From: Pseudomonas fluorescens
GTDB taxonomy: Bacteria; Pseudomonadota; Gammaproteobacteria; Pseudomonadales; Pseudomonadaceae
NCBI RefSeq assembly: GCF_001708445.1
Contig: NZ_CP015637.1
Coordinates: 3,349,001-3,413,000 of the forward strand
Direction: 5' to 3'
DNA: 64,000 bases
The position numbers and the translations under genes were made by a program. Shown piece after piece: positions 1 to 64,000 of this stretch (positions are counted from its first letter, which is position 1; every line of letters begins with the position of its first letter). The notes under the pieces are model-generated. The model made no database searches. It saw only the letters and a list, made by a program, of their open reading frames with translations, and had not been told where the DNA came from.

Positions 1-371
1 GCGGGGTGATCAACCTGCGTGGCGCGGTGGTGCCGGTGGTCGATTTGTCGGCGCGCTTCGGCCGGGCCAATTCGGCGATCACCCGGCGTTCCTGCGTGAT
101 CATCATCGAGGCGAGTACCGAAGATGGCCAGCCCCAGGACATCGGGCTGCTGGTCGATACGGTGTCTGCCGTGCAGGAGATCCCCGCCACGCAGATCGAG
201 CCGCCGCCCAGCTTCGGTGCGCGGATTCGCGCCGACTTCATCAGCGGCATGGCCAAGGTCGATGGCAAGTTCGTGATTGTGTTGGAGGTGGACAAGGTGC
301 TGTCCATCGATGAGATGTCCAGCCTCGCCGAGGGCGGCCAGGCGCCGGCTCTCGACCTTGACCTGCGTTGA
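1..371 (+). CDS. cheW: CheW-like chemotaxis coupling protein, 5'-truncated by the window edge
   Basis: The frame is open from base 3 and begins in the middle of the protein with a GVINLRGAVVPVVDLS segment. This is the hallmark of the CheW/SH3-like fold that bridges chemoreceptors to the CheA kinase in the cytoplasm. Only the C-terminal 120 or so residues are present, so the true start lies upstream. GTG at 6-8 is an internal Val, not a start. The stop (369-371) lies 9 bases before cheR, whose ribosome site GAGG overlaps the cheW stop, so the two are cotranscribed. CheV or the CheW-like domain of another Che protein is possible because the N-terminus is not visible, but no receiver domain follows. 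Confidence 0.85.
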   Translation, partial: GVINLRGAVVPVVDLSARFGRANSAITRRSCVIIIEASTEDGQPQDIGLLVDTVSAVQEIPATQIEPPPSFGARIRADFISGMAKVDGKFVIVLEVDKVLSIDEMSSLAEGGQAPALDLDLR

Positions 372-380
372 GGCCCGACC

Positions 381-1190
381 ATGCCAGACACCGCCGTTAT
401 CGACGATCGTGAATTCGGCCAGTTCCAATCCTGGCTGTACCGCGCTGCCGGCATCAACCTGTCGCCGGCCAAGAAAGCCCTGGTGGCCGGGCGCCTGTTC
501 AAGCGTCTCAAGCACTATGAGCTGCAGAGCTATGGTGAGTATTTCAAGCTGATCATGAATGACCAACGCACGGGCGAACTGCAGGTTGCCCTGGATTTGC
601 TGACCACCAACGAAACCTATTTTTTCCGTGAGCCCAAGCACTTCGACTTCCTGCGTCAACAGGTGCTGCCCAAGGTCGTGCCGGGCAAGGTGTTTCGTGT
701 GTGGAGTGCGGCCAGCTCCTCGGGCGAAGAACCCTACAGCCTGGCGATGACCCTGGCCGAGAGCCTGGGCACCACCCCCTGGGAAGTGGTCGGTTCGGAC
801 ATCAGTACCCAGATGCTGGCCAAGGCGCGCAGTGGTCATTACACCATGGAGCGCACCGAGACGCTGCCCCAGCCGCTGCTGACCAAGTACTGCCTCAAGG
901 GCATTGGTCGCCAGGAAGGCACCTTCCTGATCGACAAGACCTTGCGTAACCGGGTCAATTTTGTCCAGGTCAACCTCAACGAAGCGCTGCCCGCACTCGG
1001 CGAGTTCGAGGTGATCTTCCTGCGCAACGTGATGATTTATTTCGACCAGCCGACCAAGAGCCAGGTGGTTGCGCGCCTGTTGCCGCTGCTCAAGCCCGGC
1101 GGTTACTTCATCATCAGTCATTCGGAAAGCCTCCACGGTGTGAATGACACCTTGAAGCTGGTGGCACCGTCGATTTACCGCAAGCCATGA
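381..1190 (+). CDS. cheR: Chemotaxis protein methyltransferase CheR
   Basis: A 269-residue protein, the usual length for CheR, which methylates glutamates of chemoreceptors using S-adenosylmethionine and so opposes CheB during adaptation. An N-terminal helical domain covers about residues 5-70. The SAM-binding Rossmann core starts near residue 105 with SSGEEPYSLAM, where many CheR proteins read GCSTGEEPYS, so the Cys and Thr are replaced here. LRNVMIYFD near residue 215 is the second signature. No tetratricopeptide tail is present. The start ATG at 381 has GAGG at the cheW stop. The end overlaps cheD by 4 bases (ATGA), which indicates translational coupling. Confidence 0.96.
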   Translation: MPDTAVIDDREFGQFQSWLYRAAGINLSPAKKALVAGRLFKRLKHYELQSYGEYFKLIMNDQRTGELQVALDLLTTNETYFFREPKHFDFLRQQVLPKVVPGKVFRVWSAASSSGEEPYSLAMTLAESLGTTPWEVVGSDISTQMLAKARSGHYTMERTETLPQPLLTKYCLKGIGRQEGTFLIDKTLRNRVNFVQVNLNEALPALGEFEVIFLRNVMIYFDQPTKSQVVARLLPLLKPGGYFIISHSESLHGVNDTLKLVAPSIYRKP

Positions 1191-1690
1191 AAAAGCCTGT
1201 CGGCGTGGCCGAAGTGGTATTGGCACCTGGGCAGGTCAGCTTTGCGACGCGGCCGACGCGCCTGCGCACTTTGCTCGGTTCCTGCGTAGCTATCACCTTT
1301 TGGCACCCGCAACGGCAGATCGGCGGCATGTGCCACTTCATGCTGCCGGGGCGCTTGCGCAACCATCAGTCCCTGGACGGCAAGTATGCCGATGAGGCCC
1401 TGGAACTGCTGGTGCAACACGCCCACCTCAATGGCACGCAGGCACAGGATTACCAGGTCAAGCTGTTCGGTGGCGGCAGGATGTTTCCCGAACAGCAACG
1501 CCAGCGGCCGACGCAGGACGTGGCCAGCCTGAATATTCGCGCGGCGCTGGCCTTGGCCGAGCGCTATCACCTGCACTTGGCGGCCCAGGACATGGGCAGT
1601 ACCGGTTACCGCACGATCATGTTCGACCTGTGGAACGGCAACGTCTGGGTTCGGCACCAACCAATGGGAACACTTCAACAAAATGCCTAA
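1187..1690 (+). CDS. cheD: Chemoreceptor glutamine deamidase CheD
   Basis: A 167-residue protein of the CheD family, which deamidates specific glutamines of chemoreceptors to glutamate and so creates methylation sites. The diagnostic segment near residues 27-45 contains [10 protein letters not shown] with the catalytic Cys, followed by MCHFMLPG with the catalytic His. A conserved Gly-rich LFGGGRMF follows. It overlaps cheR by 4 bases and cheB by 8 bases, so cheR-cheD-cheB is a tightly coupled unit. The gene order cheR-cheD-cheB matches the second chemotaxis cluster of Pseudomonas aeruginosa. Confidence 0.95.
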
Positions 1691-2762
1691 CAAAAAAATC
1701 AGTGTGCTGCTGGTCGATGACTCGGCCGTAGTACGCCAGGTGCTGCTGGCGATTCTCAGCGATACACCGGATATCCACGTGATGGGTGCCGCCTCTGACC
1801 CGATCTTTGCCATGGACAAACTCGCCCGGGAATGGCCGGATGTGATCGTACTGGACGTGGAAATGCCGCGCATGGACGGCATCACCTTTCTGAAGAAAAT
1901 CATGAGCGAGCGGCCGACGCCGGTGGTGATCTGTTCCTCGCTGACCCAGAAAGGCGCGGAGACCTCCCTGCAAGCGCTGTCGGCCGGTGCCGTGGAAATC
2001 ATCACCAAGCCCACGACCGGGCTGAAGAGTTTCCTGATCGAGTCGGCGGCCGAGTTGGTGGCCGCGATCCGTGCCGCGGCGAACTCCAACGTCAAGAACC
2101 TGGGAAAGCGCGCCGCCAGCCCGGCGCCGTCACTGGCCCCGCCCAGCAAGCTCAGTGCGGATGCGATCCTGCCCGCCAATGGCCACGCCATGGCACAGAC
2201 CACGGAACGTATCGTCGCCATTGGCACCTCCACCGGCGGTACCCAGGCACTGGAGGCGGTGCTGACAGCATTGCCGAGGGTGTGCCCCGGCATGGTGATC
2301 GTGCAGCACATGCCCGAGAAATTCACCGCCTCCTTTGCCGAGCGCCTCAACAGCGTCTGCGAGATCGAGGTACGCGAGGCGCGCAACAACGACCGCATCC
2401 TGCCCGGCCTGGCCTTGATCGCGCCTGGCGGCAAGCACCTGATGGTCACCCGCAGTGGTGCCTATTATCACGCCCAGGTGATCGACGGGCCGCTGGTCAA
2501 CCGGCATCGGCCGTCAGTGGATGTGCTGTTTCGCTCGGTGGCCAAGTTCGCCGGCAGGAATGCCACCGGCATCATCATGACCGGCATGGGCGACGACGGC
2601 GCACGCGGGCTCAAGGAGATGCTTGAGGCCGGAGCCGCCACGGTGGCCCAGGACGAGGCCAGTTGCGTGGTGTTCGGCATGCCCAAGGAGGCGATCAAGC
2701 TCAACGCCGCCCAGCGCATCATGGCGCTGGAGGACATTCATCAGGCGATCTTGTACAAGTGA
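1683..2762 (+). CDS. cheB: CheB protein-glutamate methylesterase / response regulator
   Basis: A 359-residue two-domain protein. The N-terminal receiver (about residues 5-125) has the acidic pair VDDS, the phospho-acceptor Asp in [11 protein letters not shown] near residue 58 and the conserved Lys in TKPT. An Ala/Pro-rich linker leads to the C-terminal methylesterase domain. That domain carries the catalytic Ser in GTSTGG, His in VQHMPEKF and Asp in [11 protein letters not shown]. It removes methyl groups from receptors and deamidates them after phosphorylation by CheA. It is the last gene of the operon and converges on a flavin monooxygenase gene. The 94-base gap contains no convincing hairpin with a U-run. 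Confidence 0.97.
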
Positions 2763-2856
2763 AGGTGAACGCCAGCCAGTCATAAACATCGGCGAGTCCC
2801 ACTCAAGCGCACAAACCGGCGGATCTGGACGCAACTGCAGGCTACGGGGCAAGGCG

Positions 2857-4107
2857 CTAAGGCTTCTTGTAGGCCATGTACTCGTTCTGCAACACGATGT
2901 GATCGGCCAGGTACTTCGCGTCATGCCAAACCCCATAGATAAACGACGATGCGCGGTTCACCAGGTTTGGCAGGCCCAGGAAGTAGATGCCGCTCTGCGC
3001 CGAGATCCCGCGTTTGTGGAACGGCTCGCCGTTCTCGTCGAATGCATCCACCTTCAACCAGCCGAAATCAAACGTGAAGCCAGTGGCCCAGAGGATCGTG
3101 GTCACGCCGGCTTCGGCCAGGTTCAGGCTGAGGGTCGGGTTAATCAGGCATGCCGGGTCGGGCAGCAGCTTCCAGGCTTCGGGTTCCTGTGGAAATGCCA
3201 GGCCGTTCGACTCGATATAGGCATCCGCCTCACGCAGGACGTCAAAGTACGCACGATCCCCTTCGGCCACGTTCTCGGCCAGGCCGGGTTGGAAGGTCAT
3301 GATGCCGTCGTTCCAGCCCTGGGTGACGCCCACCAGGTGGATGCCTTGGTGCGCCAGGCGCCGGAAGTCGACGGTCTTGCCCCCTTCGTAGCCGCTGACG
3401 GCGAAGGCAACGTGTTTTTTCTTCGGCTGGATTTTGACTTCGTCCCACAGGCCTAGGGCGCCGAGCCACCAGCAGTAGTCGCGGCCGCGGTAGGCGCGGG
3501 GAGGGCGGTAGTGTTCGCCGACCGAGAGGTACACGGTCTTGCCGGCCTTTTGCAGTTCTTCGGCGATTTGCGCGCCGGAGGCGCCGGCACCGACTACCAG
3601 GACGGCGCCTTCGGGCAGTTGGCCGGGGTTTTTATAGGTGGAGGAGTGCAGTTGGTGCAGCGGTGCGGTGGCGGGGACGATGTTCGGGATGGCGGGGCGT
3701 TGGAACGGGCCGGTGGCGGCCACCACGTTGGCAGCCTCGATCACGCCGGCCGAGGTGGTGACTTTGAAGCCGGGGCGGCCGACATGGCGCTCCACTTGGT
3801 GCACTTCTACGCCGGTGCGCACGGGCGCCTGTAACCGCTCGACGTACGCTTCGAAGTAGTCAGCCATGCGCTCCTTGGGCGGGAAGGCTTCGGGGGAAAT
3901 GCCTTCGAACGTCAGGCCGGGGAAGCGGTCGTGCCAGGCCGGGCCATTGGCGACCAGCGAGTCCCAGCGCTCCGAACGCCAACGTTCGGCGATGCGGTGG
4001 CGTTCCAGCACGATATGCGGCACGCCCATCAGGGACAGGTGTTCGCTCATGGCGACACCGGCCTGGCCTGCGCCGACGACCAGGGTGTTGATGGTTTCTA
4101 CTGACAT
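2857..4107 (-). CDS. Flavin-containing monooxygenase-like NAD(P)/FAD oxidoreductase
   Basis: A 416-residue class B flavoprotein. The FAD-binding GAGQAG lies at residues 12-17 and a second Rossmann motif VVGAGASG near residue 170 should bind NADPH. LHSSTYKNP between them resembles the FMO/Baeyer-Villiger linker signature, so an oxygen-inserting monooxygenase is likely; the substrate is unknown. The start at 4107 (MSVETINTLVVGAG) is chosen because AGGAAA sits 8 bases upstream. The frame extends back to a TTG beside the aroQ stop, but that extension has no ribosome site and no family match. It is the last gene of a minus-strand operon with a type II dehydroquinase, a quinone-reductase-like protein and a RidA-like protein. 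Confidence 0.85.
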   Translation of the reverse strand: MSVETINTLVVGAGQAGVAMSEHLSLMGVPHIVLERHRIAERWRSERWDSLVANGPAWHDRFPGLTFEGISPEAFPPKERMADYFEAYVERLQAPVRTGVEVHQVERHVGRPGFKVTTSAGVIEAANVVAATGPFQRPAIPNIVPATAPLHQLHSSTYKNPGQLPEGAVLVVGAGASGAQIAEELQKAGKTVYLSVGEHYRPPRAYRGRDYCWWLGALGLWDEVKIQPKKKHVAFAVSGYEGGKTVDFRRLAHQGIHLVGVTQGWNDGIMTFQPGLAENVAEGDRAYFDVLREADAYIESNGLAFPQEPEAWKLLPDPACLINPTLSLNLAEAGVTTILWATGFTFDFGWLKVDAFDENGEPFHKRGISAQSGIYFLGLPNLVNRASSFIYGVWHDAKYLADHIVLQNEYMAYKKP

Positions 4108-4208
4108 GTGCGTTTCCTGGAAAGTGAGAGGTTTATCAGCGACGCCGACGTTCCAATGCGAGCGTTGTCGAGCGCCCGCGGGGAGCTGCTGTGTTTTCGA
4201 GTGCGCAT

Positions 4209-4649
4209 TCAAGGCTTGAGCAACTCGGCCACGGCGGTAAGTGCCAGTTCGTAACCCAACGCCCCGAGCCCGGCGATGACGCCGGTGGCGGCCTTGGAGA
4301 GGTAGGAGTGATGCCGGAAGCGTTCGCGCTTCCAGATATTGCTCATGTGCGCCTCGATGATCGGGCCGTCGAAGGCCAGCAGCGCGTCGAGGATCGGCAC
4401 CGAGCTGTAGCTCAGCCCGGCGGCGTTGATCACAAGGGCGTCAGCGTGCAGGCGCGCTTCTTGAATCCAGTCCACCAGCACGCCTTCGTGGTTGCTCTGG
4501 CGAAAGTCCAGGCTCAAGCCCAGTTCGGCGGCGTGGCGTTGGCAGCGTGCTTCGATGCTGGCAAAACTCTCATTGCCGTAGGTGCCGTTGCTATCCAACC
4601 CATACAGGTTGGCGTTGGGCCCATTGAGGAAATACACGGTGTGGGGCAT
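4209..4649 (-). CDS. aroQ: Type II 3-dehydroquinate dehydratase
   Basis: A 146-residue protein with the type II dehydroquinase signatures in order: NGPN near residue 9, the TYG segment carrying the catalytic Tyr, NHEG, NAAG, the AHMSN variant of the substrate-binding His-Leu-Ser block, and RHHSYLS. These enzymes interconvert 3-dehydroquinate and 3-dehydroshikimate, in biosynthesis or in quinate catabolism. GGAGAA precedes the ATG. It lies 13 bases after the quinone-reductase-like stop. Linkage to a monooxygenase and a RidA-like protein is not the usual shikimate context, so a catabolic role or an altered substrate is possible. Confidence 0.9.
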   Translation of the reverse strand: MPHTVYFLNGPNANLYGLDSNGTYGNESFASIEARCQRHAAELGLSLDFRQSNHEGVLVDWIQEARLHADALVINAAGLSYSSVPILDALLAFDGPIIEAHMSNIWKRERFRHHSYLSKAATGVIAGLGALGYELALTAVAELLKP

Positions 4650-4662
4650 GGGGTTCTCCTGC

Positions 4663-5643
4663 TTAGTGCGCGACGCTCAGCACGACTTTGCCGATATTGG
4701 CGTTGGCTTCCAGCAGCCGATGAGCTTCGGCAGCCTGGGCGAGGGGGATTTGCGCATGCAGCTGCGGGCTGACCAGGCCGGACGCCAGCCAGGGCAAAAC
4801 GCGGGAGCGGATGCACACCGCCAGGCGGGCTTTTTCGGCGTGGCTTTTAGGGCGTAGGGACGATGAGGTGAGGCTCAGGCTTTTGCGCATCAACAGGCCC
4901 AGGTCCAGCTCGATGTGCGCGCCTTGCAGGAACGACAGGCTCACATGCCGTCCCCCCACCGCCAGCGCCGCCAGGTTGCGCGCCACGTAGGGGCCGCCGA
5001 CGTTATCCAGGACCACGTCCACGCCGCGATCTTCGGTGCAGTCCTGCACCACCCGGACGAAGTCTTCCGTGTGGCGGTCGAGCGCGCGCCAAACGCCGAG
5101 CGCTTGCAGCATCGCGACTTTCTGCGCGCCGCCAGCGGTGGCGATCACCCGCGCACCGGCAGCCTGGGCGCACTGCACGGCGAAGCTGCCGACGCCACTG
5201 GCGGCGCCGTGGATCAGCACGCTGTCGCCACTGCGCAGGCGCCCCAGTTCAAACAGGTGGTGCCATACCGTAAACGCGGCTTCCGGTATGCCGGCGGCGT
5301 GGTGCAATGACACGCCCACGGGTACCGGCAGGCAGTGCGCCGCCTCGGCCACACAGTACTCGGCGTAGCCACCGCCGTTGAGCAGCGCCATCACGCGATC
5401 GCCCACGGCAAATTCGTCCACATCGCAACCCCGTGCAACCACGATGCCTGCCGCTTCCAGGCCCAGTACGTCGGTGACACCGGGCGGTGTCGGCAAGCCG
5501 CTGCGTTGCATCAGGTCCGGGCGGTTGACACCCGCGGCCGCGACACGAATCAGCACTTCGCCAGGCTGGGGCGACGGCACCGGGCGTTGCACTAACTGCA
5601 ACACCTCTGGCCCACCGGGCTCGCGGGCGATCACCGCGTTCAT
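4663..5643 (-). CDS. Zinc-independent quinone oxidoreductase-like MDR protein (PIG3-type)
   Basis: A 326-residue medium-chain dehydrogenase/reductase. The N-terminal GroES-like half contains GLEAAGIV and GDRVMALLNGGGYAEY. The NADPH-binding Rossmann segment HGAASGVGSFAVQ lies near residue 145. Structural-zinc cysteines are absent, as in NADPH:quinone reductases, which reduce quinones or other alpha,beta-unsaturated carbonyls. The ATG at 5643 overlaps the stop of the RidA-like gene (ATGA at 5640-5643), so translation is coupled. An upstream extension of the frame runs only through the RidA-like gene in another phase and is not coding. Confidence 0.88.
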   Translation of the reverse strand: MNAVIAREPGGPEVLQLVQRPVPSPQPGEVLIRVAAAGVNRPDLMQRSGLPTPPGVTDVLGLEAAGIVVARGCDVDEFAVGDRVMALLNGGGYAEYCVAEAAHCLPVPVGVSLHHAAGIPEAAFTVWHHLFELGRLRSGDSVLIHGAASGVGSFAVQCAQAAGARVIATAGGAQKVAMLQALGVWRALDRHTEDFVRVVQDCTEDRGVDVVLDNVGGPYVARNLAALAVGGRHVSLSFLQGAHIELDLGLLMRKSLSLTSSSLRPKSHAEKARLAVCIRSRVLPWLASGLVSPQLHAQIPLAQAAEAHRLLEANANIGKVVLSVAH

Positions 5644-6062
5644 ACGGTCCAATCGTCCGGCACCACGGCGATCACATCGATCTCCATCAGCCACTCGGGC
5701 TGGCCCAGGCCGGAAATCACCAGCCCGGTGGAAATCGGGAACACGCCCTTGAGCCATTTGCCAACCTCCTGGTACACCGGCTCGCGGTAGCGCGGGTCGA
5801 TCAAATAGGTGGTGGTCTTGACGATGTGCGACAGGTCGGAACCGGCTTCTTCCAACAGTTGCTTGACGTTTTTCATCGCCTGTTCGGCCTGGGCGCGCGG
5901 GTCGCCGAGGCCGACCAGGTTGCCGTCGAAGTCGGTGCCGATCTGGCCGCGCACATAGATGGTATTGCCGGCGCGCACGGCCTGGCACAGGTCGTTGTCC
6001 AGCGCCTGGTTGGGGTAGGTTTCTTTGGTATTGAACATGCGGATACGGGTGTGGGTCGGCAT
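5640..6062 (-). CDS. RidA/YjgF/YER057c/UK114 family protein
   Basis: A 140-residue Rid-family protein, first gene of the four-gene operon. It shows the typical AIRAGNTIYVRGQ-like strand (here AVRAGNTIYVRGQIG), an EQAMKNVKQLLEEAGS helix, a VVKTTTYL-like strand and the C-terminal PEWLMEIDVIAVV. Archetypal RidA deaminates reactive enamine/imine intermediates and uses an Arg just before the LPKDVKVEI-like segment. I do not see an Arg at the equivalent place (GLGQPEWLMEID), so this is likely a divergent Rid subgroup with an operon-specific substrate. ATG 6062 is preferred to TTG 6071. Confidence 0.86.
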   Translation of the reverse strand: MPTHTRIRMFNTKETYPNQALDNDLCQAVRAGNTIYVRGQIGTDFDGNLVGLGDPRAQAEQAMKNVKQLLEEAGSDLSHIVKTTTYLIDPRYREPVYQEVGKWLKGVFPISTGLVISGLGQPEWLMEIDVIAVVPDDWTV

Positions 6063-6145
6063 AGCAGGCAACTCATTGCAAGCGGGATGAGTTCAGCTTC
6101 ACATCGCCTCCGTTCTCGCGAAACCAGCATTTGCGCGGGGTAGTG

Positions 6146-6162
6146 CTTAGGAAAATCCGAAG
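6146..6162. promoter_or_regulatory. Candidate LysR-type operator between the RidA-like operon and lysR
   Basis: CTTAGGAAAATCCGAAG is an imperfect palindrome (CTTAGGA against TCCGAAG) and contains T-N11-A, the generic LysR-type recognition pattern. It lies in the 183-base divergent region, 83 bases before the ridA-like ATG and 83 bases before the regulator ATG. This is where a LysR protein would activate the operon and repress itself. Confidence 0.4.
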
Positions 6163-6245
6163 CCCGTGCAGGTCATCGGCGCGCGCAGGACCCGGCACGA
6201 ACCCTGCAACGTCGCCTGCACAGTCATTGTTGAGGGGCAGGTGTG

Positions 6246-7220
6246 ATGCTCAGTCGTATTACTCAGCGTCAACTGGAGTATTTTGTGGCGTCGGGAGAGG
6301 CGGGCAGCATCAGTGCGGCCGCTGAGCGCATTCATGTGTCATCGCCGTCGATCTCGGCGGCGATCACCCATATGGAAGCCGAACTGGGCATCCAGTTGTT
6401 TATCCGTCATCACGCCCAGGGTATTTCCCTGACCGCCGTGGGGCGCTTGGTGATGCAAGAGGCCAAGCAGATCCTGGAGCAGATGAGCAACCTCTATACC
6501 ATCGCCTCGGAATCATTGAACACGGTGCGCGGGCCGTTGCGGGTGGGCTGCCTGGAGTCGCTGGCGCCGATGATCACGCCCGAATTGGTGTTTGGTTTTG
6601 GTCGCGCGTTTCCCGGCGTGCGGTTGACCCAAACCGAAGGCAACCATGAGGAACTGCTGGAAAAACTGCGCAGCGGCGAGCTGGATATCGCCCTGACCTA
6701 CGACCTGGTAACCAGCCCGGACATCGACTTCCAACCCCTCGCGCACCTGCCGCCCTATGTGATGGTCGGCGAGTATCACCCGTTGGCCAGCCTGTCGGCG
6801 GTCAGCATGCAGGACCTGGAAGCGTACCCGGTGGTGCTGCTCGACACGCCCTGGAGCCGCGACTATTTCCTCAGCCTGTTTATGCAGGCGGGCACCACGC
6901 CGAACATCATCATGCGCTCCACCAACCTGGAAACGGTGCGGGCGATGGTGGGCAATGGCATTGGCTATTCCTTCGCGAATGCGCGGCCCAAATCGAACAT
7001 GTCCCAGGACGGCAAGCGGGTGATCCGCCTGCGCCTGGCTGGGGCGCATCGGCCGATGAAGCTGGGCTATGCCACTGCGAGCAACACCCAGCTGTCGCGC
7101 GTGGTGTCGGCATTTGCCGAGCGCTGCCGCATGTTTGTGTCCGACCAGTACATCCCCGGCATGGCGCCGCCGAGCTTTTTTGACCCCCATGCGGTGCGCT
7201 CGCTCAGCAGTGTGAACTGA
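6246..7220 (+). CDS. LysR family transcriptional regulator
   Basis: A 324-residue protein with the LysR winged helix-turn-helix in about residues 4-64 (LEYFVASGEAGSISAAAERI, then PSISAAITHMEAELG). An effector-binding periplasmic-type fold follows from about residue 90. Its CysB/NAC-like style, with acidic TQTEGNHEEL, suggests a small organic inducer. The start ATG 6246 has GAGGGG 8 bases upstream; an in-frame GTG three bases earlier has poorer spacing. It is divergent from the four-gene operon and is its probable regulator. Confidence 0.93.
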   Translation: MLSRITQRQLEYFVASGEAGSISAAAERIHVSSPSISAAITHMEAELGIQLFIRHHAQGISLTAVGRLVMQEAKQILEQMSNLYTIASESLNTVRGPLRVGCLESLAPMITPELVFGFGRAFPGVRLTQTEGNHEELLEKLRSGELDIALTYDLVTSPDIDFQPLAHLPPYVMVGEYHPLASLSAVSMQDLEAYPVVLLDTPWSRDYFLSLFMQAGTTPNIIMRSTNLETVRAMVGNGIGYSFANARPKSNMSQDGKRVIRLRLAGAHRPMKLGYATASNTQLSRVVSAFAERCRMFVSDQYIPGMAPPSFFDPHAVRSLSSVN

Positions 7221-7300
7221 GAACGCACCAGAAGGTGGCGTTCGCGGCACGCTGAATTGCAGCGTGCACCCTTTTAGCCAAACCACACAGTCTGTTCACT

Positions 7301-7328
7301 GTAGGAGGGGGCTTGCTCCCGATTGCGG
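7301..7328. repeat. REP-like palindromic element
   Basis: GTAGGAGGGGGCTTGCTCCC followed by GATTGCGG matches the general form of fluorescent-Pseudomonas REP units, a GGAG-rich arm followed by GCTTGCTCCC. It lies 80 bases after the lysR stop and may act as a transcript end or a RAYT-mobilised repeat. Confidence 0.6.
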
Positions 7329-7408
7329 AGGGGCAGCCGGATGATGGGGTGCTGATGCACCGCTATCGGGGCATGGGTATCTACACAACTTTTGGCATGG
7401 CCCTGAAC

Positions 7409-7432
7409 CTGTGGCGAGGGAGCTTGCTCCCG
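7409..7432. repeat. REP-like palindromic element
   Basis: CTGTGGCGAGGGAGCTTGCT, then CCCG. GGGAGCTTGCTCCC forms a hairpin. This is the second REP unit in the interval; it stands alone, 81 bases from the first. Confidence 0.6.
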
Positions 7433-7481
7433 TGACGGCTCGGGAGCCGACGACTATCTAACTGATGCATCGCGACCTAAA

Positions 7482-7526
7482 TGTGGGAGCGGGCGGTGCG
7501 ACGATTCGACTTGCCCCCGATGGCGG
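7482..7526. repeat. Degenerate REP-like element
   Basis: TGTGGGAGCGGGCGGTGCGA, then a short spacer and CTTGCCCCCGATGGCGGC. It is a longer and more degenerate REP variant abutting the dispersed repeat that surrounds the IS element. Confidence 0.5.
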
Positions 7527-7650
7527 CCTCTGGGCCGACTATTTTTTTGGTTTGGACCGAGTACATATCCGTTGCTGCGGTAACGGCCACTTAGGGTTCC
7601 GCCCTTACGGCGGCTCACTTTGGAAAAGCCCCAAAGTAAGCAAAGGGCTC

Positions 7651-7837
7651 TTGCCCCACCACTCGGCACCTCGCCCAGGCTCGGTGTGCCCGCAATCCGA
7701 CATTGATTTGGGGGGCCGCCGCCACGCGCCATCCATGGCGCGGGGCGGCTAAACCGGCATCCCTGCCGGTTTACCCCCCAAATCACTATCGAATTGCGGC
7801 CAGCGTGGTTTAACGGGGCGCCTGAGATCAAGATCAA
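7651..7837 (+). repeat. 187-bp direct repeat, copy 1 (left of IS)
   Basis: Bases 7651-7837 match 9126-9312 at about 182 of 187 positions by eye. Similarity continues less well about 30 bases further left (an AAAGTAA.CAAA block). The unit contains a hairpin, AAACCGGCA-TCCC-TGCCGGTTT, and a GC-rich imperfect palindrome around GCGCCATCCATGGCGC. It ends in the start of a GATCAA tandem run, exactly where the IS begins. It resembles the non-coding dispersed repeats of P. fluorescens genomes; I cannot assign it to a named class. Confidence 0.88.
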
Positions 7838-9096
7838 TGTATGGACCGGACACATGGTTGACGGGTGTGCGGGGACATGGTGGACACTTTTCGGCGAGCC
7901 AATTTCGCCGGAAAGCCATCATGCCCTGGGACACGAGAGATGCCATGAGCCTGAAAGAAGAGTTTGTTGCCTTAGCACGGCAACCCGGCAGCAACAAACG
8001 AGAACTATGCCGACGGTTCGGTATCAGTCCGCAGACGGCTTACAAGTGGCTTAACCGCTACGCGACGCTCGGCCATTCAGGGCTGCAAGATAAATCCCGA
8101 AAACCGGCTACCAGCCCCAAGCTGACCACGCCGGCCCTGGAAGCGCAGGTCATAGCGCTCAGACAAGACCATCCAGCATGGGGTGGGCGCACGATCAGCA
8201 GCCTCTTGAAAAAGCAGATTGCTCCCAGCACCGTTACCAATGTCCTGCACCGGCACGGGCTGATTCAGCCGACTACGAAGGAGCAAGAGGCAAAGCTGAG
8301 GTTTGAACACGAGGCGCCCAACAATCTTTGGCAGATGGATTTCAAAGGGCATTTCCCGACGCAAGAAGGCAGATGCCATCCCCTGACTTTACTGGACGAC
8401 CATTCACGTTTCAGTTTGGCTATTCAAGCTTGTGATAACGAGCGTGGAGCCACGGTGAAAGAAAGGTTGACCGAGGTATTCCAGCGCTTCGGATTACCGG
8501 CTCGCATCAACGTTGATAACGGACCGCCTTGGGGCTCTCCACGTAACCCTGGTGAAATCACAGAGCTGAGTATCTGGTTGATTCGTCTGGGTATTCGGAT
8601 CAGTTTCAGCCGCCCTTACCACCCACAAACCAATGGAAAGATTGAGCGTTTCCATCGCTCACTCAAGGCCGAAGTACTTGAAGGGCGTCAGTTTTCCACG
8701 CTCAAGGAAGCTCAAGCAGCATTTGATCGGTGGCGTGATGTTTATAACCTGCAACGGCCCCATCAGGCGCTGGACTACAAGGTGCCTATGGACCGGTATA
8801 GAGCCAGCCCATGGGCTTATCCGCAACAGTTACCAACCTTTGAGTACGGACCGGACGACGTATTAGCCAAGACTTATCACAGCCGTTTTCGTTTTCAGAA
8901 ACGCTACTTCAGCATCGCCAAAGGTTTGGCTGGGCATCACATCGCAATACGGCCCAACACTGAAGGTGATGGACTGTTTGACGTGTTTTTCTGCCATCAC
9001 TTCCTACGAACGATCGACGTGAGCAAACCTGACTATGGTCCATAATGTGTCAACCATGTCCCCGCACATGTGTCCACCATGTGTCCGGTCCATACA
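7838..9096 (+). mobile_element. IS481-family insertion sequence, about 1259 bp
   Basis: The ends are TGTATGGACCGGACACATGG on each strand. The terminal inverted repeats extend about 50 bases (7838-7887 and 9047-9096) with about 45 matches. The TGT...ACA ends, one DDE transposase gene and the length all fit the IS481 family. No target duplication is apparent: the left flank is AGATCAA and the right flank is GAAGAGC. The element lies between two near-identical 187-bp repeats. It looks intact and may be recent. Confidence 0.9.
7921..9045 (+). CDS. IS481-family DDE transposase
   Basis: A 374-residue transposase starting MPWDTRDAMSLKEEF, the typical IS481-family N-terminus. A helix-turn-helix region (KRELCRRFGISPQTAYKWLNRY) spans about residues 22-43. 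An rve integrase core follows, with catalytic acidic residues in WQMDFKGHF (near 140), INVDNGPPWGS (near 200) and KIERFHRSLKAEVL (near 240). The frame is open back to the left IS end but ATG 7921 is the family-consistent start. The frame is unbroken, so the element may be active. The stop is at the inner edge of the right inverted repeat. Confidence 0.93.
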   Translation: MPWDTRDAMSLKEEFVALARQPGSNKRELCRRFGISPQTAYKWLNRYATLGHSGLQDKSRKPATSPKLTTPALEAQVIALRQDHPAWGGRTISSLLKKQIAPSTVTNVLHRHGLIQPTTKEQEAKLRFEHEAPNNLWQMDFKGHFPTQEGRCHPLTLLDDHSRFSLAIQACDNERGATVKERLTEVFQRFGLPARINVDNGPPWGSPRNPGEITELSIWLIRLGIRISFSRPYHPQTNGKIERFHRSLKAEVLEGRQFSTLKEAQAAFDRWRDVYNLQRPHQALDYKVPMDRYRASPWAYPQQLPTFEYGPDDVLAKTYHSRFRFQKRYFSIAKGLAGHHIAIRPNTEGDGLFDVFFCHHFLRTIDVSKPDYGP

Positions 9097-9125
9097 GAAG
9101 AGCGCCAAAAGTAACCAAAAACGCT

Positions 9126-9312
9126 TTGCCCCACCACTCGGCACCTCGCTCAGGCTCGGTGTGCCCGCAATCCGACATTGATTTGGGGGGCCGCCGCCAC
9201 GCGCCATCCATGGCGCAGGGCGGCTAAACCGGCATCCCTGCCGGTTTACCCCCCAAATCAATATCGGATTGCGGCCAGCGTGGTTTAACGGGGCGCTTGA
9301 GATCAAGATCAA
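9126..9312 (+). repeat. 187-bp direct repeat, copy 2 (right of IS)
   Basis: Same orientation as copy 1, with about five differences, including CTCGCT for CTCGCC and GCAGGG for GCGGGG. It begins about 30 bases after the IS right end with the same AAAGTAACCAAA-like lead-in. It runs on into a longer GATCAA array that copy 1 lacks because the IS interrupts it there. Confidence 0.88.
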
Positions 9313-9348
9313 GATCAAGATCAAGATCAAGAGCGAGAGCGAGAGCGG
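9301..9348 (+). repeat. Hexamer tandem repeat GATCAA x5 then GAGCGA-type x3
   Basis: Five perfect GATCAA units (9301-9330) are followed by GAGCGA, GAGCGA, GAGCGG (9331-9348). Slippage-prone array at the end of repeat copy 2. Confidence 0.9.
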
Positions 9349-9600
9349 CTCGCTTCGCATCGTGAATACGTTTGCGCGACTTGGACAGGGGGGGCAATCA
9401 GTCAGCGATCGACAATCGATTGCTGTGTGCAGCTTTACTGCCAGGCCGGATTCATGGTTGATGGTGGCAGCCACGGTCAAGACTGGCGGCACACAGCGTC
9501 AAGACATCTGCCGCTCGGAAGGGACTTAATAGCACCTGAGCGGAACAGAGCCTCCCGTCGGCTCTGCAGCGAGTTTTCTTTCACTTTTCCAGGCTGCGCC

Positions 9601-10899
9601 ATGATCAATATTGAAACGCCTACCTATTATTCGGCGACCAAGAAATACAACCTCAGCTTCCCCACACTCGAGCAGGACGTGGAAGCGGATGTCGTGGTGA
9701 TTGGCGGTGGTTTTTCGGGGATCAATACCGCACTCGAACTCGCCGAAAAAGGCATCACCAATATCGTGGTGCTGGAAGCCCGCTACCTGGGCTTCGGCGG
9801 CACGGGCCGCAACGGTGGCCAGATCATGGCGGGGATCGGCCACGACCTGGAGAAAATCAAGCAGCAGGTGGGCGAGCAAGGGCTGCGCGAGATCTTTGAA
9901 ATCAGCGAGCTAGGTGCTGGCATCATCAAGGATCGCATCGCCAAGTACTCGATCGACGCAGACTTCTGCCACGGCTATGGCTATATGGGCTTCAACGCCC
10001 GCCAGGAAAAAACCCTGCGCGCCTGGGAGAAGGACTTCAAGTCGATCAATACCCAGGACGAAATCCGCTTTATGGCGGGGTCCGAGGTCAAGCAGATCAT
10101 CGGTTCCGACGCTTACAGGAGCGCGCTGTTGCACATGGGCGGCGGGCATGTTCACTCACTGAATCTGTTGCTGGGCGAAGCCAAGGCGCTGGTCGGACAC
10201 GGCGTGCGTATCTATGAACACAGCCCGGCCCTGGAAGTCAGCTATGGCGAGCGCATCACCGTGCGCACAGGCCGGGGCTCGGTGAAAGCCTCCAAATTGT
10301 TGTGGGCCTGCGACAGCTTCCTCAACAAACTGGAACCCGAGCTGCACAAGACCACCCTAAACACCTACGCCTTCCAGTTGATGACCGAACCGCTGTCGGA
10401 CGAGATGATCCGCCGAATCAGCCCGATACGCGGCGCCTACAGCGACATTCGACCGGTGATCGACTACTACCGGGTCACCAACGAAAACCGCCTGCTGTTT
10501 GGTGCCGCCACGCCTTTTGTCGAGCACATTCCGCTGGACCTCAAAGCCTGGAACCGCAACCTGATGCTGAAGATTTTCCCGTACCTCAAGGACGTGAAAA
10601 TCGACCTGGCGTGGGGCGGGCCGATGGCGACCGGGGCCAACTTGTTCCCGCAGATCGGCACGCTCAGCGGGCGCCCCAATGCCTTTTATGTGCAGGGCTA
10701 CGCGGGCTTCGGGGTCACCCCGAGCCACATCATCTGCAAGGTATTGGCCGAAGGCATGAGCGAAGGCTCTTCGCGCTACGACCTGATCAGCTCGGTCAAG
10801 CATGCGCAGATTCTGGGCAAGGACCACATACGCCCGTTGCTGCTGACAGCCGGCAAAAGCCTTCATCAACTATCAGGCTATTTCAACGGTCGCCGTTGA
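9601..10899 (+). CDS. FAD-dependent oxidoreductase, DAO / gamma-glutamylputrescine oxidase-like
   Basis: A 432-residue DAO-superfamily flavoenzyme. GGGFSG at residues 35-40 binds the FAD ADP moiety, and FGGTGRNGGQI near residue 62 is the signature that precedes the isoalloxazine contact in PuuB/OrdL-type amine oxidases. The C-terminal GYAGFGVTPSH is the second FAD-contact motif. These enzymes oxidise secondary or gamma-glutamylated amines. The start ATG 9601 gives the normal family N-terminus; the frame is open upstream but unrelated. A cupin gene follows 318 bases later, beyond a large REP palindrome. The substrate cannot be read from sequence. Confidence 0.85.
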   Translation: MINIETPTYYSATKKYNLSFPTLEQDVEADVVVIGGGFSGINTALELAEKGITNIVVLEARYLGFGGTGRNGGQIMAGIGHDLEKIKQQVGEQGLREIFEISELGAGIIKDRIAKYSIDADFCHGYGYMGFNARQEKTLRAWEKDFKSINTQDEIRFMAGSEVKQIIGSDAYRSALLHMGGGHVHSLNLLLGEAKALVGHGVRIYEHSPALEVSYGERITVRTGRGSVKASKLLWACDSFLNKLEPELHKTTLNTYAFQLMTEPLSDEMIRRISPIRGAYSDIRPVIDYYRVTNENRLLFGAATPFVEHIPLDLKAWNRNLMLKIFPYLKDVKIDLAWGGPMATGANLFPQIGTLSGRPNAFYVQGYAGFGVTPSHIICKVLAEGMSEGSSRYDLISSVKHAQILGKDHIRPLLLTAGKSLHQLSGYFNGRR

Positions 10900-10934
10900 G
10901 CCTGATGCCCGTCAGTCAAGGAGGAACACTGTAA

Positions 10935-11142
10935 CTGTGGCAAGCGGACTTACTGTGGCGAACGGGCTTGTTGTGGCGAGCGGGCTTGCCCCGCGTTGGG
11001 CTGCGAAGCAGCCCCAATAAGGCCGCCGCATTTCTTCTGGTGGAACCGGGAGACTGGTTTTAGGGCCGCTACGCGCCCCAACGCGGGGCAAGCCCGCTCG
11101 CCACAACAATCCCGTTCGCCACAACAAGCTCGCTCGCCACAG
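10935..11142. repeat. Nested REP palindrome with about 66-base arms
   Basis: The left arm (10935-11000) holds three REP-like units, GTGGCAAGCGGACTT, GTGGCGAACGGGCTT and GTGGCGAGCGGGCTT. The right arm (11077-11142) holds the same three in inverted order. The inner 46 bases of each arm (10955-11000 and 11077-11122) differ at one position. The 76-base loop contains a small hairpin, GGGCTGC-GAA-GCAGCCC. The stem could fold as a very stable structure in the transcript or be a REP cluster formed by inverted duplication. It fills most of the 318-base gap 10900-11217, which has no gene. Confidence 0.85.
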
Positions 11143-11217
11143 GTGACTGTTTGCCCGTTCTATCTCTTGACTGGCATTAGCCGTTAAGCCCCCTTTTTCA
11201 TTCACAGGAGAACCGCC

Positions 11218-11583
11218 ATGCCCGTTACCACCCTCAAGAAAGATGTCCAACTGTCGGACCTGGATGCCTGGGGCACGGTTGCCGACCTGGGCTCCGAGAT
11301 CCTCGAAGGTGAGGTCAAGGCCTTTGGCAAAATGACCTTCGGTGCCCCCACCGACCCCGTCAGCAGCGCCTATTTCGGCACCACCCAAGGCAAGTTCCGG
11401 ATGACCTACCCGTTCGCCGAGCAAGCCACGGTGGTCACCGGCGAAGTGGTCTTGACCGACGAAAGCACCGGCCAGAGCACCCGCTACAAGGCCGGCGACA
11501 GCTGGTTCGTGACCAAGGGCACGCCGGTGCTGTGGGAGGTGGTGAGCGAGAGTTTTGTGAAGCACTATTTCGCGGTAGCCTGA
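11218..11583 (+). CDS. Cupin-domain protein (DUF861-like)
   Basis: A 121-residue single-domain cupin. The C-terminal half carries TVVTGEVVLTDESTG and YKAGDSWFVTKGTPVLWEV, the two cupin blocks of the ureidoglycine-aminohydrolase-like group (DUF861). The metal-binding His residues of classical cupins are mostly absent. The role is unknown; such cupins often accompany amine-oxidising flavoenzymes like the gene upstream. AGGAGA precedes the ATG by 6 bases. A strong hairpin terminator follows the stop. Confidence 0.8.
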   Translation: MPVTTLKKDVQLSDLDAWGTVADLGSEILEGEVKAFGKMTFGAPTDPVSSAYFGTTQGKFRMTYPFAEQATVVTGEVVLTDESTGQSTRYKAGDSWFVTKGTPVLWEVVSESFVKHYFAVA

Positions 11584-11593
11584 TCGCCCCCCT

Positions 11594-11620
11594 CTGCCGG
11601 CTTCGGCCGGCAGCGTTTCT
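11594..11620 (+). terminator. Rho-independent terminator-like hairpin after the cupin gene
   Basis: CTGCCGGC-TTCG-GCCGGCAG is a perfect 8-bp stem with a stable UUCG loop, followed by CGTTTCTT. It begins 10 bases after the cupin stop and separates it from the luxR-type gene. Confidence 0.7.
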
Positions 11621-11639
11621 TCCGACCAGGTGACCGACC

Positions 11640-12299
11640 ATGCACGCCATCCCCGCTCAGGAAGTCGCCGGCCATTGCCTGAAGGCGTTCACTCAACTGG
11701 TGCCCGCCAGCCAGGCAGCGTTCTATTGCGTCGACCGCCAGTTGCAAGCGCATGATTTCAGGCTGCAAGGCATGAGCGGTAAGATGCATCGCGACTACCT
11801 CGACAACTACCGCCAATTCGACCCGTTGCAACCGCGCAATTGCCTGTCCAGCGGGCTGGCGGTGGTACCGCTGGTTTTCGCCATGGCCCGCCAGCCGCTA
11901 CGTGACAGCCGCCGCTATCAAGACTTCCTGCAACGCTACGGCGTGGTCGATGTGGTGGAGATCGTCGCCCATCGCGCCGACCAGCCTCAGGCGGCTATCT
12001 CCTTGCTGCGCACGGCGGAGCAAGGGGTGTTCACCACCGACCAACTGACTCAGCTCAACGCCTTGCAGGCCTTGTTGCAAATGGCGGTGGCCAATATGCA
12101 ACCCTGCGACGATGCACTGGCCGGGCTCACGCCCAAGGAGCGCCAGATTGCCTGGTTGTTGCGTCAGGGCGCGAGCAACAAGCAACTGGCCCTGGAGCTG
12201 GATGTCGGCCTGCCCACCATCAAGACCCACCTGATCCACCTGTTCCGCAAGACGGGCGTCAGCAGCCGTACCGAACTGGTCGCCGCGCTGTTTCTCTAA
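11640..12299 (+). CDS. LuxR-family transcriptional regulator
   Basis: A 219-residue protein. The C-terminal GerE/LuxR helix-turn-helix occupies about residues 155-215 (LTPKERQIAWLLRQGASNKQLALEL, then TIKTHLIHLFRKTGV). The N-terminal 150 residues look like a GAF-like ligand domain; I see no receiver Asp motif or acyl-homoserine-lactone signature. AGGTGA lies 6 bases before the ATG. It sits 85 bases upstream of the moaF-SDR-SDR operon on the same strand and is the obvious candidate for its regulator. Confidence 0.88.
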   Translation: MHAIPAQEVAGHCLKAFTQLVPASQAAFYCVDRQLQAHDFRLQGMSGKMHRDYLDNYRQFDPLQPRNCLSSGLAVVPLVFAMARQPLRDSRRYQDFLQRYGVVDVVEIVAHRADQPQAAISLLRTAEQGVFTTDQLTQLNALQALLQMAVANMQPCDDALAGLTPKERQIAWLLRQGASNKQLALELDVGLPTIKTHLIHLFRKTGVSSRTELVAALFL

Positions 12300-12384
12300 G
12301 CCGCCTCAACCCTTCGGTTGATAGCCGAGCCTCGCGCGCCACCCCATGATCCGGGTTGTTTATTCCATCAACCGGAGTCATGCA

Positions 12385-13206
12385 ATGGCCACACCCTCCA
12401 ACTGGATCACCGTAGGCGCCCTCGCCGACGGTTTTGCCCCCGACGCGTTTATCCTGCCCAACCTTGCCGACCTCAGCGGCAGGACCTTCACGCTGAACTT
12501 CGCCAACGGCTGGCAGATCGAACATCGTTTTGACACCGAGGCCCTGCACTGGAACGCCGCCGACGGTCATTCCAGCGGCTCGGCCGTGTACCGCGCCACG
12601 TCCGTGCGCCCCGGCCTGTATCTGGTCGACTTCATCAAGCACGAAGCCACTCAGGCCTGGTCGATCAGCCTGGTGCTGGATACCACCACGTCGTCGTTCA
12701 CCGCCGTGATCGGCCGCCTGCCGGACCGCGCGCAAACCGAAGAAGGTTTGTACAGTCGCGCCCTGGCCGGCAAGGCCCTGACCTCGGTTGAAGTGGAGTT
12801 CCTGCACGGCAGCCTGGATCAGCCCTGGCAGGCGGGCCTGTGCCCCCACGGGCCCACCCAGGAACTGACGGGCCTGCGCAACCTGTATCGCTACAGCCCC
12901 AGCGAAGTGTACGAACACGTCTATCTGAACGATCAGTTCTATGCCTGGCAGTGCCTCAAGGGCGTCGAGCAAGGCCTGTGCGATACCGACCGCTGCCACG
13001 CCTACAAGATTGCCGATCAACTGTACCTGTTCGTCTGGCGTGAAAAGATCATCCCGACCCTCGGCCTGGTGTTGATCGACCTGCAGCAGCACCGCAGCGA
13101 CGGCAAGATCTTCGGGTATGCCGGTGCGTCCTTCGACGCCCTGTCCAATTTCCCGGTCAGTTCCTACTGCCAGGTCCTGAACCGCACGGAGTATCCCGAT
13201 GCCTGA
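12385..13206 (+). CDS. MoaF-family protein
   Basis: A 273-residue protein resembling MoaF, the family named from the Klebsiella monoamine (moa) regulon. It has two calycin-like halves: GRTFTLNFANGWQIEHRFD and VYRATSVRPGLYLVDFIK in the first, and YEHVYLNDQFYAWQCLKG with LYLFVWREKIIPTLGLVLIDL in the second. No catalytic activity is established for the family. The start ATG 12385 has GGAG 8 bases upstream. The stop overlaps the next gene by 8 bases, so it is coupled to the first SDR. The aromatic context suggests small phenolic ligand binding, which is inference. Confidence 0.78.
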   Translation: MATPSNWITVGALADGFAPDAFILPNLADLSGRTFTLNFANGWQIEHRFDTEALHWNAADGHSSGSAVYRATSVRPGLYLVDFIKHEATQAWSISLVLDTTTSSFTAVIGRLPDRAQTEEGLYSRALAGKALTSVEVEFLHGSLDQPWQAGLCPHGPTQELTGLRNLYRYSPSEVYEHVYLNDQFYAWQCLKGVEQGLCDTDRCHAYKIADQLYLFVWREKIIPTLGLVLIDLQQHRSDGKIFGYAGASFDALSNFPVSSYCQVLNRTEYPDA

Positions 13207-13999
13207 TCCACGTACCGTCGTCATCACCGGTGCCGGCACAGGCATCGGTGCCGCCTGCGCCCGCCTGTACGCCGCCGAAGGTGCCAACCTGGTGTTGATC
13301 GGCCGTCGGCGCGCGCTCCTGGAGCAGGTTGCGCAGACAACCGGAGGCCTGATCCTGGTGGGCGATGCCGCCTGCCCAGACACCTGGGAGGGTTTTATCG
13401 CGCAGATTCAAGCCCACTACGGTCGCCTCGATGTGCTGCTGGCCTGCGCCGGCGGGCATGGCCTGGGCAGCGCCACCGAGACCCGCCCGTCGAGTTGGGA
13501 AGCCGCGTTGCGCAGCAACCTGGACAGCGCGTTCTACAGCGCCCGGGCCTGCCTGCCGCTGCTGATCGCCAGTGCCGGCAACATCGTTCTCCTCGGCTCC
13601 CTCGCCTCGTTGGCCGCCGGCCCCGACGTGTGCGGCTACACCACCGCCAAGCACGCACTGCTCGGGCTCAATCGCTCCCTGGCCCGCGACTACGGGCCAC
13701 GTGGGGTGCGCGTCAACGCGGTGTGCCCAGGCTGGGTCACCACACCGATGGCTGACGAAGAAATGCAGCCATTGATGAATTTCCATGGCGAAACACTGCA
13801 ACAAGCCTACGCACGCGTATGTGCCGATGTGCCGTTGCGTCGCCCGGCCAGCGCAGAAGAAATCGCCAGGGTATGCCGCTTCCTGGCCGGCCCCGACGCC
13901 TCGATCATCACCGGTGCGAGCGTCGTCGCCGATGGCGGTTCGAGCATTGTCGATGTACCGACGCTGGCCTATGCCCGCCTGGAGCACACACATGCATGA
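13199..13999 (+). CDS. Short-chain dehydrogenase/reductase (SDR 1)
   Basis: A 266-residue classical SDR. The NAD(P)-binding GAGTGIG lies at residues 11-17, the strand motif NIVLLGSLASL supplies the catalytic Ser region, and YTTAK near residue 147 holds Tyr and Lys. PGWVTTPM is followed by a cofactor-proximal lid. The substrate is unknown. It overlaps moaF by 8 bases and SDR 2 by 8 bases (the ATG at 13992 lies before the stop at 13999), so the three proteins are made in a coupled way. Confidence 0.9.
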   Translation: MPDPRTVVITGAGTGIGAACARLYAAEGANLVLIGRRRALLEQVAQTTGGLILVGDAACPDTWEGFIAQIQAHYGRLDVLLACAGGHGLGSATETRPSSWEAALRSNLDSAFYSARACLPLLIASAGNIVLLGSLASLAAGPDVCGYTTAKHALLGLNRSLARDYGPRGVRVNAVCPGWVTTPMADEEMQPLMNFHGETLQQAYARVCADVPLRRPASAEEIARVCRFLAGPDASIITGASVVADGGSSIVDVPTLAYARLEHTHA

Positions 14000-14762
14000 A
14001 GCATTGGATTTCAGCGCAAAGACGGTACTGGTGACCGGTGGGGCGCAGGGTATCGGCCGCGCCATCGTCGAAGCGTTCGCCTGGCGTGGCGCGCGGGTGA
14101 TGATCGCCGACCTGCGCGTCACGCAAGCCCAGGCGCTGGCCGCAGAGCTGACGGCACACGCGTGCCGGGTCGAGGCCACAGTCGTTGATATGGCCGATGC
14201 GGCAGCGGTGTTCGAGTTGGTTGGGGAGATAGAACGACGCTGGGGGCGCCTGGATATCCTGGTGCACAACGCCGGCTACTTTCCGTTGACAGCGTTCGCG
14301 CAGATCACCCCGTCCATGCTGGAACGCACACTGGCAGTCAATCTTTCGGCGCTGTTCTGGTTGACTCAGGCAGCCCTGCCCATGTTTCAGCGCCAAGGGG
14401 GTGGCTGCGTGCTGGTCACTTCATCGGTCACCGGGCCAAGGGTCGCCTACCCAGGGCTCAGCCATTACGCAGCCTCAAAGGCCGGGGTGAATGGTTTCAT
14501 TCGCAACGCCGCACTGGAACTGGCCACCTACCAGGTGCGCGTCAACGGTGTCGAGCCGGGGATGATCGCCACGCCGGCCATGGACAACCTTGGCGACGCG
14601 CAGGTCAACGCCGACATCACCGGCCGAGTCCCCCTGGGGCGGCTCGGCGCCCCTCAGGATATTGCCGGGGCCATGCTGTTCCTGGCGTCTGACCTGGCGG
14701 CTTACATCACCGGGCAAACCCTGGTGGTGGATGGGGGCTCTACGTTGCCTGAAGTGAAATGA
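13992..14762 (+). CDS. Short-chain dehydrogenase/reductase (SDR 2)
   Basis: A 256-residue classical SDR with the nucleotide-binding GGAQGIG near residue 15, LVHNAGYFP, the catalytic Ser in LVTSSVTG and YAASK near residue 158. It is distinct from SDR 1 but similar in length. The start MHEALDFSAKTVLVTGG overlaps the SDR 1 stop. It ends 173 bases before vanA; vanA has its own promoter in between. Two tandem SDRs may catalyse successive alcohol/ketone steps on a lignin-derived compound, which is inference. Confidence 0.9.
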   Translation: MHEALDFSAKTVLVTGGAQGIGRAIVEAFAWRGARVMIADLRVTQAQALAAELTAHACRVEATVVDMADAAAVFELVGEIERRWGRLDILVHNAGYFPLTAFAQITPSMLERTLAVNLSALFWLTQAALPMFQRQGGGCVLVTSSVTGPRVAYPGLSHYAASKAGVNGFIRNAALELATYQVRVNGVEPGMIATPAMDNLGDAQVNADITGRVPLGRLGAPQDIAGAMLFLASDLAAYITGQTLVVDGGSTLPEVK

Positions 14763-14806
14763 AACAGCGTTTGCCGAACAACTCAAGGCAGTGATGAACG
14801 CCGACC

Positions 14807-14818
14807 AGTGGATCCAAT
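14807..14818. promoter_or_regulatory. Candidate VanR operator, distal site
   Basis: AGTGGATCCAAT matches 11 of 12 bases of ATTGGATCCAAT, the operator established for the GntR-type repressor VanR of Caulobacter. It lies about 70 bases upstream of the promoter-overlapping site. Confidence 0.65.
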
Positions 14819-14864
14819 AACTTAAAAAATGATCGATAATCGCCCGATAAAAAGCGATTCAAGA

Positions 14865-14893
14865 TTGACTCTCCATTCGAGCACTCATTTAAT
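14865..14893 (+). promoter_or_regulatory. Sigma-70-type promoter of vanAB
   Basis: TTGACT (14865-14870), a 17-base spacer and TTTAAT (14888-14893) make a near-consensus promoter. It predicts transcription starting near 14900, about 36 bases before the vanA ATG. Confidence 0.7.
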
Positions 14894-14905
14894 GGATCCA
14901 TTAAA
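14888..14905. promoter_or_regulatory. Candidate VanR operator overlapping the vanA -10 box
   Basis: TTTAATGGATCCATTAAA is a perfect 18-base palindrome whose core TGGATCCA is shared with the distal site and with the known VanR operator. It covers the -10 box and the predicted start, the position expected for a repressor released by vanillate. Confidence 0.75.
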
Positions 14906-14935
14906 TAAGAATAATCACTCGCCTGGAGAGTCGCC

Positions 14936-15997
14936 ATGTACCCCAAGAACACTTGGTATGTTGCCTGCACCCCCGATGAAATCGCGCAAAAGCCGTTGGG
15001 TCGACAGATCTGCGGTGAAAAAATGGTGTTTTATCGTGGGCTGGAAGGCGCCGTCGTGGCGGTCGAGGACTTCTGCCCCCATCGCGGTGCGCCGCTCTCG
15101 CTGGGCTATGTGGAAAACGGCAACCTGGTCTGCGGCTACCACGGCCTGGTCATGGGCGGCGATGGCAAGACCGTGGAAATGCCCGGCCAGCGGGTGCGCG
15201 GCTTTCCCTGCAACAAGACGTTCGCCGCCGTCGAACGCTACGGCTTCATCTGGGTGTGGCCCGGCGATCAGGCCCAGGCCGATCCGGCACTGATCCATCA
15301 TCTGGAATGGGCGGTGAGTGATGAATGGGCCTATGGCGGCGGGCTGTTCGATATCCAGTGCGACTACCGCCTGATGATCGACAACCTGATGGACCTGACC
15401 CACGAAACCTACGTCCACGCCTCCAGCATCGGCCAGAAGGAAATCGACGAAGCGCCACCTGTCACCACGGTCGAAGGCGACGAAGTGGTCACCGCGCGGC
15501 ATATGGAAAACATCATGGCCCCGCCGTTCTGGCGCATGGCCCTGCGCGGCAATAACCTGGCCGATGACGTGCCGGTGGACCGCTGGCAGATCTGCCGCTT
15601 CACCCCGCCCAGCCATGTGCTCATCGAAGTCGGCGTGGCCCACGCCGGCAAGGGCGGCTACCACGCCGCGCCCGAGCACAAGGCGGCAAGCATCGTGGTC
15701 GACTTCATCACCCCGCAAACCGAGACCTCCATCTGGTATTTCTGGGGCATGGCGCGCAACTTCAACCCCCACGATGAAGCACTGACCGCCAGTATTCGCG
15801 AAGGCCAGGGCAAGATTTTCAGCGAAGACCTGGAGATGCTTGAACGCCAGCAACAGAACCTGCTGGCCCACCCGACGCGCAACCTGCTCAAACTGAATAT
15901 CGATGCCGGCGGCGTGCAGTCACGCAAGATCCTGGAGCGACTGATCGCCAAGGAACGCGCCCTCGAACCGCAACTGATCGCCACGACCACCGCCTGA
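14936..15997 (+). CDS. vanA: Vanillate O-demethylase oxygenase subunit VanA
   Basis: A 353-residue Rieske oxygenase that, with VanB, converts vanillate to protocatechuate and formaldehyde. Cys47 and His49 (CPHRGAPLS) and Cys66 and His69 (CGYHGL) are the Rieske [2Fe-2S] ligands. NLMDLTHETYVH near residue 150 supplies mononuclear iron ligands. The N-terminus MYPKNTWYVACTPDEIA and the block ASSIGQKEIDEAP are typical of Pseudomonas VanA. GGAGAG precedes the ATG. It is first in a two-gene operon with vanB, behind a promoter with a VanR-like operator. Confidence 0.96.
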   Translation: MYPKNTWYVACTPDEIAQKPLGRQICGEKMVFYRGLEGAVVAVEDFCPHRGAPLSLGYVENGNLVCGYHGLVMGGDGKTVEMPGQRVRGFPCNKTFAAVERYGFIWVWPGDQAQADPALIHHLEWAVSDEWAYGGGLFDIQCDYRLMIDNLMDLTHETYVHASSIGQKEIDEAPPVTTVEGDEVVTARHMENIMAPPFWRMALRGNNLADDVPVDRWQICRFTPPSHVLIEVGVAHAGKGGYHAAPEHKAASIVVDFITPQTETSIWYFWGMARNFNPHDEALTASIREGQGKIFSEDLEMLERQQQNLLAHPTRNLLKLNIDAGGVQSRKILERLIAKERALEPQLIATTTA

Positions 15998-16025
15998 ACG
16001 GCACAACCCCTTGCGAGGACTGAAG

Positions 16026-16976
16026 ATGATCGATGTGGTGGTGGTATCGCGCAACAACGAAGCCCAGGATATTTGCAGCTACGAACTGGCCAGCGTCGAC
16101 GGCAAACCGCTGCCGGCCTTCAGTGCCGGCGCGCATATCGACGTGCACCTGCCGGATGGACAGGTGCGCCAGTATTCGCTGTGCAATCACCCTGAAGAAC
16201 GCCATCGCTACCTGATCGGCGTGCTCAAGGACCCGGCTTCCCGGGGCGGCTCGCGCAGCCTGCACGAACGGGTGCACGAGGGCACACACCTGACCATCAG
16301 CGAACCACGCAACCTGTTTCCCCTGGCCCACGACGCACGGCGCAGCCTGCTGTTTGCCGGTGGCATCGGCATCACCCCGATCCTGTGCATGGCCGAGCGC
16401 CTGTCTCACGCGGGTGCCGACTTCGAATTGCATTATTGTGCCCGCGCCGAAGAACGCGCGGCGTTTGTGCAGCGTCTGAAAACATCGCCATTTGCCGAGC
16501 GGGTGTTCCTGCATTTCGATGAGCAGCCCCACACGGCCTTGAATGCCGCCCAGGTACTGGCGAAGCCCGAAGCCAACGTCCACCTGTATGTGTGCGGCCC
16601 CGGCGGTTTTATGCAGCATGTGCTCGACAGCGCTCGGGCCCAGGGCTGGCAGGAGGCATGCCTGCACCGCGAATACTTCACCGCGGCGCCGGTGGACAGC
16701 AGCCTCGACGGGGGCTTTTCGGTGAAGGTCGCCAGCAGCGGCCGAGTCTTCGAAATCCCGGCCGACAAGACGGTGGTCCAGGTCCTGGAAAGCCACGGTA
16801 TCGAGATTGCCGTGTCGTGCGAACAAGGCATTTGCGGCACCTGCCTGACCCGCGTGCTGGAAGGCATACCGGAACATCGCGACCTGTTCCTCACCGAGCA
16901 GGAACAGGCGTTGAATGATCAGTTCACGCCCTGCTGCTCACGCGCGAAGACCGCGCTGCTGGTGCTCGATATCTGA
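16026..16976 (+). CDS. vanB: Vanillate O-demethylase reductase subunit VanB
   Basis: A 316-residue class IA reductase that passes electrons from NADH to VanA. The N-terminal flavin domain has RQYSLCNHPEER, the NAD domain has GGIGITPILCMAE near residue 110, and the C-terminal plant-type [2Fe-2S] domain has CEQGICGTCLTRVLEG plus a distal Cys in FTPCCSRA. ATG 16026 is preferred to the upstream TTG because GAGGAC lies 8 bases before it. It starts 28 bases after vanA and converges with vanR, leaving only 6 bases between the two stops. Confidence 0.96.
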   Translation: MIDVVVVSRNNEAQDICSYELASVDGKPLPAFSAGAHIDVHLPDGQVRQYSLCNHPEERHRYLIGVLKDPASRGGSRSLHERVHEGTHLTISEPRNLFPLAHDARRSLLFAGGIGITPILCMAERLSHAGADFELHYCARAEERAAFVQRLKTSPFAERVFLHFDEQPHTALNAAQVLAKPEANVHLYVCGPGGFMQHVLDSARAQGWQEACLHREYFTAAPVDSSLDGGFSVKVASSGRVFEIPADKTVVQVLESHGIEIAVSCEQGICGTCLTRVLEGIPEHRDLFLTEQEQALNDQFTPCCSRAKTALLVLDI

Positions 16977-16982
16977 CAGGTG

Positions 16983-17696
16983 TCACGACGCGGGCAAAAT
17001 CACCTTCATGCGCGCGTCGGCGGTGGCCGAGCTGAAGATCTCGGCATAGCGCAAGGTCGCATTGGCGTGCTCGCGCATGATGGCTTCGGCCCGCGCGCCC
17101 TGGCGATTGACCAGGGCATCAAAGACCGAGTGGTGTTGCATGTGGGCATAGTTGAAGCGCCGGTATTCGCGGGCCATGTCCTCGCGATCCACCGCCAGCG
17201 CGGTCACCGACGCAAACGGCAGGTGATCGTTGCGTGCCAGGGCGTCGGCGATCGCCGGGTTATGGCTGCCTTCGACGATGACGTGGTGAAAGCGCATGTT
17301 CAGGTCGTGATAGACCTCCAGGTCGTCTTCGGTCACGTAGCCCTTGTCGAACAGTTGGTCGCCTTCTACCAGGCAGCGCTCCAGTGTCGCGCGCGCCGCA
17401 GCAGATAAACCGCGCTCGGCGGTTTGACGCGCCGCCAGGCCCTCAAGCACGCCACGCACTTCGACGGCGCCGGCAATGTCGTCCGGGCTGACCGAACGGA
17501 CCTGATACCCACGCCCGCCGAACGGCACCAGCAACCCTTCCTGTTCGAGGGTACGAAACGCCATGCGCACGGGCATGCGCGACACACCGAACCGCTGCGC
17601 CGTGGGAATCTCCATCAGGCGCTCCCCCGCCGCCAACTCCCCGCTGGCGATCATCTTGCGCAGTGCAACCAGCACCAATTGACCGGGTTTACTCAT
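16983..17696 (-). CDS. vanR: GntR-family (FCD) repressor VanR
   Basis: A 237-residue GntR-family protein. The winged helix is in about residues 3-70 (PGQLVLVALRKMIASGELAAGERL, then FGVSRMPVRMAFRTLEQEGLL). An FCD effector domain follows, with metal-site residues in VYHDLNMRFHHVI and HHSVFDALVNR. The location beside vanAB and TGGATCCA operators upstream of vanA identify it as VanR, the vanillate-responsive repressor. Start ATG 17696 gives MSKPGQLVLVALRKM. It lies 55 bases after the acyl-CoA dehydrogenase gene on the same strand, so it may be read with the ferulate operon. Confidence 0.88.
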   Translation of the reverse strand: MSKPGQLVLVALRKMIASGELAAGERLMEIPTAQRFGVSRMPVRMAFRTLEQEGLLVPFGGRGYQVRSVSPDDIAGAVEVRGVLEGLAARQTAERGLSAAARATLERCLVEGDQLFDKGYVTEDDLEVYHDLNMRFHHVIVEGSHNPAIADALARNDHLPFASVTALAVDREDMAREYRRFNYAHMQHHSVFDALVNRQGARAEAIMREHANATLRYAEIFSSATADARMKVILPAS

Positions 17697-17751
17697 CCAG
17701 GCAACTTCCAGAAAACGTGAGTCGCCATAGTACCGCAAGCGCCCGGCGCCG

Positions 17752-19494
17752 TCAGACGAACGCCAGCGCTGCGCGCGCGCCGTCGATTGCCCCGAGGTGC
17801 TGCGCCAAACGCGACGGCAGGTAATCGAAAAAGAACCCGGCGCTTTGCAGCTTGGCGGCTCGCAATGGATCGTCTTCGGGCAGTGCCCTGGAGACCCGTG
17901 CGGCCCGCGCCCAGGCAAAGGCCAGCAGCGCCACGCCACATAACTGGAGAAAGTCCGGCGCGGCCCGATAGGGGTACTCGCTGTCATCCAGCGCTCGTTC
18001 ACCGATGGCCTCGACCACACTCGCCAACGCGTCACACAGGCTGCCCAGTGCCTGGGCAAAACCGGCACACTCGCCGCACTCCCCGCCCTGCGCGGCTTCC
18101 GTGCGCAACTCGGCCAGCAGCAGGCCGAAGGCGCGGCCCTCATCCGCCAGCACCTTGCGCAGCAGCAGGTCATTGGCCTGGATCTCGTTGCTGCCCTCAT
18201 AGATCATCGCGATGCGGCTGTCGCGCAGGGTTTGCTCGATGGCGAACTCGGTGACGTAGCCGTAACCGCCGAACACCTGCAGCGCATGGCTGGCCTGGCG
18301 AAAGCCCTGTTCGGTGAAAAACGCCTTGATGATCGGCGTCAGCAACGGCGCCAACTGGGCGGCCGACGAGTGCGGGTCATGCTCGGCCTGATCAAGCAGG
18401 TGCGCGGCCCAATAGCCAATCGCGCGCATCCCCTCGCTGGTGGCGCGCAACTCCAGCAACACGCGGCGCATGGCCGGGTGATAACGGATCGGATCAGCCG
18501 CCTGGGCCGCCACTTCTTCCGGCCTTGACGGCGCGCGCATCTGCACGCGTTCGGCGGCGTATTGCCGGGCGTTCTGCCAAGCGGCCTCGACATGCCCCAG
18601 GCCTTGCAGGCCCACATGCAGGCGCGCCGAGTTCATCATCACGAACATCGCCGCCAGGCCGCGATTGACGTCGCCGATCAGCCAGCCTTGGGCGGCGTCG
18701 AACACCAGGGAGCAGGTGGCACTGCCCTTGATGCCCATCTTGTGTTCGATGCCATCGCAGTGCACGCCATTGGCCTGGCCATCGTCCAGTTGCTTGGGCA
18801 CCAGGAACAGCGAAATGCCTCGACTGCCCGGCGGTGCATCGGGCAGGCGCGCCAGCACTAGGTGCAGGATATTGGCCGTGAGGTCGTGCTCGCCGCCGGA
18901 GATAAACAGCTTGCTGCCGTTGAGGCGATAACTGCCATCTGCCTGGGGTTCAGCACGACAGCGCAGCAAGCCGACATCGCTGCCGGCCTGGGGCTCGGTC
19001 AGGCACATGGTGGGCAAGACCTGGCCACTGACAATGTCGGGCAGGTAGCGCGCCTGCAACCACGGAGCAGCGTGGGCCTTGAGGCACAGGTAGGCGCCAT
19101 GGGCGATCCCGGTGTACATGGCCCAGGCATGGTTGCTGGCGTAGAGCATCTCTTGCAGCGCCGCGTCGAGCAATTGCGGCAAGCCCTGCCCGCCCTGCTC
19201 CTCGGCACACGCCAGCGCCGGCCATCCGCCCTCGACATAGGCGCGATAGGCCGCGACGAAGCCGTCCGGGGTGCTGACCTGGCCCGCCTGCCAGCAGCAG
19301 CCCTGGCGATCACCGTGGCCGTTCAACGGCGCCAGCACACCTTGACTGAAGCGTGCCGCCTCCTCCAGCACTTGTACCGCCAGCGGCAGATCCAGGGCCG
19401 CGAACGCCGGGTTACGCTGCCAGGTATCGGGCGCCTGCAACCAGTGTTCAAGGACAAATTGCATATCGCGCAGGGGCGCCTCATAGCTCCACAT
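17752..19494 (-). CDS. Acyl-CoA dehydrogenase of the ferulate cluster
   Basis: A 580-residue long-form acyl-CoA dehydrogenase, similar in architecture to DmdC-type enzymes with an extra C-terminal domain. The FAD-binding CLTEPQAGSDVG lies near residue 160, and MIYEGSNEIQANDLL near residue 430 contains the position of the catalytic base in this group. It is the fifth gene of the operon and starts 33 bases after the thiolase, with GAGGTG before the ATG. With the thiolase it could support a CoA-dependent beta-oxidation side route. It is not needed for the Fcs-Ech-Vdh route. Confidence 0.88.
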   Translation of the reverse strand: MWSYEAPLRDMQFVLEHWLQAPDTWQRNPAFAALDLPLAVQVLEEAARFSQGVLAPLNGHGDRQGCCWQAGQVSTPDGFVAAYRAYVEGGWPALACAEEQGGQGLPQLLDAALQEMLYASNHAWAMYTGIAHGAYLCLKAHAAPWLQARYLPDIVSGQVLPTMCLTEPQAGSDVGLLRCRAEPQADGSYRLNGSKLFISGGEHDLTANILHLVLARLPDAPPGSRGISLFLVPKQLDDGQANGVHCDGIEHKMGIKGSATCSLVFDAAQGWLIGDVNRGLAAMFVMMNSARLHVGLQGLGHVEAAWQNARQYAAERVQMRAPSRPEEVAAQAADPIRYHPAMRRVLLELRATSEGMRAIGYWAAHLLDQAEHDPHSSAAQLAPLLTPIIKAFFTEQGFRQASHALQVFGGYGYVTEFAIEQTLRDSRIAMIYEGSNEIQANDLLLRKVLADEGRAFGLLLAELRTEAAQGGECGECAGFAQALGSLCDALASVVEAIGERALDDSEYPYRAAPDFLQLCGVALLAFAWARAARVSRALPEDDPLRAAKLQSAGFFFDYLPSRLAQHLGAIDGARAALAFV

Positions 19495-19527
19495 CGGGAC
19501 ACCTCATCGACAAAAAAAATCGCGCAC

Positions 19528-20769
19528 TCAAGCGCGATAGGTAGGGTTCTCGATCAGCAACGCCATGCCCTGCCCGCCGCCCACACACGCCGAGGCAATC
19601 CCGTAGCGCAGGTTGTGCTGGCGCAGTTGCCGGGCCAGGGTCATCACCAGGCGCAGGCCGGTGGCGGCCAGTGGATGCCCCAGCGCAAGCGAGCCGCCCT
19701 GGACGTTGAGGCGGGTGCTGTCCAGCTCCAGTTCATGGGCCACCGCCAGTACTTGGGCGGCCTGAGCTTCGTTGATCTCGAAGCGGTCGATGTCGCCCAG
19801 GTTCAACCCGCTGCGTTGCAGCAACAGGCGGATCGCCGGTGCCGGGCCGATGCCCATGAACTCGGGGGCCACACCGACCACCGCGCTGGCCAGCAGCCGG
19901 GCCAGGGGCGGATGCGTACAGGCCGAGGCGCGCCCCACCAGCGCCGCCGCCGCGCCATCGACCACCGCGCAACTGTTGCCGGCGGTTTGCACGCCGTCTG
20001 GATGCACGGTGCGCAAGCGCGCCAGGGCCGCAAGGTCGGTGGGTCGTGGGTGGCTGTCGACGCTGACGGCACCGGCCCGACGCGCGAGGCTGATGCCCCT
20101 GGGCTGATACCCCTCAAGCTCGAACACCTGGTTGTCGACCGTGACGATTTCTTCCGCCCAGGCGCCGTTACGTTGCGCCTGCAAGGCACGCTGATGGCTG
20201 TCGCAGGCGTGACGGTCCACGGCCTCGCGGCTCAGGCCATAACGGCGCGCCAGGTTGTCGGCGGTGGCGATCATGTCCAGGTCCGGGGCCGGGTCGTACA
20301 GGGCCTCCCAGAGGAAATCCTTGAATTGCACCTCGCCACCGAGACGAAACCCATCCCGGTGGGTGTAGGCCGCAATCGGGTTGCGCGACATGGACTCACC
20401 GGCCACGCACAACGCCAGTTGCACCTCGTCGCGCAGTTGTTCAGCGGCCTGGCGCAACAGCTCGAAACCGGTGGCGCAGATGCGCTGCACCCCCAGTGCC
20501 GGGACCGCTTGCGCCACACCGCTGTACAAGCCGATATGCCGTGGCAGCAAGTAGGCATCGAAGCTGGCCTGGGCCATGGAGCCGGCCAGTACGCTGTCCA
20601 CTGCCAAGGGGTCGATGCCGGCGCGGGCCAGCACTTCACGGCCGACCTTGATCCCAAGGTCGATGGGCGACACCTGGGACAGTGCTCCGCCCAGGTCCAC
20701 CCATGGCGTGCGCACTGCCTCGAAAATCGCCACGTCGGCAAACGCCGAGTACTGCCCGACGCGGTTCAA
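19528..20769 (-). CDS. aat: Thiolase (beta-ketothiolase) of the ferulate cluster
   Basis: A 413-residue thiolase. The nucleophilic Cys is in RICATGFE near residue 95, the His in GHPLAATG and the second Cys in SACVGGGQG. It would cleave 3-ketoacyl-CoA in a beta-oxidative route from feruloyl-CoA; the gene in this position in other Pseudomonas ferulate clusters is called aat. No ATG is available at the right place; a TTG at 20769 overlaps the fcs stop (TTGA), so it depends on coupled translation. Confidence 0.85.
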   Translation of the reverse strand: MNRVGQYSAFADVAIFEAVRTPWVDLGGALSQVSPIDLGIKVGREVLARAGIDPLAVDSVLAGSMAQASFDAYLLPRHIGLYSGVAQAVPALGVQRICATGFELLRQAAEQLRDEVQLALCVAGESMSRNPIAAYTHRDGFRLGGEVQFKDFLWEALYDPAPDLDMIATADNLARRYGLSREAVDRHACDSHQRALQAQRNGAWAEEIVTVDNQVFELEGYQPRGISLARRAGAVSVDSHPRPTDLAALARLRTVHPDGVQTAGNSCAVVDGAAAALVGRASACTHPPLARLLASAVVGVAPEFMGIGPAPAIRLLLQRSGLNLGDIDRFEINEAQAAQVLAVAHELELDSTRLNVQGGSLALGHPLAATGLRLVMTLARQLRQHNLRYGIASACVGGGQGMALLIENPTYRA

Positions 20770-22640
20770 GGCTGGCGCTCGGCGCGCAGGATCGACGCGT
20801 CTTCACCGCGATACAACGCCTCGACCTTGGCCGCGCGCCATTGCAGTACCGCACGCTGGTTGATCGAGCCTTTGTCGGTGATTTCCCCACGGTCGATGGA
20901 CGCGGGCTCGTCGAGCAGGGCAATCCATTCCAGGCGACTGGCATTGCCGGTGGCCTCGCGGTTGAGGCGCTGCAGCCACTCGCCGAACCACTGGCGCACC
21001 GGCGCGCTGGCGAGCACTTCGGCGTCGCTGGCGGCCGCGTCCAGCCCCGCCAGCCGACGGCACTCGTAGAGCCGGGGGAATACCAGGGCGCCCAGGCATT
21101 CGCGGTCCGGCGCCGCAACCACCAGGTCCTGCACCAAGGGCGAGCCTTCGAGTACCGCGCGATTGCGCAACGGACCGACGCTGACAAACACCCCGGAGGA
21201 CAGCTTGAAATCCTCGGCAATTCGCCCGTCGAACATCAGCCCCAGTTGCGGCTGATTCGGGTCGGCCAGCTTGATTGCATCCCCCGAGCAATAAAAACCC
21301 TGCTGGTCGAAGACCTCGGCGGTTTGCTGGGGGGCGCGCCAGTACCCCGGCATGATGTGCGGCCCGCGAAAGCGCCCTTCGAACTTGCCGTCCACCGGCA
21401 CCAGGCGTACCTCGCAGCCCGGCGCGGGCAAACCGATATAACCGGCCATGGACAGTGGCCCGGTGGTGAAGGTGCAGGATGGTGCGGCTTCGGTCATGCC
21501 CAGCCCGGCCATCATGCGGATGCGTTCACCACAGTGCAGCTCGGCCACGCGGTCAAGGCGGTCCCAGACACTTTGCGAAAGGCCGGCGGCAGCGAAGAAA
21601 AACAGTTTCATGCGCGCAAAAAAACGCTCGCGCAACTCGGCGTCCTGTTCCAGGGCGTTGACCAGTTCTTCCCAACCCTTGGGCACCGTCAAATAGGCCG
21701 TGGGCGAAACCTCCTTGAGGTTGCGCAGGGTCTCAGCAAAGCCCTGGGCCGTGGGCTTGCCATCATCGAGGTAAAAGGTGCCGCCGTTGTAGAGCACAAT
21801 GCCGACGTTGTGGCTGCCGCCGAACGTGTGGTTCCACGGCAGCCAGTCCACCAGCACTGGCGGTTCTTCGCCGAACACTGGAAAGGTCTGCAACAGCATT
21901 TGCTGGTTGGCACAGAGCATGCGCTGGGTGGTAATCACCGCCTTGGGCAATTTGGTCGAGCCCGAGGTGAACAGGAACTTGGCGATGCTGTCGGGGCCGG
22001 TGGCCTGGAACGCCGCGTCGGCCTCGGCGCCGCCCGGCGTTTGCAGCAGGCTGGCGAAGCTGACCTGAGTGCGTCCAGGCACATGGCCGCGCACGCTGAT
22101 CAGCGGGGTCTCGGCCGGCAAGACGGCGTCGATGGCGCGCTGGTAAGCCGCCGCGTCGCTGACGAACACCAGCCCTGGCTGCAGCAAGCCACAGACATGG
22201 CGCAGCTTGGCGAAATCCTGGGACAGCAACGAATAGGCCGGCGACACCGGGCAATAGGGAATGCCGGCGTACATCGCGCCGAGCGCCACCTGCAAATGCT
22301 CGATGTCGTTGCCCGACAGCAGTGCCAACGGTTTATCCGCCGAGAGCCCATAGTTCAACAGGCCCTGGGCAATCGCGCGCACGCTGTCGAGCATTTCCCG
22401 GTAGCTGACCCGGCGCCAATCAGCGCCGGCCTGGCGCGCCGCGATAAATGTCTGCTCGGGGCGCACTTGGGCCCAATGCACCAGGCGATCGAGCAAGCGC
22501 GCTGGCAACTCGGCCAGGGGCTCCAGGGAGCGCATATGCAGCACGCCGTGTTCTTCAGTGACCGCCACCGGTGCGTGGCCGATGGAGACCTCGCGGTAGC
22601 GCGGTGCGGGCTGGGGTTGCGGTCTGAATTCGGAACTCAC
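20766..22640 (-). CDS. fcs: Feruloyl-CoA synthetase
   Basis: A 624-residue ANL-superfamily acyl-CoA ligase that activates ferulate and other hydroxycinnamates with ATP and CoA. FLFTSGSTKLPK near residue 228 is the P-loop, GLGMTEAAPS the adenylate motif, and CSGDAIKLAD with the later FDGRIAEDFKLSSG the hinge. It is longer than average ligases but matches Fcs. The best start is GTG 22640 (MSSEFRPQPQ), with GGAGG 8 bases upstream; a TTG 18 bases further up lacks a ribosome site. Position between vdh and the thiolase supports the assignment. Confidence 0.93.
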   Translation of the reverse strand: MSSEFRPQPQPAPRYREVSIGHAPVAVTEEHGVLHMRSLEPLAELPARLLDRLVHWAQVRPEQTFIAARQAGADWRRVSYREMLDSVRAIAQGLLNYGLSADKPLALLSGNDIEHLQVALGAMYAGIPYCPVSPAYSLLSQDFAKLRHVCGLLQPGLVFVSDAAAYQRAIDAVLPAETPLISVRGHVPGRTQVSFASLLQTPGGAEADAAFQATGPDSIAKFLFTSGSTKLPKAVITTQRMLCANQQMLLQTFPVFGEEPPVLVDWLPWNHTFGGSHNVGIVLYNGGTFYLDDGKPTAQGFAETLRNLKEVSPTAYLTVPKGWEELVNALEQDAELRERFFARMKLFFFAAAGLSQSVWDRLDRVAELHCGERIRMMAGLGMTEAAPSCTFTTGPLSMAGYIGLPAPGCEVRLVPVDGKFEGRFRGPHIMPGYWRAPQQTAEVFDQQGFYCSGDAIKLADPNQPQLGLMFDGRIAEDFKLSSGVFVSVGPLRNRAVLEGSPLVQDLVVAAPDRECLGALVFPRLYECRRLAGLDAAASDAEVLASAPVRQWFGEWLQRLNREATGNASRLEWIALLDEPASIDRGEITDKGSINQRAVLQWRAAKVEALYRGEDASILRAERQP

Positions 22641-22702
22641 AAGGGTGTCCTCCAGCAAGGCGGATCAAAGCCGCCTCGTTATTGTTATGTCGCGACGCCT
22701 GT

Positions 22703-24151
22703 TCAGATCGGGTAATGCCGTGGCCCGTTCTGCAAGGTCACCCAGCGCAATTGCGTGAAGTGCTCGATCGAGGCCTTGCCGCCAAAGCTGCCGTAGCCGC
22801 TGGATTTGACGCCACCGAACGGCATCTGCGCCTCGTCATGCACAGTCGGGCCGTTGATATGGCAAATGCCCGACTCGACCCGTTGCGCCAGGGCCAGTGC
22901 ACGCCCGGTGTCACGGCTGAAGATCGCCGCCGAAAGGCCGAACTCGGAATCGTTGGCCAGGCGCAGCAAGGCTTCATCACCGTCACCGCGCAGCAGCACC
23001 GCCACCGGGCCGAAGGATTCTTCGCGGTACAAGCGCATGTGTTCGGTAACGCCATCGATCAGGGTCGGCTGCAGGATGCTGCCCTCCAGCTGGCCGCCCG
23101 TCACCAGGCGTGCGCCCTTGGCCAGGGCATCGTCGATCAGCGCCTTGATGCGTGTGCCGGCGCTGGCGTCCACCAGCGAACCCAGTACCGAATCCGGCGC
23201 AGCGGGGTCACCCGCGCGCAGGGTCGCGACCTTGGCCGCCAGCTTGGCGGTGAACGCATCGGCGACCTTGGCATCGACAATCAGGCGTTCGGTGGACATG
23301 CAAATCTGGCCCTGGTTGAAATAAGCCCCAAAGGCCGCCGCCGCGACCGCAGCGTCGAGGTCGGCGTCGTCGAGCACCAGCAACGGCGCCTTGCCACCCA
23401 ACTCCAGCAAAGCCGGCTTGAGGTGACGCGCCGAGAGCTCGCCGACAATCCGCCCCACATGGGTCGAACCGGTAAAGTTGACCCGGCGCACGGCCGGGTT
23501 GGCGATCAGCCGCGCGACAATCGCCGCGGCATCCGCCGGGGCATTGCTGATGACGTTGACCACGCCGTCACCCAGGCCGGCATCCTGCAACACCTGGCCG
23601 ATCAGGCGGTGCACTGCCGGGCTCAGCTCCGAGGCCTTGAGCACCACGGTATTGCCGCAGGCCAGCGGCATGGCGATGGCACGGGTGGCGAGGATCACCG
23701 GGGCATTCCACGGCGCAATGCCCAGCACCACGCCGCACGGCTGACGCAAGGCCATGGCGAAGCTGCCGGGCACATCGGAGGGGATCACCTCACCGGTGAT
23801 CTGGGTGGTCATCGACGCGGCTTCGCGCAGCATGTTGGCCGCCAGGCGCACGTTGAAGCCATACCAGTTGGCCATGGCGCCGGTCTCGCCGGCGGCGGCA
23901 ATGAATTCGGCGCTGCGCGCCTGCAATTGCTCGGCAGCCTTGAGCAAGCGGGTGCGGCGTTCGTTGGGCGCCAGCGCCGCCCACGCGGGGAACGCGGCGT
24001 GAGCGGCCGCTACGGCGGCATCGGCATCTTCCAGGGTCGCGGCGGCAACCCGCGAGACCACTTCACCGGTCACCGGGTTGCGGCGTTCGAAGGTTCGACC
24101 GTCACGGGCGGGGCACGCCTGGCCGCCGATCAACAGGGGCACGTCCAGCAT
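22703..24151 (-). CDS. vdh: Vanillin dehydrogenase
   Basis: A 482-residue NAD-dependent aldehyde dehydrogenase that oxidises vanillin released by Ech to vanillate. GSTHVGR is in the cofactor site, LELGGKAP near residue 250 holds the catalytic Glu, and FNQGQICMSTE near residue 283 the catalytic Cys. It ends in GPRHYPI like other Pseudomonas Vdh proteins. AGAGGA precedes the ATG. Second gene of the operon, 76 bases after ech. Confidence 0.93.
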   Translation of the reverse strand: MLDVPLLIGGQACPARDGRTFERRNPVTGEVVSRVAAATLEDADAAVAAAHAAFPAWAALAPNERRTRLLKAAEQLQARSAEFIAAAGETGAMANWYGFNVRLAANMLREAASMTTQITGEVIPSDVPGSFAMALRQPCGVVLGIAPWNAPVILATRAIAMPLACGNTVVLKASELSPAVHRLIGQVLQDAGLGDGVVNVISNAPADAAAIVARLIANPAVRRVNFTGSTHVGRIVGELSARHLKPALLELGGKAPLLVLDDADLDAAVAAAAFGAYFNQGQICMSTERLIVDAKVADAFTAKLAAKVATLRAGDPAAPDSVLGSLVDASAGTRIKALIDDALAKGARLVTGGQLEGSILQPTLIDGVTEHMRLYREESFGPVAVLLRGDGDEALLRLANDSEFGLSAAIFSRDTGRALALAQRVESGICHINGPTVHDEAQMPFGGVKSSGYGSFGGKASIEHFTQLRWVTLQNGPRHYPI

Positions 24152-24227
24152 GGTGATTCCTCTTTATTGTCTTTATCGGGAATACGTTCAAGCAGGGTAC
24201 AACGGCGCGGCCAGATGGCCGCGCCCT

Positions 24228-25058
24228 TCAGCGTTTATACGCCTGCAGGCCAGGCTTGATGCTCTTGTCGTCAAGGAACTGCTTCATGCCCTGCTCGCGG
24301 CCGCCTTCGGTGTCGAGCAGGCGCGACTGATCGAGCTTGGCGTAGAGGTAATCCTCGTTCTGCTCCCAGGTCAGTTCGCGGCAGCGCTTGAAGCCATGCT
24401 TGGCGGCACGCAGCACCACCGGGTTTTTCTCCAGCAGGTTGCGCGCCAGTTCAATGGTCACTTCGCGCAGTTGGGCCAGGGGCACGCTTTCGTTGACCAG
24501 GCCCATTTCGGCGGCTTTCTGCCCGCCAAACGTCTTGCCGGTCATGATGTAGTACAGCGATTGGCGATGGCCCACGGTATCGGCCATGGCTTTGCTCACC
24601 AGGTTGCCCGGTGGGATACCCCAGTTGATTTCCGAGAGGCCGAAAGTGGCTTCGTCGGCGCAGATCGCCAGGTCGCAGGCCACCAGTGGGCTGAAGCCGC
24701 CACCGAAGCACCAGCCATTGACCATGGCGATGGTGGGCTTGGCGTACATGCGCAGCAATTTCCATTGCCATTGCGAGGCTTCGCGGCGGATTTTCTCCTG
24801 GAGGATTTCCGGGCCGGCGTCCACCTCGCGAAAGTACTCCTTGAGGTCCATGCCAGCGGTCCAGGCTTCGCCGGCACCGGTCAACACCAGCACGCCGGCG
24901 GCAGGGTCCTGCTCGAGGGTTTCCAGCACGTCGATCATTTCCCGGTTCAGGGTCGGGCTCATGGCGTTGCGCTTTTCCGGACGATTGAGAATGACCCAGG
25001 CAATGCCTTCTTCGATCTCAACCTTGACGGTGGTCCAACGGCCTTCGTAATTGCTCAT
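24228..25058 (-). CDS. ech: Hydroxycinnamoyl-CoA hydratase-lyase (enoyl-CoA hydratase/aldolase)
   Basis: A 276-residue crotonase-fold enzyme, exactly the length of HCHL. It hydrates feruloyl-CoA and cleaves it to vanillin and acetyl-CoA. Tyr75 (MDLKEYF) and Glu143 (LSEINWGIPPGN), the residues known to be required in HCHL, are present, as is the oxyanion-hole segment GWCFGGGFSP. Start ATG 25058 (MSNYEGRW) is first in the operon, about 30 bases after a predicted promoter start. Confidence 0.96.
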   Translation of the reverse strand: MSNYEGRWTTVKVEIEEGIAWVILNRPEKRNAMSPTLNREMIDVLETLEQDPAAGVLVLTGAGEAWTAGMDLKEYFREVDAGPEILQEKIRREASQWQWKLLRMYAKPTIAMVNGWCFGGGFSPLVACDLAICADEATFGLSEINWGIPPGNLVSKAMADTVGHRQSLYYIMTGKTFGGQKAAEMGLVNESVPLAQLREVTIELARNLLEKNPVVLRAAKHGFKRCRELTWEQNEDYLYAKLDQSRLLDTEGGREQGMKQFLDDKSIKPGLQAYKR

Positions 25059-25095
25059 GGCGGTACGCTCTTGTTCTGGGTTTGAAGATGATTCG

Positions 25096-25124
25096 AAATT
25101 AAACCGCAAATATAGTTATGTCAA
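25096..25124 (-). promoter_or_regulatory. Promoter of the ech-vdh-fcs operon
   Basis: On the minus strand TTGACA (25124-25119), a 17-base spacer and TAATTT (25101-25096) form a near-consensus sigma-70 promoter. The start site would be near 25089. Confidence 0.7.
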
Positions 25125-25132
25125 TTAACTAT
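25112..25132. promoter_or_regulatory. Candidate MarR-type operator over the ech promoter
   Basis: ATAGTTA-N7-TAACTAT is a perfect 7-base inverted repeat that encloses the -35 hexamer of the ech promoter. The adjacent divergent gene encodes a MarR-family regulator, and feruloyl-CoA-responsive MarR regulators control such operons in other bacteria. Confidence 0.65.
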
Positions 25133-25271
25133 TAATCCGCATAACCAATATTTTTTCGCTGTAAAACCTACGCTGTGCGGGCGTTATGAAAAGCCGGCAT
25201 AGCCATGGCGCTCCAACCTCGGCAAACTAGATAGCCTTCTTAACCTCCACCTTCTGAGGATTGCACTGTTA

Positions 25272-25760
25272 ATGGCCAAGCCTTCCAACCTCGCCGACGC
25301 CAGCCAGGCCCTGCCTGATCCCAACGAGGCACGCGTGCCAATGGATTCGGCCCTGGACGACCTGATCGGTTACGCCATGCGTCGCGCCCAGCTCAAGTTG
25401 TTCCAGAACCTGATTGGCCGTCTTTCCGACCACGACCTGCGCCCCGCCCAGTTCTCGGCCCTGGCAATCATCGAGCAGAACCCTGGCCTGATGCAGGCCG
25501 ACCTGGCTCGCGCCCTGGCCATCGAGCCGCCCCAGGTGGTGCCGTTGCTGAACAAGCTGGAAAGCCGTGCGCTCGCGGTGCGAGTGCGTTGCAAGCCGGA
25601 CAAGCGTTCCTACGGGATCTTCCTCAGCAAGACCGGCGAAACCCTGCTCAAGGAGCTCAAGGACATTGCCGCCCAGAGCGACCTCGACGCCACGGCCGCC
25701 CTCGACGGCCAGGAACGTGAAGAGCTGCTGCGCTTGCTGAAGAAGGTCTATCAGGACTGA
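25272..25760 (+). CDS. MarR-family regulator of hydroxycinnamate catabolism (FerR/HcaR-like)
   Basis: A 162-residue MarR protein. The winged helix spans about residues 60-130: LRPAQFSALAIIEQNPGLMQADLARALAIEPPQVVPLLNKLE in outline, then a wing with RCKPDKRSYGIFL. It is divergent from ech across 213 bases that contain an inverted repeat over the ech promoter. By analogy with characterised relatives it senses a hydroxycinnamoyl-CoA; whether it represses or activates here cannot be read from sequence. GAGG lies 11 bases before the ATG. Confidence 0.88.
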   Translation: MAKPSNLADASQALPDPNEARVPMDSALDDLIGYAMRRAQLKLFQNLIGRLSDHDLRPAQFSALAIIEQNPGLMQADLARALAIEPPQVVPLLNKLESRALAVRVRCKPDKRSYGIFLSKTGETLLKELKDIAAQSDLDATAALDGQEREELLRLLKKVYQD

Positions 25761-25765
25761 CCGGC

Positions 25766-27082
25766 TTACCAGAGCGCCACGGTGTAGAGCACCAGGAACC
25801 GGGTCTGGTTTTCATCGCGAAAGGCCGCGCCGCCTGGGAAGTCATTGCGGTAGATCGACTTGCGCGCCATCAACCCGACGTTCTTCAGCGGGCCGCTCTG
25901 GATCACATAGCCCAGCTCCATCTGGAACTCGCGCTCCTTGCGATCCTCGGCGTTGAACGCTGCCAGTTCGATGTTGTCGCCACGCACATACCGCAGCCGG
26001 CTCTTCAGCCCAGGCAGGCCCGATGCCGCGAAGTCATAGTCGTAGATCGCTTGCCACGTGCGCTCCTTGGCATTGAGAAAGTCCGAACTCATGGTCAGCT
26101 CACTCATGCCCATCAGCTCGGTGCCGGAGATATAGGGCGTGGCCGTCTGCCCACTGGAATGCATGTAGCCCAGGCTGAATCGGTGACCGCCCAGGCGGTA
26201 GCCGAATAACGCCGAGAGGTTGCGGTTATCCACGTTGCCCGCCTTGGCGCTGCCGTCCTCGCGACTGAAGAAACTGCGCAGGTCGCTGGTGAGCACGCCA
26301 TCGCCCACGGGCAGATTGTGCAGCAGCGCCAGGGTGTCCTGCTGGTAGAGGTCCGCGATTTGCGAGTGATAGACGCGCAGGCTGAGGTCTTTGTTGACCT
26401 GGTAATCACCGCCCACGTACGCCAGGTGCGAGGTGGTGGCGGTGGGGTTGAAACGCCGGTTGGGCGAGGCGATGGTCATGGCCTGGTAGTCGGTGGAATC
26501 GCGCTTGTTGATGCGGTCGATGTAGCCGGTATTGAGGGTCAGGCCATCGATGTCCTTGGAGCTCAAGGTGGTGCCGCGAAAGGTTTGCGGCAACAGGCGC
26601 GAGGGGCTGGCAAAGGCGAACGGCAGGAAGATCGATACGTCGCCGGTCTTTACGGTGGTTTGTGCAAACCGCAACTTGGCGGTCGGTGCCAGGCGCGAGT
26701 ATTCATCGGCGGCACGCTTATCACTGGCCGACACCGGCAACAACTCGGTGCCGCTGCGGTCCGGCGACGAGTCGAGCTTGACCCCCATCAGACCGCGGAC
26801 ATCCAGGCCAAAACCCAGCGGGCCTGGGGTATATCCCGACTCCAGGTTGACGATAAATGCCTGGGCCCATTCCCGCGCGGCGGTCTTCGCACCGTCGTCC
26901 TTGTAGTCGCGGTCCAGGTAGTAATTGCGCAGGGTCAACGTGCCGTGGCTGTCGTCGACAAAGCCTGCCGCCCAAAGCGGGGTGGGCAGCACGCTCAAGG
27001 CCAGCAACGCCATGAGCAGGCACGCAGGGTTGTTCGGCACACGGGCGACGGCTACAGCGTCTTCCATAGGGAGTTCTGGCAT
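25766..27082 (-). CDS. OprD-family outer-membrane porin
   Basis: A 438-residue OprD-type substrate-specific porin, with a signal peptide ending near PLWAA and the first mature strand GFVDDSHGTLTLRNYYLDRDY, typical of the family. The C-terminus LVLYTVALW ends in an aromatic residue as outer-membrane barrels do. The OpdK/VanP subgroup imports vanillate and similar aromatic acids, which fits this cluster, but the substrate is inferred from context. Start ATG 27082 (MPELPMED) has GGA about 8 bases upstream. The gene converges with ferR (5 bases apart). Confidence 0.9.
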   Translation of the reverse strand: MPELPMEDAVAVARVPNNPACLLMALLALSVLPTPLWAAGFVDDSHGTLTLRNYYLDRDYKDDGAKTAAREWAQAFIVNLESGYTPGPLGFGLDVRGLMGVKLDSSPDRSGTELLPVSASDKRAADEYSRLAPTAKLRFAQTTVKTGDVSIFLPFAFASPSRLLPQTFRGTTLSSKDIDGLTLNTGYIDRINKRDSTDYQAMTIASPNRRFNPTATTSHLAYVGGDYQVNKDLSLRVYHSQIADLYQQDTLALLHNLPVGDGVLTSDLRSFFSREDGSAKAGNVDNRNLSALFGYRLGGHRFSLGYMHSSGQTATPYISGTELMGMSELTMSSDFLNAKERTWQAIYDYDFAASGLPGLKSRLRYVRGDNIELAAFNAEDRKEREFQMELGYVIQSGPLKNVGLMARKSIYRNDFPGGAAFRDENQTRFLVLYTVALW

Positions 27083-27387
27083 GTTCGTTGTCCATTTTTT
27101 GTTGTTGTTTTTGGGGTGGCACAGGCTCGGCCCACTGGGCTTGGCGAACAAAGAATGGAAACAGCCGACGCTGCTCGTCAACTGCGAATGACCGATAATC
27201 GAACATTAATAAAGATATCTATTTTTAAGTCGATCACAGATACGAACCACAACTACCTGTATTTAAAGTACTTATTTATTTATTTTGGCAATTTTCATCC
27301 GCCATTCATTTTTTAGTTATCTTTGTTATCTTAATCACCAGCAGCCATTCGTGCTTGCCACCACAACAAAAACAATGAGGTTTGCCC
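27083..27387. other. AT-rich divergent intergenic region between porin and MFS genes
   Basis: The 305-base region between two divergent transport genes has no gene. The 27200-27330 stretch is much richer in A+T than its surroundings (runs such as TTATTTATTTATTTT), as expected for promoters of both genes. I could not fix a convincing -35/-10 pair or a palindrome. Confidence 0.5.
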
Positions 27388-28617
27388 ATGGACAGTCCAT
27401 CGCGTCGTTCGACGCTGACTATCGCGTTGTGCTTTATCGTTGCGCTGATCGAGGGGTTCGATCTGCAGGCCGCCGGAACCGCTGCCGCAGGATTGCGCCA
27501 GAGTTTTGCCCTGGACCCGAAGATGCTCGGCTGGGTATTCAGCATCGGGATCATTGGCCTGCTGCCGGGGGCGTTCTTCGGTGGTTGGGTCGCTGACCGC
27601 ATCGGGCGCAAGAAAATCCTGGTGATCGCCGTGCTGCTGTTCGGCCTGTTCTCCCTGAGCACTGCGTTTGTGGAAAGCTACCCGAACCTGCTGTTGGTGC
27701 GTTTTCTCACCGGCCTGGGGCTGGGCGCCGCGCTGCCCAACCTGATCGCGCTGTGCGCCGAAGCGGTCAGCGAACGCAACCGTGGTACCGCCATCAGCGT
27801 CATGTACTGCGGCGTACCGTTGGGGGGCGCATTGGCGGCCGTGGTGGCGATGTTTTCCAGTGAACACTGGCAGACCACCTTCATCATCGGCGGCCTGGCC
27901 CCCTTGCTCGCCGTGCCGTTGATGATCCTGTTGCTGCCTGAATCCACCGCCTTTCGCCAACAGCGCGACAACACCCCCGGCGCCCGCCCCTCCACCGGCC
28001 AGGCGCTGTTCGGCGAAGGTCGCGCCCGCACCACACTGGCCTTGTGGCTCAGCTACTTCTTCACCCTGACCGTGATGTACATGCTGCTGAACTGGCTGCC
28101 GTCGCTGTTGCTGGAGCAAGGTTTCAGCAAACCCCAGGCGGGCATGGTGCAGATGCTCTTCAATATCGGCGGCGCCCTGGGTTCGCTGCTCGGTGGCGTG
28201 CTGCTGGACCGGTGCAACGCCGTCAAAGTGGTGCTGTCCGTGTATGCCGGGTTGCTGGCGGCGTTGGCAGGGGTCGGGTTGTCGGTGGGCATCGTGCCCA
28301 TGGCCATTGCCGGGTTTGCCGCCGGCCTGTTCGTCATGGCCGCGCAGTTGGTGCTGTACGCGTCGGCACCGCCCTCCTACCCCACCTCGGTGCGTGCCAC
28401 CGGTGTCGGTGCAGCGGTGGCCGTCGGCCGCCTGGGTTCGGTAGCCGGGCCGCTGGCGGCCGGGCAACTGCTCGCCGCTGGCGCCGGCACCGCCGGGGTA
28501 CTGCTGGCGACCTCCCCCGGCGTAGTGATCGCCGCACTGACCATCATCAGTGTGATGGTGCGTACGGCGCCACTGAACCTGCCCACCCCGGCAGCGGCCG
28601 GGCACACCAAGGCCTAG
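27388..28617 (+). CDS. MFS aromatic acid:H+ symporter (AAHS family)
   Basis: A 409-residue, twelve-helix major facilitator. The AAHS signature GFDLQAAGTAA lies in helix 1 and GGWVADRIGRKK in the loop between helices 2 and 3, as in PcaK/VanK/MhpT-type importers of aromatic acids. Start ATG 27388 has GAGG 7 bases upstream. It probably brings vanillate, ferulate or a related acid across the inner membrane, paired with the OprD porin. Its stop TAG shares the palindromic CTAG with the stop of the convergent SphA-like gene. Confidence 0.88.
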   Translation: MDSPSRRSTLTIALCFIVALIEGFDLQAAGTAAAGLRQSFALDPKMLGWVFSIGIIGLLPGAFFGGWVADRIGRKKILVIAVLLFGLFSLSTAFVESYPNLLLVRFLTGLGLGAALPNLIALCAEAVSERNRGTAISVMYCGVPLGGALAAVVAMFSSEHWQTTFIIGGLAPLLAVPLMILLLPESTAFRQQRDNTPGARPSTGQALFGEGRARTTLALWLSYFFTLTVMYMLLNWLPSLLLEQGFSKPQAGMVQMLFNIGGALGSLLGGVLLDRCNAVKVVLSVYAGLLAALAGVGLSVGIVPMAIAGFAAGLFVMAAQLVLYASAPPSYPTSVRATGVGAAVAVGRLGSVAGPLAAGQLLAAGAGTAGVLLATSPGVVIAALTIISVMVRTAPLNLPTPAAAGHTKA

Positions 28618-29561
28618 AACTTGTGCAGCCAGTTGAGCACCAGCTTGTTGCCCTGCGTACGGTTCTCAGCCTGCTGCTCGAAGTAAGCGTTCACCGATAG
28701 CACGTTCTCCTTGTTGAAGGCATAGACCAGGCCTGGGCCCACGGCCCAGACCTTCTCCCGACGCCCGCTCACGGCGTGCCCATCGACCTTGGTGTCGGTG
28801 ATCTGCTTCAACCAGTAGCCGTTCACCCCCACGCTCAGTTGCTGGCTCAAGGCATATTGCAGCGTCAGGTTGGCATGCAACGCCTGGCCGGCCTGGGTAT
28901 CGGAAACATCCCCAAAGCCGGCCTGCGGGTCATCATTCTTGCCATTCCACAGGTACATGAAACGCCCGCTCGCCGACCACTGCGGGTTGAACCAGTACGT
29001 CGCCGCGTAATACGGGTTGAATGACCAGAAATTGCTGCCGGGGTTGATCGAGCGCTTGCGGTCATAGGCCCCCACCGGCACCGAGATATCGGCTTCGACA
29101 CGTTGGGTCAGCAGTGGGCTGCCATCGGCGCGGCTCAGGGTCGGCAGTTGCAGGAAGGGCCCCACAATCACATCACCAAAGCCAGCCCGCGAACTCAGCG
29201 CCGCATTGTTCAACCCATCGTCGACATCCACGTGGGCCAGGGAGGTGTTGATCAGGGTGAACCCCGGCATCGCACCATTGGCCAGGGGTTGGCCGAGGTA
29301 GATGATCTGGGTGGTAGGCGCCACCACCTCCAGGTCCTGCTTGGGCAATGCCAGCTTGTGGCCGTTGGCATCATTGAAGCGGCTGGCCCGGGAGTACGTC
29401 AGGTATTCCTCCAGGTACCAGCCCGGGCCGGCCGGCGCAGGTGAGCCGTCGTAGAAACTGGTGCTGCCCAGGTTGAGTCCGGGCAAATCGTAAGCGTGTG
29501 CAGTCGATGTCAGTGCGACAAAAGTCATGGCCGCAACCGCCCGCAAGATAGGCTTGAGCAT
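28614..29561 (-). CDS. SphA/MetA-like outer-membrane transport protein
   Basis: A 315-residue protein with a signal peptide (MLKPILRAVAAMTFVALTST..., cleavage near AHA). A beta-rich mature part resembles the phenol-degradation 'meta' (COG4313) outer-membrane channels found with alkylphenol and aromatic catabolic genes. It ends in WLHKF, a typical barrel terminus. AGGA precedes the ATG. It is third in the minus-strand set with the coniferyl-alcohol dehydrogenase and the aldehyde dehydrogenase, 81 bases after calA, and probably admits a hydrophobic phenylpropanoid. Confidence 0.8.
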   Translation of the reverse strand: MLKPILRAVAAMTFVALTSTAHAYDLPGLNLGSTSFYDGSPAPAGPGWYLEEYLTYSRASRFNDANGHKLALPKQDLEVVAPTTQIIYLGQPLANGAMPGFTLINTSLAHVDVDDGLNNAALSSRAGFGDVIVGPFLQLPTLSRADGSPLLTQRVEADISVPVGAYDRKRSINPGSNFWSFNPYYAATYWFNPQWSASGRFMYLWNGKNDDPQAGFGDVSDTQAGQALHANLTLQYALSQQLSVGVNGYWLKQITDTKVDGHAVSGRREKVWAVGPGLVYAFNKENVLSVNAYFEQQAENRTQGNKLVLNWLHKF

Positions 29562-29642
29562 CTTGTATGTCCTGTATTTTTGTTGTTGTTCAAGACCCCC
29601 GGCACGGTGGATCCGCACCGGGGTTTACCGCCGTTACAACCT

Positions 29643-30410
29643 TTACACGTAGGTCGCCGCCAACCCACCATCCACCGGCAGGTTGACCCCGTTGACCCAG
29701 CGCGCAGCGTCCGAGCAGAGGAAGGCGATCACCGCGGCCACCTCATCGGCCAGGGCCGGGCGGGTCATGCGCTGGTTGTCCGCGGCCACCCGCTCCGGCC
29801 CGAGCATGCTGACGAAATCGCCGAGAATCGGGGTGAACACCGGCCCCGGCGCGACGCAGTTGATACGTACCGAGTGATCACGAAACCAGCCCTGGGATTG
29901 CTGGAAGCTCCACACGATCAGCGCTTCCTTGAAGTACTGGTAACAGCTGGCCTGCTCCACCGGATTGGCCGCCAGCCACTGCTGCCCGGCCTCGAAGCTG
30001 TGCGTCGCGGCCAGGGCCTTGTGCAGTTCCAGGCGTTGCGGCCATTGCGCACCGAGGACCGAGGCGACATTGACGATGCTGCCGCCCGCCGGCATGCGTG
30101 GCAGCAGCGTTTGGGTGAGATGCCGCAACCCCAGGTAATTGACCTCGGCCACCGTTTGCACCGGCGCCGTACCGGGCACGCCGGCGATGTTGCACAGCCC
30201 ATCGACGCGCGCCGGCAGGCGCGTCACCAGCGCATCGATGCTGGCCGGATCGCCCAGGTCGGCCTGGAAGAAGCCATCCAGGGTCAGTTGCGGTGCATGG
30301 CGATCGACACCGATCACCGTCGCCCCCTGGAAACGCGCGAGCCGTGCCAGCTCGGCGCCAATGCCGGAAGCGACACCGGTGACGATCAAGGTTTTGTTGT
30401 GCAGGTTCAT
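29643..30410 (-). CDS. calA: Coniferyl-alcohol dehydrogenase (SDR)
   Basis: A 255-residue SDR, the same length as CalA of Pseudomonas sp. HR199, which oxidises coniferyl alcohol to coniferyl aldehyde. TGVASGIG lies at residues 12-19 and IGVDRHAPQLTLDGF selects NAD. YQYFKEALIVW near residue 158 contains the catalytic Tyr and Lys in the form seen in CalA, with an unusually long segment between catalytic Ser and Tyr. GAGGG lies 8 bases before ATG 30410. It is second in the operon behind a sigma-54-type promoter. Confidence 0.85.
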   Translation of the reverse strand: MNLHNKTLIVTGVASGIGAELARLARFQGATVIGVDRHAPQLTLDGFFQADLGDPASIDALVTRLPARVDGLCNIAGVPGTAPVQTVAEVNYLGLRHLTQTLLPRMPAGGSIVNVASVLGAQWPQRLELHKALAATHSFEAGQQWLAANPVEQASCYQYFKEALIVWSFQQSQGWFRDHSVRINCVAPGPVFTPILGDFVSMLGPERVAADNQRMTRPALADEVAAVIAFLCSDAARWVNGVNLPVDGGLAATYV

Positions 30411-30467
30411 GTTCAAGCCCTCTTGTTTTTGTATAGGCATGCGTGTTTCAACCCCATGGGCCGGGGC

Positions 30468-31943
30468 TTAGAAGGGATAGGTCGGCGGCGTATTTTTCAC
30501 CGTGACCCATTGCCACTGGCTGTATTCGTCCCAGTCGGCCGGCCCGCCCACGCTGCCGCCATTGCCGGAGGCACCGCGCCCACCGAAAGGGTTGATGCAT
30601 TCGTCGGCCACGGTCTGGTCGTTGATGTGCAGCAGGCCGCAGTCGAGCCGCTCGCCGATGGCCATGGCGCGCCCGACCGACGGCGAGATGATGGCCGCCG
30701 AGAGGCCGTACTCGGTGCGGTTGGCCAGTTCGATGGCCTCCTCGTCGGTGGTAAAACTGACGACCGTCGCCACCGGGCCGAAAATTTCATCCTCGAAGGC
30801 GCGCATGCCTGGACGCACACCACTGAGTACGGTGGGCTGGTAGAACAACCGGTCGTATTCGCCGCCCGCCTCCAACCGCGCGCCGGCCTGCAGGCTGTCG
30901 CTGACAATCTCGTGCACGCGCTGCAATTGCCGTTGATTGATCAACGGACCGAGTGCGGCTTCACCTCGCGCGGCATTGCCCACGGTCAGTGCCCGGGCCT
31001 TGTCCACCAACTTGCGCGTGAGGCGTTCGGCGATGGATTCATGGGCGAGAATCAAGCCGGTCGCCATGCAGATCTGCCCCTGGTGCAGCCAGGCGCCCCA
31101 GGCTGCGTTGCTCGCGGCCAGGTCCAGATCAGCGTCTTCAAGAACGATCAGGGGGTTTTTGCCGCCCAGTTCCAGCGCGACCTTTTTCAGATGCCGCCCG
31201 GCCACCTCGGCGACTTTGCGCCCGGCCGCCGTGGAACCGGTGAACGCGATCATCCGCACATTCGGGTCGCGGCACAGCGCTTCACCCGCCGGCGCGGCAC
31301 CGGGCAATACGTGCAACAGCCCCTTGGGCAAACCCGCCTCTTCAAACAGCCGGGCGATGATAAAACCACCGCTGACCGGCGTCTGTGGATCGGGCTTGAG
31401 CACCACCGCATTCCCCGCAGCCAGGGCCGGCGCCACCGAGCGCAGCGACAGCACCAGGGGGAAATTGAACGGTGAAATCACCCCGACCACGCCATGGGGC
31501 TGACGCCGGGCGTAAGACAGGCGACCGGCCGCACTGGGCAGCACCAGCCCATGGGGTTGGGACAACAGCCCCGCCGCCTGATGCAGCAGCACAATGGCCT
31601 CGCGCACCTCGTGTTCGCCCTTGAACAGCGCGCCGCCGGTTTCCCGCGCGACGTACAGCGCCAGTTCGGCAAAGGCCTGCTGAGCCAGGTCCGCCGCCTT
31701 GCGAAACACCTCGGCGCGTTCCCGTGGGCCGAGGGCGGCCCATGCCGGCTGCGCCAGGGCCGCACTCCGGCAAGCGATGGCGATATCGGCCGGGTTGGCC
31801 ATGGCGCACTGCATCAACGGCTCGCCGGTGGCCGGTTCGATCACCGCGCTCAGGGCTCCCGAAGCGGGTCTCCAATCGCCGTTGAACAGGCATTCGGACT
31901 CAAGGGCCCGCTGTAGAAAATGGGTGGTTTCAGACACTGACAT
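30468..31943 (-). CDS. Aromatic aldehyde dehydrogenase (benzaldehyde / coniferyl-aldehyde type)
   Basis: A 491-residue NAD(P)-dependent aldehyde dehydrogenase of the benzaldehyde/vanillin dehydrogenase type. Asn is in SPFNFPL, GSTAAGR in the cofactor site, Glu in LELGGKNP and the catalytic Cys in HQGQICMATG near residue 291. It is first in the operon with calA, so it probably oxidises coniferyl aldehyde to ferulate. It is not like the CalB of strain HR199, so this would be a non-orthologous replacement. A second vanillin dehydrogenase is the alternative. GGGAG precedes the ATG. Confidence 0.87.
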   Translation of the reverse strand: MSVSETTHFLQRALESECLFNGDWRPASGALSAVIEPATGEPLMQCAMANPADIAIACRSAALAQPAWAALGPRERAEVFRKAADLAQQAFAELALYVARETGGALFKGEHEVREAIVLLHQAAGLLSQPHGLVLPSAAGRLSYARRQPHGVVGVISPFNFPLVLSLRSVAPALAAGNAVVLKPDPQTPVSGGFIIARLFEEAGLPKGLLHVLPGAAPAGEALCRDPNVRMIAFTGSTAAGRKVAEVAGRHLKKVALELGGKNPLIVLEDADLDLAASNAAWGAWLHQGQICMATGLILAHESIAERLTRKLVDKARALTVGNAARGEAALGPLINQRQLQRVHEIVSDSLQAGARLEAGGEYDRLFYQPTVLSGVRPGMRAFEDEIFGPVATVVSFTTDEEAIELANRTEYGLSAAIISPSVGRAMAIGERLDCGLLHINDQTVADECINPFGGRGASGNGGSVGGPADWDEYSQWQWVTVKNTPPTYPF

Positions 31944-32007
31944 GGCAACTCCCGGTTCTTGTAATTGTCATCGCCTGCACACTGTGCAAACGCCGCATCA
32001 AGCCTTG

Positions 32008-32023
32008 AGCAAAGGCTGTGCCG
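32008..32023 (-). promoter_or_regulatory. Sigma-54 (-24/-12) promoter of the aldehyde dehydrogenase-calA operon
   Basis: Minus strand CGGCACAGCCTTTGCT fits TGGCAC-N5-TTGCW, with GG and GC separated by exactly 10 bases. The predicted start is near 31997, 54 bases before the ATG at 31943. The divergent gene encodes a sigma-54 activator. Confidence 0.75.
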
Positions 32024-32132
32024 CTTGCACACCCTGGCGCTGACATAACGCGCCGAAGGCTCTGGACCAAGGGTTGCCACGCACGGCCCATGGACACCCC
32101 GCAGCGCGGCGGTAAAAACCAGGCCGCTGGCA

Positions 32133-32150
32133 CTTGTTCAATTGATAAGG
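32133..32150. promoter_or_regulatory. Candidate upstream activating sequence for the XylR-type regulator
   Basis: CTTGTTCAATTGATAAGG is an imperfect inverted repeat close to TTGATCAATTGATCAA, the site form used by XylR/DmpR-type activators. It lies about 110 bases upstream of the -24 box, a normal distance for looping activation. Confidence 0.5.
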
Positions 32151-32213
32151 TTATGTTTAATAACTATCTTCGCAGTTGCTCATATCGTTCACTCGCTTTG
32201 CAGGGGCATAACA

Positions 32214-33971
32214 ATGACTAATCCCCACAGCGCGCTGCCCGACGACCGGGTGGCCACCGCGTCTTACCATCCGAGGGGCGATAGCCGCCAACTCAGCGAC
32301 AGCAGTTCACCGACGCCGGCGGAACTGACCGACTGCCTGTTCTTTTCTCCCGAAGACGGGCGGATCTGGCTCAACGATCAACGTATGTTGTTGCTGCACA
32401 GCTCGTCGTTTGGCGCCCTGCGCAGGGAGGTCATCGAGCGCCTGGGGCTGGAACAGGCGCGCGGCCTGTTCACCCGTGCCGGCTACGCGTCCGGTGCGCG
32501 GGATGCCCGGCTGATCCGCGAACGCTGGCCACAGGCGGATGCCGCAGCCGTGTTTCGCGCCGGCACACATCTGCACACCCTGGAAGGCATGACCAAGGTC
32601 GAGCCCCTGCACTTCAAGTTCGACGCCGACTCAGGCTTCTACGAAGGCGAATTTCTCTGGCACCACTCGTGCGAAGCCGACGAACATGTAGGTGCCTATG
32701 GCATCGGTCAGGATCCGGTGTGCTGGACAGAAACGGGCTATGCCATCGGTTTCGTCAGTGGCCTTTTCGGGCAAATGGTGATTTTCCGCGAAGTGGAGTG
32801 CCGCGGCATGGGCCACCGAAGTTGCCGGGTGATCGGCAAGACGGCCGAGCAATGGGGCGACGTCGAGCAGGACCTGCGCTACCTGAATGTGTCCCAGACC
32901 GTCAGCCGCCCCGCCGCCGCCCCTACGCTCGATAGCGCAATGGGCAACCGTGCCAGCGGCAGCCAGCCACCGCCGTTGGTGGGCGCCAGTGCCGCGTTCA
33001 ATGCCGCGATGCAGGCCCTGCAGCGCGTCGCGCTGACGCCCGCCACCGTGCTGATCAGCGGTGAGTCAGGGGTGGGTAAGGAGATGTTCGCACGCCAGTT
33101 GCACCAGCTCAGCTGTCGCCGTGACAGCCCGTTCGTGGCGCTCAATTGCGCGGCCATCCCGGATAACCTGATCGAAGCCGAACTCTTCGGTGTCGAACGT
33201 GGGGCGTATACCGGCGCGACACACTCACGTCCCGGACGTTTCGAGCGAGCCCAGGGCGGGACACTGTTTCTGGATGAAATCACCAGCCTCAGCCTGACCG
33301 GGCAAAGCAAACTGCTGCGGGCCTTGCAGGAGCGCGAGATCGAACGGGTCGGCGGCGTGCGCGGCATCAAGGTGGATGTGCGGGTGGTCGCCGCTACCAA
33401 CCTGGACCTGCGCAAAGCCGTCGCTGACGGCACGTTTCGCGAAGACCTGTTCTACCGGCTGAATGTCTACCCCATCGCCCTGCCGCCCCTGCGGGAACGC
33501 CGCGACGACATCCCGCTGTTGATCAACGCGTTCCTGACGCGCTTCTGCCAGGAATATGCGCGCACCCCCGTGGGCCTGACCATGCGCGCCCTGAAGGTGT
33601 TGCTGCGCTACGACTTCGCGGGCAATGTGCGCGAGCTGCAAAACCTGATCGAGCGCGGCCTGATCGCCAGTAACGAAGGCCAGGCCATCGACCTGGTGCA
33701 CCTGTTTCGCAACGAACCAATGCCGGCCGATCCCTACGGCCTGGACGATCACGGCAGCCTGTCAAACACCGGGCAAGTGCCCCGCCCTGCACTGTTGGAT
33801 ACGCTTGGCCAACTGGAACAGGGGTTTTCCATCGAGGGCCTGGAATCGCGCCTGATCAATGAGGCGCTGCAACAGAACTCAGGCAACCTGGCCGCTGCGG
33901 CCAGGCTCGTGGGACTGAGCCGGGCGCAATTTGCCTACCGCCTGAAGAAACATCGGCGGCAGGCGCCTTGA
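32214..33971 (+). CDS. XylR/DmpR-type sigma-54-dependent activator
   Basis: A 585-residue activator. An N-terminal XylR_N/V4R effector-sensing region spans about residues 35-200 (GYASGARDARL, then GIGQDPVCWTETGYAIGF and CRGMGHRSCRVIGK). The AAA+ domain has Walker A GESGVGKE near 282, the sigma-54 contact GAYTGA near 330 (Tyr for the usual Phe), and Walker B GGTLFLDEI near 347. A Fis-type helix-turn-helix (GNLAAAARLVGLSRAQFAYRL) lies at the C-terminus. ATG 32214 has AGGGG 7 bases upstream. It is divergent from the aldehyde dehydrogenase-calA operon, which it should activate in response to a phenylpropanoid. Confidence 0.92.
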   Translation: MTNPHSALPDDRVATASYHPRGDSRQLSDSSSPTPAELTDCLFFSPEDGRIWLNDQRMLLLHSSSFGALRREVIERLGLEQARGLFTRAGYASGARDARLIRERWPQADAAAVFRAGTHLHTLEGMTKVEPLHFKFDADSGFYEGEFLWHHSCEADEHVGAYGIGQDPVCWTETGYAIGFVSGLFGQMVIFREVECRGMGHRSCRVIGKTAEQWGDVEQDLRYLNVSQTVSRPAAAPTLDSAMGNRASGSQPPPLVGASAAFNAAMQALQRVALTPATVLISGESGVGKEMFARQLHQLSCRRDSPFVALNCAAIPDNLIEAELFGVERGAYTGATHSRPGRFERAQGGTLFLDEITSLSLTGQSKLLRALQEREIERVGGVRGIKVDVRVVAATNLDLRKAVADGTFREDLFYRLNVYPIALPPLRERRDDIPLLINAFLTRFCQEYARTPVGLTMRALKVLLRYDFAGNVRELQNLIERGLIASNEGQAIDLVHLFRNEPMPADPYGLDDHGSLSNTGQVPRPALLDTLGQLEQGFSIEGLESRLINEALQQNSGNLAAAARLVGLSRAQFAYRLKKHRRQAP

Positions 33972-33982
33972 ATGGCAATTAG

Positions 33983-33995
33983 AGCTTTAAAAGCT
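33983..33995. promoter_or_regulatory. Inverted repeat AGCTTT-A-AAAGCT before tetR
   Basis: The repeat lies in the 105-base gap between the activator gene and the TetR gene, 82 bases before the tetR start. It could be an operator for TetR or a weak transcript end. No U-run is associated. Confidence 0.25.
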
Positions 33996-34076
33996 TTACC
34001 CAATTAAGTATTTTGCAGGGATACCGGGCCGACAAGCGCCTGGTGCCCCTCTTTTTACTCGTGACAAGGACCTCCC

Positions 34077-34688
34077 GTGAGCGGACTGCGTGAACGTCAG
34101 AAAGCCGAACGCCGGCAAGCCATTAGCAAGGCGGCGATCGAACTGTTCGAGCGCCAGGGTTTCCAGAACACCACCATCGAACAGATCGCCAGCCAGGCCG
34201 GGGTGTCGCCGCCCACGGTGTTCAAGTACTTCGGCAACAAGCAGGAAATCATCCTGGAAATCCTGCACCACGCCGATCAACGCGCCATCACTGACACGCG
34301 CAGCCTGATCCGGGAAATAGAGGATCCGGTCGAGGCGCTGTGCTACCTGGAACGGCTGCTGACGGGTTATGCCTTGGAAGTCATGCACCCCAGCCTGTGG
34401 CGCGAACTGCTGCCATTGATCCTGTTCGGTGGCAGCAATGAACTGCCCGAAGGTTATCGGGCCATGAACGATGCGCTCAGGGCCGAAATCAGCGAGCTGC
34501 TGCGCGAACTGCAACGGGCCGGCAAGCTGCGCCCGCAACTCGATGTGGAGTTGGCCGCGTTCCTGCTGAACGACTATTCGCACCTGCAACTGTTCCGGCT
34601 GGTGAACCAGGAACACCCGGATATCGACGCGCACTCTACCCAGGTCCGGCGTATCACCGAGTTGCTGTTCTACGGAATGCAGGCCTGA
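34077..34688 (+). CDS. TetR-family regulator
   Basis: A 203-residue TetR protein. The N-terminal helix-turn-helix is in residues 8-55 (IELFERQGFQNTTIEQIASQAGVSPPTVFKYFGNK). An all-helical ligand domain follows with no recognised subfamily. It starts with GTG at 34077 behind AAGGA. Its target is uncertain; it is convergent with a DUF3237 gene and downstream of the sigma-54 activator. Confidence 0.88.
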   Translation: MSGLRERQKAERRQAISKAAIELFERQGFQNTTIEQIASQAGVSPPTVFKYFGNKQEIILEILHHADQRAITDTRSLIREIEDPVEALCYLERLLTGYALEVMHPSLWRELLPLILFGGSNELPEGYRAMNDALRAEISELLRELQRAGKLRPQLDVELAAFLLNDYSHLQLFRLVNQEHPDIDAHSTQVRRITELLFYGMQA

Positions 34689-34698
34689 AAGCTTTCAG
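34685..34698. terminator. Palindrome between convergent tetR and DUF3237 genes
   Basis: CTGAAAGCTTTCAG is a perfect 14-base palindrome that overlaps the tetR stop and lies in the 19-base gap between convergent genes. It may act as a bidirectional transcript end, though a loop would reduce the usable stem and U-runs are short. Confidence 0.3.
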
Positions 34699-34707
34699 GG
34701 TCGGGGC

Positions 34708-35187
34708 TCAGTAAAAGCGATAGCAACGAATCACCACCTGGTCGGCGCCCGGGTAATGCACCAGGCCGATAAAACTTGAACGGGTGAGCCAGTCCAGCCG
34801 CCCCTTGGGCACCTGGAACACCGGCGTGCAGGTGCAGCGGTACTCCGTCTCAGGAATCGGCCATTGGCCGTCGCGCTCCAACTGGCGCCCATACTCGGTC
34901 ATGCTCAGCACCCCCAGGTTACGGATGTTGATCACCTCACCTTCGTCGGTCCTCAAGCTGTAGCGGGCATCCAGTTGACCGACGCCATCCGGGCGCAAAA
35001 GAAAGCAATCTTCTCCGCCCACCAGGACCTGGCCGCTGATGCCGACCCCGTCGAAATCCCCGCCCACAATCGGGTAATTGCAGCGCAGGCCTTCAATGCT
35101 GTCGCCCAGCATCACACCCGGCCCTATCGCGACGCGAAGGGTCAGCACCCGCTGCAAGTTGGGGGCAATGTCCATCCGTTCAGTCAT
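34708..35187 (-). CDS. DUF3237 family protein
   Basis: A 159-residue protein of the DUF3237 type, a small beta-rich domain of unknown function. It contains GDSIEGLRCNYPIVGGDFDG, LRPDGVGQLDARYSLRTDEGEVINI and a C-terminal FIGLVHYPGADQVVIRCYRFY-like ending. Proteins of this group often sit beside catabolic genes. Start ATG 35187 has GGAG 7 bases upstream. It follows the PotF-like binding protein gene by 42 bases on the minus strand, so it is probably the last gene of that set. Confidence 0.75.
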   Translation of the reverse strand: MTERMDIAPNLQRVLTLRVAIGPGVMLGDSIEGLRCNYPIVGGDFDGVGISGQVLVGGEDCFLLRPDGVGQLDARYSLRTDEGEVINIRNLGVLSMTEYGRQLERDGQWPIPETEYRCTCTPVFQVPKGRLDWLTRSSFIGLVHYPGADQVVIRCYRFY

Positions 35188-35229
35188 GGCAAGCTCCAAG
35201 CCCGGCGCGCACGCACCGGGCCACACTGA

Positions 35230-36333
35230 TCAGCGGTTGCTCTTGATGGCGGTCCAGGTGCGGGTACGGATGCGTTCCACCGCAGCCGGGATCGGCTCCA
35301 GGGCGAACAGGGTCTTGCGCGCGGGCTCCGGCACATACATGTTGGGGTTGTTACGGATGCTGGCGTCCACCAGCGCGGTGGCGTCCTTGTTCGGGTTGGG
35401 ATAGCCGATTTTGTTGCTGATGCGCGCAATCACGTCCGGGCGCAGGATGTAATTGATGAACACATGAGCCTCTGCAAGGTCGGGCGCGTTGGCCGGGATC
35501 ATCATCACATCCGACCACATCGGCGCGCCTTCCCTCGGCAATGCCATTTCGACCTTGACGCCCTTGCCAGCGGCATCCGCCAATTGCTTGGCCAGCGCGA
35601 CACCGCCGGACCAGCCCACGCCCACACAGATATCACCGTTGGCCAGGTCCATGCCGTAGCGCGACGAGTTGAAGTAGGTGATGTAAGGGCGAATCTTCAT
35701 CATTGCGGCCTGAGCCTGCACATAGTCCTCGCGCTTCTGGCTATTGGGGTCGAGGCCCTTGTAGTGCAAGGCAATCGGCAGGATCTCGTTGCCGGCGTCG
35801 AGGAAGCCGACCCCGCAGCTGGCGAGCTTGGCGAGGTTTTCTTCGTTGAAGATGATGTCCCAACTGTTCATCTGCACGTCGGGGCCCAGGGCTTTGCGCA
35901 CCTTGTCGACGTTGTAGCCGATCAATGTGGTGCCCCACAGGTAAGGCGCGGCGTAGCGGTTGCCGTTGTCACCCACAGCTTCCAGGGATTGCATGAACTG
36001 CGGGTCCAGGTGCTGCCAGTTCGGCAACTGCTTGCGGTCCAGTGGCTGCACCGCTCCGGCGGTGATCAAGTGCCCCAGGTTGGCGGTGCCGGGGAACACC
36101 ACGTCATACCCGGAGTTGCCCGTCAGCAGCTTGGACTCCATGGTTTCGGAACTGTCGAACACATCGTAAATCGGACGAATGCCGGTTTCGTCCTGGAAGC
36201 TCTTGAGCACTTCGGGCGGCAGGTATTCGATCCAATTGTAGATCCGTACCGTCCGCTCTTCAGCCAGGCAAAAACCACTGATCAGCAACGAAGTGACAGT
36301 GCCCAGCAAGGTATTACGCAAAAACCTGTTCAT
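35230..36333 (-). CDS. Putrescine/spermidine-type periplasmic binding protein (PotF-like), copy 1
   Basis: A 367-residue secreted binding protein. A signal peptide (MNRFLRNTLLGTVTSLLISG, cleavage near CLA) precedes RTVRIYNWIEYLPPEVLKSF, the PotD/PotF N-terminal hallmark, with the polyamine-pocket-like blocks GYDVVFPGT, PYLWGTTLIGYN, DICVGVGWSG and IGYPNPNKDA. No permease or ATPase for a Pot transporter lies beside it, so it is an orphan here. It is preceded by an outer-membrane channel gene and followed by DUF3237. Confidence 0.88.
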   Translation of the reverse strand: MNRFLRNTLLGTVTSLLISGFCLAEERTVRIYNWIEYLPPEVLKSFQDETGIRPIYDVFDSSETMESKLLTGNSGYDVVFPGTANLGHLITAGAVQPLDRKQLPNWQHLDPQFMQSLEAVGDNGNRYAAPYLWGTTLIGYNVDKVRKALGPDVQMNSWDIIFNEENLAKLASCGVGFLDAGNEILPIALHYKGLDPNSQKREDYVQAQAAMMKIRPYITYFNSSRYGMDLANGDICVGVGWSGGVALAKQLADAAGKGVKVEMALPREGAPMWSDVMMIPANAPDLAEAHVFINYILRPDVIARISNKIGYPNPNKDATALVDASIRNNPNMYVPEPARKTLFALEPIPAAVERIRTRTWTAIKSNR

Positions 36334-36373
36334 GATCCAAACACTCCAGCGCGGCCACGATGGCTCGCGGCAC

Positions 36374-37711
36374 TTAATAGCGATAGGTGAAATACAGTTC
36401 CAGCGCACTGAACGTCTGGTCATCGCCGAATACCTGTTTGGCGGCGGCCAGTGGCTTGACCCAGTTGTAGGACAGCGACGTATAGAACGACGGCGTGGGC
36501 GTCCAGTCGAGGAAAACCACACTTTCGTCAGCAAAGCGCCGATCGCTGACCGGTGCGCCCATGTAGTTTTTCTCGTCCAGCCAGAACTGGTAGTGGATCG
36601 CGCCGAGGGTCAGGGTTTCGTTGAGGTGGGTCTTGAGGGAGAACTGCTGGACGTTTTCGTTGCTGTTGAACAGCAGGTAGTTGCCGACCACGTCCCCGAC
36701 CAGCCAGGTGCTCCAGTCGACGAAGCCTTTGCTCAGTGGGTCCCAGGCTTTTTGCCGGTTGTCGGTGAGGTTGTCGTCGCCGGAAAAGCTCGCGTAACGG
36801 TAGCCGAGGATCGGCGTCAGCGGCACGGTGCTGAAGGCGTAGTCGGCCTGGGCGTACCAGGCGTTGGCATCGTAGTCGACCCCCTCGCCGCTGCCGCGCT
36901 CCAGCGCGTACTCGGCATTCAGCGTCAGCGCCTGTACGCCGGGCACCTTGGCGTTGAGCGCCCGCAGGTTGTACACCTGCATGCCGTCCCGACGGCGCGG
37001 GAGCGTGCTGCCCCTGGGGCCAAGGGCATTGACCTTCATGGCCATGGCGCCGAGCGTCACCTGGTCATCGAGGTTGTAATCGAGGTTGACGCCGGTCATG
37101 CGGAAATCGCCCAAGTCATCATCGGTGCGCAAGGTGAAGGCCTGGGACTTCAGCGCGCCATGATCCCAGGCGAGGATCGCCGAATCCTTGAACGCGGTTC
37201 GCGGGCCGAGCCAGTAGGCGCCATCCTTGTATTGGTCGAGGTTACCGTCCATGACGATGAACCCCGTACCGATCATGTAGTTCTGGCGGCCGGCGGTGAA
37301 CTTCCATTCGCCGGCGCGGAAACCGCCGTAGAGTTCTTCGGCGGCGACCCTGCCGTCGGAGCTACGGCTGAAGCCCCCCGCATCGCCATCGCCAAACGTG
37401 CTCGCGCCCACCAGGGAACCGCCCGCCAGCAGGCTGAAGTCCGGTTGCAGCGCATACTCGAGTTTGACCCCGGGTTTTACGTAGACCTCTTGCCAGTTGA
37501 TCCTGGCGCCGCCGTTTTTGCCGTTGCGCGCATCGACCTGGCCGCTGCCGAAGTTGACGCCACGGGTAAACAGCGTCGCCCCGCCCACCGTGAGATTGAC
37601 TTCACCCTTGAGATCGCCGTCCTCAAAGGTGTAGCCCGCCAACGCGACATGACTGGTCAGGGGTAAGCCGAGCGCTAACAGCGCTCGGGAAAAACGCTTG
37701 GTGAAAACCAT
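36374..37711 (-). CDS. Outer-membrane channel, alginate-export/porin-like
   Basis: A 445-residue beta-barrel with a signal peptide (MVFTKRFSRALLALGLPLTS, cleavage near ALA) followed by GYTFEDGDLKGEVNLTVGGATLFTRGV. The barrel pattern includes FTAGRQNYMIGTGFIVMDGN, seen in AlgE-like/Alginate_exp porins, and it ends in LELYFTYRY. It is not OprD-like. It would let the substrate of the neighbouring binding protein cross the outer membrane. AGGAG lies before ATG 37711. Confidence 0.75.
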   Translation of the reverse strand: MVFTKRFSRALLALGLPLTSHVALAGYTFEDGDLKGEVNLTVGGATLFTRGVNFGSGQVDARNGKNGGARINWQEVYVKPGVKLEYALQPDFSLLAGGSLVGASTFGDGDAGGFSRSSDGRVAAEELYGGFRAGEWKFTAGRQNYMIGTGFIVMDGNLDQYKDGAYWLGPRTAFKDSAILAWDHGALKSQAFTLRTDDDLGDFRMTGVNLDYNLDDQVTLGAMAMKVNALGPRGSTLPRRRDGMQVYNLRALNAKVPGVQALTLNAEYALERGSGEGVDYDANAWYAQADYAFSTVPLTPILGYRYASFSGDDNLTDNRQKAWDPLSKGFVDWSTWLVGDVVGNYLLFNSNENVQQFSLKTHLNETLTLGAIHYQFWLDEKNYMGAPVSDRRFADESVVFLDWTPTPSFYTSLSYNWVKPLAAAKQVFGDDQTFSALELYFTYRY

Positions 37712-37828
37712 AAGAAGCTCCTGTGGAATTATTGTTGTTACAGGGCAGTCAATGGCGACGCAGAGCGCCGCCAACACCTGGGCAAGCCAGGTGAATAGAA
37801 CGCAAAACTCTTATTTTTTAGGCGTGGG

Positions 37829-39091
37829 TCAGTGACTCAGTTGCGCGGCGATCGCGCGCAGCATGCGCACGCTGTCGTTATCGAACGGGCTGACCGCATC
37901 GGTGAGCGACGATTGCTTGACGATCACCACGCCGGACGGCTTGTCGATAAACAGGTATTGGCCGTGGATGCCCCCAGCCATCAGGGCTTGGCTGTGGTCG
38001 TTGAACACGTACCACTGGCTGCGATAGGACGCACCCGGCGTCCAGCTCGAGAACTCGGCATTTTGCGCGTAGACCGAAGGATCAGCGCCGGCGGCGATAC
38101 GGGCCACGGTCTCGGGCGACAGCAGCTCAACGCCGTCCTGGTGACCGTCGTTGGCCAGCAGGCGGCCGAAACGTGCCATGTCTCTCAAGGTTGCGCTGAA
38201 GCCCGCCCCGGCCACGTTACGGCCCCAGGGATCGGCCATGAAATAACCATCGCGGTCGCATCCCAGGCGAACCCAGATCTCTTCCAGCATCTGACTGCAG
38301 GCCTTGCCCGAGGCACGTTCCATGACCCATGCCAAGGCTTCGGTGGTTGCGGTCACGTAATGGAAAAAACCACCGTGGCTGCCGCGCTTCTTGAGAGACG
38401 GCAAGTACTGGTACAACGAGTCGAACTGGGCGTACTGCGCCGGTGCCGGTTGAAAGCCGCAGGCATAACCATACTGCGAGCTCTCAGAGCTGGGGTCGTC
38501 ATACACCTCGCTGTAGTCGATGCCCACCGCCATATCGAACAACTGACGCACCGTGGCATCGCCAAACGCACTGCCCACCAGCTCAGGCACGTAGTACGCG
38601 ACGGACAGCTCGGGCTTGAGCGTGCCGTTGGAAACCAGCTGTTCACCAAGGGTGCCGATCAGCGACTTGGTCACCGAGAACATGATGTGCCGGTCATCCG
38701 CACGCTGACCGTTGAAGTAGCGCTCGAACAACACCGTGTCGCCCTGCAGCACCAGAAAGGCGTCGGTCTGGCTGGCGACAAGGTGTTCGATAACACTGAT
38801 GCTCAACCCGCATTCGCTGTCGAAACACAGCTGATCCAGCGCGTTGGGCGCTTCCTTGAGCTGACCGGCAGGCCCTGGACCCGCCGCCACATCGATGGTG
38901 GGACGCAGCCGCGCCAGATGACGGAAGCCCCACTGGCTGAAGGGTGCGCGCATCCAGTTGTGCCACGTGACTCGGTGTTTGGGTTCGGCGGGGAAGCCCT
39001 GCATCAGCTGGGGGGTGATGCGATTGGCCGAGGGCGACTCAGTGGCCTCGATGTAAAGAGTCGCAAGAAAAGACGGGGGTGTATGACTCAT
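37829..39091 (-). CDS. Serine hydrolase of the beta-lactamase/NylB (6-aminohexanoate-dimer hydrolase) family
   Basis: A 420-residue class C beta-lactamase-fold hydrolase. SVTKS near residue 138 is the SxxK motif with nucleophile and base, GIDYSEVY holds the Tyr motif, and GGIHGQYLFID provides the third conserved block. NylB-type members hydrolyse linear amide oligomers; others act on esters. No signal peptide is visible from ATG 39091 (MSHTPPSFL), so it is probably cytoplasmic. Physiological substrate unknown. An AT-rich promoter region lies upstream. Confidence 0.82.
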   Translation of the reverse strand: MSHTPPSFLATLYIEATESPSANRITPQLMQGFPAEPKHRVTWHNWMRAPFSQWGFRHLARLRPTIDVAAGPGPAGQLKEAPNALDQLCFDSECGLSISVIEHLVASQTDAFLVLQGDTVLFERYFNGQRADDRHIMFSVTKSLIGTLGEQLVSNGTLKPELSVAYYVPELVGSAFGDATVRQLFDMAVGIDYSEVYDDPSSESSQYGYACGFQPAPAQYAQFDSLYQYLPSLKKRGSHGGFFHYVTATTEALAWVMERASGKACSQMLEEIWVRLGCDRDGYFMADPWGRNVAGAGFSATLRDMARFGRLLANDGHQDGVELLSPETVARIAAGADPSVYAQNAEFSSWTPGASYRSQWYVFNDHSQALMAGGIHGQYLFIDKPSGVVIVKQSSLTDAVSPFDNDSVRMLRAIAAQLSH

Positions 39092-39151
39092 CGGGATAAC
39101 CCTGAAGATGACTCTGCATGAAAGCAGATGCAGGGAAATAATTACCCGATA

Positions 39152-39171
39152 TTTTATTTTAGTCAATAAAA
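39152..39171. promoter_or_regulatory. Promoter/operator region of the NylB-like gene
   Basis: The inverted repeat TTTTATT-N6-AATAAAA overlaps a minus-strand TTGACT (39166-39161) in an AT-rich island, 61 bases before the start codon. AATTAT lies 17 bases downstream of TTGACT. Likely promoter with an overlapping regulator site; the regulator is unknown. The rest of the 248-base gap 39092-39339 shows nothing. Confidence 0.4.
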
Positions 39172-39339
39172 CTTTTTATCAAGAAACGCTAATTCCACCG
39201 CCTTTGAATCCCAGCGGATTGCCGGCTGCGGAGGATGCCGCTGCCGGGCAATCTGGGCCGAAAGCCCGTGCCATAGGAAAGCCTCGACGACCCGCTACGA
39301 GTCGCCGTGACATGCTCAGACGAGGGCTGCGCCAGGCGG

Positions 39340-40950
39340 TTACCACACGGCAATATGGGAGTCCGCCCGCGGTTCAGTGCCTGCGCAGAGCACCCCGCTG
39401 ACCGGGTCGCGCAGGATGATTTGCCCACGCCCGTAGTCGGTCAGGTCGCTGGCGATCTGCACGTCATGCCCACGCCGGGCCAGGGCATTGGCCAGGTCAC
39501 GGGAGGCGCCCTGCTCGATGCCGACCTTCATGTCGCCCAGCCATTGCCAGCGTGGCGCATCCAGCGCGGCCTGGGGGTTGAGGCCGAAGTCCACCAGGTT
39601 CATCACCATCTGCACGTGGCCCTGGGGCTGCATATAGCCGCCCATCACGCCGAACGGGCCAAGGGCTTGGCCATCCTTGGTGAGGAAGCCGGGGATGATG
39701 GTGTGGAAGGTTTTCTTGCCCGCGGCCAGGCAGTTGGCGTGGGTCGGGTCGAGGCTGAATTCCTGCCCACGGTTCTGCAGCGCAATGCCACTGTCGGGCA
39801 GCACCACGCCGGAGCCGAAGCCGTGGTAGTTGCTCTGGATGAACGAGACCATATTGCCTTCAGCGTCCGCCGTGGCCAGGTACACCGTGCCGCTGGCGTG
39901 CGGGTCACCGGGTTTGGGCGGCTGTGCCTGTTCGCCGATCTGCGCGCGGCGGCGCGTGCTGTAGTCGTCGCTGAGCAGGTCGGCGACTGCCACGCGCATA
40001 TGCAGAGGGTCGGTGATGTAGTGCAGGCCGTCGCTGTAGGCGAGCTTCATCGCCTCGAGCTGGCGGTGCCAGGTCTGTTGGCTGTCGCGGTGATCAAAGG
40101 TGAAGCCTTCGAGGATTTTCAGCGCCATCAGCGCCACCATGCCCTGGCCGCTCGGTGGGATTTCCCACACGTCCACGCCACGGTAGTTGATGTGGATCGG
40201 GTCCACCCACTGCGCGCGGTAATCCTTGAGATCACTGGCGCGCAAGTAGCCACCGCTGGCCCGCGAATGGGCATCCAGGCGTGCGGCCAGGGCGCCGCGA
40301 TACAGGCTTTCGCAACGGCTGGTGGCGAGTTCTTCCAGGGTGCGCGCCTGGGCCGGGTTGCGGAAGATCTCCCCTGCCCGAGGCGCGCGGCCGTCGATCA
40401 GGAAGGTATCGAACCAGGCGTCCAGCACCGGGTCGCGATGGGGGGTGAATTCATCCAGCGCGATCTGCCATTGATGGGCAACCACCGGCGACAGCGGGAA
40501 ACCATCACGCGCCAGGCTGATGGCCGGTTGCAGCAGCTCGGCAAACGGCAGCTTGCCGAAGCGTTGCGACAGCTCCGCCCAGGCCGACGGGCAGCCGGGC
40601 ACGGTGACCGGGGTCCAGCCGTACAGCGGCATCCGATCGTGCCCCGCGGCCTTGACCGCGTCGATACTCAAGGCGGCCGGCGCGTGGCCGTTGCCGTTCA
40701 GGCCGTGCAACTGGCCCTTGCACCACACCAAGGCAAAGGCATCGCCGCCCAGGCCGCAGCCGGTGGGCTCCACCACCGTGAGCGCCGCCGCCGTGGCAAT
40801 CGCCGCGTCGATGGCATTGCCGCCCTTTTGCATGATCTCGATACCCGCCTGGGCGGCCAGGGGCTGGGATGCGGCGACCATGCCGCGACGCGCGAACACG
40901 CACTGGCGTTGCGATGGATAGGGGTACTCGTGAGCAGAAAATTTCAACAT
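39340..40950 (-). CDS. Gamma-glutamyltransferase family protein
   Basis: A 536-residue Ntn-hydrolase of the GGT family, which self-cleaves into two subunits and transfers or hydrolyses gamma-glutamyl groups. GGNAIDAAIATAAALTVVEP and GLGGDAFAL mark the large subunit. SGTVYLATADAEGNMVSFIQSN contains the likely nucleophilic Thr near residue 355 that begins the small subunit. GVMGGYMQPQGHVQ is the late GGT block. No signal peptide is evident from ATG 40950 (MLKFSAHEYPYPSQR), unlike periplasmic Ggt, so it likely acts in the cytoplasm on an imported compound. It follows the PotF-like gene by 17 bases. Confidence 0.88.
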   Translation of the reverse strand: MLKFSAHEYPYPSQRQCVFARRGMVAASQPLAAQAGIEIMQKGGNAIDAAIATAAALTVVEPTGCGLGGDAFALVWCKGQLHGLNGNGHAPAALSIDAVKAAGHDRMPLYGWTPVTVPGCPSAWAELSQRFGKLPFAELLQPAISLARDGFPLSPVVAHQWQIALDEFTPHRDPVLDAWFDTFLIDGRAPRAGEIFRNPAQARTLEELATSRCESLYRGALAARLDAHSRASGGYLRASDLKDYRAQWVDPIHINYRGVDVWEIPPSGQGMVALMALKILEGFTFDHRDSQQTWHRQLEAMKLAYSDGLHYITDPLHMRVAVADLLSDDYSTRRRAQIGEQAQPPKPGDPHASGTVYLATADAEGNMVSFIQSNYHGFGSGVVLPDSGIALQNRGQEFSLDPTHANCLAAGKKTFHTIIPGFLTKDGQALGPFGVMGGYMQPQGHVQMVMNLVDFGLNPQAALDAPRWQWLGDMKVGIEQGASRDLANALARRGHDVQIASDLTDYGRGQIILRDPVSGVLCAGTEPRADSHIAVW

Positions 40951-40967
40951 AGCAAAGGCTCTTCGAT

Positions 40968-42059
40968 TTATTGGCCGGATTTGATCCGGTTCCATTCCCG
41001 GGTCATCAGGCGCTGGATGTTTTCCGGCAGGTCGGCGGAGACAAAGGTGTGGCTGATGACGTCATCGCCGGGGTAGATCCCCGGGTTACCGCTGACCTTG
41101 GGGTCCATCAGCGGCGTGGCGTCCTTGTTCGGGTTGGCGTAGCCGACGTAGTCGCTGATCGGCGCGATCACGTCGGGACGCAGCAGGTAGTTGATCAGGG
41201 CGTGGGCATTGGCTGTGTTACCGGCGTCCTTGGGAATCGCCAGCATGTCGAACCACAGGTTCACGCCTTCCTTGGGCATCAGGTAGCGAATGTCGATATT
41301 TTTACCGGCGTCCTTGGCCCGGCTCTGAGCCTGCATCACGTCGCCGGAATAACCGACGGCCACGCAGATATCGCCGTTGGCCAGGTCAGCGGTGTATTTC
41401 GACGAGTTGAAGTAGGTCACCGACGGCCGCAGCGCCATCAGGCGTTTGGAGGCTTGCTTGTAGTCGTCGGGCTTGACGCTGTTGGGGTCCAGGCCCAGGT
41501 AGAGCATGACCTGGGGAATGATCTTCACCGGCGCATCGAGGAAGGCCACGCCGCAACTTTTCAGCTTGGCCAGGTTGCCAGGCTCGAAGACCATCGACCA
41601 CGAGTCCAGCACCACGTCCTTGCCCAGCACGGCGCGCACTTTTTCTGCGTTGTAGCCGATGCCCACGGTGCCCCACATATACGGCACGGCGTAGCGGTTG
41701 CCGGGGTCGGCGGCTTCCAGGCGTTGCATCAGGCGCGGGTCGAGGTGCTTCCAGTTATCCAGCAGCGCGCGTTGCAGCGGCTGGTAGGCGCCGGCGCGAA
41801 TCTGCTTGGACAGGAACTGGCTGGACGGCACGACCACGTCATACCCCGAGTGCCCGGAAAGCAACTTGGCTTCGAGCATTTCGTTGGTGTCGAAAATGTC
41901 GTACTGCACCTTGATGCCGCTGTCTTTCTCAAAGTTCTTCACGGTGTCGGGGCCGATGTAATCGGACCAGTTATAGACCTTCACCACCGACTCGGCGGCC
42001 TGGGTCACGGGGACAAGGGCGGCACAGCACAGAGCAGCAAACAAACGCGATAAACGCAT
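40968..42059 (-). CDS. Putrescine/spermidine-type periplasmic binding protein (PotF-like), copy 2
   Basis: A 363-residue binding protein with a signal peptide (MRLSRLFAALCCAALVPVTQ, then AAE) and SVVKVYNWSDYIGPDTVKNF, GYDVVVPSSQFL, PYMWGTVGIGYN, DICVAVGYSGDV and VGYANPNKDA. It is closely related to copy 1 at 35230-36333. It lies between an amino-acid ABC ATPase and a gamma-glutamyltransferase, with no Pot permease. AGGAAA lies 6 bases before ATG 42059. It may serve the neighbouring permease or a Pot transporter elsewhere. Confidence 0.9.
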   Translation of the reverse strand: MRLSRLFAALCCAALVPVTQAAESVVKVYNWSDYIGPDTVKNFEKDSGIKVQYDIFDTNEMLEAKLLSGHSGYDVVVPSSQFLSKQIRAGAYQPLQRALLDNWKHLDPRLMQRLEAADPGNRYAVPYMWGTVGIGYNAEKVRAVLGKDVVLDSWSMVFEPGNLAKLKSCGVAFLDAPVKIIPQVMLYLGLDPNSVKPDDYKQASKRLMALRPSVTYFNSSKYTADLANGDICVAVGYSGDVMQAQSRAKDAGKNIDIRYLMPKEGVNLWFDMLAIPKDAGNTANAHALINYLLRPDVIAPISDYVGYANPNKDATPLMDPKVSGNPGIYPGDDVISHTFVSADLPENIQRLMTREWNRIKSGQ

Positions 42060-42079
42060 GGTGATTTTCCTTGCAAGGG

Positions 42080-42859
42080 TCATAACACGCGGCTGAGAAA
42101 GGCCCGGGTACGCGGGTGGCTGGGGTGGCTGAAAATCTGCTCCGGCGGGCCTTGTTCGATGAGCTCCCCCTGATCGAGCACCACCACACGGTCGGCCACT
42201 TCACGGGCAAAGCCCATTTCATGGGTGACCACCACCATGGTCATGCCCTCTTCGGCCAGCGTCTTCATGACCTGCAGGACTTCGCCGACGGTTTCCGGGT
42301 CGAGCGCGCTGGTGGGTTCGTCGAACAACATGGCCTGGGGTTTCATTGCCAGGGCACGGGCAATCGCGACCCGTTGCTGCTGGCCACCGGAAAGCATCGA
42401 TGGGTAATGGCTGGCCTTGTCCGCCAGCCCGACCCGTGCCAGCAAGCCATGAGCCTGTTCCAGCGCCTCGGCACGCGGTACGCCGAGCACCTGGATCGGG
42501 GCTTCGATGATGTTTTCCAGGGCAGTCATATGGGGGAACAGGTTGAAGCGCTGGAACACCATGCCGATGTCGCGACGTTGCCGGGCAATGTTGCGCTCCG
42601 AATCGCGCACCAGGCTGCCGTCGCTGCGCTCGCGATAACCCATGGCGCGGCCGTTGACGCGGATGCGTCCAGCCTGGATGTCTTCCAGCAGGTTGATGCA
42701 GCGGATAAAAGTGGTCTTGCCGGAACCGGAGGCGCCAATCAGCACCACCACCTCGCCGCGTCGCACCTGCAGCGAAATCCCCTTGAGAATCTGCAGCGTG
42801 CCGAACGATTTGTGGATATCCAGGGCTTCGATGATCAGTTCTTCACTTTGGTGCGCCAT
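42080..42859 (-). CDS. Polar amino-acid ABC transporter ATP-binding protein
   Basis: A 259-residue ABC ATPase of the GlnQ/HisP group. Walker A is GASGSGKTT near residue 40, the signature LSGGQQQR, Walker [14 protein letters not shown], and the H-loop VVVTHEMGF. It powers import through the adjacent permease. Start ATG 42859 lies 2 bases after the permease stop. ATPase and PotF-like gene are separated by 20 bases. Confidence 0.94.
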
Positions 42860-42861
42860 GG

Positions 42862-43638
42862 TTAACGTCCCCTCAGCAATTTCAGGGTGCTGCGGCCGAA
42901 CATGCGGCTGGATGCCGGCGGCGGTGCGGCAGGCCGATCGGACTGGCTGAAACGCGTCTCCAGCCAGCGCTGGAAAAAGCCCCACAGGGTCGTCAGCGTC
43001 AAGAAGTAGAGCGCGACCACCAGATACAGCTCGAATACGCGAAAGGTCGCCGAGGTGATCATCTGGGTGCTGAGCAGCAACTCTTGCACGCCAATCACAC
43101 TGACCAGGGTGGTGTTCTTGAGCATCACATTGAACTCGTTGCCCAGCGGCGGCACGATCACCCGGAACGCCTGAGGCAACACGATGCGGCGCATCAGCTT
43201 GGCGAACGGCATGCCCAGGGAGCGCCCGGCTTCATACTGGCCCTTGTCCACCGCACCGATGCCGGCGCGGATGATCTCGGCCATGTACGCCCCTTCATTG
43301 AGGCCCAGGGCAATGATCGCCGCCTGGATATTACCGGGCACGACCAGGCCGAACAGCGCAATGTCCTCAAATCGGAAGATGCCGCCCGCCGCCAAGGCCG
43401 TGTAGAGAAAGACGATCTGCACCAGCAACGGCGTACCGCGCATCAACCACACATAAAAACGCACCGGCAGGTGCAACAGCGGGTTTTTCGACAAGCGCAG
43501 CAGCGCGGCCGCCAGCCCCAGGACACAACCGAGCGCCATCGCCAGCACGCTGATCAGGCAGGTCAGCCAGAGCCCGGTGAGGTACACCCCGCTCGGCTGC
43601 AACAGGTACTGCCAGAACACATCCCAATTGAAATTCAT
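42862..43638 (-). CDS. Polar amino-acid ABC transporter permease (HisM/GlnP type)
   Basis: A 258-residue inner-membrane permease with several hydrophobic helices. The EAA loop, [24 protein letters not shown], docks the ATPase. The N-terminal [18 protein letters not shown] segment matches HisM/GlnP-type permeases. A single permease gene suggests a homodimer. ATG 43638 is used; GAGG lies 11 bases upstream and an in-frame TTG lies closer to it. Confidence 0.93.
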
Positions 43639-43650
43639 CGCTGGCAAACC

Positions 43651-44457
43651 TCAGTCGAGTGTGTCGCTGCTGACATGCCATTTGTTCAGCAATTGCCCAT
43701 AGCTGCCGTCACTGCGCATATCACTGATCACCTGCTGAACGGCGGCGGTCAGTTGCGGGTCATCCTTGCGAATCCCCAGGCCGGTGAGGATGCGACTGAA
43801 AGCCGGCACGCCCTCCTGGAACAGCTCCGGCGCCATCGCCGCGTAGTAACCGGCGGTCTCCACGGTGGTGCCGTAGGCGTCGACCTGGTTGATGCGCAGC
43901 GCCTGGAATGCATCGGTGTCGGTGTTGTAGACCACCAGCTTCATCGGTGGCTTGCCGGCCTTGGTCAGGCTTTCATTCTGGGTATCGAGCAGGGTCTTGA
44001 TGGTGGAGCCGTTGAGCACGGCCACTTTGTGCCCGGACAAGTCATCCAGCGCCTTGATGCCCTTGGGGTTGCCCTTGGGGACCACCACCGACTGGCTGGA
44101 ATACATGTAGTTGACGATGTCGATGACCTGCCGCCGCTCAGGCTTGTCGAACAGCTGGTCGACGATCATGTCGCACTGCTGGGCGAGCAGCGCCGGGACC
44201 AGCCCGGAGAACGGAATCACCCGCCACTGCACCGGCTTGTCACCCAGGCGCTTGGCAATTTCCAGGCCCAGGTCGACGGTGAGCCCGCGCGGTTTCTGGT
44301 TTTCGTCGAAGGACACCAGGGGCGGTGAATCCATCCCCGAGCAATACGTGAGCTTATCGACTTTCTGCAGGCGCTCCGGCACCTGGGGCGCGGCAAACGC
44401 CCCTTGCGTGCAGAGACCCAGGGTTACAGCCACCAGCAAGGCGCGGCGTTTATGCAT
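43651..44457 (-). CDS. Polar amino-acid periplasmic binding protein
   Basis: A 268-residue family 3 solute-binding protein. A signal peptide (MHKRRALLVAVTLGLCTQG, cleavage near AFA) precedes LTYCSGMDSPPLVSFDENQKPRG in outline, then GLTVDLGLEIAKRLG, QQCDMIVDQLF and GLGIRKDDPQL. Ligand is likely an amino acid or a derivative such as a gamma-glutamyl compound. GGAG lies 9 bases before the ATG. It is the first transporter gene after the GntR regulator. Confidence 0.92.
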   Translation of the reverse strand: MHKRRALLVAVTLGLCTQGAFAAPQVPERLQKVDKLTYCSGMDSPPLVSFDENQKPRGLTVDLGLEIAKRLGDKPVQWRVIPFSGLVPALLAQQCDMIVDQLFDKPERRQVIDIVNYMYSSQSVVVPKGNPKGIKALDDLSGHKVAVLNGSTIKTLLDTQNESLTKAGKPPMKLVVYNTDTDAFQALRINQVDAYGTTVETAGYYAAMAPELFQEGVPAFSRILTGLGIRKDDPQLTAAVQQVISDMRSDGSYGQLLNKWHVSSDTLD

Positions 44458-44531
44458 GACCAGACACTCCAGTTCGTTGAACAACGGGGGCAGGACTCAA
44501 TGTCAAAACACAGTCGGGCTTGGGCCCGCTT

Positions 44532-45200
44532 CTATTTTTCCGATTGCAGGAATTGAATCAGCGCCGGCACGGTGCCTTCGATGTGTTCGCGCACCACCGC
44601 TTCGGCACGGGCGGCATCCCCGGCACGGATGGCATCGAGGATCACCGCGTGCTCCTGGCGTGCGCTGAGCGGTTTGTCACCGTGTTGCAACCACAACCGC
44701 ATAGGCGCCTCGACCAGCGAGTACAGCGCCGAGATCTGCTTCATCAAGCGCGGACGCCCGCTGAGGCTGCAGAGCAATTCATGGAAGGCACGGTGGCGGC
44801 TGACCCACTCGGCGCTGTCGTCGCGGTAATCGTCCATCTCGTCCAGCAGGCGCTCCAGCGCCGCCAGTTGGCGTTCGCCGATACGGCTGGTGGCAACGCG
44901 CACCGCCAGGCCTTCGAGGGCGCTGCGCATTTCAAACACTTCGTGCAATTCATCGATATCCACGCCGCTGACGACCGCGCCACGGTTGGGCCGCAGGGTC
45001 ACCAGGCCCTGCGCGTCCAGGCGGCGAAAAGCCTCGCGTACCGGCATGCGGCTCATCCCGAGCTCGGTGGCAATGTCCTCTGCAATCAGGCGATCACCCT
45101 TGCGATAACGGCCGTTGCAAATGGCATTGAGCAGAAAACTGTAGGCCTCCTCCTCGGCGGTGAGGGGCTGGCGGTCAACGTAAGCGGAGGCAAATTGCAT
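44532..45200 (-). CDS. GntR-family (FCD) regulator of the transport operon
   Basis: A 222-residue FadR-type GntR regulator. The winged helix lies in about residues 15-80 (ICNGRYRKGDRLIAEDIATELGMSRMPVREAFRRL in outline). The FCD domain follows, with metal/effector residues in HRAFHELLC and a C-terminal HAVILDAIRAGD. It precedes the amino-acid ABC, PotF-like and GGT genes on the same strand (74 bases to the next gene) and probably controls them. ATG 45200 is used, with AAGGTG 8 bases upstream; an inverted repeat lies just before. Confidence 0.9.
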   Translation of the reverse strand: MQFASAYVDRQPLTAEEEAYSFLLNAICNGRYRKGDRLIAEDIATELGMSRMPVREAFRRLDAQGLVTLRPNRGAVVSGVDIDELHEVFEMRSALEGLAVRVATSRIGERQLAALERLLDEMDDYRDDSAEWVSRHRAFHELLCSLSGRPRLMKQISALYSLVEAPMRLWLQHGDKPLSARQEHAVILDAIRAGDAARAEAVVREHIEGTVPALIQFLQSEK

Positions 45201-45509
45201 CGGACAGCACCTTTTGAATTTTTGTATCCAATTATCCACGAATACAAAAAAGCAGGATGCGTGCCAATTCTTCGGTTACGCGTCAAGTGATTGATTTGGC
45301 AGAAATCGCCGGAAAACCCGCGTCAGCCTGGCGCATGGGGTCAAGGCGCGGTGCTACCAAATAGCTCAAGGGGTGCGCCGTTAATGGGCACAACTGCAAG
45401 CGCAGTAACAGTCGAGTCGCAGCAGCGGCGCCGTTGCTGCGCGTCGTGAGTCCGGGTGGGGTCGGGACCGCGGCCAACTCGCCCCGCGCGTCCCGCGTAC
45501 CGGCCCCCG
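45201..45509. other. Intergenic region between the GntR gene and the TonB receptor
   Basis: This 309-base gap separates the 3' end of the TonB receptor gene from the GntR regulator start. Apart from the inverted repeat at 45219-45250, it holds an imperfect hairpin, CAGCAGCGGC against GCCGTTGCTG, near 45420-45440. This could end receptor transcription, but no U-run follows. No gene seen. Confidence 0.5.
45219..45250. promoter_or_regulatory. Candidate autoregulatory GntR operator
   Basis: TTTTTGTAT-N14-ATACAAAAA is a perfect 9-base inverted repeat located 19 bases before the GntR start. TGTAT/ATACA half-sites are common for FCD-type GntR regulators. It also frames a GATAAT that could be the -10 box on the minus strand. 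Confidence 0.5.
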
Positions 45510-47708
45510 TCAAAAATCGACGGTAGCCGAGAGTTGCAAAGTGCGCGGATACCCTGGCGAAAATGCACCATAGGAGGCCACGCCAGACCAATACTCACGG
45601 TCGAATACGTTCTGTACCGTGGCGCGGAAAGTCGTCGGCCGCCCTTCGATTTTGGTGGCATAGCGCGCGCCTGCATCAATACGGGTCCAGGCATCCAGCG
45701 TTTGGGTGTTGGCCTGGTTGACGTACTGGCTGTCGGTATAGATCGCACCGCCGGTGAGGGTAAAACCTTCCAGCCACGGGGTGTCATATTCTGCCCATAG
45801 GTTGGCCTGGATATCCGGCACTCCCACCGGTTTATTGCCGCGGTTGGCGGCAGTGGCCGAATCCGTCAACTCACCCTCCAGGAAGGTCACACCGCCCATC
45901 AAGCGCGTGCCCGGCGCCACCTCACCGAACACGCTCAGCTCGACGCCACGGTTACGCTGTTCTGCCTGTACCGAGAACAGATTGTTAGCGCCTACCTCTC
46001 CGCTGGGCTTTTCTATCTGGAACAGTGCCAGGGTGGTCATGAAGGTAGCGTGCTCGTACTTCACGCCAATCTCGTGCTGCTTGGACTTATAGGGTGCGAA
46101 GGTTTCCCCGGAGTTGTCCGCCGTGCCTGGGGCAATGTCGCCTTTGCTCAAGCCTTCCACGTAGTTGTAGTAGAAAGACACATCGTCCCACGGTTTGACC
46201 ACCACGCCGACCAAAGGCGTAGTGGCATTGTCTTTATAGCGGGAGCTGACGGCGCCGGCAGCATTGTAGTTGCGCGACTCGATGTATTGTCGGCGCACGC
46301 CCAAGGTCAGTTGGAAGCGATCATCCAGAAAGCCCAGGGTGTCGGTCAGCGCCACGCCGGACAACTCCGACTCGGAGATGCGCAGCACCTTCGGGGTGCT
46401 GATGTACTGCTTGGGTGTGTCCACCGGATGGTAAATATTCGAGCGAATGTCCGTGCCGTTAGTGATGCCCCGCGAGAGTTCATCCTGGTAACGGGTGGCC
46501 ATCAACGTGGTGATATGGGTCACCGGGCCCGTGGCAAACAGCCCGCGGATCCCCATATCCGCGGTGGAACGATCAACATTGAATTTGTAGTAGCCAGGTA
46601 TATTACTGGTGTCGCCGGCATCATTGAGGATACGTGGCACCTGGTCGGACATGCGTTTCACATCCGAGCGCCCCCCACCCGCATGGGCGAACACCGTGAG
46701 TGAATCGCTCAAGTCATATTCACCGCCCAGCAAAGCCGACTGCTCCTTGGTGTCTGACCAACCCCACTTTTGCGGCAGGCTTGTACGGCCGTCTGGGGCC
46801 GAAGGCACCTGCACACCGGGTGCGACGGTGAAGGGGCGCGAGGCGCCTTCAAAGCTCTCTTTCTGGCTGATGTAGTCGAGATTCAGGCGCAACCGCTCAC
46901 CGCGGTAATCCAGGGCAATCGCACCGATCCCTACGTCGCGACTCTGGTTGTCAACGGCCGTATCCCCGCCTTGAAGGCTGCCGTTGAAACGTACGCCAAA
47001 CTGGTTTTCTTCACCAAACCGGCGACTGATATCCAAGTGCCCGCCCACTTGGGAGTCCGAGGCGTAACTGCCGGTAAAACGAGTCAGGTCCTCCTCCAGC
47101 GGCCGCTTAGGCACGATATTGATGACACCACCAACCCCACTGTTGGGGGAGATGCCATACATCAAGGCGCCCGGCCCCTTGAGCACTTCGATGCGCTCGG
47201 CGTATTCGGTAAACGCCCGATAGTTAGGCGCTACGCCATAAACGCCGTCGTAGGCCAGTTCACCCAAGTTGCCTTCGCCGATGGCAAAGCCGCGAATGAA
47301 GAACGAGTCGACGATCCCGCCTGTCTGCCCCGTCGAGCGCACCGAGGGGTCGCGCTCCAGGGCATCGGCAGCGGTCACGGTTTGCAGGTCAGCGAGGGTT
47401 TTGGCGGTGTAGCTGGTGACGTTGAAAGGCGTGTCCATCACGTCTTTGTTACCCATCATGCCCAGGCGTGCACCACGCGCCACCTGCCCGCCGGCGAGCA
47501 CCTCGGGCAACGCTGTCGGGCCGTTGTAGCGGCCGTCGATCGTGGTGGTGTCGAGGGTCAGGGGGGGCGTATCGGCCTCCGTGGCGACAGGCGCTTGCGT
47601 CTCAGCCCAGGCATTGGCGCCCGCGGCGACCATGACGAAATTCAACAGGGCGGTCCGAATGGCAAGGGTTAACACGCGTTCACCGCTGGGTCGACTGACA
47701 ACAGGCAT
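45510..47708 (-). CDS. TonB-dependent siderophore receptor without signalling domain (receptor B)
   Basis: A 732-residue outer-membrane receptor. After a signal region ending near ANAWA comes a short linker and the plug (DVMDTPFNVTSYTAKTL, then SVRSTGQTGGIVDSFFIRGF and VLKGPGALMYG). A 22-strand barrel ends in SATVDF. There is no STN secretin/TonB signalling domain, unlike its close paralogue at 51114-53531. A motif shared with that gene, TGATACTTTTTCC-N8-CTGGCA, lies 44 bases before the start on this strand. Likely ligand: a ferric siderophore, type unknown. Confidence 0.92.
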   Translation of the reverse strand: MPVVSRPSGERVLTLAIRTALLNFVMVAAGANAWAETQAPVATEADTPPLTLDTTTIDGRYNGPTALPEVLAGGQVARGARLGMMGNKDVMDTPFNVTSYTAKTLADLQTVTAADALERDPSVRSTGQTGGIVDSFFIRGFAIGEGNLGELAYDGVYGVAPNYRAFTEYAERIEVLKGPGALMYGISPNSGVGGVINIVPKRPLEEDLTRFTGSYASDSQVGGHLDISRRFGEENQFGVRFNGSLQGGDTAVDNQSRDVGIGAIALDYRGERLRLNLDYISQKESFEGASRPFTVAPGVQVPSAPDGRTSLPQKWGWSDTKEQSALLGGEYDLSDSLTVFAHAGGGRSDVKRMSDQVPRILNDAGDTSNIPGYYKFNVDRSTADMGIRGLFATGPVTHITTLMATRYQDELSRGITNGTDIRSNIYHPVDTPKQYISTPKVLRISESELSGVALTDTLGFLDDRFQLTLGVRRQYIESRNYNAAGAVSSRYKDNATTPLVGVVVKPWDDVSFYYNYVEGLSKGDIAPGTADNSGETFAPYKSKQHEIGVKYEHATFMTTLALFQIEKPSGEVGANNLFSVQAEQRNRGVELSVFGEVAPGTRLMGGVTFLEGELTDSATAANRGNKPVGVPDIQANLWAEYDTPWLEGFTLTGGAIYTDSQYVNQANTQTLDAWTRIDAGARYATKIEGRPTTFRATVQNVFDREYWSGVASYGAFSPGYPRTLQLSATVDF

Positions 47709-48034
47709 GACAAGAGGATCCTTTCAACGAGGGAAATAGGAATTACTCTTAATGCCAGTCGACATGGGAAAAAGTATCATCCCGACCTGTTTTTTTTGAA
47801 AACCCAGCGAACGCAGCCTGCTGATCCGCAATGTTGGCGATAGCCGAACATGCGCTCCGCTACTGCAAGAGCGCGGTTACACCTGACAACCGCCTGTGCG
47901 GCCTGGCATCCTCCTCGCGGTACATGTCGACGCTATCGCGCCGCTGCACATGCATTGGATGCAGGACGCCAACTACCGTTGACAACCCCCCCTGACTAAC
48001 CCGTTCGCAGCTGTTCAACCACCGAGGCCGTCTC
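47709..48034. other. Divergent region between receptor B and the MFS gene
   Basis: No gene in 326 bases. The receptor side contains the shared ECF-promoter-like motif (47753-47779). AATAGGAATTACTCTTAAT at 47735-47753 is only a poor Fur-box match. The rest up to the MFS start shows no clear promoter or palindrome. Confidence 0.5.
47753..47779 (-). promoter_or_regulatory. Putative ECF sigma promoter of receptor B
   Basis: Minus strand TGATACTTTTTCC, 8 bases, CTGGCA. The same two blocks with the same spacing occur at 51042-51068 before receptor A. They end 44 and 45 bases before the respective start codons. Both copies are probably read by the ECF sigma factor at 49521-50036. Confidence 0.7.
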
Positions 48035-49279
48035 ATGTCCCAAACCGGTGTTATCCAGGGTTCGAGTGTGAGAATCCTCATTTATCTTCTGTTCGCGATC
48101 CAACTGGTCTCCATGGGCGCGATGGAAATGAGCGGGCCGTTCTGGCCCGTGCACCTGCGTGGGCTGGCCTCTTCGGAGTCGGTGTTCAGCTTCGCCAGCA
48201 TCGCCGTGTACGTCGGGCCGATGCTGGGCATCATGGTGACCAGTGCGTTCTGGGGGCGTATCGGTGATCGACACGGGCATAAATTGATGATGATCCGCGC
48301 ACTCGCAGGGTTGTCCTTGACCCAGCTCGGGTTGGCGTTTTCCACTGATATCTGGGTCATCTTGGTCCTGCGTTTCCTGCAAGGTGCGTTTGCCGGCTAT
48401 ATCGCCCCTGCGCAAGCGTATGGGGTCAGTATCGAAGCGCCGTCACGGCGGGCCCGGCTGTTTGCGATTTTGCAGATATCGACAAATGTCGGCTCATTGC
48501 TGGGCGCGGTCGTTGGCGGCTTGATCCTCGATTACGCGACGTTCTTCTGGATCAATATCGTCGCCTCTGCACTCTGTGCCGTGTGTACCCTGATAGCCGC
48601 CGTGACCTTGCCGAACGTTCCCCCAGTGCCCAAAAAACCGGCGGCGACTTCCGCCCCGCCTGCCTCGGGCACCAGCAGGGTATGGCGCGACTTTCCGCAG
48701 TTGTCTCTGCTGTGCGTCATGGGGATTCTGCTGCTGGCGCGCATGCTGCCCCAGACCTCGTTCTCGCTGTATGTCAGCGCGACATTCGAGGTCAGTCACT
48801 CAGTGGTTGGCCTGTGCTATGGCCTGCTGGCACTGGGCTTCATCCTCTCGGCGAGCGCCTGGTCGCGCTACTTTGAGCACCGGTCTCAAGCACAAACGCT
48901 GCAGCGCATCACCTACATCGTCGTCGGTTGTATCGGGTTAACCGCCGTGGCGGGATTTACGCGCAATCCCGGCATATTTGTCGTCGCCTACTTTGTTTGG
49001 GGGGTACTGCTGGGCGCGACCACCCCCGTGCTGATGGCGTTGATCTCGAAAACCGCCGACAGCTCGCGCCAAGGCTACGTATTGGGTATCGCCCAAAGTA
49101 CCGCGCAATTCGCTTCGATTGCCGGCATCTCCATCGGTGGCTTGCTCAACCAGGTCTACGGCCTGCAATACACCTATCTTTTCGTGTGCCTGGCCTATGC
49201 GGTAGCGCTGATGCCGATGCTGGCGTTGCGGTACAGATCGGCGGCCACGCGCTCCAGCCTTGTTGCAGACAGCAACTGA
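48035..49279 (+). CDS. MFS transporter, probable siderophore/drug exporter type
   Basis: A 414-residue, twelve-helix major facilitator of the MdtG-like drug-exporter kind. The helix 2-3 loop motif reads AFWGRIGDRHGHK, and LVLRFLQGAFAGYIAPAQAYG matches helix 4-5 of that group. Position between two TonB receptors and next to an aminotransferase remnant suggests export of a siderophore or its precursor, or uptake of a siderophore into the cytoplasm. Which one cannot be told from sequence. No strong ribosome site is seen before ATG 48035. Confidence 0.83.
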   Translation: MSQTGVIQGSSVRILIYLLFAIQLVSMGAMEMSGPFWPVHLRGLASSESVFSFASIAVYVGPMLGIMVTSAFWGRIGDRHGHKLMMIRALAGLSLTQLGLAFSTDIWVILVLRFLQGAFAGYIAPAQAYGVSIEAPSRRARLFAILQISTNVGSLLGAVVGGLILDYATFFWINIVASALCAVCTLIAAVTLPNVPPVPKKPAATSAPPASGTSRVWRDFPQLSLLCVMGILLLARMLPQTSFSLYVSATFEVSHSVVGLCYGLLALGFILSASAWSRYFEHRSQAQTLQRITYIVVGCIGLTAVAGFTRNPGIFVVAYFVWGVLLGATTPVLMALISKTADSSRQGYVLGIAQSTAQFASIAGISIGGLLNQVYGLQYTYLFVCLAYAVALMPMLALRYRSAATRSSLVADSN

Positions 49280-49291
49280 ACAAGGAACTGC

Positions 49292-49474
49292 ATGCGTGCC
49301 GACACACCCGCTGTCGAACACCTGATCCATTTCAACAACACCGGCGCGGCGCTGATGCGTGACGCTTCACACTACAGCACCGAAGCTGAAATCGATGGGT
49401 TGATTGACGCCTTGACGCGCCTGCCATGCGCCGGATTGACCGAAGATGATCGCGCTTGCGTTCCAGTCGCTTAG
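49292..49474 (+). pseudogene. Internally deleted remnant of a class-V PLP aminotransferase
   Basis: A 60-residue open frame that joins two ends of a class-V aminotransferase/cysteine-desulfurase-like protein. Its N-terminus RADTPAVEHLIHFNNTGAAL matches the conserved start of such enzymes (RADTPGC...HFNNAGAAL). Directly after it comes DASHYSTEAEIDGLIDALTR, which matches their conserved C-terminus (HYYNTEAEIDALV). The roughly 300 or more residues between, including the PLP lysine, are missing, so it cannot be active. It starts 12 bases after the MFS stop, so the intact gene was probably cotranscribed with the exporter. Confidence 0.72.
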
Positions 49475-49483
49475 TCAACTAGC

Positions 49484-49502
49484 ATTGGGAATACTTCTCA
49501 AT
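49484..49502. promoter_or_regulatory. Fur box before the ECF sigma gene
   Basis: ATTGGGAATACTTCTCAAT is a near-perfect palindrome (ATTGGGAA against TTCTCAAT, one mismatch) of the form of pseudomonad Fur sites. It lies 18 bases before the sigma-factor ATG, so iron-replete cells would repress the signalling genes. Confidence 0.6.
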
Positions 49503-49520
49503 AACATAAAACCTGCCGCC

Positions 49521-50036
49521 ATGAGCGAAACCCTCTCCGCCAACCACCCCAACCGTCTGCGCGCAATCGAGGCCCTGTACAGCGGGCACCACGGCTGGCT
49601 GTATGCCACGCTGAAGAGAAAGCTGGGTAACGCCATGGATGCGGCGGATTTGGCGCAGGACACCTTCACCCGGATCCTGGCATCACAGGTCACGGTGATT
49701 GACCAGCCACGGGCGTACTTGAGCTGCGTGGCCAAGGGTATCCTGATCAACTGGTACCAGCGCAAGGCACTGGAACGCGCCTACCTGGAGGCACTGGCGA
49801 ATGTGCCCGCCCACGAAGCGCCGTCGCCCGAGACGCACTTTCTGGTGCTGGAAACCCTGCACGAAATCGACGCCATGCTCGATACCCTGGCGCCGCAGGT
49901 CAAACGCGCATTCCTGCTGTCGCAGATCAACGGCCTCAAGTACGACGACATCGCCGAGCAACTGGGTGTATCGCTGATCACCGTCAAGCGCTACATGAAA
50001 CAGGCTTTCGTACAATGCCTGATGCTGGTGGAGTGA
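49521..50036 (+). CDS. FecI-type ECF RNA polymerase sigma factor
   Basis: A 171-residue sigma-70 family ECF protein. Region 2 has LYSGHHGWLYATLKRKLGNAMDAADLAQDTFTRIL in outline, and region 4 has LAPQVKRAFLLSQINGLKYDDIAEQLGVSLITVKRYMKQAF in outline. It directs transcription of the siderophore receptor when FecR relays a signal from the occupied receptor. The start ATG 49521 follows a Fur box. FecR begins immediately at the next base after its stop (TGA-ATG). Confidence 0.94.
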   Translation: MSETLSANHPNRLRAIEALYSGHHGWLYATLKRKLGNAMDAADLAQDTFTRILASQVTVIDQPRAYLSCVAKGILINWYQRKALERAYLEALANVPAHEAPSPETHFLVLETLHEIDAMLDTLAPQVKRAFLLSQINGLKYDDIAEQLGVSLITVKRYMKQAFVQCLMLVE

Positions 50037-51014
50037 ATGCTCGGTCTGCGCAAGGAGCCGCCGCTGGACCCGCAGGTACTCGAAGAAGCCGCCGAGTGGC
50101 TGATGCGCTTGAGCGAGCGCGAACTGACGGACCACGAACGCGCCGAATGGGAACGCTGGAAGATCAGCACCCCCGAGCGTAACCGCGCGTGGTCACGGGC
50201 AACATTGCTGCAGAGCAAGTTCGGCGGTTTACCACCCTCCCTGGCGATGTCGGCCCTCGATCGACCGAACAGCCCGGAACGCCGCGCCCTGCTGGGCAAA
50301 CTGGCGCTCCTGTTGGCGGTGGTGCCGGTGAGTTGGGGCGGTTGGAAGCTGGCACAATCGCAGCAATGGTCAGCGGGCTACCGCACCGATGTTGGCCAGC
50401 GTCGCGAACTTACCCTGGCCGATGGTTCGCACCTCACCCTGAACACCGATACCGCCATCGACGTCGTGTTCGACGACCGCCAACGGCTTATTCACTTGCG
50501 CGAAGGCGAAATCCTGGTGCAAACCGCGGTCGACACGCCCCCCCTGCCCCGGCCGTTCCTGATCAGCACCCGCCAAGGCCGCATGCAAGCCCTGGGCACG
50601 CGCTTTACTGTACGTGAGTCAAGCCCGCGCACTCACCTGGCGGTACTCGATGGCGCGGTAAAAGTGACGCTGGCCGATAACAGCCAGGCGGCCCCGCTGA
50701 TCGTCAATGCCGGGCAGCGTACCGACTTTTCCGCGCAGACGTTTGGTTCGCTGACGCAGGCTGACCGCTACGCCGGTTCATGGGCCCAAGGCATGTTGAT
50801 GGCCGACAGGATGCGCCTGGCCGACTTCGTCGCTGAACTGGCGCGCTACCGCCGAGGCTTCATACGCTGCGATCCGGCCATTGCCGACCTGCGCGTTTCC
50901 GGCGCTTTCCCGATCAGCGATACCGATCGCACCTTGAATATGCTGGTGCAGACTTACCCCGTGCTGGTGACCGGGCATTTGCGCGGTTATTGGGTGACCT
51001 TGTCTCCCGCCTGA
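50037..51014 (+). CDS. FecR-type transmembrane sigma regulator
   Basis: A 325-residue regulator. The cytoplasmic N-terminal domain has EAAEWLMRLSERELTDHERAEWERW in outline (DUF4880), which binds the sigma factor. A transmembrane helix, LGKLALLLAVVPVSWGGW, lies near residues 85-104. The periplasmic FecR domain (RTDVGQRRELTLADGSHLTLNTDTAI in outline, then RQGRMQALGTRFTVR) and a C-terminal STN-like segment follow and contact the receptor's signalling domain. It is coupled to the sigma gene and followed 99 bases later by the receptor with an STN domain. Confidence 0.93.
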   Translation: MLGLRKEPPLDPQVLEEAAEWLMRLSERELTDHERAEWERWKISTPERNRAWSRATLLQSKFGGLPPSLAMSALDRPNSPERRALLGKLALLLAVVPVSWGGWKLAQSQQWSAGYRTDVGQRRELTLADGSHLTLNTDTAIDVVFDDRQRLIHLREGEILVQTAVDTPPLPRPFLISTRQGRMQALGTRFTVRESSPRTHLAVLDGAVKVTLADNSQAAPLIVNAGQRTDFSAQTFGSLTQADRYAGSWAQGMLMADRMRLADFVAELARYRRGFIRCDPAIADLRVSGAFPISDTDRTLNMLVQTYPVLVTGHLRGYWVTLSPA

Positions 51015-51041
51015 CCGTGCGCAAAATAAACGGTGGCCGGG

Positions 51042-51068
51042 TGATACTTTTTCCACTCTCGGCTGGCA
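51042..51068 (+). promoter_or_regulatory. Putative ECF sigma promoter of receptor A
   Basis: TGATACTTTTTCC, 8 bases (ACTCTCGG), CTGGCA. Identical blocks and spacing to the site before receptor B. It ends 45 bases before ATG 51114, in the 99-base gap after fecR. Confidence 0.7.
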
Positions 51069-51113
51069 AAGGTAGGAACAGCCTTTTTCTCTTGTCCTTT
51101 GGGTCATCCTTTC

Positions 51114-53531
51114 ATGCTCGTAGCACGGCCCCTGCGTCCGGCCCGTCCGTTCAAACCCATGGTCCACGGCGCAGTACTCAGCGTGCTGCTGGCCTGGTCC
51201 GTGTGCGCGCTGGCTTCAGCGGCGGTGCCGGTGCAATTGGATTCGGTCGCGGTGCGTGCTTACCACATTGCCCCAGGCCCGCTCGGTGCAACGCTCTCGA
51301 ACTTTGCCGTGGACGCCGGCATTGCCCTGTCATTCGAACCGTCGATCACGCAAGGCCTGACCAGCCCTGAGCTGAGCGGCACCTATTCGACACAGGCAGC
51401 CGTCACCCGCCTGCTGGACGGCAGTGGCCTGGCGATGGTGTTGCGCAGCGACGGCAGCTACACCCTGGTCCAACGCACGGTCACGTTGTCGGCCACCACC
51501 GTGACGGCCCCGGAAAAACCCGGCAGCAGCAGCCTGCCACCCGTGTACTCGGGTGGCCAGGTGGCCACCGGCGGGCGCCTCGGCTTACTCGGCAATACGG
51601 ACGTGATGGACGCCCCCTTCAGCGTCAGCACCTATACCGCAGCCCTGATAAAGGACCAGCAAGCAACAACCGTGGGTGATGTGCTCGAACGCGACTCCTC
51701 GGTTCGCGCTACCGGCCAGGCAGGCGGGATTGTCGACTCCTTCTTCATCCGTGGTTTTCCAGTGGGCGAAGGCAACCTCGGCGAACTCGCGTTCGATGGG
51801 GTGTACGGCGTGGCCTCCAATTACCGCGTATTTACCGACTACGCCGAGCGCATCGAGGTGGTCAAGGGCCCCGGCGCCCTGCTCTACGGCATGTCGCCCA
51901 ACAGCGCTGTCGGCGGCGTCATCAACGTAGTGCCCAAGCGTTCCCTGGACGAGGACCTGACGCGAGTGACCGCCAGTTACGCCCAGGACTTTCAACTCGG
52001 CACTCACCTCGACGTGAGCCGGCGGTTTGGCGAAGATCGGCGATTCGGGGTGCGCGTCAATGGGCGTCTACAAGCAGGTGATACCGCGATCGATGAGCAA
52101 TCGCGGGATGTCGGGGTCGGTGCCATCGCCTTGGATTACCAGGGTGATCGCCTGCGTACCACCTTGGACCTGATCACCCAAAAGGAACAATTCGACGCGG
52201 CCTCACGCCCGTTCCTGATTGCAGACGGTGTGCCGATTCCCCCTGCCGCCAACGGGCGTACCAACGTGAGCCAGGCGTGGGGCTGGTCGAAAACCCTGGA
52301 TGAATCGGCACTGCTGGGCGGCGAATATGACCTCAGCGACGCACTGACCCTGTTCGGCCATGCCGGCGGTGGGAAGTCTGATGTGGCACGCCTGTCCGAC
52401 CAGACCCCGACCATCATCAACAGCGCCGGCGACACCTCGTCGACGCCCGGCTACTACAAGTTCAAGGTACGACGCTACACGGTCGACGTCGGTGCCCGAC
52501 TGCGTTTCGACACTGGGCCGATCAGCCACAGCAGCACGCTGCAAGTCACCCGCTACCGCGATGAATTGTCGCGCGGCATCATTTCCAGCACGCCCATCCT
52601 GTCGAACATTTACCAGCCGATCGAGCGCCCCAAGGTTGACATCGCAACGCCAGCGACGCCGAAAGTCTCGGCAACCGAATTGTCCGGGGTAGCTGTTGCC
52701 GACACCTTGTCGATACTCGACCAACGCGTCCAAGTCACTGCGGGCCTGCGCAAGCAGAGCATTCGCTCCAACAACTACAACACCGCCGGCGCCGTAACCA
52801 CCGCTTACGACGACGGCAAGACTACGCCGCTGTTCGGGCTGGTTGTACGGCCCTGGGAGCGGGTGTCGTTCTATTACAACTACCTCGAAGGCTTGAGCAA
52901 GGGCGATATCGCCCCGGCCACGGCCTCGAACGCAGGCCAGGTCTTTGCCCCCTACGTCTCACGCCAGCATGAAGTCGGGGTCAAACTCGACTACGGCACG
53001 GTCATGTCCACCCTTGCGTTGTTCCAGATTACGAAACCTAGCGGCGAGCTGTCAGGCGGTGCCTTTTCGGTCCAAGGCGAACAGCGCAATCGTGGACTGG
53101 AACTGAATGTCTCCGGCGAGGCCGGCCCAGGTACGCGCCTGCTCGGCGGCGTGACCCTGCTGGACGCACAACTGACCGAAACAGGCGTGGCGGCCAACAG
53201 AGGCAACAAGCCGATTGGCGTGCCCAATGTCCAGGCCAACCTCTGGGCCGAATGGGATGTGCCGCAGGTCGAGGGGCTGACGCTGACCAGCGGAGCCTTG
53301 TACACCGCCAGCCAATACGTGGACCAGGCCAACACGCAGGCGCTGGATCCGTGGACACGCTTCGACGTCGGTGCGCGCTACAGCACCCGCATCGCCCAGC
53401 GCCCGACGATATTGCGCGTCACCGTCCAGAACGTGTTCGACCGCGAGTATTGGTCGGGCGTGGCCTCCTATGGCGCGTTCTCTCAAGGTTCACCACGTAC
53501 CGTTCTACTGTCGACCTCGGTCGATTTCTGA
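51114..53531 (+). CDS. TonB-dependent siderophore receptor with STN signalling domain (receptor A)
   Basis: An 805-residue FecA/FpvA-like transducer. After a signal sequence ending near ASA there is an STN domain of about 75 residues (IAPGPLGATLSNFAVDAGIALSFEP in outline, then LLDGSGLAMVLRSDGSYTLV), which talks to FecR. The plug and a 22-strand barrel ending in STSVDF follow. It is about two-thirds identical by eye to receptor B across plug and barrel. It has no clear ribosome site before ATG 51114; an in-frame TTG at 51099 is no better. The iron ABC transporter genes follow on the same strand. Confidence 0.94.
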   Translation: MLVARPLRPARPFKPMVHGAVLSVLLAWSVCALASAAVPVQLDSVAVRAYHIAPGPLGATLSNFAVDAGIALSFEPSITQGLTSPELSGTYSTQAAVTRLLDGSGLAMVLRSDGSYTLVQRTVTLSATTVTAPEKPGSSSLPPVYSGGQVATGGRLGLLGNTDVMDAPFSVSTYTAALIKDQQATTVGDVLERDSSVRATGQAGGIVDSFFIRGFPVGEGNLGELAFDGVYGVASNYRVFTDYAERIEVVKGPGALLYGMSPNSAVGGVINVVPKRSLDEDLTRVTASYAQDFQLGTHLDVSRRFGEDRRFGVRVNGRLQAGDTAIDEQSRDVGVGAIALDYQGDRLRTTLDLITQKEQFDAASRPFLIADGVPIPPAANGRTNVSQAWGWSKTLDESALLGGEYDLSDALTLFGHAGGGKSDVARLSDQTPTIINSAGDTSSTPGYYKFKVRRYTVDVGARLRFDTGPISHSSTLQVTRYRDELSRGIISSTPILSNIYQPIERPKVDIATPATPKVSATELSGVAVADTLSILDQRVQVTAGLRKQSIRSNNYNTAGAVTTAYDDGKTTPLFGLVVRPWERVSFYYNYLEGLSKGDIAPATASNAGQVFAPYVSRQHEVGVKLDYGTVMSTLALFQITKPSGELSGGAFSVQGEQRNRGLELNVSGEAGPGTRLLGGVTLLDAQLTETGVAANRGNKPIGVPNVQANLWAEWDVPQVEGLTLTSGALYTASQYVDQANTQALDPWTRFDVGARYSTRIAQRPTILRVTVQNVFDREYWSGVASYGAFSQGSPRTVLLSTSVDF

Positions 53532-53595
53532 AACCTTCGGTGCCGTTCGGCAAGTTGAATCGCCCCCCGGCCCGGCCACAGCAAAGGCTCTAACC

Positions 53596-54750
53596 ATGGG
53601 TACCATTGTTCGACGCAGCTACGCCATTGCCGCGCTGCTATTCGCTGGATTGGCAGGCTGGTCACTGGCTTCAACAGCGGCCGAGCCGGATACAGCGCGC
53701 AGCACCGTCACCGATTTGCTCGGGCGCGAGATCAAGGTGCACCTGCCGGTCAGGCGAGTCATTCTCGGTGAGGGCCGCCAGTTGTACCTGGTCGCCGCGT
53801 TGGATACGCAAAACCCCATTGAACGTATCGTCGGCTGGCGCAAGGATTTGATCCAGTCCGACCCTGACACCTATGGCGCTTATCTGCGTAAGTTTCCCGC
53901 CATCGCCAAAATCCCCACGTTTGGCGGTTTCGAAGAGGGTACCTTCGACATCGAGCAGGCCATCTCCCTGCATCCCGATGTGATCATCCTCAACATCGAG
54001 GCCCAGCACGCCACCGAGGATGCCCGCTACATCGAGAAACTCGACGCCTTGGGGATTCCCGTGGTGTACGTCGACTTTCGCAACCACCCCATGCAGAACA
54101 CCGAGCCCACCATGCGCCTGTTCGGCCAGCTATTTGGCAAAGAAGCGCGCGCCGAAGCGTTCATCGATTTTCGCAACCAGCAGATCCGCCGCGTCACCGA
54201 CGTCATCAAAGCGCAGCACCCTTCGCGCCCGCGCGTGTTCATCGAGCGCATAGGCGGCTACACCGAAGATTGTTGCCTGAGTTTCGGCAATGAAAACTTT
54301 GGTCTTTTCGTCGACATGGCCGGCGGTGACAACATTGCCAGGAACATCATCCCCAGCACCTTCGGCCAGTTGAACCCCGAGCAGGTGATCGTCGCCAACC
54401 CGCAACACGTGGTGGTCACCAGCGCGAATTGGGAAGCCTTTGCTCCCGGTGGCCGTTGGGTCGGTGTCGGCCCCGGCGCCGACATGGCACAAGCCCGGCG
54501 CAAGCTGGCGTGGTATACCCAGCGTCCGGCCTATGCCGGGATCAAGGCGCAGGATGACCAGGCATTCCACGCCATCTGGCATCAGTTCTACAACAGCCCT
54601 TATCAATTTGTGGCCATCCAGCAATTGGCCAAATGGTTTCATCCGACACTGTTTACCGACCTGGACCCTGACGCTTCGTTTCGCGAGTTGCACGAGCGAT
54701 TCCTGCCAGTGCCCTATGAGCCGGGTTACTTCGTGAGCCTCAAGCCATGA
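53596..54750 (+). CDS. Iron-siderophore ABC transporter periplasmic binding protein
   Basis: A 384-residue class III (FepB/BtuF-like) binding protein. A signal peptide (MGTIVRRSYAIAALLFAGLA, cleavage near ASTAA) is followed by VTDLLGREIKVHLPVRRVILG, IVGWRKDLIQ, LHPDVIILNIEA and FIERIGGYTEDCCLSFGN. The CC pair is unusual and might form a disulfide or bind metal. It begins 64 bases after receptor A and overlaps the permease by 4 bases (ATGA). It should carry the siderophore-iron complex, or released iron, to the permease. Confidence 0.88.
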   Translation: MGTIVRRSYAIAALLFAGLAGWSLASTAAEPDTARSTVTDLLGREIKVHLPVRRVILGEGRQLYLVAALDTQNPIERIVGWRKDLIQSDPDTYGAYLRKFPAIAKIPTFGGFEEGTFDIEQAISLHPDVIILNIEAQHATEDARYIEKLDALGIPVVYVDFRNHPMQNTEPTMRLFGQLFGKEARAEAFIDFRNQQIRRVTDVIKAQHPSRPRVFIERIGGYTEDCCLSFGNENFGLFVDMAGGDNIARNIIPSTFGQLNPEQVIVANPQHVVVTSANWEAFAPGGRWVGVGPGADMAQARRKLAWYTQRPAYAGIKAQDDQAFHAIWHQFYNSPYQFVAIQQLAKWFHPTLFTDLDPDASFRELHERFLPVPYEPGYFVSLKP

Positions 54751-55793
54751 CGGCGGTGATCCAGCGCGACACCTACAGGCGCCTGGTCCTGCGCAAACGC
54801 CTGATCCTCGGCGCCCTGGCCCTGCTGTTGATGGGCAGCGTGCTACTCGACCTGGCGCTGGGCCCGGCGAGCTACAGCTTCAGCGACGTCCTGGGCGCGC
54901 TGATCGCGCCGGACAGTGCCCCCGCGCAGATTCGCGTAGTGATGTGGGATATCCGCCTGCCGATCGCCCTGATGGCGGTGGCGGTGGGCGCGGCGTTGTC
55001 ATTGGCCGGGGCCCAGATGCAGACCATCCTCAACAACCCGCTGGCCAGCCCCTTCACCCTGGGCATTTCTGCCGCCGCCAGTTTTGGCGCGGCCATGGGG
55101 CTGGCGTTTGGTGTGGCACTGTTTCCATTGGCCGCGCAGTACATGGTGCCGCTGAACGCGTTCATCATGGCCATGCTCTCGGCGTTGCTGATTCACTTCC
55201 TGAGCATGCGTCGCGGGGTCACCGCGGAAACCATCGTGCTGCTGGGTATCGCCCTCGTGTTCACGTTTAACGCGTTATTGGCCCTGGTGCAGTTTTTCGC
55301 CACCGAACAAGCCGTGGCAGCCGTGGTGTTCTGGACCATGGGCAGCTTGACCAAAGCCACCTGGCCGAAACTTGGGGTGATCTGCCTGGTGATCGTGATC
55401 ACCCTGCCGATCTTTGCCAAACGCGCCTGGGCCCTGACCGCGCTGCGACTGGGCGACGATAAGGCCGCCAGTTTCGGGATCAACGTACGCAGCCTGCGCT
55501 TTCAAACGTTGATCATGGTCAGCCTGCTCGCCTCGTTCCCCGTGGCCTTTGTTGGCACCATCGGCTTTATCGGGCTGGTCGGCCCGCATATTGCGCGGAT
55601 GTTGATCGGCGAGGATCAGCGCTTCTTCCTGCCGGCCTCACTGCTGACCGGCGCACTGATTCTGTCCGCCAGTTCGGTGGTGAGCAAAACCCTGATCCCG
55701 GGCGCGATCTTCCCGATCGGGGTCGTCACGTCATTGATCGGCGTGCCGTTCTTCATATCTCTGATCCTCAGCGGGAAGAAAAACGCATGGTGA
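54747..55793 (+). CDS. FecCD-type iron-siderophore ABC permease
   Basis: A 348-residue permease of the BtuC/FecCD family, about ten helices. DIRLPIALMAVAVGAALSLAGAQMQTILNNPLASPFTLGIS in outline is the family hallmark, and the late GTIGFIGLVGPHIARMLIGEDQR loop contacts the ATPase. A single permease gene suggests a homodimer. The stop overlaps the ATPase start by 7 bases. Confidence 0.94.
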   Translation: MTAVIQRDTYRRLVLRKRLILGALALLLMGSVLLDLALGPASYSFSDVLGALIAPDSAPAQIRVVMWDIRLPIALMAVAVGAALSLAGAQMQTILNNPLASPFTLGISAAASFGAAMGLAFGVALFPLAAQYMVPLNAFIMAMLSALLIHFLSMRRGVTAETIVLLGIALVFTFNALLALVQFFATEQAVAAVVFWTMGSLTKATWPKLGVICLVIVITLPIFAKRAWALTALRLGDDKAASFGINVRSLRFQTLIMVSLLASFPVAFVGTIGFIGLVGPHIARMLIGEDQRFFLPASLLTGALILSASSVVSKTLIPGAIFPIGVVTSLIGVPFFISLILSGKKNAW

Positions 55794-56542
55794 AGATTCA
55801 GTTGCAAGACCTGGGTGCCCGCTATGGCCAGCGCACGATTATCCGTGGCGTTACCACTGCCGCGTTCACCGGCGGCCAGGTAGTCGCGGTGGTGGGGCCC
55901 AATGCGGCGGGCAAGTCCACCCTGTTCAAACGCATGGCCGGGCTGATCGACGGGCCTGGCCAGGTGATCCTGCAGGACTCGAAAAAGGGCCAGCAAGGCA
56001 TCTGCTACATGCCCCAGGGCTTGAATGCCAGTGCGCGGTTGACGGTCTACGAATCGGTGCTCCTGGCCCGCAAGCAACTGTCGCCGCAATGGACCGTCCA
56101 CGATGACGAGCTGAAGCGGGTGGACGAGATGCTCGACGCCCTTGGCATCAGCGACTTGTCCTTTCAAAACCTGGGCGAACTCAGTGGGGGCCAACAGCAA
56201 CTGGTGTCCATCGCCCAGACATTGGTGCGCGAACCGGAAATCCTGTTGATGGACGAACCCACCAGCGCCCTCGATATGCATCGCCAGGTGCAAGTGCTGA
56301 AATTCATGGGCGCCTTGACCCGTAAACAGCAGGTCATTGTGTTTATCGCCCTGCATGACCTGAACCAGGCTTTGCACTTTGCCGATCAGGTATTGGTGAT
56401 TGCCGACGGCACCGCCCAGGGCAGCGGCGCGAGTCATGAGGTGATCACCGAACGCATGCTGCGCGAGGTGTACCAGGTTGAAGCGCGGATCGAGCAGTGC
56501 AGTCGGGGACAACGACATATTTTGATCGACGGTATTACGTGA
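55787..56542 (+). CDS. Iron-siderophore ABC transporter ATP-binding protein
   Basis: A 251-residue FecE/FepC-type ATPase. Walker A reads GPNAAGKST near residue 40, the signature LSGGQQQL, Walker [14 protein letters not shown], and the H-loop IALHDLNQ. It is the last gene of the iron operon and converges on the hybrid kinase gene, 73 bases away; no strong terminator hairpin is visible in that gap. Confidence 0.94.
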   Translation: MVKIQLQDLGARYGQRTIIRGVTTAAFTGGQVVAVVGPNAAGKSTLFKRMAGLIDGPGQVILQDSKKGQQGICYMPQGLNASARLTVYESVLLARKQLSPQWTVHDDELKRVDEMLDALGISDLSFQNLGELSGGQQQLVSIAQTLVREPEILLMDEPTSALDMHRQVQVLKFMGALTRKQQVIVFIALHDLNQALHFADQVLVIADGTAQGSGASHEVITERMLREVYQVEARIEQCSRGQRHILIDGIT

Positions 56543-56615
56543 AGGCGTACCCAACGCAAGCCACGGGTTCAGCCACGCACCTATCATCGACCAGCCAGAT
56601 GCGCCGATTCAGTGT

Positions 56616-59600
56616 TCATCCCTTATTCTGCTGGGCATCAAGGGGGACATCGAGGATGAAGGTTGCGCCTTGTCCAGCCCCGTCGCTGCGCACGGTCAAG
56701 CTGCCACCCATTTCCTGCGCAGCGAGCGCGCAGCTGTGCAGGCCGAAACCGTGACCGTCCTGGCGCGTCGTGAAGCCATGGGAAAAGATGCGCACCAGAT
56801 GCTCTGGCGTAATCCCGTTGCCGTTATCGGCCACCGTGATACGCAATACTGGCCCGTGCGCAACAGAGGCGTTGAACGTGATGGCCGGGCTGCGATCGAT
56901 CACGCCGTCCAACGCCTGCTTGGCATTCCTGATCAGGTTCATCAGGATCAGCAGCACCCGGTGCCGGTCCAGCGACAGCAGGGGCAAGTCGGCAATCTCC
57001 TTGACCACCGTCACCTCCTGACGCCCCCGTGGTCCGGCACTCATGCGCAAGGCGTCATCGATTAATTCCGAGATCGCTATTGTCTCGACGACACTGACGG
57101 CAACGGCATAGGACTGCTGGGCTGCGACAATGGTTTTGATGTGGTCAATGCCCTTGGTGAGTTGCCCGAGTTCTTCGATGATGCCCTGTTGCTCTGCCGT
57201 CACCACTGTCGCCAGCTTGAGCAGGTAGTCGGGCAGCATCTTCCCTTTGTTGTCTCGGGTGAGGAAATCGCTCAGGTCATGGACGTGTTCGTTCATCAGC
57301 TGAGCCACCTTGCCCAGGCCCTGGGCTTTGGAGTTGCGCATCTGGCCGCTGACCAGCTCTGCCGATACGTTCACGCTGTTGAGGACATTGCCGACGTTGT
57401 GCAGCACCGTAGTGGCAATTTCGGCCATGCCCGCCTGACGGGATTTTGCGTTCAGTTCGGCTTGCACCTGGCTCATGCGCAGGGCCGCGCGTACGCGAGC
57501 CTTGAGCTCCAGCGGCGAGAAGGGTTTGGCGATATAGTCATCGGCGCCACTCTCCAGCCCGGAGACGCAGGCCTCGCTGCCGCCGCGGGCGGTCAACAGG
57601 ATCACGGGCAGATGAGCGAAGCCGGCGCTGGCTTTGATTCTGGCGGTCAGGCCAAAGCCGTCGAGCTTGGGCATCATCACGTCCGAGAGAACGACATCGA
57701 TGGGTCGACGCTGCAGTATTGCCCAGGCCTGTTCTCCATCGGCTGCGGTGGCGACAATGTAGTCGTCGCGCAAAAGTTCGTTGAGGTAGCTGAGCATTTC
57801 CGGGTTGTCGTCGACCACCAGTACTTTGGATCGCAAGGCGTGTTCCGGGTGGGGCTCGTCGTCTGCGACTTGCGTCGACGCCGGGTCGCCGCGACTGCCT
57901 TGGCGGCCGTCGTCGAAACGCAGGTAGCGCTGCTCGGTGGTGCTCGGTGCTGACCGCTCGTGCATCCTATTGCTGGCGTCGATCGGCACGATGCTTTGCT
58001 CGGCCCCCAGCGGAAGTCGCACAAAGAAGCATGAGCCGCGTCCAGGTTCGCTGTTGACGCCAACTTCGCCCCCCATCCGTTCGGCCAGATACTTGACCAG
58101 GGCCAGACCAATGCCTGTGCCGCTGTAATGGCGCGTGGCGGAATTGTCGATCTGGGAAAAACGCTGGAACAACAACGGCAGTTTGTCAGGCGCAATGCCA
58201 ATCCCCGAGTCTTGCACCGCGAGTTCAAATCGCTCGCCATCAATCGGCGTCACGGCCACGTGCACGGTGCCGCCAGCGGGCGTGAACTTGATAGCATTGC
58301 TCACCAGGTTAAGCACGATCTTCTCGAAGTGTCGGGGGTCCAGGAACACCGTGCCGAGCGCGGCGTCGATGCTGCAGGTCAAGGTGCAGCCTTTGCCCTG
58401 CGCCACCAGCGCGGCATCCTCGGCCAGCACACCTACCGCCTTGTTCAAGTCAACGGACGTTGGAAACAACTCCACCTTGCCGGCTTCGGCCTTGGAAAAG
58501 TCGAGGATCTCATTCACCCGGCTCATCAAGCGCAGCGCATTGCGTTGGGCGCGCTCGACTTGCACACGCCAGTCCGCGGGCGGGGTGGTCACCGCTGAGA
58601 GCTGCTCCAGGGGGGCGAGAATCAGGGTCAGGGGGGTGCGCAGTTCGTGACTGACCGTGGCAACGAAATCGCTCTTGGCCCGGTTAGCCGTCTCGGCCTG
58701 GTTGCGCGCCTGAATGAGTTCGACGGCCTGCGCCTCCAACACCTCGGTCTGCCGGTGCAGCGTGTCGGTCCGTTCATCGACCATTCTCTCCAAAGAGGCC
58801 TGGACCTGCTGTCGTTCGGCTTCGGCCTCGGCCTCCAGCACCCGGATGCGCAAAGCATTCTCCTGGAACACCCGCACCGCACGGGTCATGATCCCAATCT
58901 CATCGCCGCGCCCGGCGCTGGCGATCTCGGCGCTCAGGTCACCGGCAGCGAGCCGGCGCATGACCGAGGCCAGGGCAACGATGGGCTGCGCAACAAACCG
59001 CGAGGTGCTCCAGGCGATGGCACCGGCCAGCAGGATGGCGACGGCGCCCGCGATGATCGTCGCGAGCATGCCGCGATCCTTGTGGACCAAGGCGTCTGAA
59101 CGCGCTTGGCCAGCGAAGCGTGCAACCAACAGGCCTGCGCTGCGGGCCTCGTTGCGAACTTGGTCGCGCGCGTCACTCAAGGCATTGCTCGCCTGATGGA
59201 ACCTGGCGAATGCGGCCCGGTAGCCGGCGATCTGATCGCTGACCGTCTGGGGCGTAGCGTCGGTCTGCGGCCCTACCGATGAAGGGAGAACGCGCGCGAG
59301 ACGGGAGAGTTCATCGAGGATGGCATCGACAGCGCTGGCGACCTCGGCCGAGGGTGCCAGGCGAAACGACAACGTCTGCGCCTCCAGGGTGGCCACACGC
59401 TCGGCGAAACGCTTGGACAATGCGGCCGCATTTTGCAGCAAACCGGTGGCGGCCTGAATGTCGCTGGCTTCGTGGGCAACGTGCTCCTCCACTTCACCCA
59501 GCATGACTTCGAGGCGTTCGGCCACGTCCCCAACGGTGCCGAGATGCCGCAAAGCCTCGCCACCGCGAAGCTTGGGTGCCGCGCCAAGCTGCTCGACCGC

Positions 59601-60332
59601 CAGGCAGGCGGCAGCGACCGCCGTCGCCAACTGCCCCAGGGTCTCCACCTCCTGCGGCGCTCCCATCAACTCGCGCAATTGCTCGACCACGGGCGGCAAT
59701 GCCGCGCAGGCGCTGCTCGCCGCAGTGGCGGCCGCCCCATCACCGGTCACCAGCACCTTGGCCACATTGGCGGTGATGATCCGTTCGCCGTTGCGCAGGA
59801 TATCCAGGATACGGTGGGCACTCTCAATATTGCTCACCCGCGCCTGGTGGTCAGTGGCGCGGGCACCAAGCGTCTTCAGCCCATCGGCGATGCCCTGTTC
59901 GACGACGATCGTCGCCTCTCGCATTCGATCGTAGTGGGCGGTCATGTTCTCCGTTTCGCCATCCATGGTCAGGGTCGCCGCCCGCAAGGCGGCGATCGCC
60001 CCGGCGAGCCGTTCCAGGCTGCCCTTGAGCGATTGCGCTTCTGCCACCGGAATGGCGGCAAGGCCGGTGATAGCCGTCGCCACCATGCCTTCGGCCTGGG
60101 ACAAGCTTTCCTGATCGCGGGTGGCAATGAAGTTTTCCACCCGCCCGGTGGCACCGTTGACCGAAGCCAGAATTTCTGCGGAATGGCTGGCGGAATCCAC
60201 CGCCCGCACCATGCCTCGCAGGCCGTAGAGGTTCACCAGCGATACCGCCAGCATCAAGAACACCAGTGCGGCAACTGCCAGGCCAATCCTGACGGCAATG
60301 GGCCTGGCCGTGGCCGATTTGAATGTCAACAT
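56616..60332 (-). CDS. Hybrid sensor kinase with two kinase cores around a receiver (TorS-like sensor)
   Basis: A 1238-residue membrane protein. Domains in order: TM1 about 13-35; a helical periplasmic region to about 420; TM2 about 421-441; HAMP (RRLAAGDLSAEIASAGRGDEIG in outline); coiled coil about 500-545; HisKA with phospho-acceptor His in SHELRTPL near 561; HATPase with NLVSNAIKF and GTGIGLALVK; receiver with VVDDNPEM and Asp in SDVMMPKLDG near 884, Lys in AKPFSP; then a second kinase core with His in TVLHNVGNVLNSV near 977 and HATPase motifs NLIRNAKQAL and DNGNG...HGFGLHSCALAAQ. There is no Hpt domain and no separate regulator nearby. It follows a TorT-like binding protein by 25 bases. 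Confidence 0.9.
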   Translation of the reverse strand: MLTFKSATARPIAVRIGLAVAALVFLMLAVSLVNLYGLRGMVRAVDSASHSAEILASVNGATGRVENFIATRDQESLSQAEGMVATAITGLAAIPVAEAQSLKGSLERLAGAIAALRAATLTMDGETENMTAHYDRMREATIVVEQGIADGLKTLGARATDHQARVSNIESAHRILDILRNGERIITANVAKVLVTGDGAAATAASSACAALPPVVEQLRELMGAPQEVETLGQLATAVAAACLAVEQLGAAPKLRGGEALRHLGTVGDVAERLEVMLGEVEEHVAHEASDIQAATGLLQNAAALSKRFAERVATLEAQTLSFRLAPSAEVASAVDAILDELSRLARVLPSSVGPQTDATPQTVSDQIAGYRAAFARFHQASNALSDARDQVRNEARSAGLLVARFAGQARSDALVHKDRGMLATIIAGAVAILLAGAIAWSTSRFVAQPIVALASVMRRLAAGDLSAEIASAGRGDEIGIMTRAVRVFQENALRIRVLEAEAEAERQQVQASLERMVDERTDTLHRQTEVLEAQAVELIQARNQAETANRAKSDFVATVSHELRTPLTLILAPLEQLSAVTTPPADWRVQVERAQRNALRLMSRVNEILDFSKAEAGKVELFPTSVDLNKAVGVLAEDAALVAQGKGCTLTCSIDAALGTVFLDPRHFEKIVLNLVSNAIKFTPAGGTVHVAVTPIDGERFELAVQDSGIGIAPDKLPLLFQRFSQIDNSATRHYSGTGIGLALVKYLAERMGGEVGVNSEPGRGSCFFVRLPLGAEQSIVPIDASNRMHERSAPSTTEQRYLRFDDGRQGSRGDPASTQVADDEPHPEHALRSKVLVVDDNPEMLSYLNELLRDDYIVATAADGEQAWAILQRRPIDVVLSDVMMPKLDGFGLTARIKASAGFAHLPVILLTARGGSEACVSGLESGADDYIAKPFSPLELKARVRAALRMSQVQAELNAKSRQAGMAEIATTVLHNVGNVLNSVNVSAELVSGQMRNSKAQGLGKVAQLMNEHVHDLSDFLTRDNKGKMLPDYLLKLATVVTAEQQGIIEELGQLTKGIDHIKTIVAAQQSYAVAVSVVETIAISELIDDALRMSAGPRGRQEVTVVKEIADLPLLSLDRHRVLLILMNLIRNAKQALDGVIDRSPAITFNASVAHGPVLRITVADNGNGITPEHLVRIFSHGFTTRQDGHGFGLHSCALAAQEMGGSLTVRSDGAGQGATFILDVPLDAQQNKG

Positions 60333-60357
60333 CGGGGCCTCGCCTCCTCGCCCGCCA

Positions 60358-61458
60358 CTACTGCTTCGTCACCTCCGGCAACGGCGCCGGCGACACCGTG
60401 TTGTTGATGGCAGCGTCGATCATCGCCGCAACGGAAGCCTGGCTGTAGGAAGGATTGGCGGCGCCGCCCACTGGCATAGTGGCGAGCCAGGCGTCCAAGT
60501 CTTTTGCGTCAATACGCACCAGCGGCACCTCGACGAACTTCGGCACCTGCTTGCCCGCCAGGATCTGCTGGGCTACCCAGAAACCCACCTGAGAGACGCT
60601 CGGGGAGGCAGAGACAGAGACGGTCTCGTAGCCATTGGCATCGCGCTCCTGTTTCCACAGGGCGAGCTCGTCCTGACGGTTGCCCATCACGATGATCGGC
60701 AACGGACGTCCCGCCGCCTTGAACGCCATGGCCGCCCCATAACCGTCGCCCCCCTGAGTCGCCACGGCATCAATGTTGGGCAGCGATAGCAGCGCCAGCG
60801 CCACCTCCTTGCGGGCCACAGAAGCCGTCCAGTTCCCGTACACGGTCTTGGCGAATCTCAGGCCCGGATAGTCGCTGGCGGCCTTGCGAATGCCGTCGCT
60901 GATGTTTTTATCGGTGGCATCGCCGGCAATGCCACGGATCTCCAGCAACGTTCCGTTGCCCTTCAGACGCTCGGCGATGTAATCCATTTCCACACGGCCC
61001 ATGGCAGACCAGTTGTAATCCACGGTATAGACGCATTGCTCGGTGACCAGGCTGGCCATGACCACCACCACGATGCCGGCGTTGCAGGCATCGCGGATCA
61101 CCCCATTGAGGGCCGTGTCAGACGCGGCCAGGATGACGATGGCATTGACGCCCTTGACGATCATGTCCTGGATATGGGCCGCTTGTTCCGACGCCGAGTT
61201 ATTAGCGCTGACCACCGGAGCCTCCCGGATCAAGCCATCCTTCTGCGCCTGGAGCGCCATCGCCTGCCAATTGCTCACCATCACCTTGCGGAAATCGCTG
61301 CCCGCGTAGGAGTTGCTGAAGGCAATGCTATAGCTTGCGGTAGGGCCACCGGCGATGCCGCCGTCGGCAGCCTGGGCTGGATTGGCGGCAACCATTGCCA
61401 GCCCGGTCACGCAGCCGGCGAGGTGCCATAAAATTTTGTGGATGGGTTGAGTGTTCAT
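60358..61458 (-). CDS. Type-1 periplasmic binding protein, probable sensor partner (TorT/RbsB-like)
   Basis: A 366-residue periplasmic binding protein of the sugar/TorT fold. A signal peptide from MNTQPIHKILWHLAGCVTGL with cleavage near AQAA precedes YSIAFSNSYAGSDFRKVMVSNW, MIVKGVNAIVILAASDTALN, VVVMASLVTEQCVYTVDYN in outline, and VATQGGDGYGAAMAFKAAG. There is no ABC permease or ATPase beside it; instead it precedes a hybrid kinase with a large periplasmic part in the same operon. This points to a signal-binding co-receptor rather than a transporter. ATG 61458 has GGAG about 6 bases upstream; ATG 61470 is possible. Confidence 0.82.
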   Translation of the reverse strand: MNTQPIHKILWHLAGCVTGLAMVAANPAQAADGGIAGGPTASYSIAFSNSYAGSDFRKVMVSNWQAMALQAQKDGLIREAPVVSANNSASEQAAHIQDMIVKGVNAIVILAASDTALNGVIRDACNAGIVVVVMASLVTEQCVYTVDYNWSAMGRVEMDYIAERLKGNGTLLEIRGIAGDATDKNISDGIRKAASDYPGLRFAKTVYGNWTASVARKEVALALLSLPNIDAVATQGGDGYGAAMAFKAAGRPLPIIVMGNRQDELALWKQERDANGYETVSVSASPSVSQVGFWVAQQILAGKQVPKFVEVPLVRIDAKDLDAWLATMPVGGAANPSYSQASVAAMIDAAINNTVSPAPLPEVTKQ

Positions 61459-61933
61459 ACTGCTCTCCATCTTCTTAGGATTTACCCACAGCAATCCACC
61501 TGCACTTGCCGACAGCCTGGATCGACTGATTGATTTGGTTGATCTGGTTGGAGAAGCCGCCCGGCGGAATGGAGATTGACAGTCATCATAGTATCAAAGT
61601 GCCCGCTTCGCCCGCGGCCATAGAGAATTTCAACCAATGCTTGCATGAGCCCGCGCCCCCCCAGCTAGACCGACGCCACGCCAAACACCGCATCGGATAG
61701 ATCCCCCAGCGAAACCGCTACGGACGAGACGCTCTCGACGCCCTCCCCTGCAGTCGACGCACGAAATACCGTGACCGTTGCGAATTTCGCAATAAACAGC
61801 TTTTTATCCGCACATTCATAGCCGCTTCACTCGTGGGCAAGCCAGTACATTAGACCTCCATGGTCCCGCAGAGCGACCGACAACAAAAACGACAGCTCGC
61901 CCAAGAAATCTGCCAACCATTCGGAGTCTTTCC
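61459..61933. other. Divergent region with leader copy A
   Basis: No gene in 475 bases between the divergent binding-protein genes. The 3' part (about 61814-61936) is the first copy of a leader that recurs at 63082-63203. The 5' part (61495-61800) has nothing I can interpret; it should contain the promoter of the kinase operon. Confidence 0.5.
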
Positions 61934-61936
61934 ATG
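61814..61936 (+). repeat. Leader repeat, copy A (upstream of the binding-protein gene)
   Basis: Identical blocks shared with copy B include GTACATTAGACCT (61845-61857), GGTCCCGCAGAG (61862-61873), GCTCGCCC, CTGCC, ACCATT, GGAGT and the start CATGA. Overall identity by eye is about two thirds over 123 bases. Probably promoter plus 5' untranslated region. Confidence 0.75.
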
Positions 61937-62986
61937 AGCACATTGCGCACTACAGCTTTCAAACTCGCGAGCCTGGCCCTGTTCCTCGGTGGCGCTACCC
62001 AGGCCATGGCAGAGGACATCACATTCGTTTCCCAGGGCGGTGCCTACCAGGACGCCCAGAGCAAGGCGATTCTCGAGCCGGCCGCGAAAAAACTCGGCTT
62101 GACGCTCAAGCAGGACAGTTCACCGAAGGCTTATCCGATCATCAAGACCCAGGTCGAGAGCGGCAAAGTCACCTGGGATGTGGTCGACCTGCCCACTGGT
62201 GATTGCATCCGAGGCGAGGCCGAAGGCCTGTTCGAGAAGCTCGACCTGTCGCTGGTTCCCAACGCCGCGCAGATACCCGACAGCCTCAAGGACGACTACA
62301 GCGTCGGCTACATCAGTTACTCCACGGTGCTGGCGTATCGCACGGACGCCTTCAAGGGCGACAACGTACCCAAGACCTGGGCCGATTTTTGGAACACCAA
62401 GAAGTTTCCAGGCCAACGTTCCCTGCGCAACTTGCCGCGCCCGACCCTGGAAATCGCGTTGTTGGCAGACGGCGTGCCGGTGGACAAGCTCTACCCACTG
62501 GACGTTGATCGCGCCTTCAAGAAGCTCGAACAGATCAAGCCCGACATTGCCACCTGGTGGACATCCGGCGGGCAGTCGGCGCAGCTGATCAGCGACGGTG
62601 AAGTGGACATGATCCAGGCCTGGAATGGCCGCATCACCGCCGTGCAGGCCGCCGGGGCGCCGGTGGCCTTCGATTACAACCAGGGCGTGCTGGAAACCAA
62701 CTCACTGTGCGTACTCAAGGGTTCCCCGCACAAGGTGGCGGCGATGAAGTTCGTCAACGAAGCCATCGATGCGCAGCTCCAGGCGGCACTGCCGATGATC
62801 ATCGACTACGGCCCGTTGAATCCCGAGGCATTCAAGACCGGCGTGATCCCGGCCGAGCGTGAAGCCAAGCTGCCGTCCGCCCCCGAGAACATCTCCCGCC
62901 AGGCCCTGCTCTCGGCGCAATGGTGGGCCTCGCAGGACGGGGTCAAGGCTGAAGAGCGCTGGCTGGCCTTCGTCCAGAAAAAATAA
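61934..62986 (+). CDS. PotD-like ABC transporter periplasmic binding protein
   Basis: A 350-residue extracellular solute-binding protein of the spermidine/putrescine superfamily. A signal peptide (MSTLRTTAFKLASLALFLGG, cleavage at AMAED) precedes ITFVSQGGAYQDAQSKAIL, WDVVDLPTGDCIRGEAEGL and a WTSGGQSAQLISDGEVDMIQAWNGR block. The ligand pocket differs from the PotF-like proteins at 35 and 41 kb, so the substrate may be a different amine or a carboxylate. It is followed by a PotB-like permease after 322 bases. GGAGT lies 8 bases before the ATG. Confidence 0.88.
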   Translation: MSTLRTTAFKLASLALFLGGATQAMAEDITFVSQGGAYQDAQSKAILEPAAKKLGLTLKQDSSPKAYPIIKTQVESGKVTWDVVDLPTGDCIRGEAEGLFEKLDLSLVPNAAQIPDSLKDDYSVGYISYSTVLAYRTDAFKGDNVPKTWADFWNTKKFPGQRSLRNLPRPTLEIALLADGVPVDKLYPLDVDRAFKKLEQIKPDIATWWTSGGQSAQLISDGEVDMIQAWNGRITAVQAAGAPVAFDYNQGVLETNSLCVLKGSPHKVAAMKFVNEAIDAQLQAALPMIIDYGPLNPEAFKTGVIPAEREAKLPSAPENISRQALLSAQWWASQDGVKAEERWLAFVQKK

Positions 62987-63308
62987 CCGCCGATTGATGC
63001 TGCGCCGCGGGCCAGACGCCTCGGCGCAGGACATGCCGTCTGCCTCCCCGATTTCGACATAAAGCACTTCGGCACCGGCCAATTCCACCCGCTTCGTTCG
63101 TTGGCATCCCGGTACATTAGACCTGAGGGTCCCGCAGAGTGAGCTATGCAGACAACTCGCGCTCGCCCTACGTACCTGCCCACCATTGGGAGTTCCCTAC
63201 ATGACACTATCCGAGCACCGCACCTTGCAGTCCGTGAGGACGATTGCCGCCAGCACTGTCCGCCAGCGCTGGATTCCCTCCAGCCCCCTGCAGTGACGAG
63301 AGGTCTTT
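62987..63308. other. Intra-operon gap with hairpin and leader copy B
   Basis: This 322-base gap is unusually long for a binding protein-permease pair. It holds a hairpin at 63001-63028 (TGCGCCG...CGGCGCA, 7-bp stem, no U-run) that may attenuate or stabilise the binding-protein message, then leader copy B, then a 31-codon open frame at 63201-63296 that sits where the binding-protein gene sits in copy A. I do not regard that frame as a proven gene. Confidence 0.55.
63082..63203 (+). repeat. Leader repeat, copy B (upstream of the permease gene)
   Basis: Contains GTACATTAGACCT (63112-63124) and GGTCCCGCAGAG (63128-63139) in the same order and almost the same spacing as copy A, ending in GGAGT...CATGA. 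It implies duplication of the promoter/leader into the operon, perhaps giving the permease a second promoter. Confidence 0.75.
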
Positions 63309-64000
63309 ATGTCAAACGCCTATCTCGCCAAATCCATGCCCGACTCCAGCGACCAGCCCCAACCGCCGTTGAGCAGCGAACAGGCCCTGGCCCGCGAAGA
63401 GCGCAAGGAACACACCTCGATGCTGTTGCTACTCACCCCCGCGCTGGTGATAGTGGTGGTGCTGCTGATCATGCCCCTGTGCTGGCTGGCCTTGCAGTCG
63501 GTCCAGACCGAGGAAGGGTTTTCCCTGGCCAACTACGTCCGGATTTTCCAGGAAACCATCTACTGGGACACCTTCGCCCTGACCTTCAAGATCAGCTTCA
63601 TGGTGACCATCCTGTCGGTCGTGATGGGTTTCCCCATCGCCTACGCCGCCTCGCGCCTGCAGGGTCTCTGGGCCAACCTCATCCTGATCTGCGTGATCCT
63701 GCCGTTCTGGACCAGCGTATTGGTGCGTGCCTATGCCTGGCTGGTGCTGCTACAACGCCGCGGGCTGGTCAACCAGACGCTGATGGACCTGGGGATCATC
63801 GACCAGCCCCTGACACTGATGCACAACACCACCGGCACGGTGATCGGCACCCTGCACGTGATGTTGCCCTTCATGGTCCTGCCGCTGTATTCGGTGATGA
63901 AGAAGATTCCCCAGGACCTCATGCAAGCGTCGGAAAGCCTGGGCGCAAAACCCTTCTACACCTTCCGCCGCGTGTTCCTGCCAATGGCGGCGCCCGGGAT
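63309..64000 (+). CDS. PotB-like ABC permease, truncated by the window end
   Basis: The frame is open from ATG 63309 (MSNAYLAKSMPDSSDQPQPP) to the window end: 230 codons, 3' end missing. A cytoplasmic N-terminus of about 40 residues leads to helix 1, MLLLLTPALVIVVVLLIMPL, and further helices. The EAA loop ASESLGAKPFYTFRRVFLPM marks it as a PotB/PotH-type inner-membrane permease. GAGAGG lies about 7 bases upstream. It is the partner of the binding protein at 61934-62986; a second permease and an ATPase are expected beyond the window. Confidence 0.92.
   Translation, partial: MSNAYLAKSMPDSSDQPQPPLSSEQALAREERKEHTSMLLLLTPALVIVVVLLIMPLCWLALQSVQTEEGFSLANYVRIFQETIYWDTFALTFKISFMVTILSVVMGFPIAYAASRLQGLWANLILICVILPFWTSVLVRAYAWLVLLQRRGLVNQTLMDLGIIDQPLTLMHNTTGTVIGTLHVMLPFMVLPLYSVMKKIPQDLMQASESLGAKPFYTFRRVFLPMAAPG

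Follow-up and report, generated by a model that had tools for sequence, protein, structure and literature searches.

In the FecI-FecR-FecA system of Escherichia coli, whose ligand is citrate, a sigma factor gene is followed by the genes of a regulator, of a receptor with an STN domain and then of an ABC transporter, and the same order is found in the locus analyzed here, which lies in a 64-kb window (the whole stretch of DNA under study). The E. coli system differs in having a single receptor, another upstream promoter block and fecBCDE, where our locus has two receptors and one permease gene. In a second related system, FemI-FemR-FemA of Pseudomonas aeruginosa, FemA expression is raised by mycobactin, as reported in PMC5971595. 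FemA is the nearest solved relative of both receptors of our locus, R1 (PDB 8s34, 4.5e-184) and R2 (FemA in the PDB, 1.1e-194), but neither of them is FemA itself, there are two of them, and the synthesis cluster of relatives points to a ligand other than mycobactin. The second-best solved relative of both is BauA, which takes acinetobactin. The receptor of a further locus, L170, was considered as FemA and rejected, being a FemA relative only. The cluster of relatives itself resembles the fsl (rhizoferrin) locus of Francisella and the rhizobactin NIS loci in its IucA/IucC synthetase (best NCBIfam model, FslA), FslB-like exporter and PLP decarboxylase; it differs from them by an additional octopine dehydrogenase and class-V aminotransferase and by NCBIfam scores far under the curated cut-offs, and compared with these NIS siderophore loci our window has remnants only.

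The FecI-type gene that a first-pass annotation had placed between two receptor promoters is indeed there (49521..50036, plus strand). It encodes 171 aa with Pfam Sigma70_r2 and r4_2 matches and has counterparts in orthologous loci; its start was set at the ATG at 49521, in an ORF running from 49446, where homologues such as that of L034 begin at the equivalent ATG. The protein scores 190.8 bits against NCBIfam NF009180, above the cut-off of 184, and misses that of the FecI equivalog NF041727 (179.4 versus 260). Directly behind it lies the gene of a FecR-type sigma regulator (50037..51014, plus strand; 325 aa), which matches Pfam FecR at 2.7e-22 as well as DUF4880 and whose ALGTRF sequence includes a Gly-Thr pair. 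R2 (51114..53531, plus strand; 805 aa), a TonB-dependent siderophore receptor and the predicted transducer, matches Pfam STN, Plug and barrel models; its N-terminal STN match (3.7e-6) reaches 27.1 bits, slightly short of the 28.4 cut-off, and its residues 50 to 120 match the signaling-domain structures of FecA and PupB. With sigma regions 2 and 4, an adjoining FecR and an STN receptor all found, we assign the locus, from its predicted proteins, to the FecI-type ECF sigma factors of cell-surface signaling.

The second TonB-dependent siderophore receptor, R1 (45510..47708, minus strand; 732 aa), has Pfam Plug and barrel matches, and a Pfam search of it gave no STN match. R1 and R2 are paralogues, 66% identical over 684 aa, R1 resembling an R2-like transducer minus the STN block. 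Behind R2, on the plus strand, are the genes of a periplasmic siderophore-binding protein (53596..54750; Pfam Peripla_BP_2 on a longer ORF, the start at 53596 being inferred), a FecCD-type permease (54747..55793; Pfam FecCD) and an ABC ATPase (55787..56542; NCBIfam iron/heme ABC ATPase relatives, all below cut-offs). An FslB-like MFS transporter is encoded at 48035..49279 (plus strand; Pfam MFS_1; NCBIfam FslB, 165.8 bits, under the cut-off of 600). A Fur box before fecI was considered and dropped, its best match agreeing with the Fur consensus at 11/19 bases, a score that the plus strand of the window reaches in 61 places. Sigma-70 promoters and terminators showed no excess over shuffles in the window.

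The two-block motif described in the first pass was found with 0 mismatches at 47753..47779 (minus strand) and 51042..51068 (plus strand), exactly these two matches occurring in the 64-kb window, at 44 bases from the ATG at 47708 (R1) and 45 bases from the ATG at 51114 (R2). Between the sites, the flanks are as different as had been said, with 23/60 identical bases upstream and 13/44 downstream. The spacer, which had been written as N8, does have this length but is not free sequence: both copies read N4-TCGR before CTGGCA, giving the refined motif TGATACTTTTTCC-N4-TCGR-CTGGCA, with exact matches to TGATACTTTTTCC-N4-TCGA-CTGGCA before R1 and TGATACTTTTTCC-N4-TCGG-CTGGCA before R2. Even when up to 3 mismatches were allowed, dinucleotide shuffles of the window (n = 100) gave no match, and a search of the 6.64-Mb genome, which the first pass had proposed as a check, returned only the same two sites; a reversed-pattern control gave 0 matches in the genome. 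With no third site at 3 mismatches, the number of two receptors proposed for the regulon holds in this genome. A looser pattern with 3 mismatches added two genome places, 1362710 and 4135390. A weight matrix was derived from 77 distinct sites, both window sites among them; the two window sites scored 43.6 and 42.0, against 0.3 for the best remaining position of the window. We consider it very likely that both sites are promoters used by the FecI-type sigma factor and that they place both receptors under its control; the promoter at 51042..51068 probably serves the ABC genes behind R2 too.

Among 298 Pseudomonas genomes, the refined pattern occurred in all 57 that have an orthologue of the sigma factor and in 8/241 others, a difference whose Fisher value overstates the evidence because the R2 site and the sigma gene sit close together on the DNA and the genomes share ancestry. 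The co-occurrence is partly plain linkage, one site lying ∼1 kb from the sigma gene. We adopted the refined pattern for this count because the original one, at 3 mismatches, had matches in 150/298 genomes, many of which look like chance. Three of the eight sigma-negative genomes carry the same kind of locus: in G004 and G009 the sigma gene is absent or incomplete in the available stretch, and the sigma of G166, at 62%, falls below the cut-off. The remaining five have 2-mismatch matches, a number close to the 7 matches that the reversed control gives in the same 298 genomes. At least two sites were present in 29 genomes, every one of them sigma-positive; in 12 of these the two sites are 11.5 to 12.1 kb apart, and the second site is therefore kept at a distance. 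A site follows fecR in 72/80 orthologous fecIR loci, and a total of 98 motif sites was found in 1.25 Mb, versus 0 for the reversed pattern. All 116 sites in the loci counted, a number that excludes the five lone 2-mismatch matches in sigma-less genomes (L141 and L143 to L146), are aimed at a same-strand R1- or R2-type receptor. Their orientation is constant, and their distance is mostly 43 to 47 bases where the receptor match begins at residue 1. In one locus, that of P. palleroniana (L062), R2 has no upstream site.

It is improbable that the motif is instead the operator of another regulator, with a housekeeping sigma factor starting transcription nearby. A sigma-70-like match at 47752..47780 does overlap the R1 site, though on the opposite strand, but such matches are no more frequent than in shuffles (2 versus a mean of 3.1). 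The motif is, moreover, not palindromic and consists of two blocks with FecI-like spacing, and each of the 116 counted sites is directed toward a receptor that begins at promoter distance. In an ungapped alignment on TCGA, the region upstream of E. coli fecA has this block at equal spacing from its upstream block and shares 16/27 and 14/27 bases with the two sites. Neither the fecA promoter nor, in 6/7 paralogue regions of the source genome, the receptor-proximal region was among the top matrix matches, so that what links the motif to FecI promoters is its short blocks and their aligned spacing.

Slightly less probable still is that the likeness of the sites is a leftover from duplication of a receptor with its promoter, the R1 site now being out of use. 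As paralogues at 66% identity, R1 and R2 may well have received the site together with the gene, but the motif has been kept while the flanks diverged to the extent given above, and the site is retained by 30/30 R1 genes that lack STN among the counted loci (here L149 repeats the strain of L085, and L149 to L151 were chosen because of their sites). STN status in this survey was judged by protein length, with a Pfam check on seven proteins. In a P. putida-group clade and in L168, an STN-bearing R1 occupies the place of R2 behind the same motif. Least probable is that the sites are read by one or several other FecI-type sigma factors of the genome. The genome does encode 13 additional relatives of this sigma factor at E <= 1e-5, and upstream of one paralogous receptor (L132) an element resembles the motif in part (matrix score, 9.2). 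In the other six paralogue regions scored, however, the four best matrix matches all lie elsewhere than directly upstream of the receptor, and 233/241 genomes without this sigma also lack the motif despite further sigma candidates there.

Use of both sites by the sigma factor encoded between them is further suggested by natural variation. The base at motif position 4 shows a tendency to covary with one residue of the predicted DNA-reading helix of the sigma factor (region 4.2): in 101 rows, Ile goes with T in 74, Gly with G in 9 and Thr with C in 5, with Thr and T (L188), Val and G (L108) and Val and T (L113) as exceptions. At the level of sequence comparison, this tendency, the genome counts and the receptor-directed sites all support the original reading of the motif as a sigma-specific promoter.

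Synthesis genes persist in the window as remnants, and no intact NIS synthetase was found in the locus. Two short pieces of an IucA/IucC siderophore synthetase lie at 47812..48018 (plus strand); in a tblastn comparison with the L149 synthetase, residues 518 to 564 match at 62% (5e-10) and residues 635 to 659 at 60% (0.20), the second match being weak alone. A class-V aminotransferase remnant lies at 49292..49399 (plus strand; tblastn, 60% over residues 6 to 47, 2.7e-7), and relatives have a long class-V aminotransferase gene between the MFS gene and fecI. The same synthesis cluster is present in Pseudomonas sp. FEN (L094), which, according to PMC7676072, releases rhizobactin and rhizobactin B. 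The locus constitutes the uptake portion of a cluster for siderophore synthesis that is found in relatives, a rhizobactin producer among them. The most likely ligand is a rhizobactin-like aminopolycarboxylate of the NIS type, made by relatives and no longer by the source strain, the link to rhizobactin itself being through Pseudomonas sp. FEN only.

In the signal flow and transcription starts that we infer, the ferric siderophore would bind the STN-bearing R2, whose N-terminal domain would signal to the FecR protein. The latter would release or activate the sigma factor, which would then initiate transcription at both promoters and so raise the levels of R2 and the ABC transporter and of R1, and R1 would import without signaling. 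How this arrangement arose can be proposed with about equal confidence for and against: the sigma-promoter pair may have stayed fixed while the receptors swapped roles, a transducer having been duplicated with its promoter and one copy having lost the STN block to become a transport-only amplifier under its sister, with the R1 lineage serving as transducer in the P. putida-group clade. The window strain would then be a former producer that senses and imports a siderophore made by its neighbors only, with a module left over from a rhizobactin-type locus.

Among the matches listed in the open-licence literature, no title retrieved for GATACTTTTT was on the subject, and neither the sigma factor nor the motif was named in any title or abstract opening. 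The description of the sigma factor as apparently uncharacterized fits the literature searched, but FecI-type promoters and FemA-type receptors, the classes to which its promoters and receptors belong, were already known. The receptor pair offers a natural experiment on the purpose of the STN domain, and the synthesis-cluster link, in naming a likely ligand, turns the question of the pair's substrate into one of producer versus receiver. For a FecI-type sigma factor that Pseudomonas and some Burkholderiales have retained, the motif offers a promoter definition sharp enough to be tested, and natural variants exist of the protein as well as of its proposed DNA site. Loci of Variovorax, Duganella and Delftia also contain it, with 0 to 2 mismatches. 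A class-wide search for the sigma factor at E <= 1e-50 found it in 1/369 genomes, the source genome itself, and a search at 1e-55 in the family around the Variovorax genome found it in 5/250.

Both copies of the predicted promoter motif, TGATACTTTTTCC-N8-CTGGCA, are present without mismatch where the first-pass annotation had placed them. One (47753-47779, minus strand) lies 44 bases from the ATG at 47708 of the minus-strand TonB receptor gene R1 (45510-47708; Plug and barrel domains), and the other (51042-51068, plus strand) lies 45 bases from the ATG at 51114 of its paralogue R2 (51114-53531; STN, Plug and barrel domains). The flanks do differ otherwise, as had been claimed, with only 23 of 60 and 13 of 44 bases identical outside the motif. 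The spacers are CATGTCGA and ACTCTCGG, and the last four spacer bases (TCGR) are therefore part of the motif. With up to three mismatches allowed, there were two matches in the window versus none in 100 shuffles, and the proposed genome search (6.64 Mb) returned just the two window sites and none for the reversed pattern; a looser pattern added two places with three mismatches.

The plus-strand genes run in the order MFS transporter, FecI-type sigma factor (49521-50036), FecR (50037-51014), R2, binding protein, FecCD permease and ATPase, and no terminator-like site between the R2 and binding-protein genes was among the plus-strand matches listed. A large hybrid histidine kinase gene (56616-60332, minus strand) adjoins the ABC genes. 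Sigma factors of P. grimontii, P. marginalis and one P. viridiflava isolate match the window's at 95 to 96% identity, which suggests that the window stems from the vicinity of P. fluorescens. A P. mandelii plasmid shows the same gene arrangement, each receptor being preceded by a site (2 and 0 mismatches); the whole regulon there resides on a 410-kb replicon typed as non-mobilizable.

Among the best 80 of 129 related loci, 72 carry a site (≤3 mismatches) behind fecR, and the orthologous loci hold 98 sites in all, versus none for the reversed pattern in 1.25 Mb. The sequence examined ends soon after fecR in L037, L043, L073 and L098; L107, L111 and L112 have, at the expected position, a variant with shorter spacing or with TGGCAC and CTTGGCA; and P. 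palleroniana (L062) has no site before R2, around 9490-9530. The P. palleroniana site before R1 is retained. Across the window, the plasmid, the 80 loci and eleven further loci, all 116 sites are oriented towards an R1- or R2-type receptor, a count in which some of the eleven were chosen for their sites, L149 and L152 duplicate strains already counted, and the lone weak matches L141 and L143-L146 are left out.

We then surveyed 298 Pseudomonas genomes using the refined motif TGATACTTTTTN6TCGRCTGGC (≤2 mismatches) and a sigma orthologue cut-off of E ≤ 1e-60. The orthologue occurred in 57 genomes and the motif in 65: all 57 sigma-positive genomes versus 8 of the 241 others, where up to 12 candidates were scored per genome in the results shown and some sigma-negatives could be misses. 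The reversed pattern gave 7 matches in the same genomes. Two sigma-negative genomes have perfect sites: G004, whose 9.1-kb contig shows no sigma match and a fecR match that begins only at residue 173, and G009, with a sigma match from residue 61 only. G166, negative by the cut-off, encodes a 62% identical sigma factor with a TGAGAC variant, and G137, G209, G228, G247 and G291 showed no sigma or receptor match within the 12 kb examined. The G004 and G009 loci keep R2 and the perfect motif, with the sigma gene absent or incomplete in the sequence examined; in G009 the permease match is split in two pieces. At least two sites occur in 29 genomes, all sigma-positive, and in 12 of these two sites lie 11.5 to 12.1 kb apart.

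Part of this co-occurrence is plain linkage, since only about 1 kb separates the sigma gene from the R2 site, and we therefore set our confidence slightly lower. It remains highly probable that the sites are promoters used by the sigma factor for R1 and R2, R2-FecR signaling included. The comparative evidence (57/57 versus 8/241; 72/80; 116/116) supports the earlier proposal of an ECF regulon of two receptors with a shared predicted promoter. In such a regulon, R2 would sense a ferric siderophore, FecR would relay its signal, and the sigma factor would fire both promoters; we infer the signaling roles of R1 and R2 from their domain content. The window FecR has, within ALGTRF, a Gly-Thr pair similar to the one where, according to a review, FoxR undergoes self-cleavage (PMC9249621). 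The selection tabulated there gives each FecI-type sigma factor one receptor, except PupI (PupA, PupB). The kind of system is already known; the member is new, and its receptor history is interesting.

Matrix scoring of seven paralogue regions of the same genome that have a receptor start placed the best match just before the receptor in L132 alone, with a score of 9.2 versus 42 to 44 for the window sites. By eye, other paralogue regions have related but different elements. In the E. coli fec locus, the top five matrix matches leave out the fecA promoter region, which, aligned ungapped on TCGA, has 16 and 14 of 27 bases in common with the window sites. This likeness despite the missing matrix match, together with the differing paralogue elements, suggests that the motif is a promoter of the FecI type whose specificity is its own. 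Upstream of their receptors, L135 and L138 of the same genome share, by eye, a different element, GCATTTGC...GGTTTTTT...CTGCCC(C)GTC, perhaps the promoter class of another sigma factor.

For 101 distinct sigma sequences, the residue after VSL in region 4.2 was compared with the fourth base (base 4) of the motif that follows fecR. Ile pairs with T in 74, Gly with G in 9 and Thr with C in 5; the exceptions are Thr-T, Val-G and Val-T (one each), and the remaining rows are five Ile sequences with no promoter found and five with another or unread residue. Gly-G rows form a single clade, and Thr-C arises at two separate places in the tree, one in Pseudomonas (L154) with Ile-T nearest relatives. This suggests that the residue reads base 4 directly. 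Seven more distant family loci (L169-L175) have TGAGAC before receptors 42 to 44% identical to R2; for the one compared (L170), FemA is the best solved relative. Sigma factors with VSER at this place showed no such motif by the expression used, several stretches being short.

L149, L150 and L151 carry a siderophore-synthesis cluster between R1 and the MFS gene. By families assigned from L149, it encodes a PLP decarboxylase, a protein of 347 aa read by eye as PLP beta-family from its motif SSGNTGIG, an octopine dehydrogenase and an IucA/IucC-FhuF synthetase for which FslA is the best NCBIfam model (286 of 1000 bits), and a class-V aminotransferase gene lies between MFS and fecI. A long synthetase match occurs in 28 of 124 sequences searched, many being too short to show one and L149 duplicating the strain of L085. 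None was seen, within the sequence examined, in 38 R1-bearing sequences (>78% identical; L149-L151 left out), five of which (L034, L036, L071, L083 and the window) hold synthesis-gene remnants; L168, with R1 at 77%, has the synthetase. In the window, synthetase pieces lie just behind the R1 promoter (47812-48018) and an aminotransferase piece lies at 49292-49399; these remnants on either side of the MFS gene are a decayed siderophore-synthesis locus. The sole synthetase match (E ≤ 1e-5) in the rest of the genome is a 32% identical IucA/IucC-type relative (G000:C1:4964722-4966557). Opine-type links are part of rhizobactin, and an octopine dehydrogenase could form them. Long matches to all five cluster genes are present in L035, the nearest R2 relative, and in Pseudomonas sp. 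FEN (L094), with the decarboxylase match cut by the sequence end. Both rhizobactin and rhizobactin B are released by strain FEN (PMC7676072); passages of that paper name rhbAB homologues (aminotransferase, diaminopimelate decarboxylase) together with ECF sigma genes and do not mention the present cluster, and the terms octopine and IucA are absent from its text.

Over 684 residues, R1 and R2 share 66% identity, and FemA, followed by BauA, is the best solved relative of both. In the N-terminal alignment, R1 retains the signal peptide and has no STN block. In a receptor tree of 83 rows, made by a quick method with the R2 rows thinned, R1 is one group (support 93, not starred) of 29 STN-less and 12 STN-bearing rows, with R2 rows on the opposite side. 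The STN-bearing rows comprise the base of the group (L168), a P. putida-group clade and L047, whose position among the others is loose. Pfam found STN in all four STN-bearing R1 proteins tested (two above and two below the cut-off) and in neither of two STN-less ones. The STN-bearing R1 of L168 and of the P. putida-group loci is encoded immediately after fecR and the motif. Together with the tree placement, this argues that STN-less R1 is most simply the derived state and that the R1 lineage is a predicted proper target of the sigma factor. In Pseudomonas sp. GM41 (L047), an STN-bearing R1 (359-2791, minus strand) is the second receptor beside an STN-bearing R2, and one sigma factor thus has two possible transducers.
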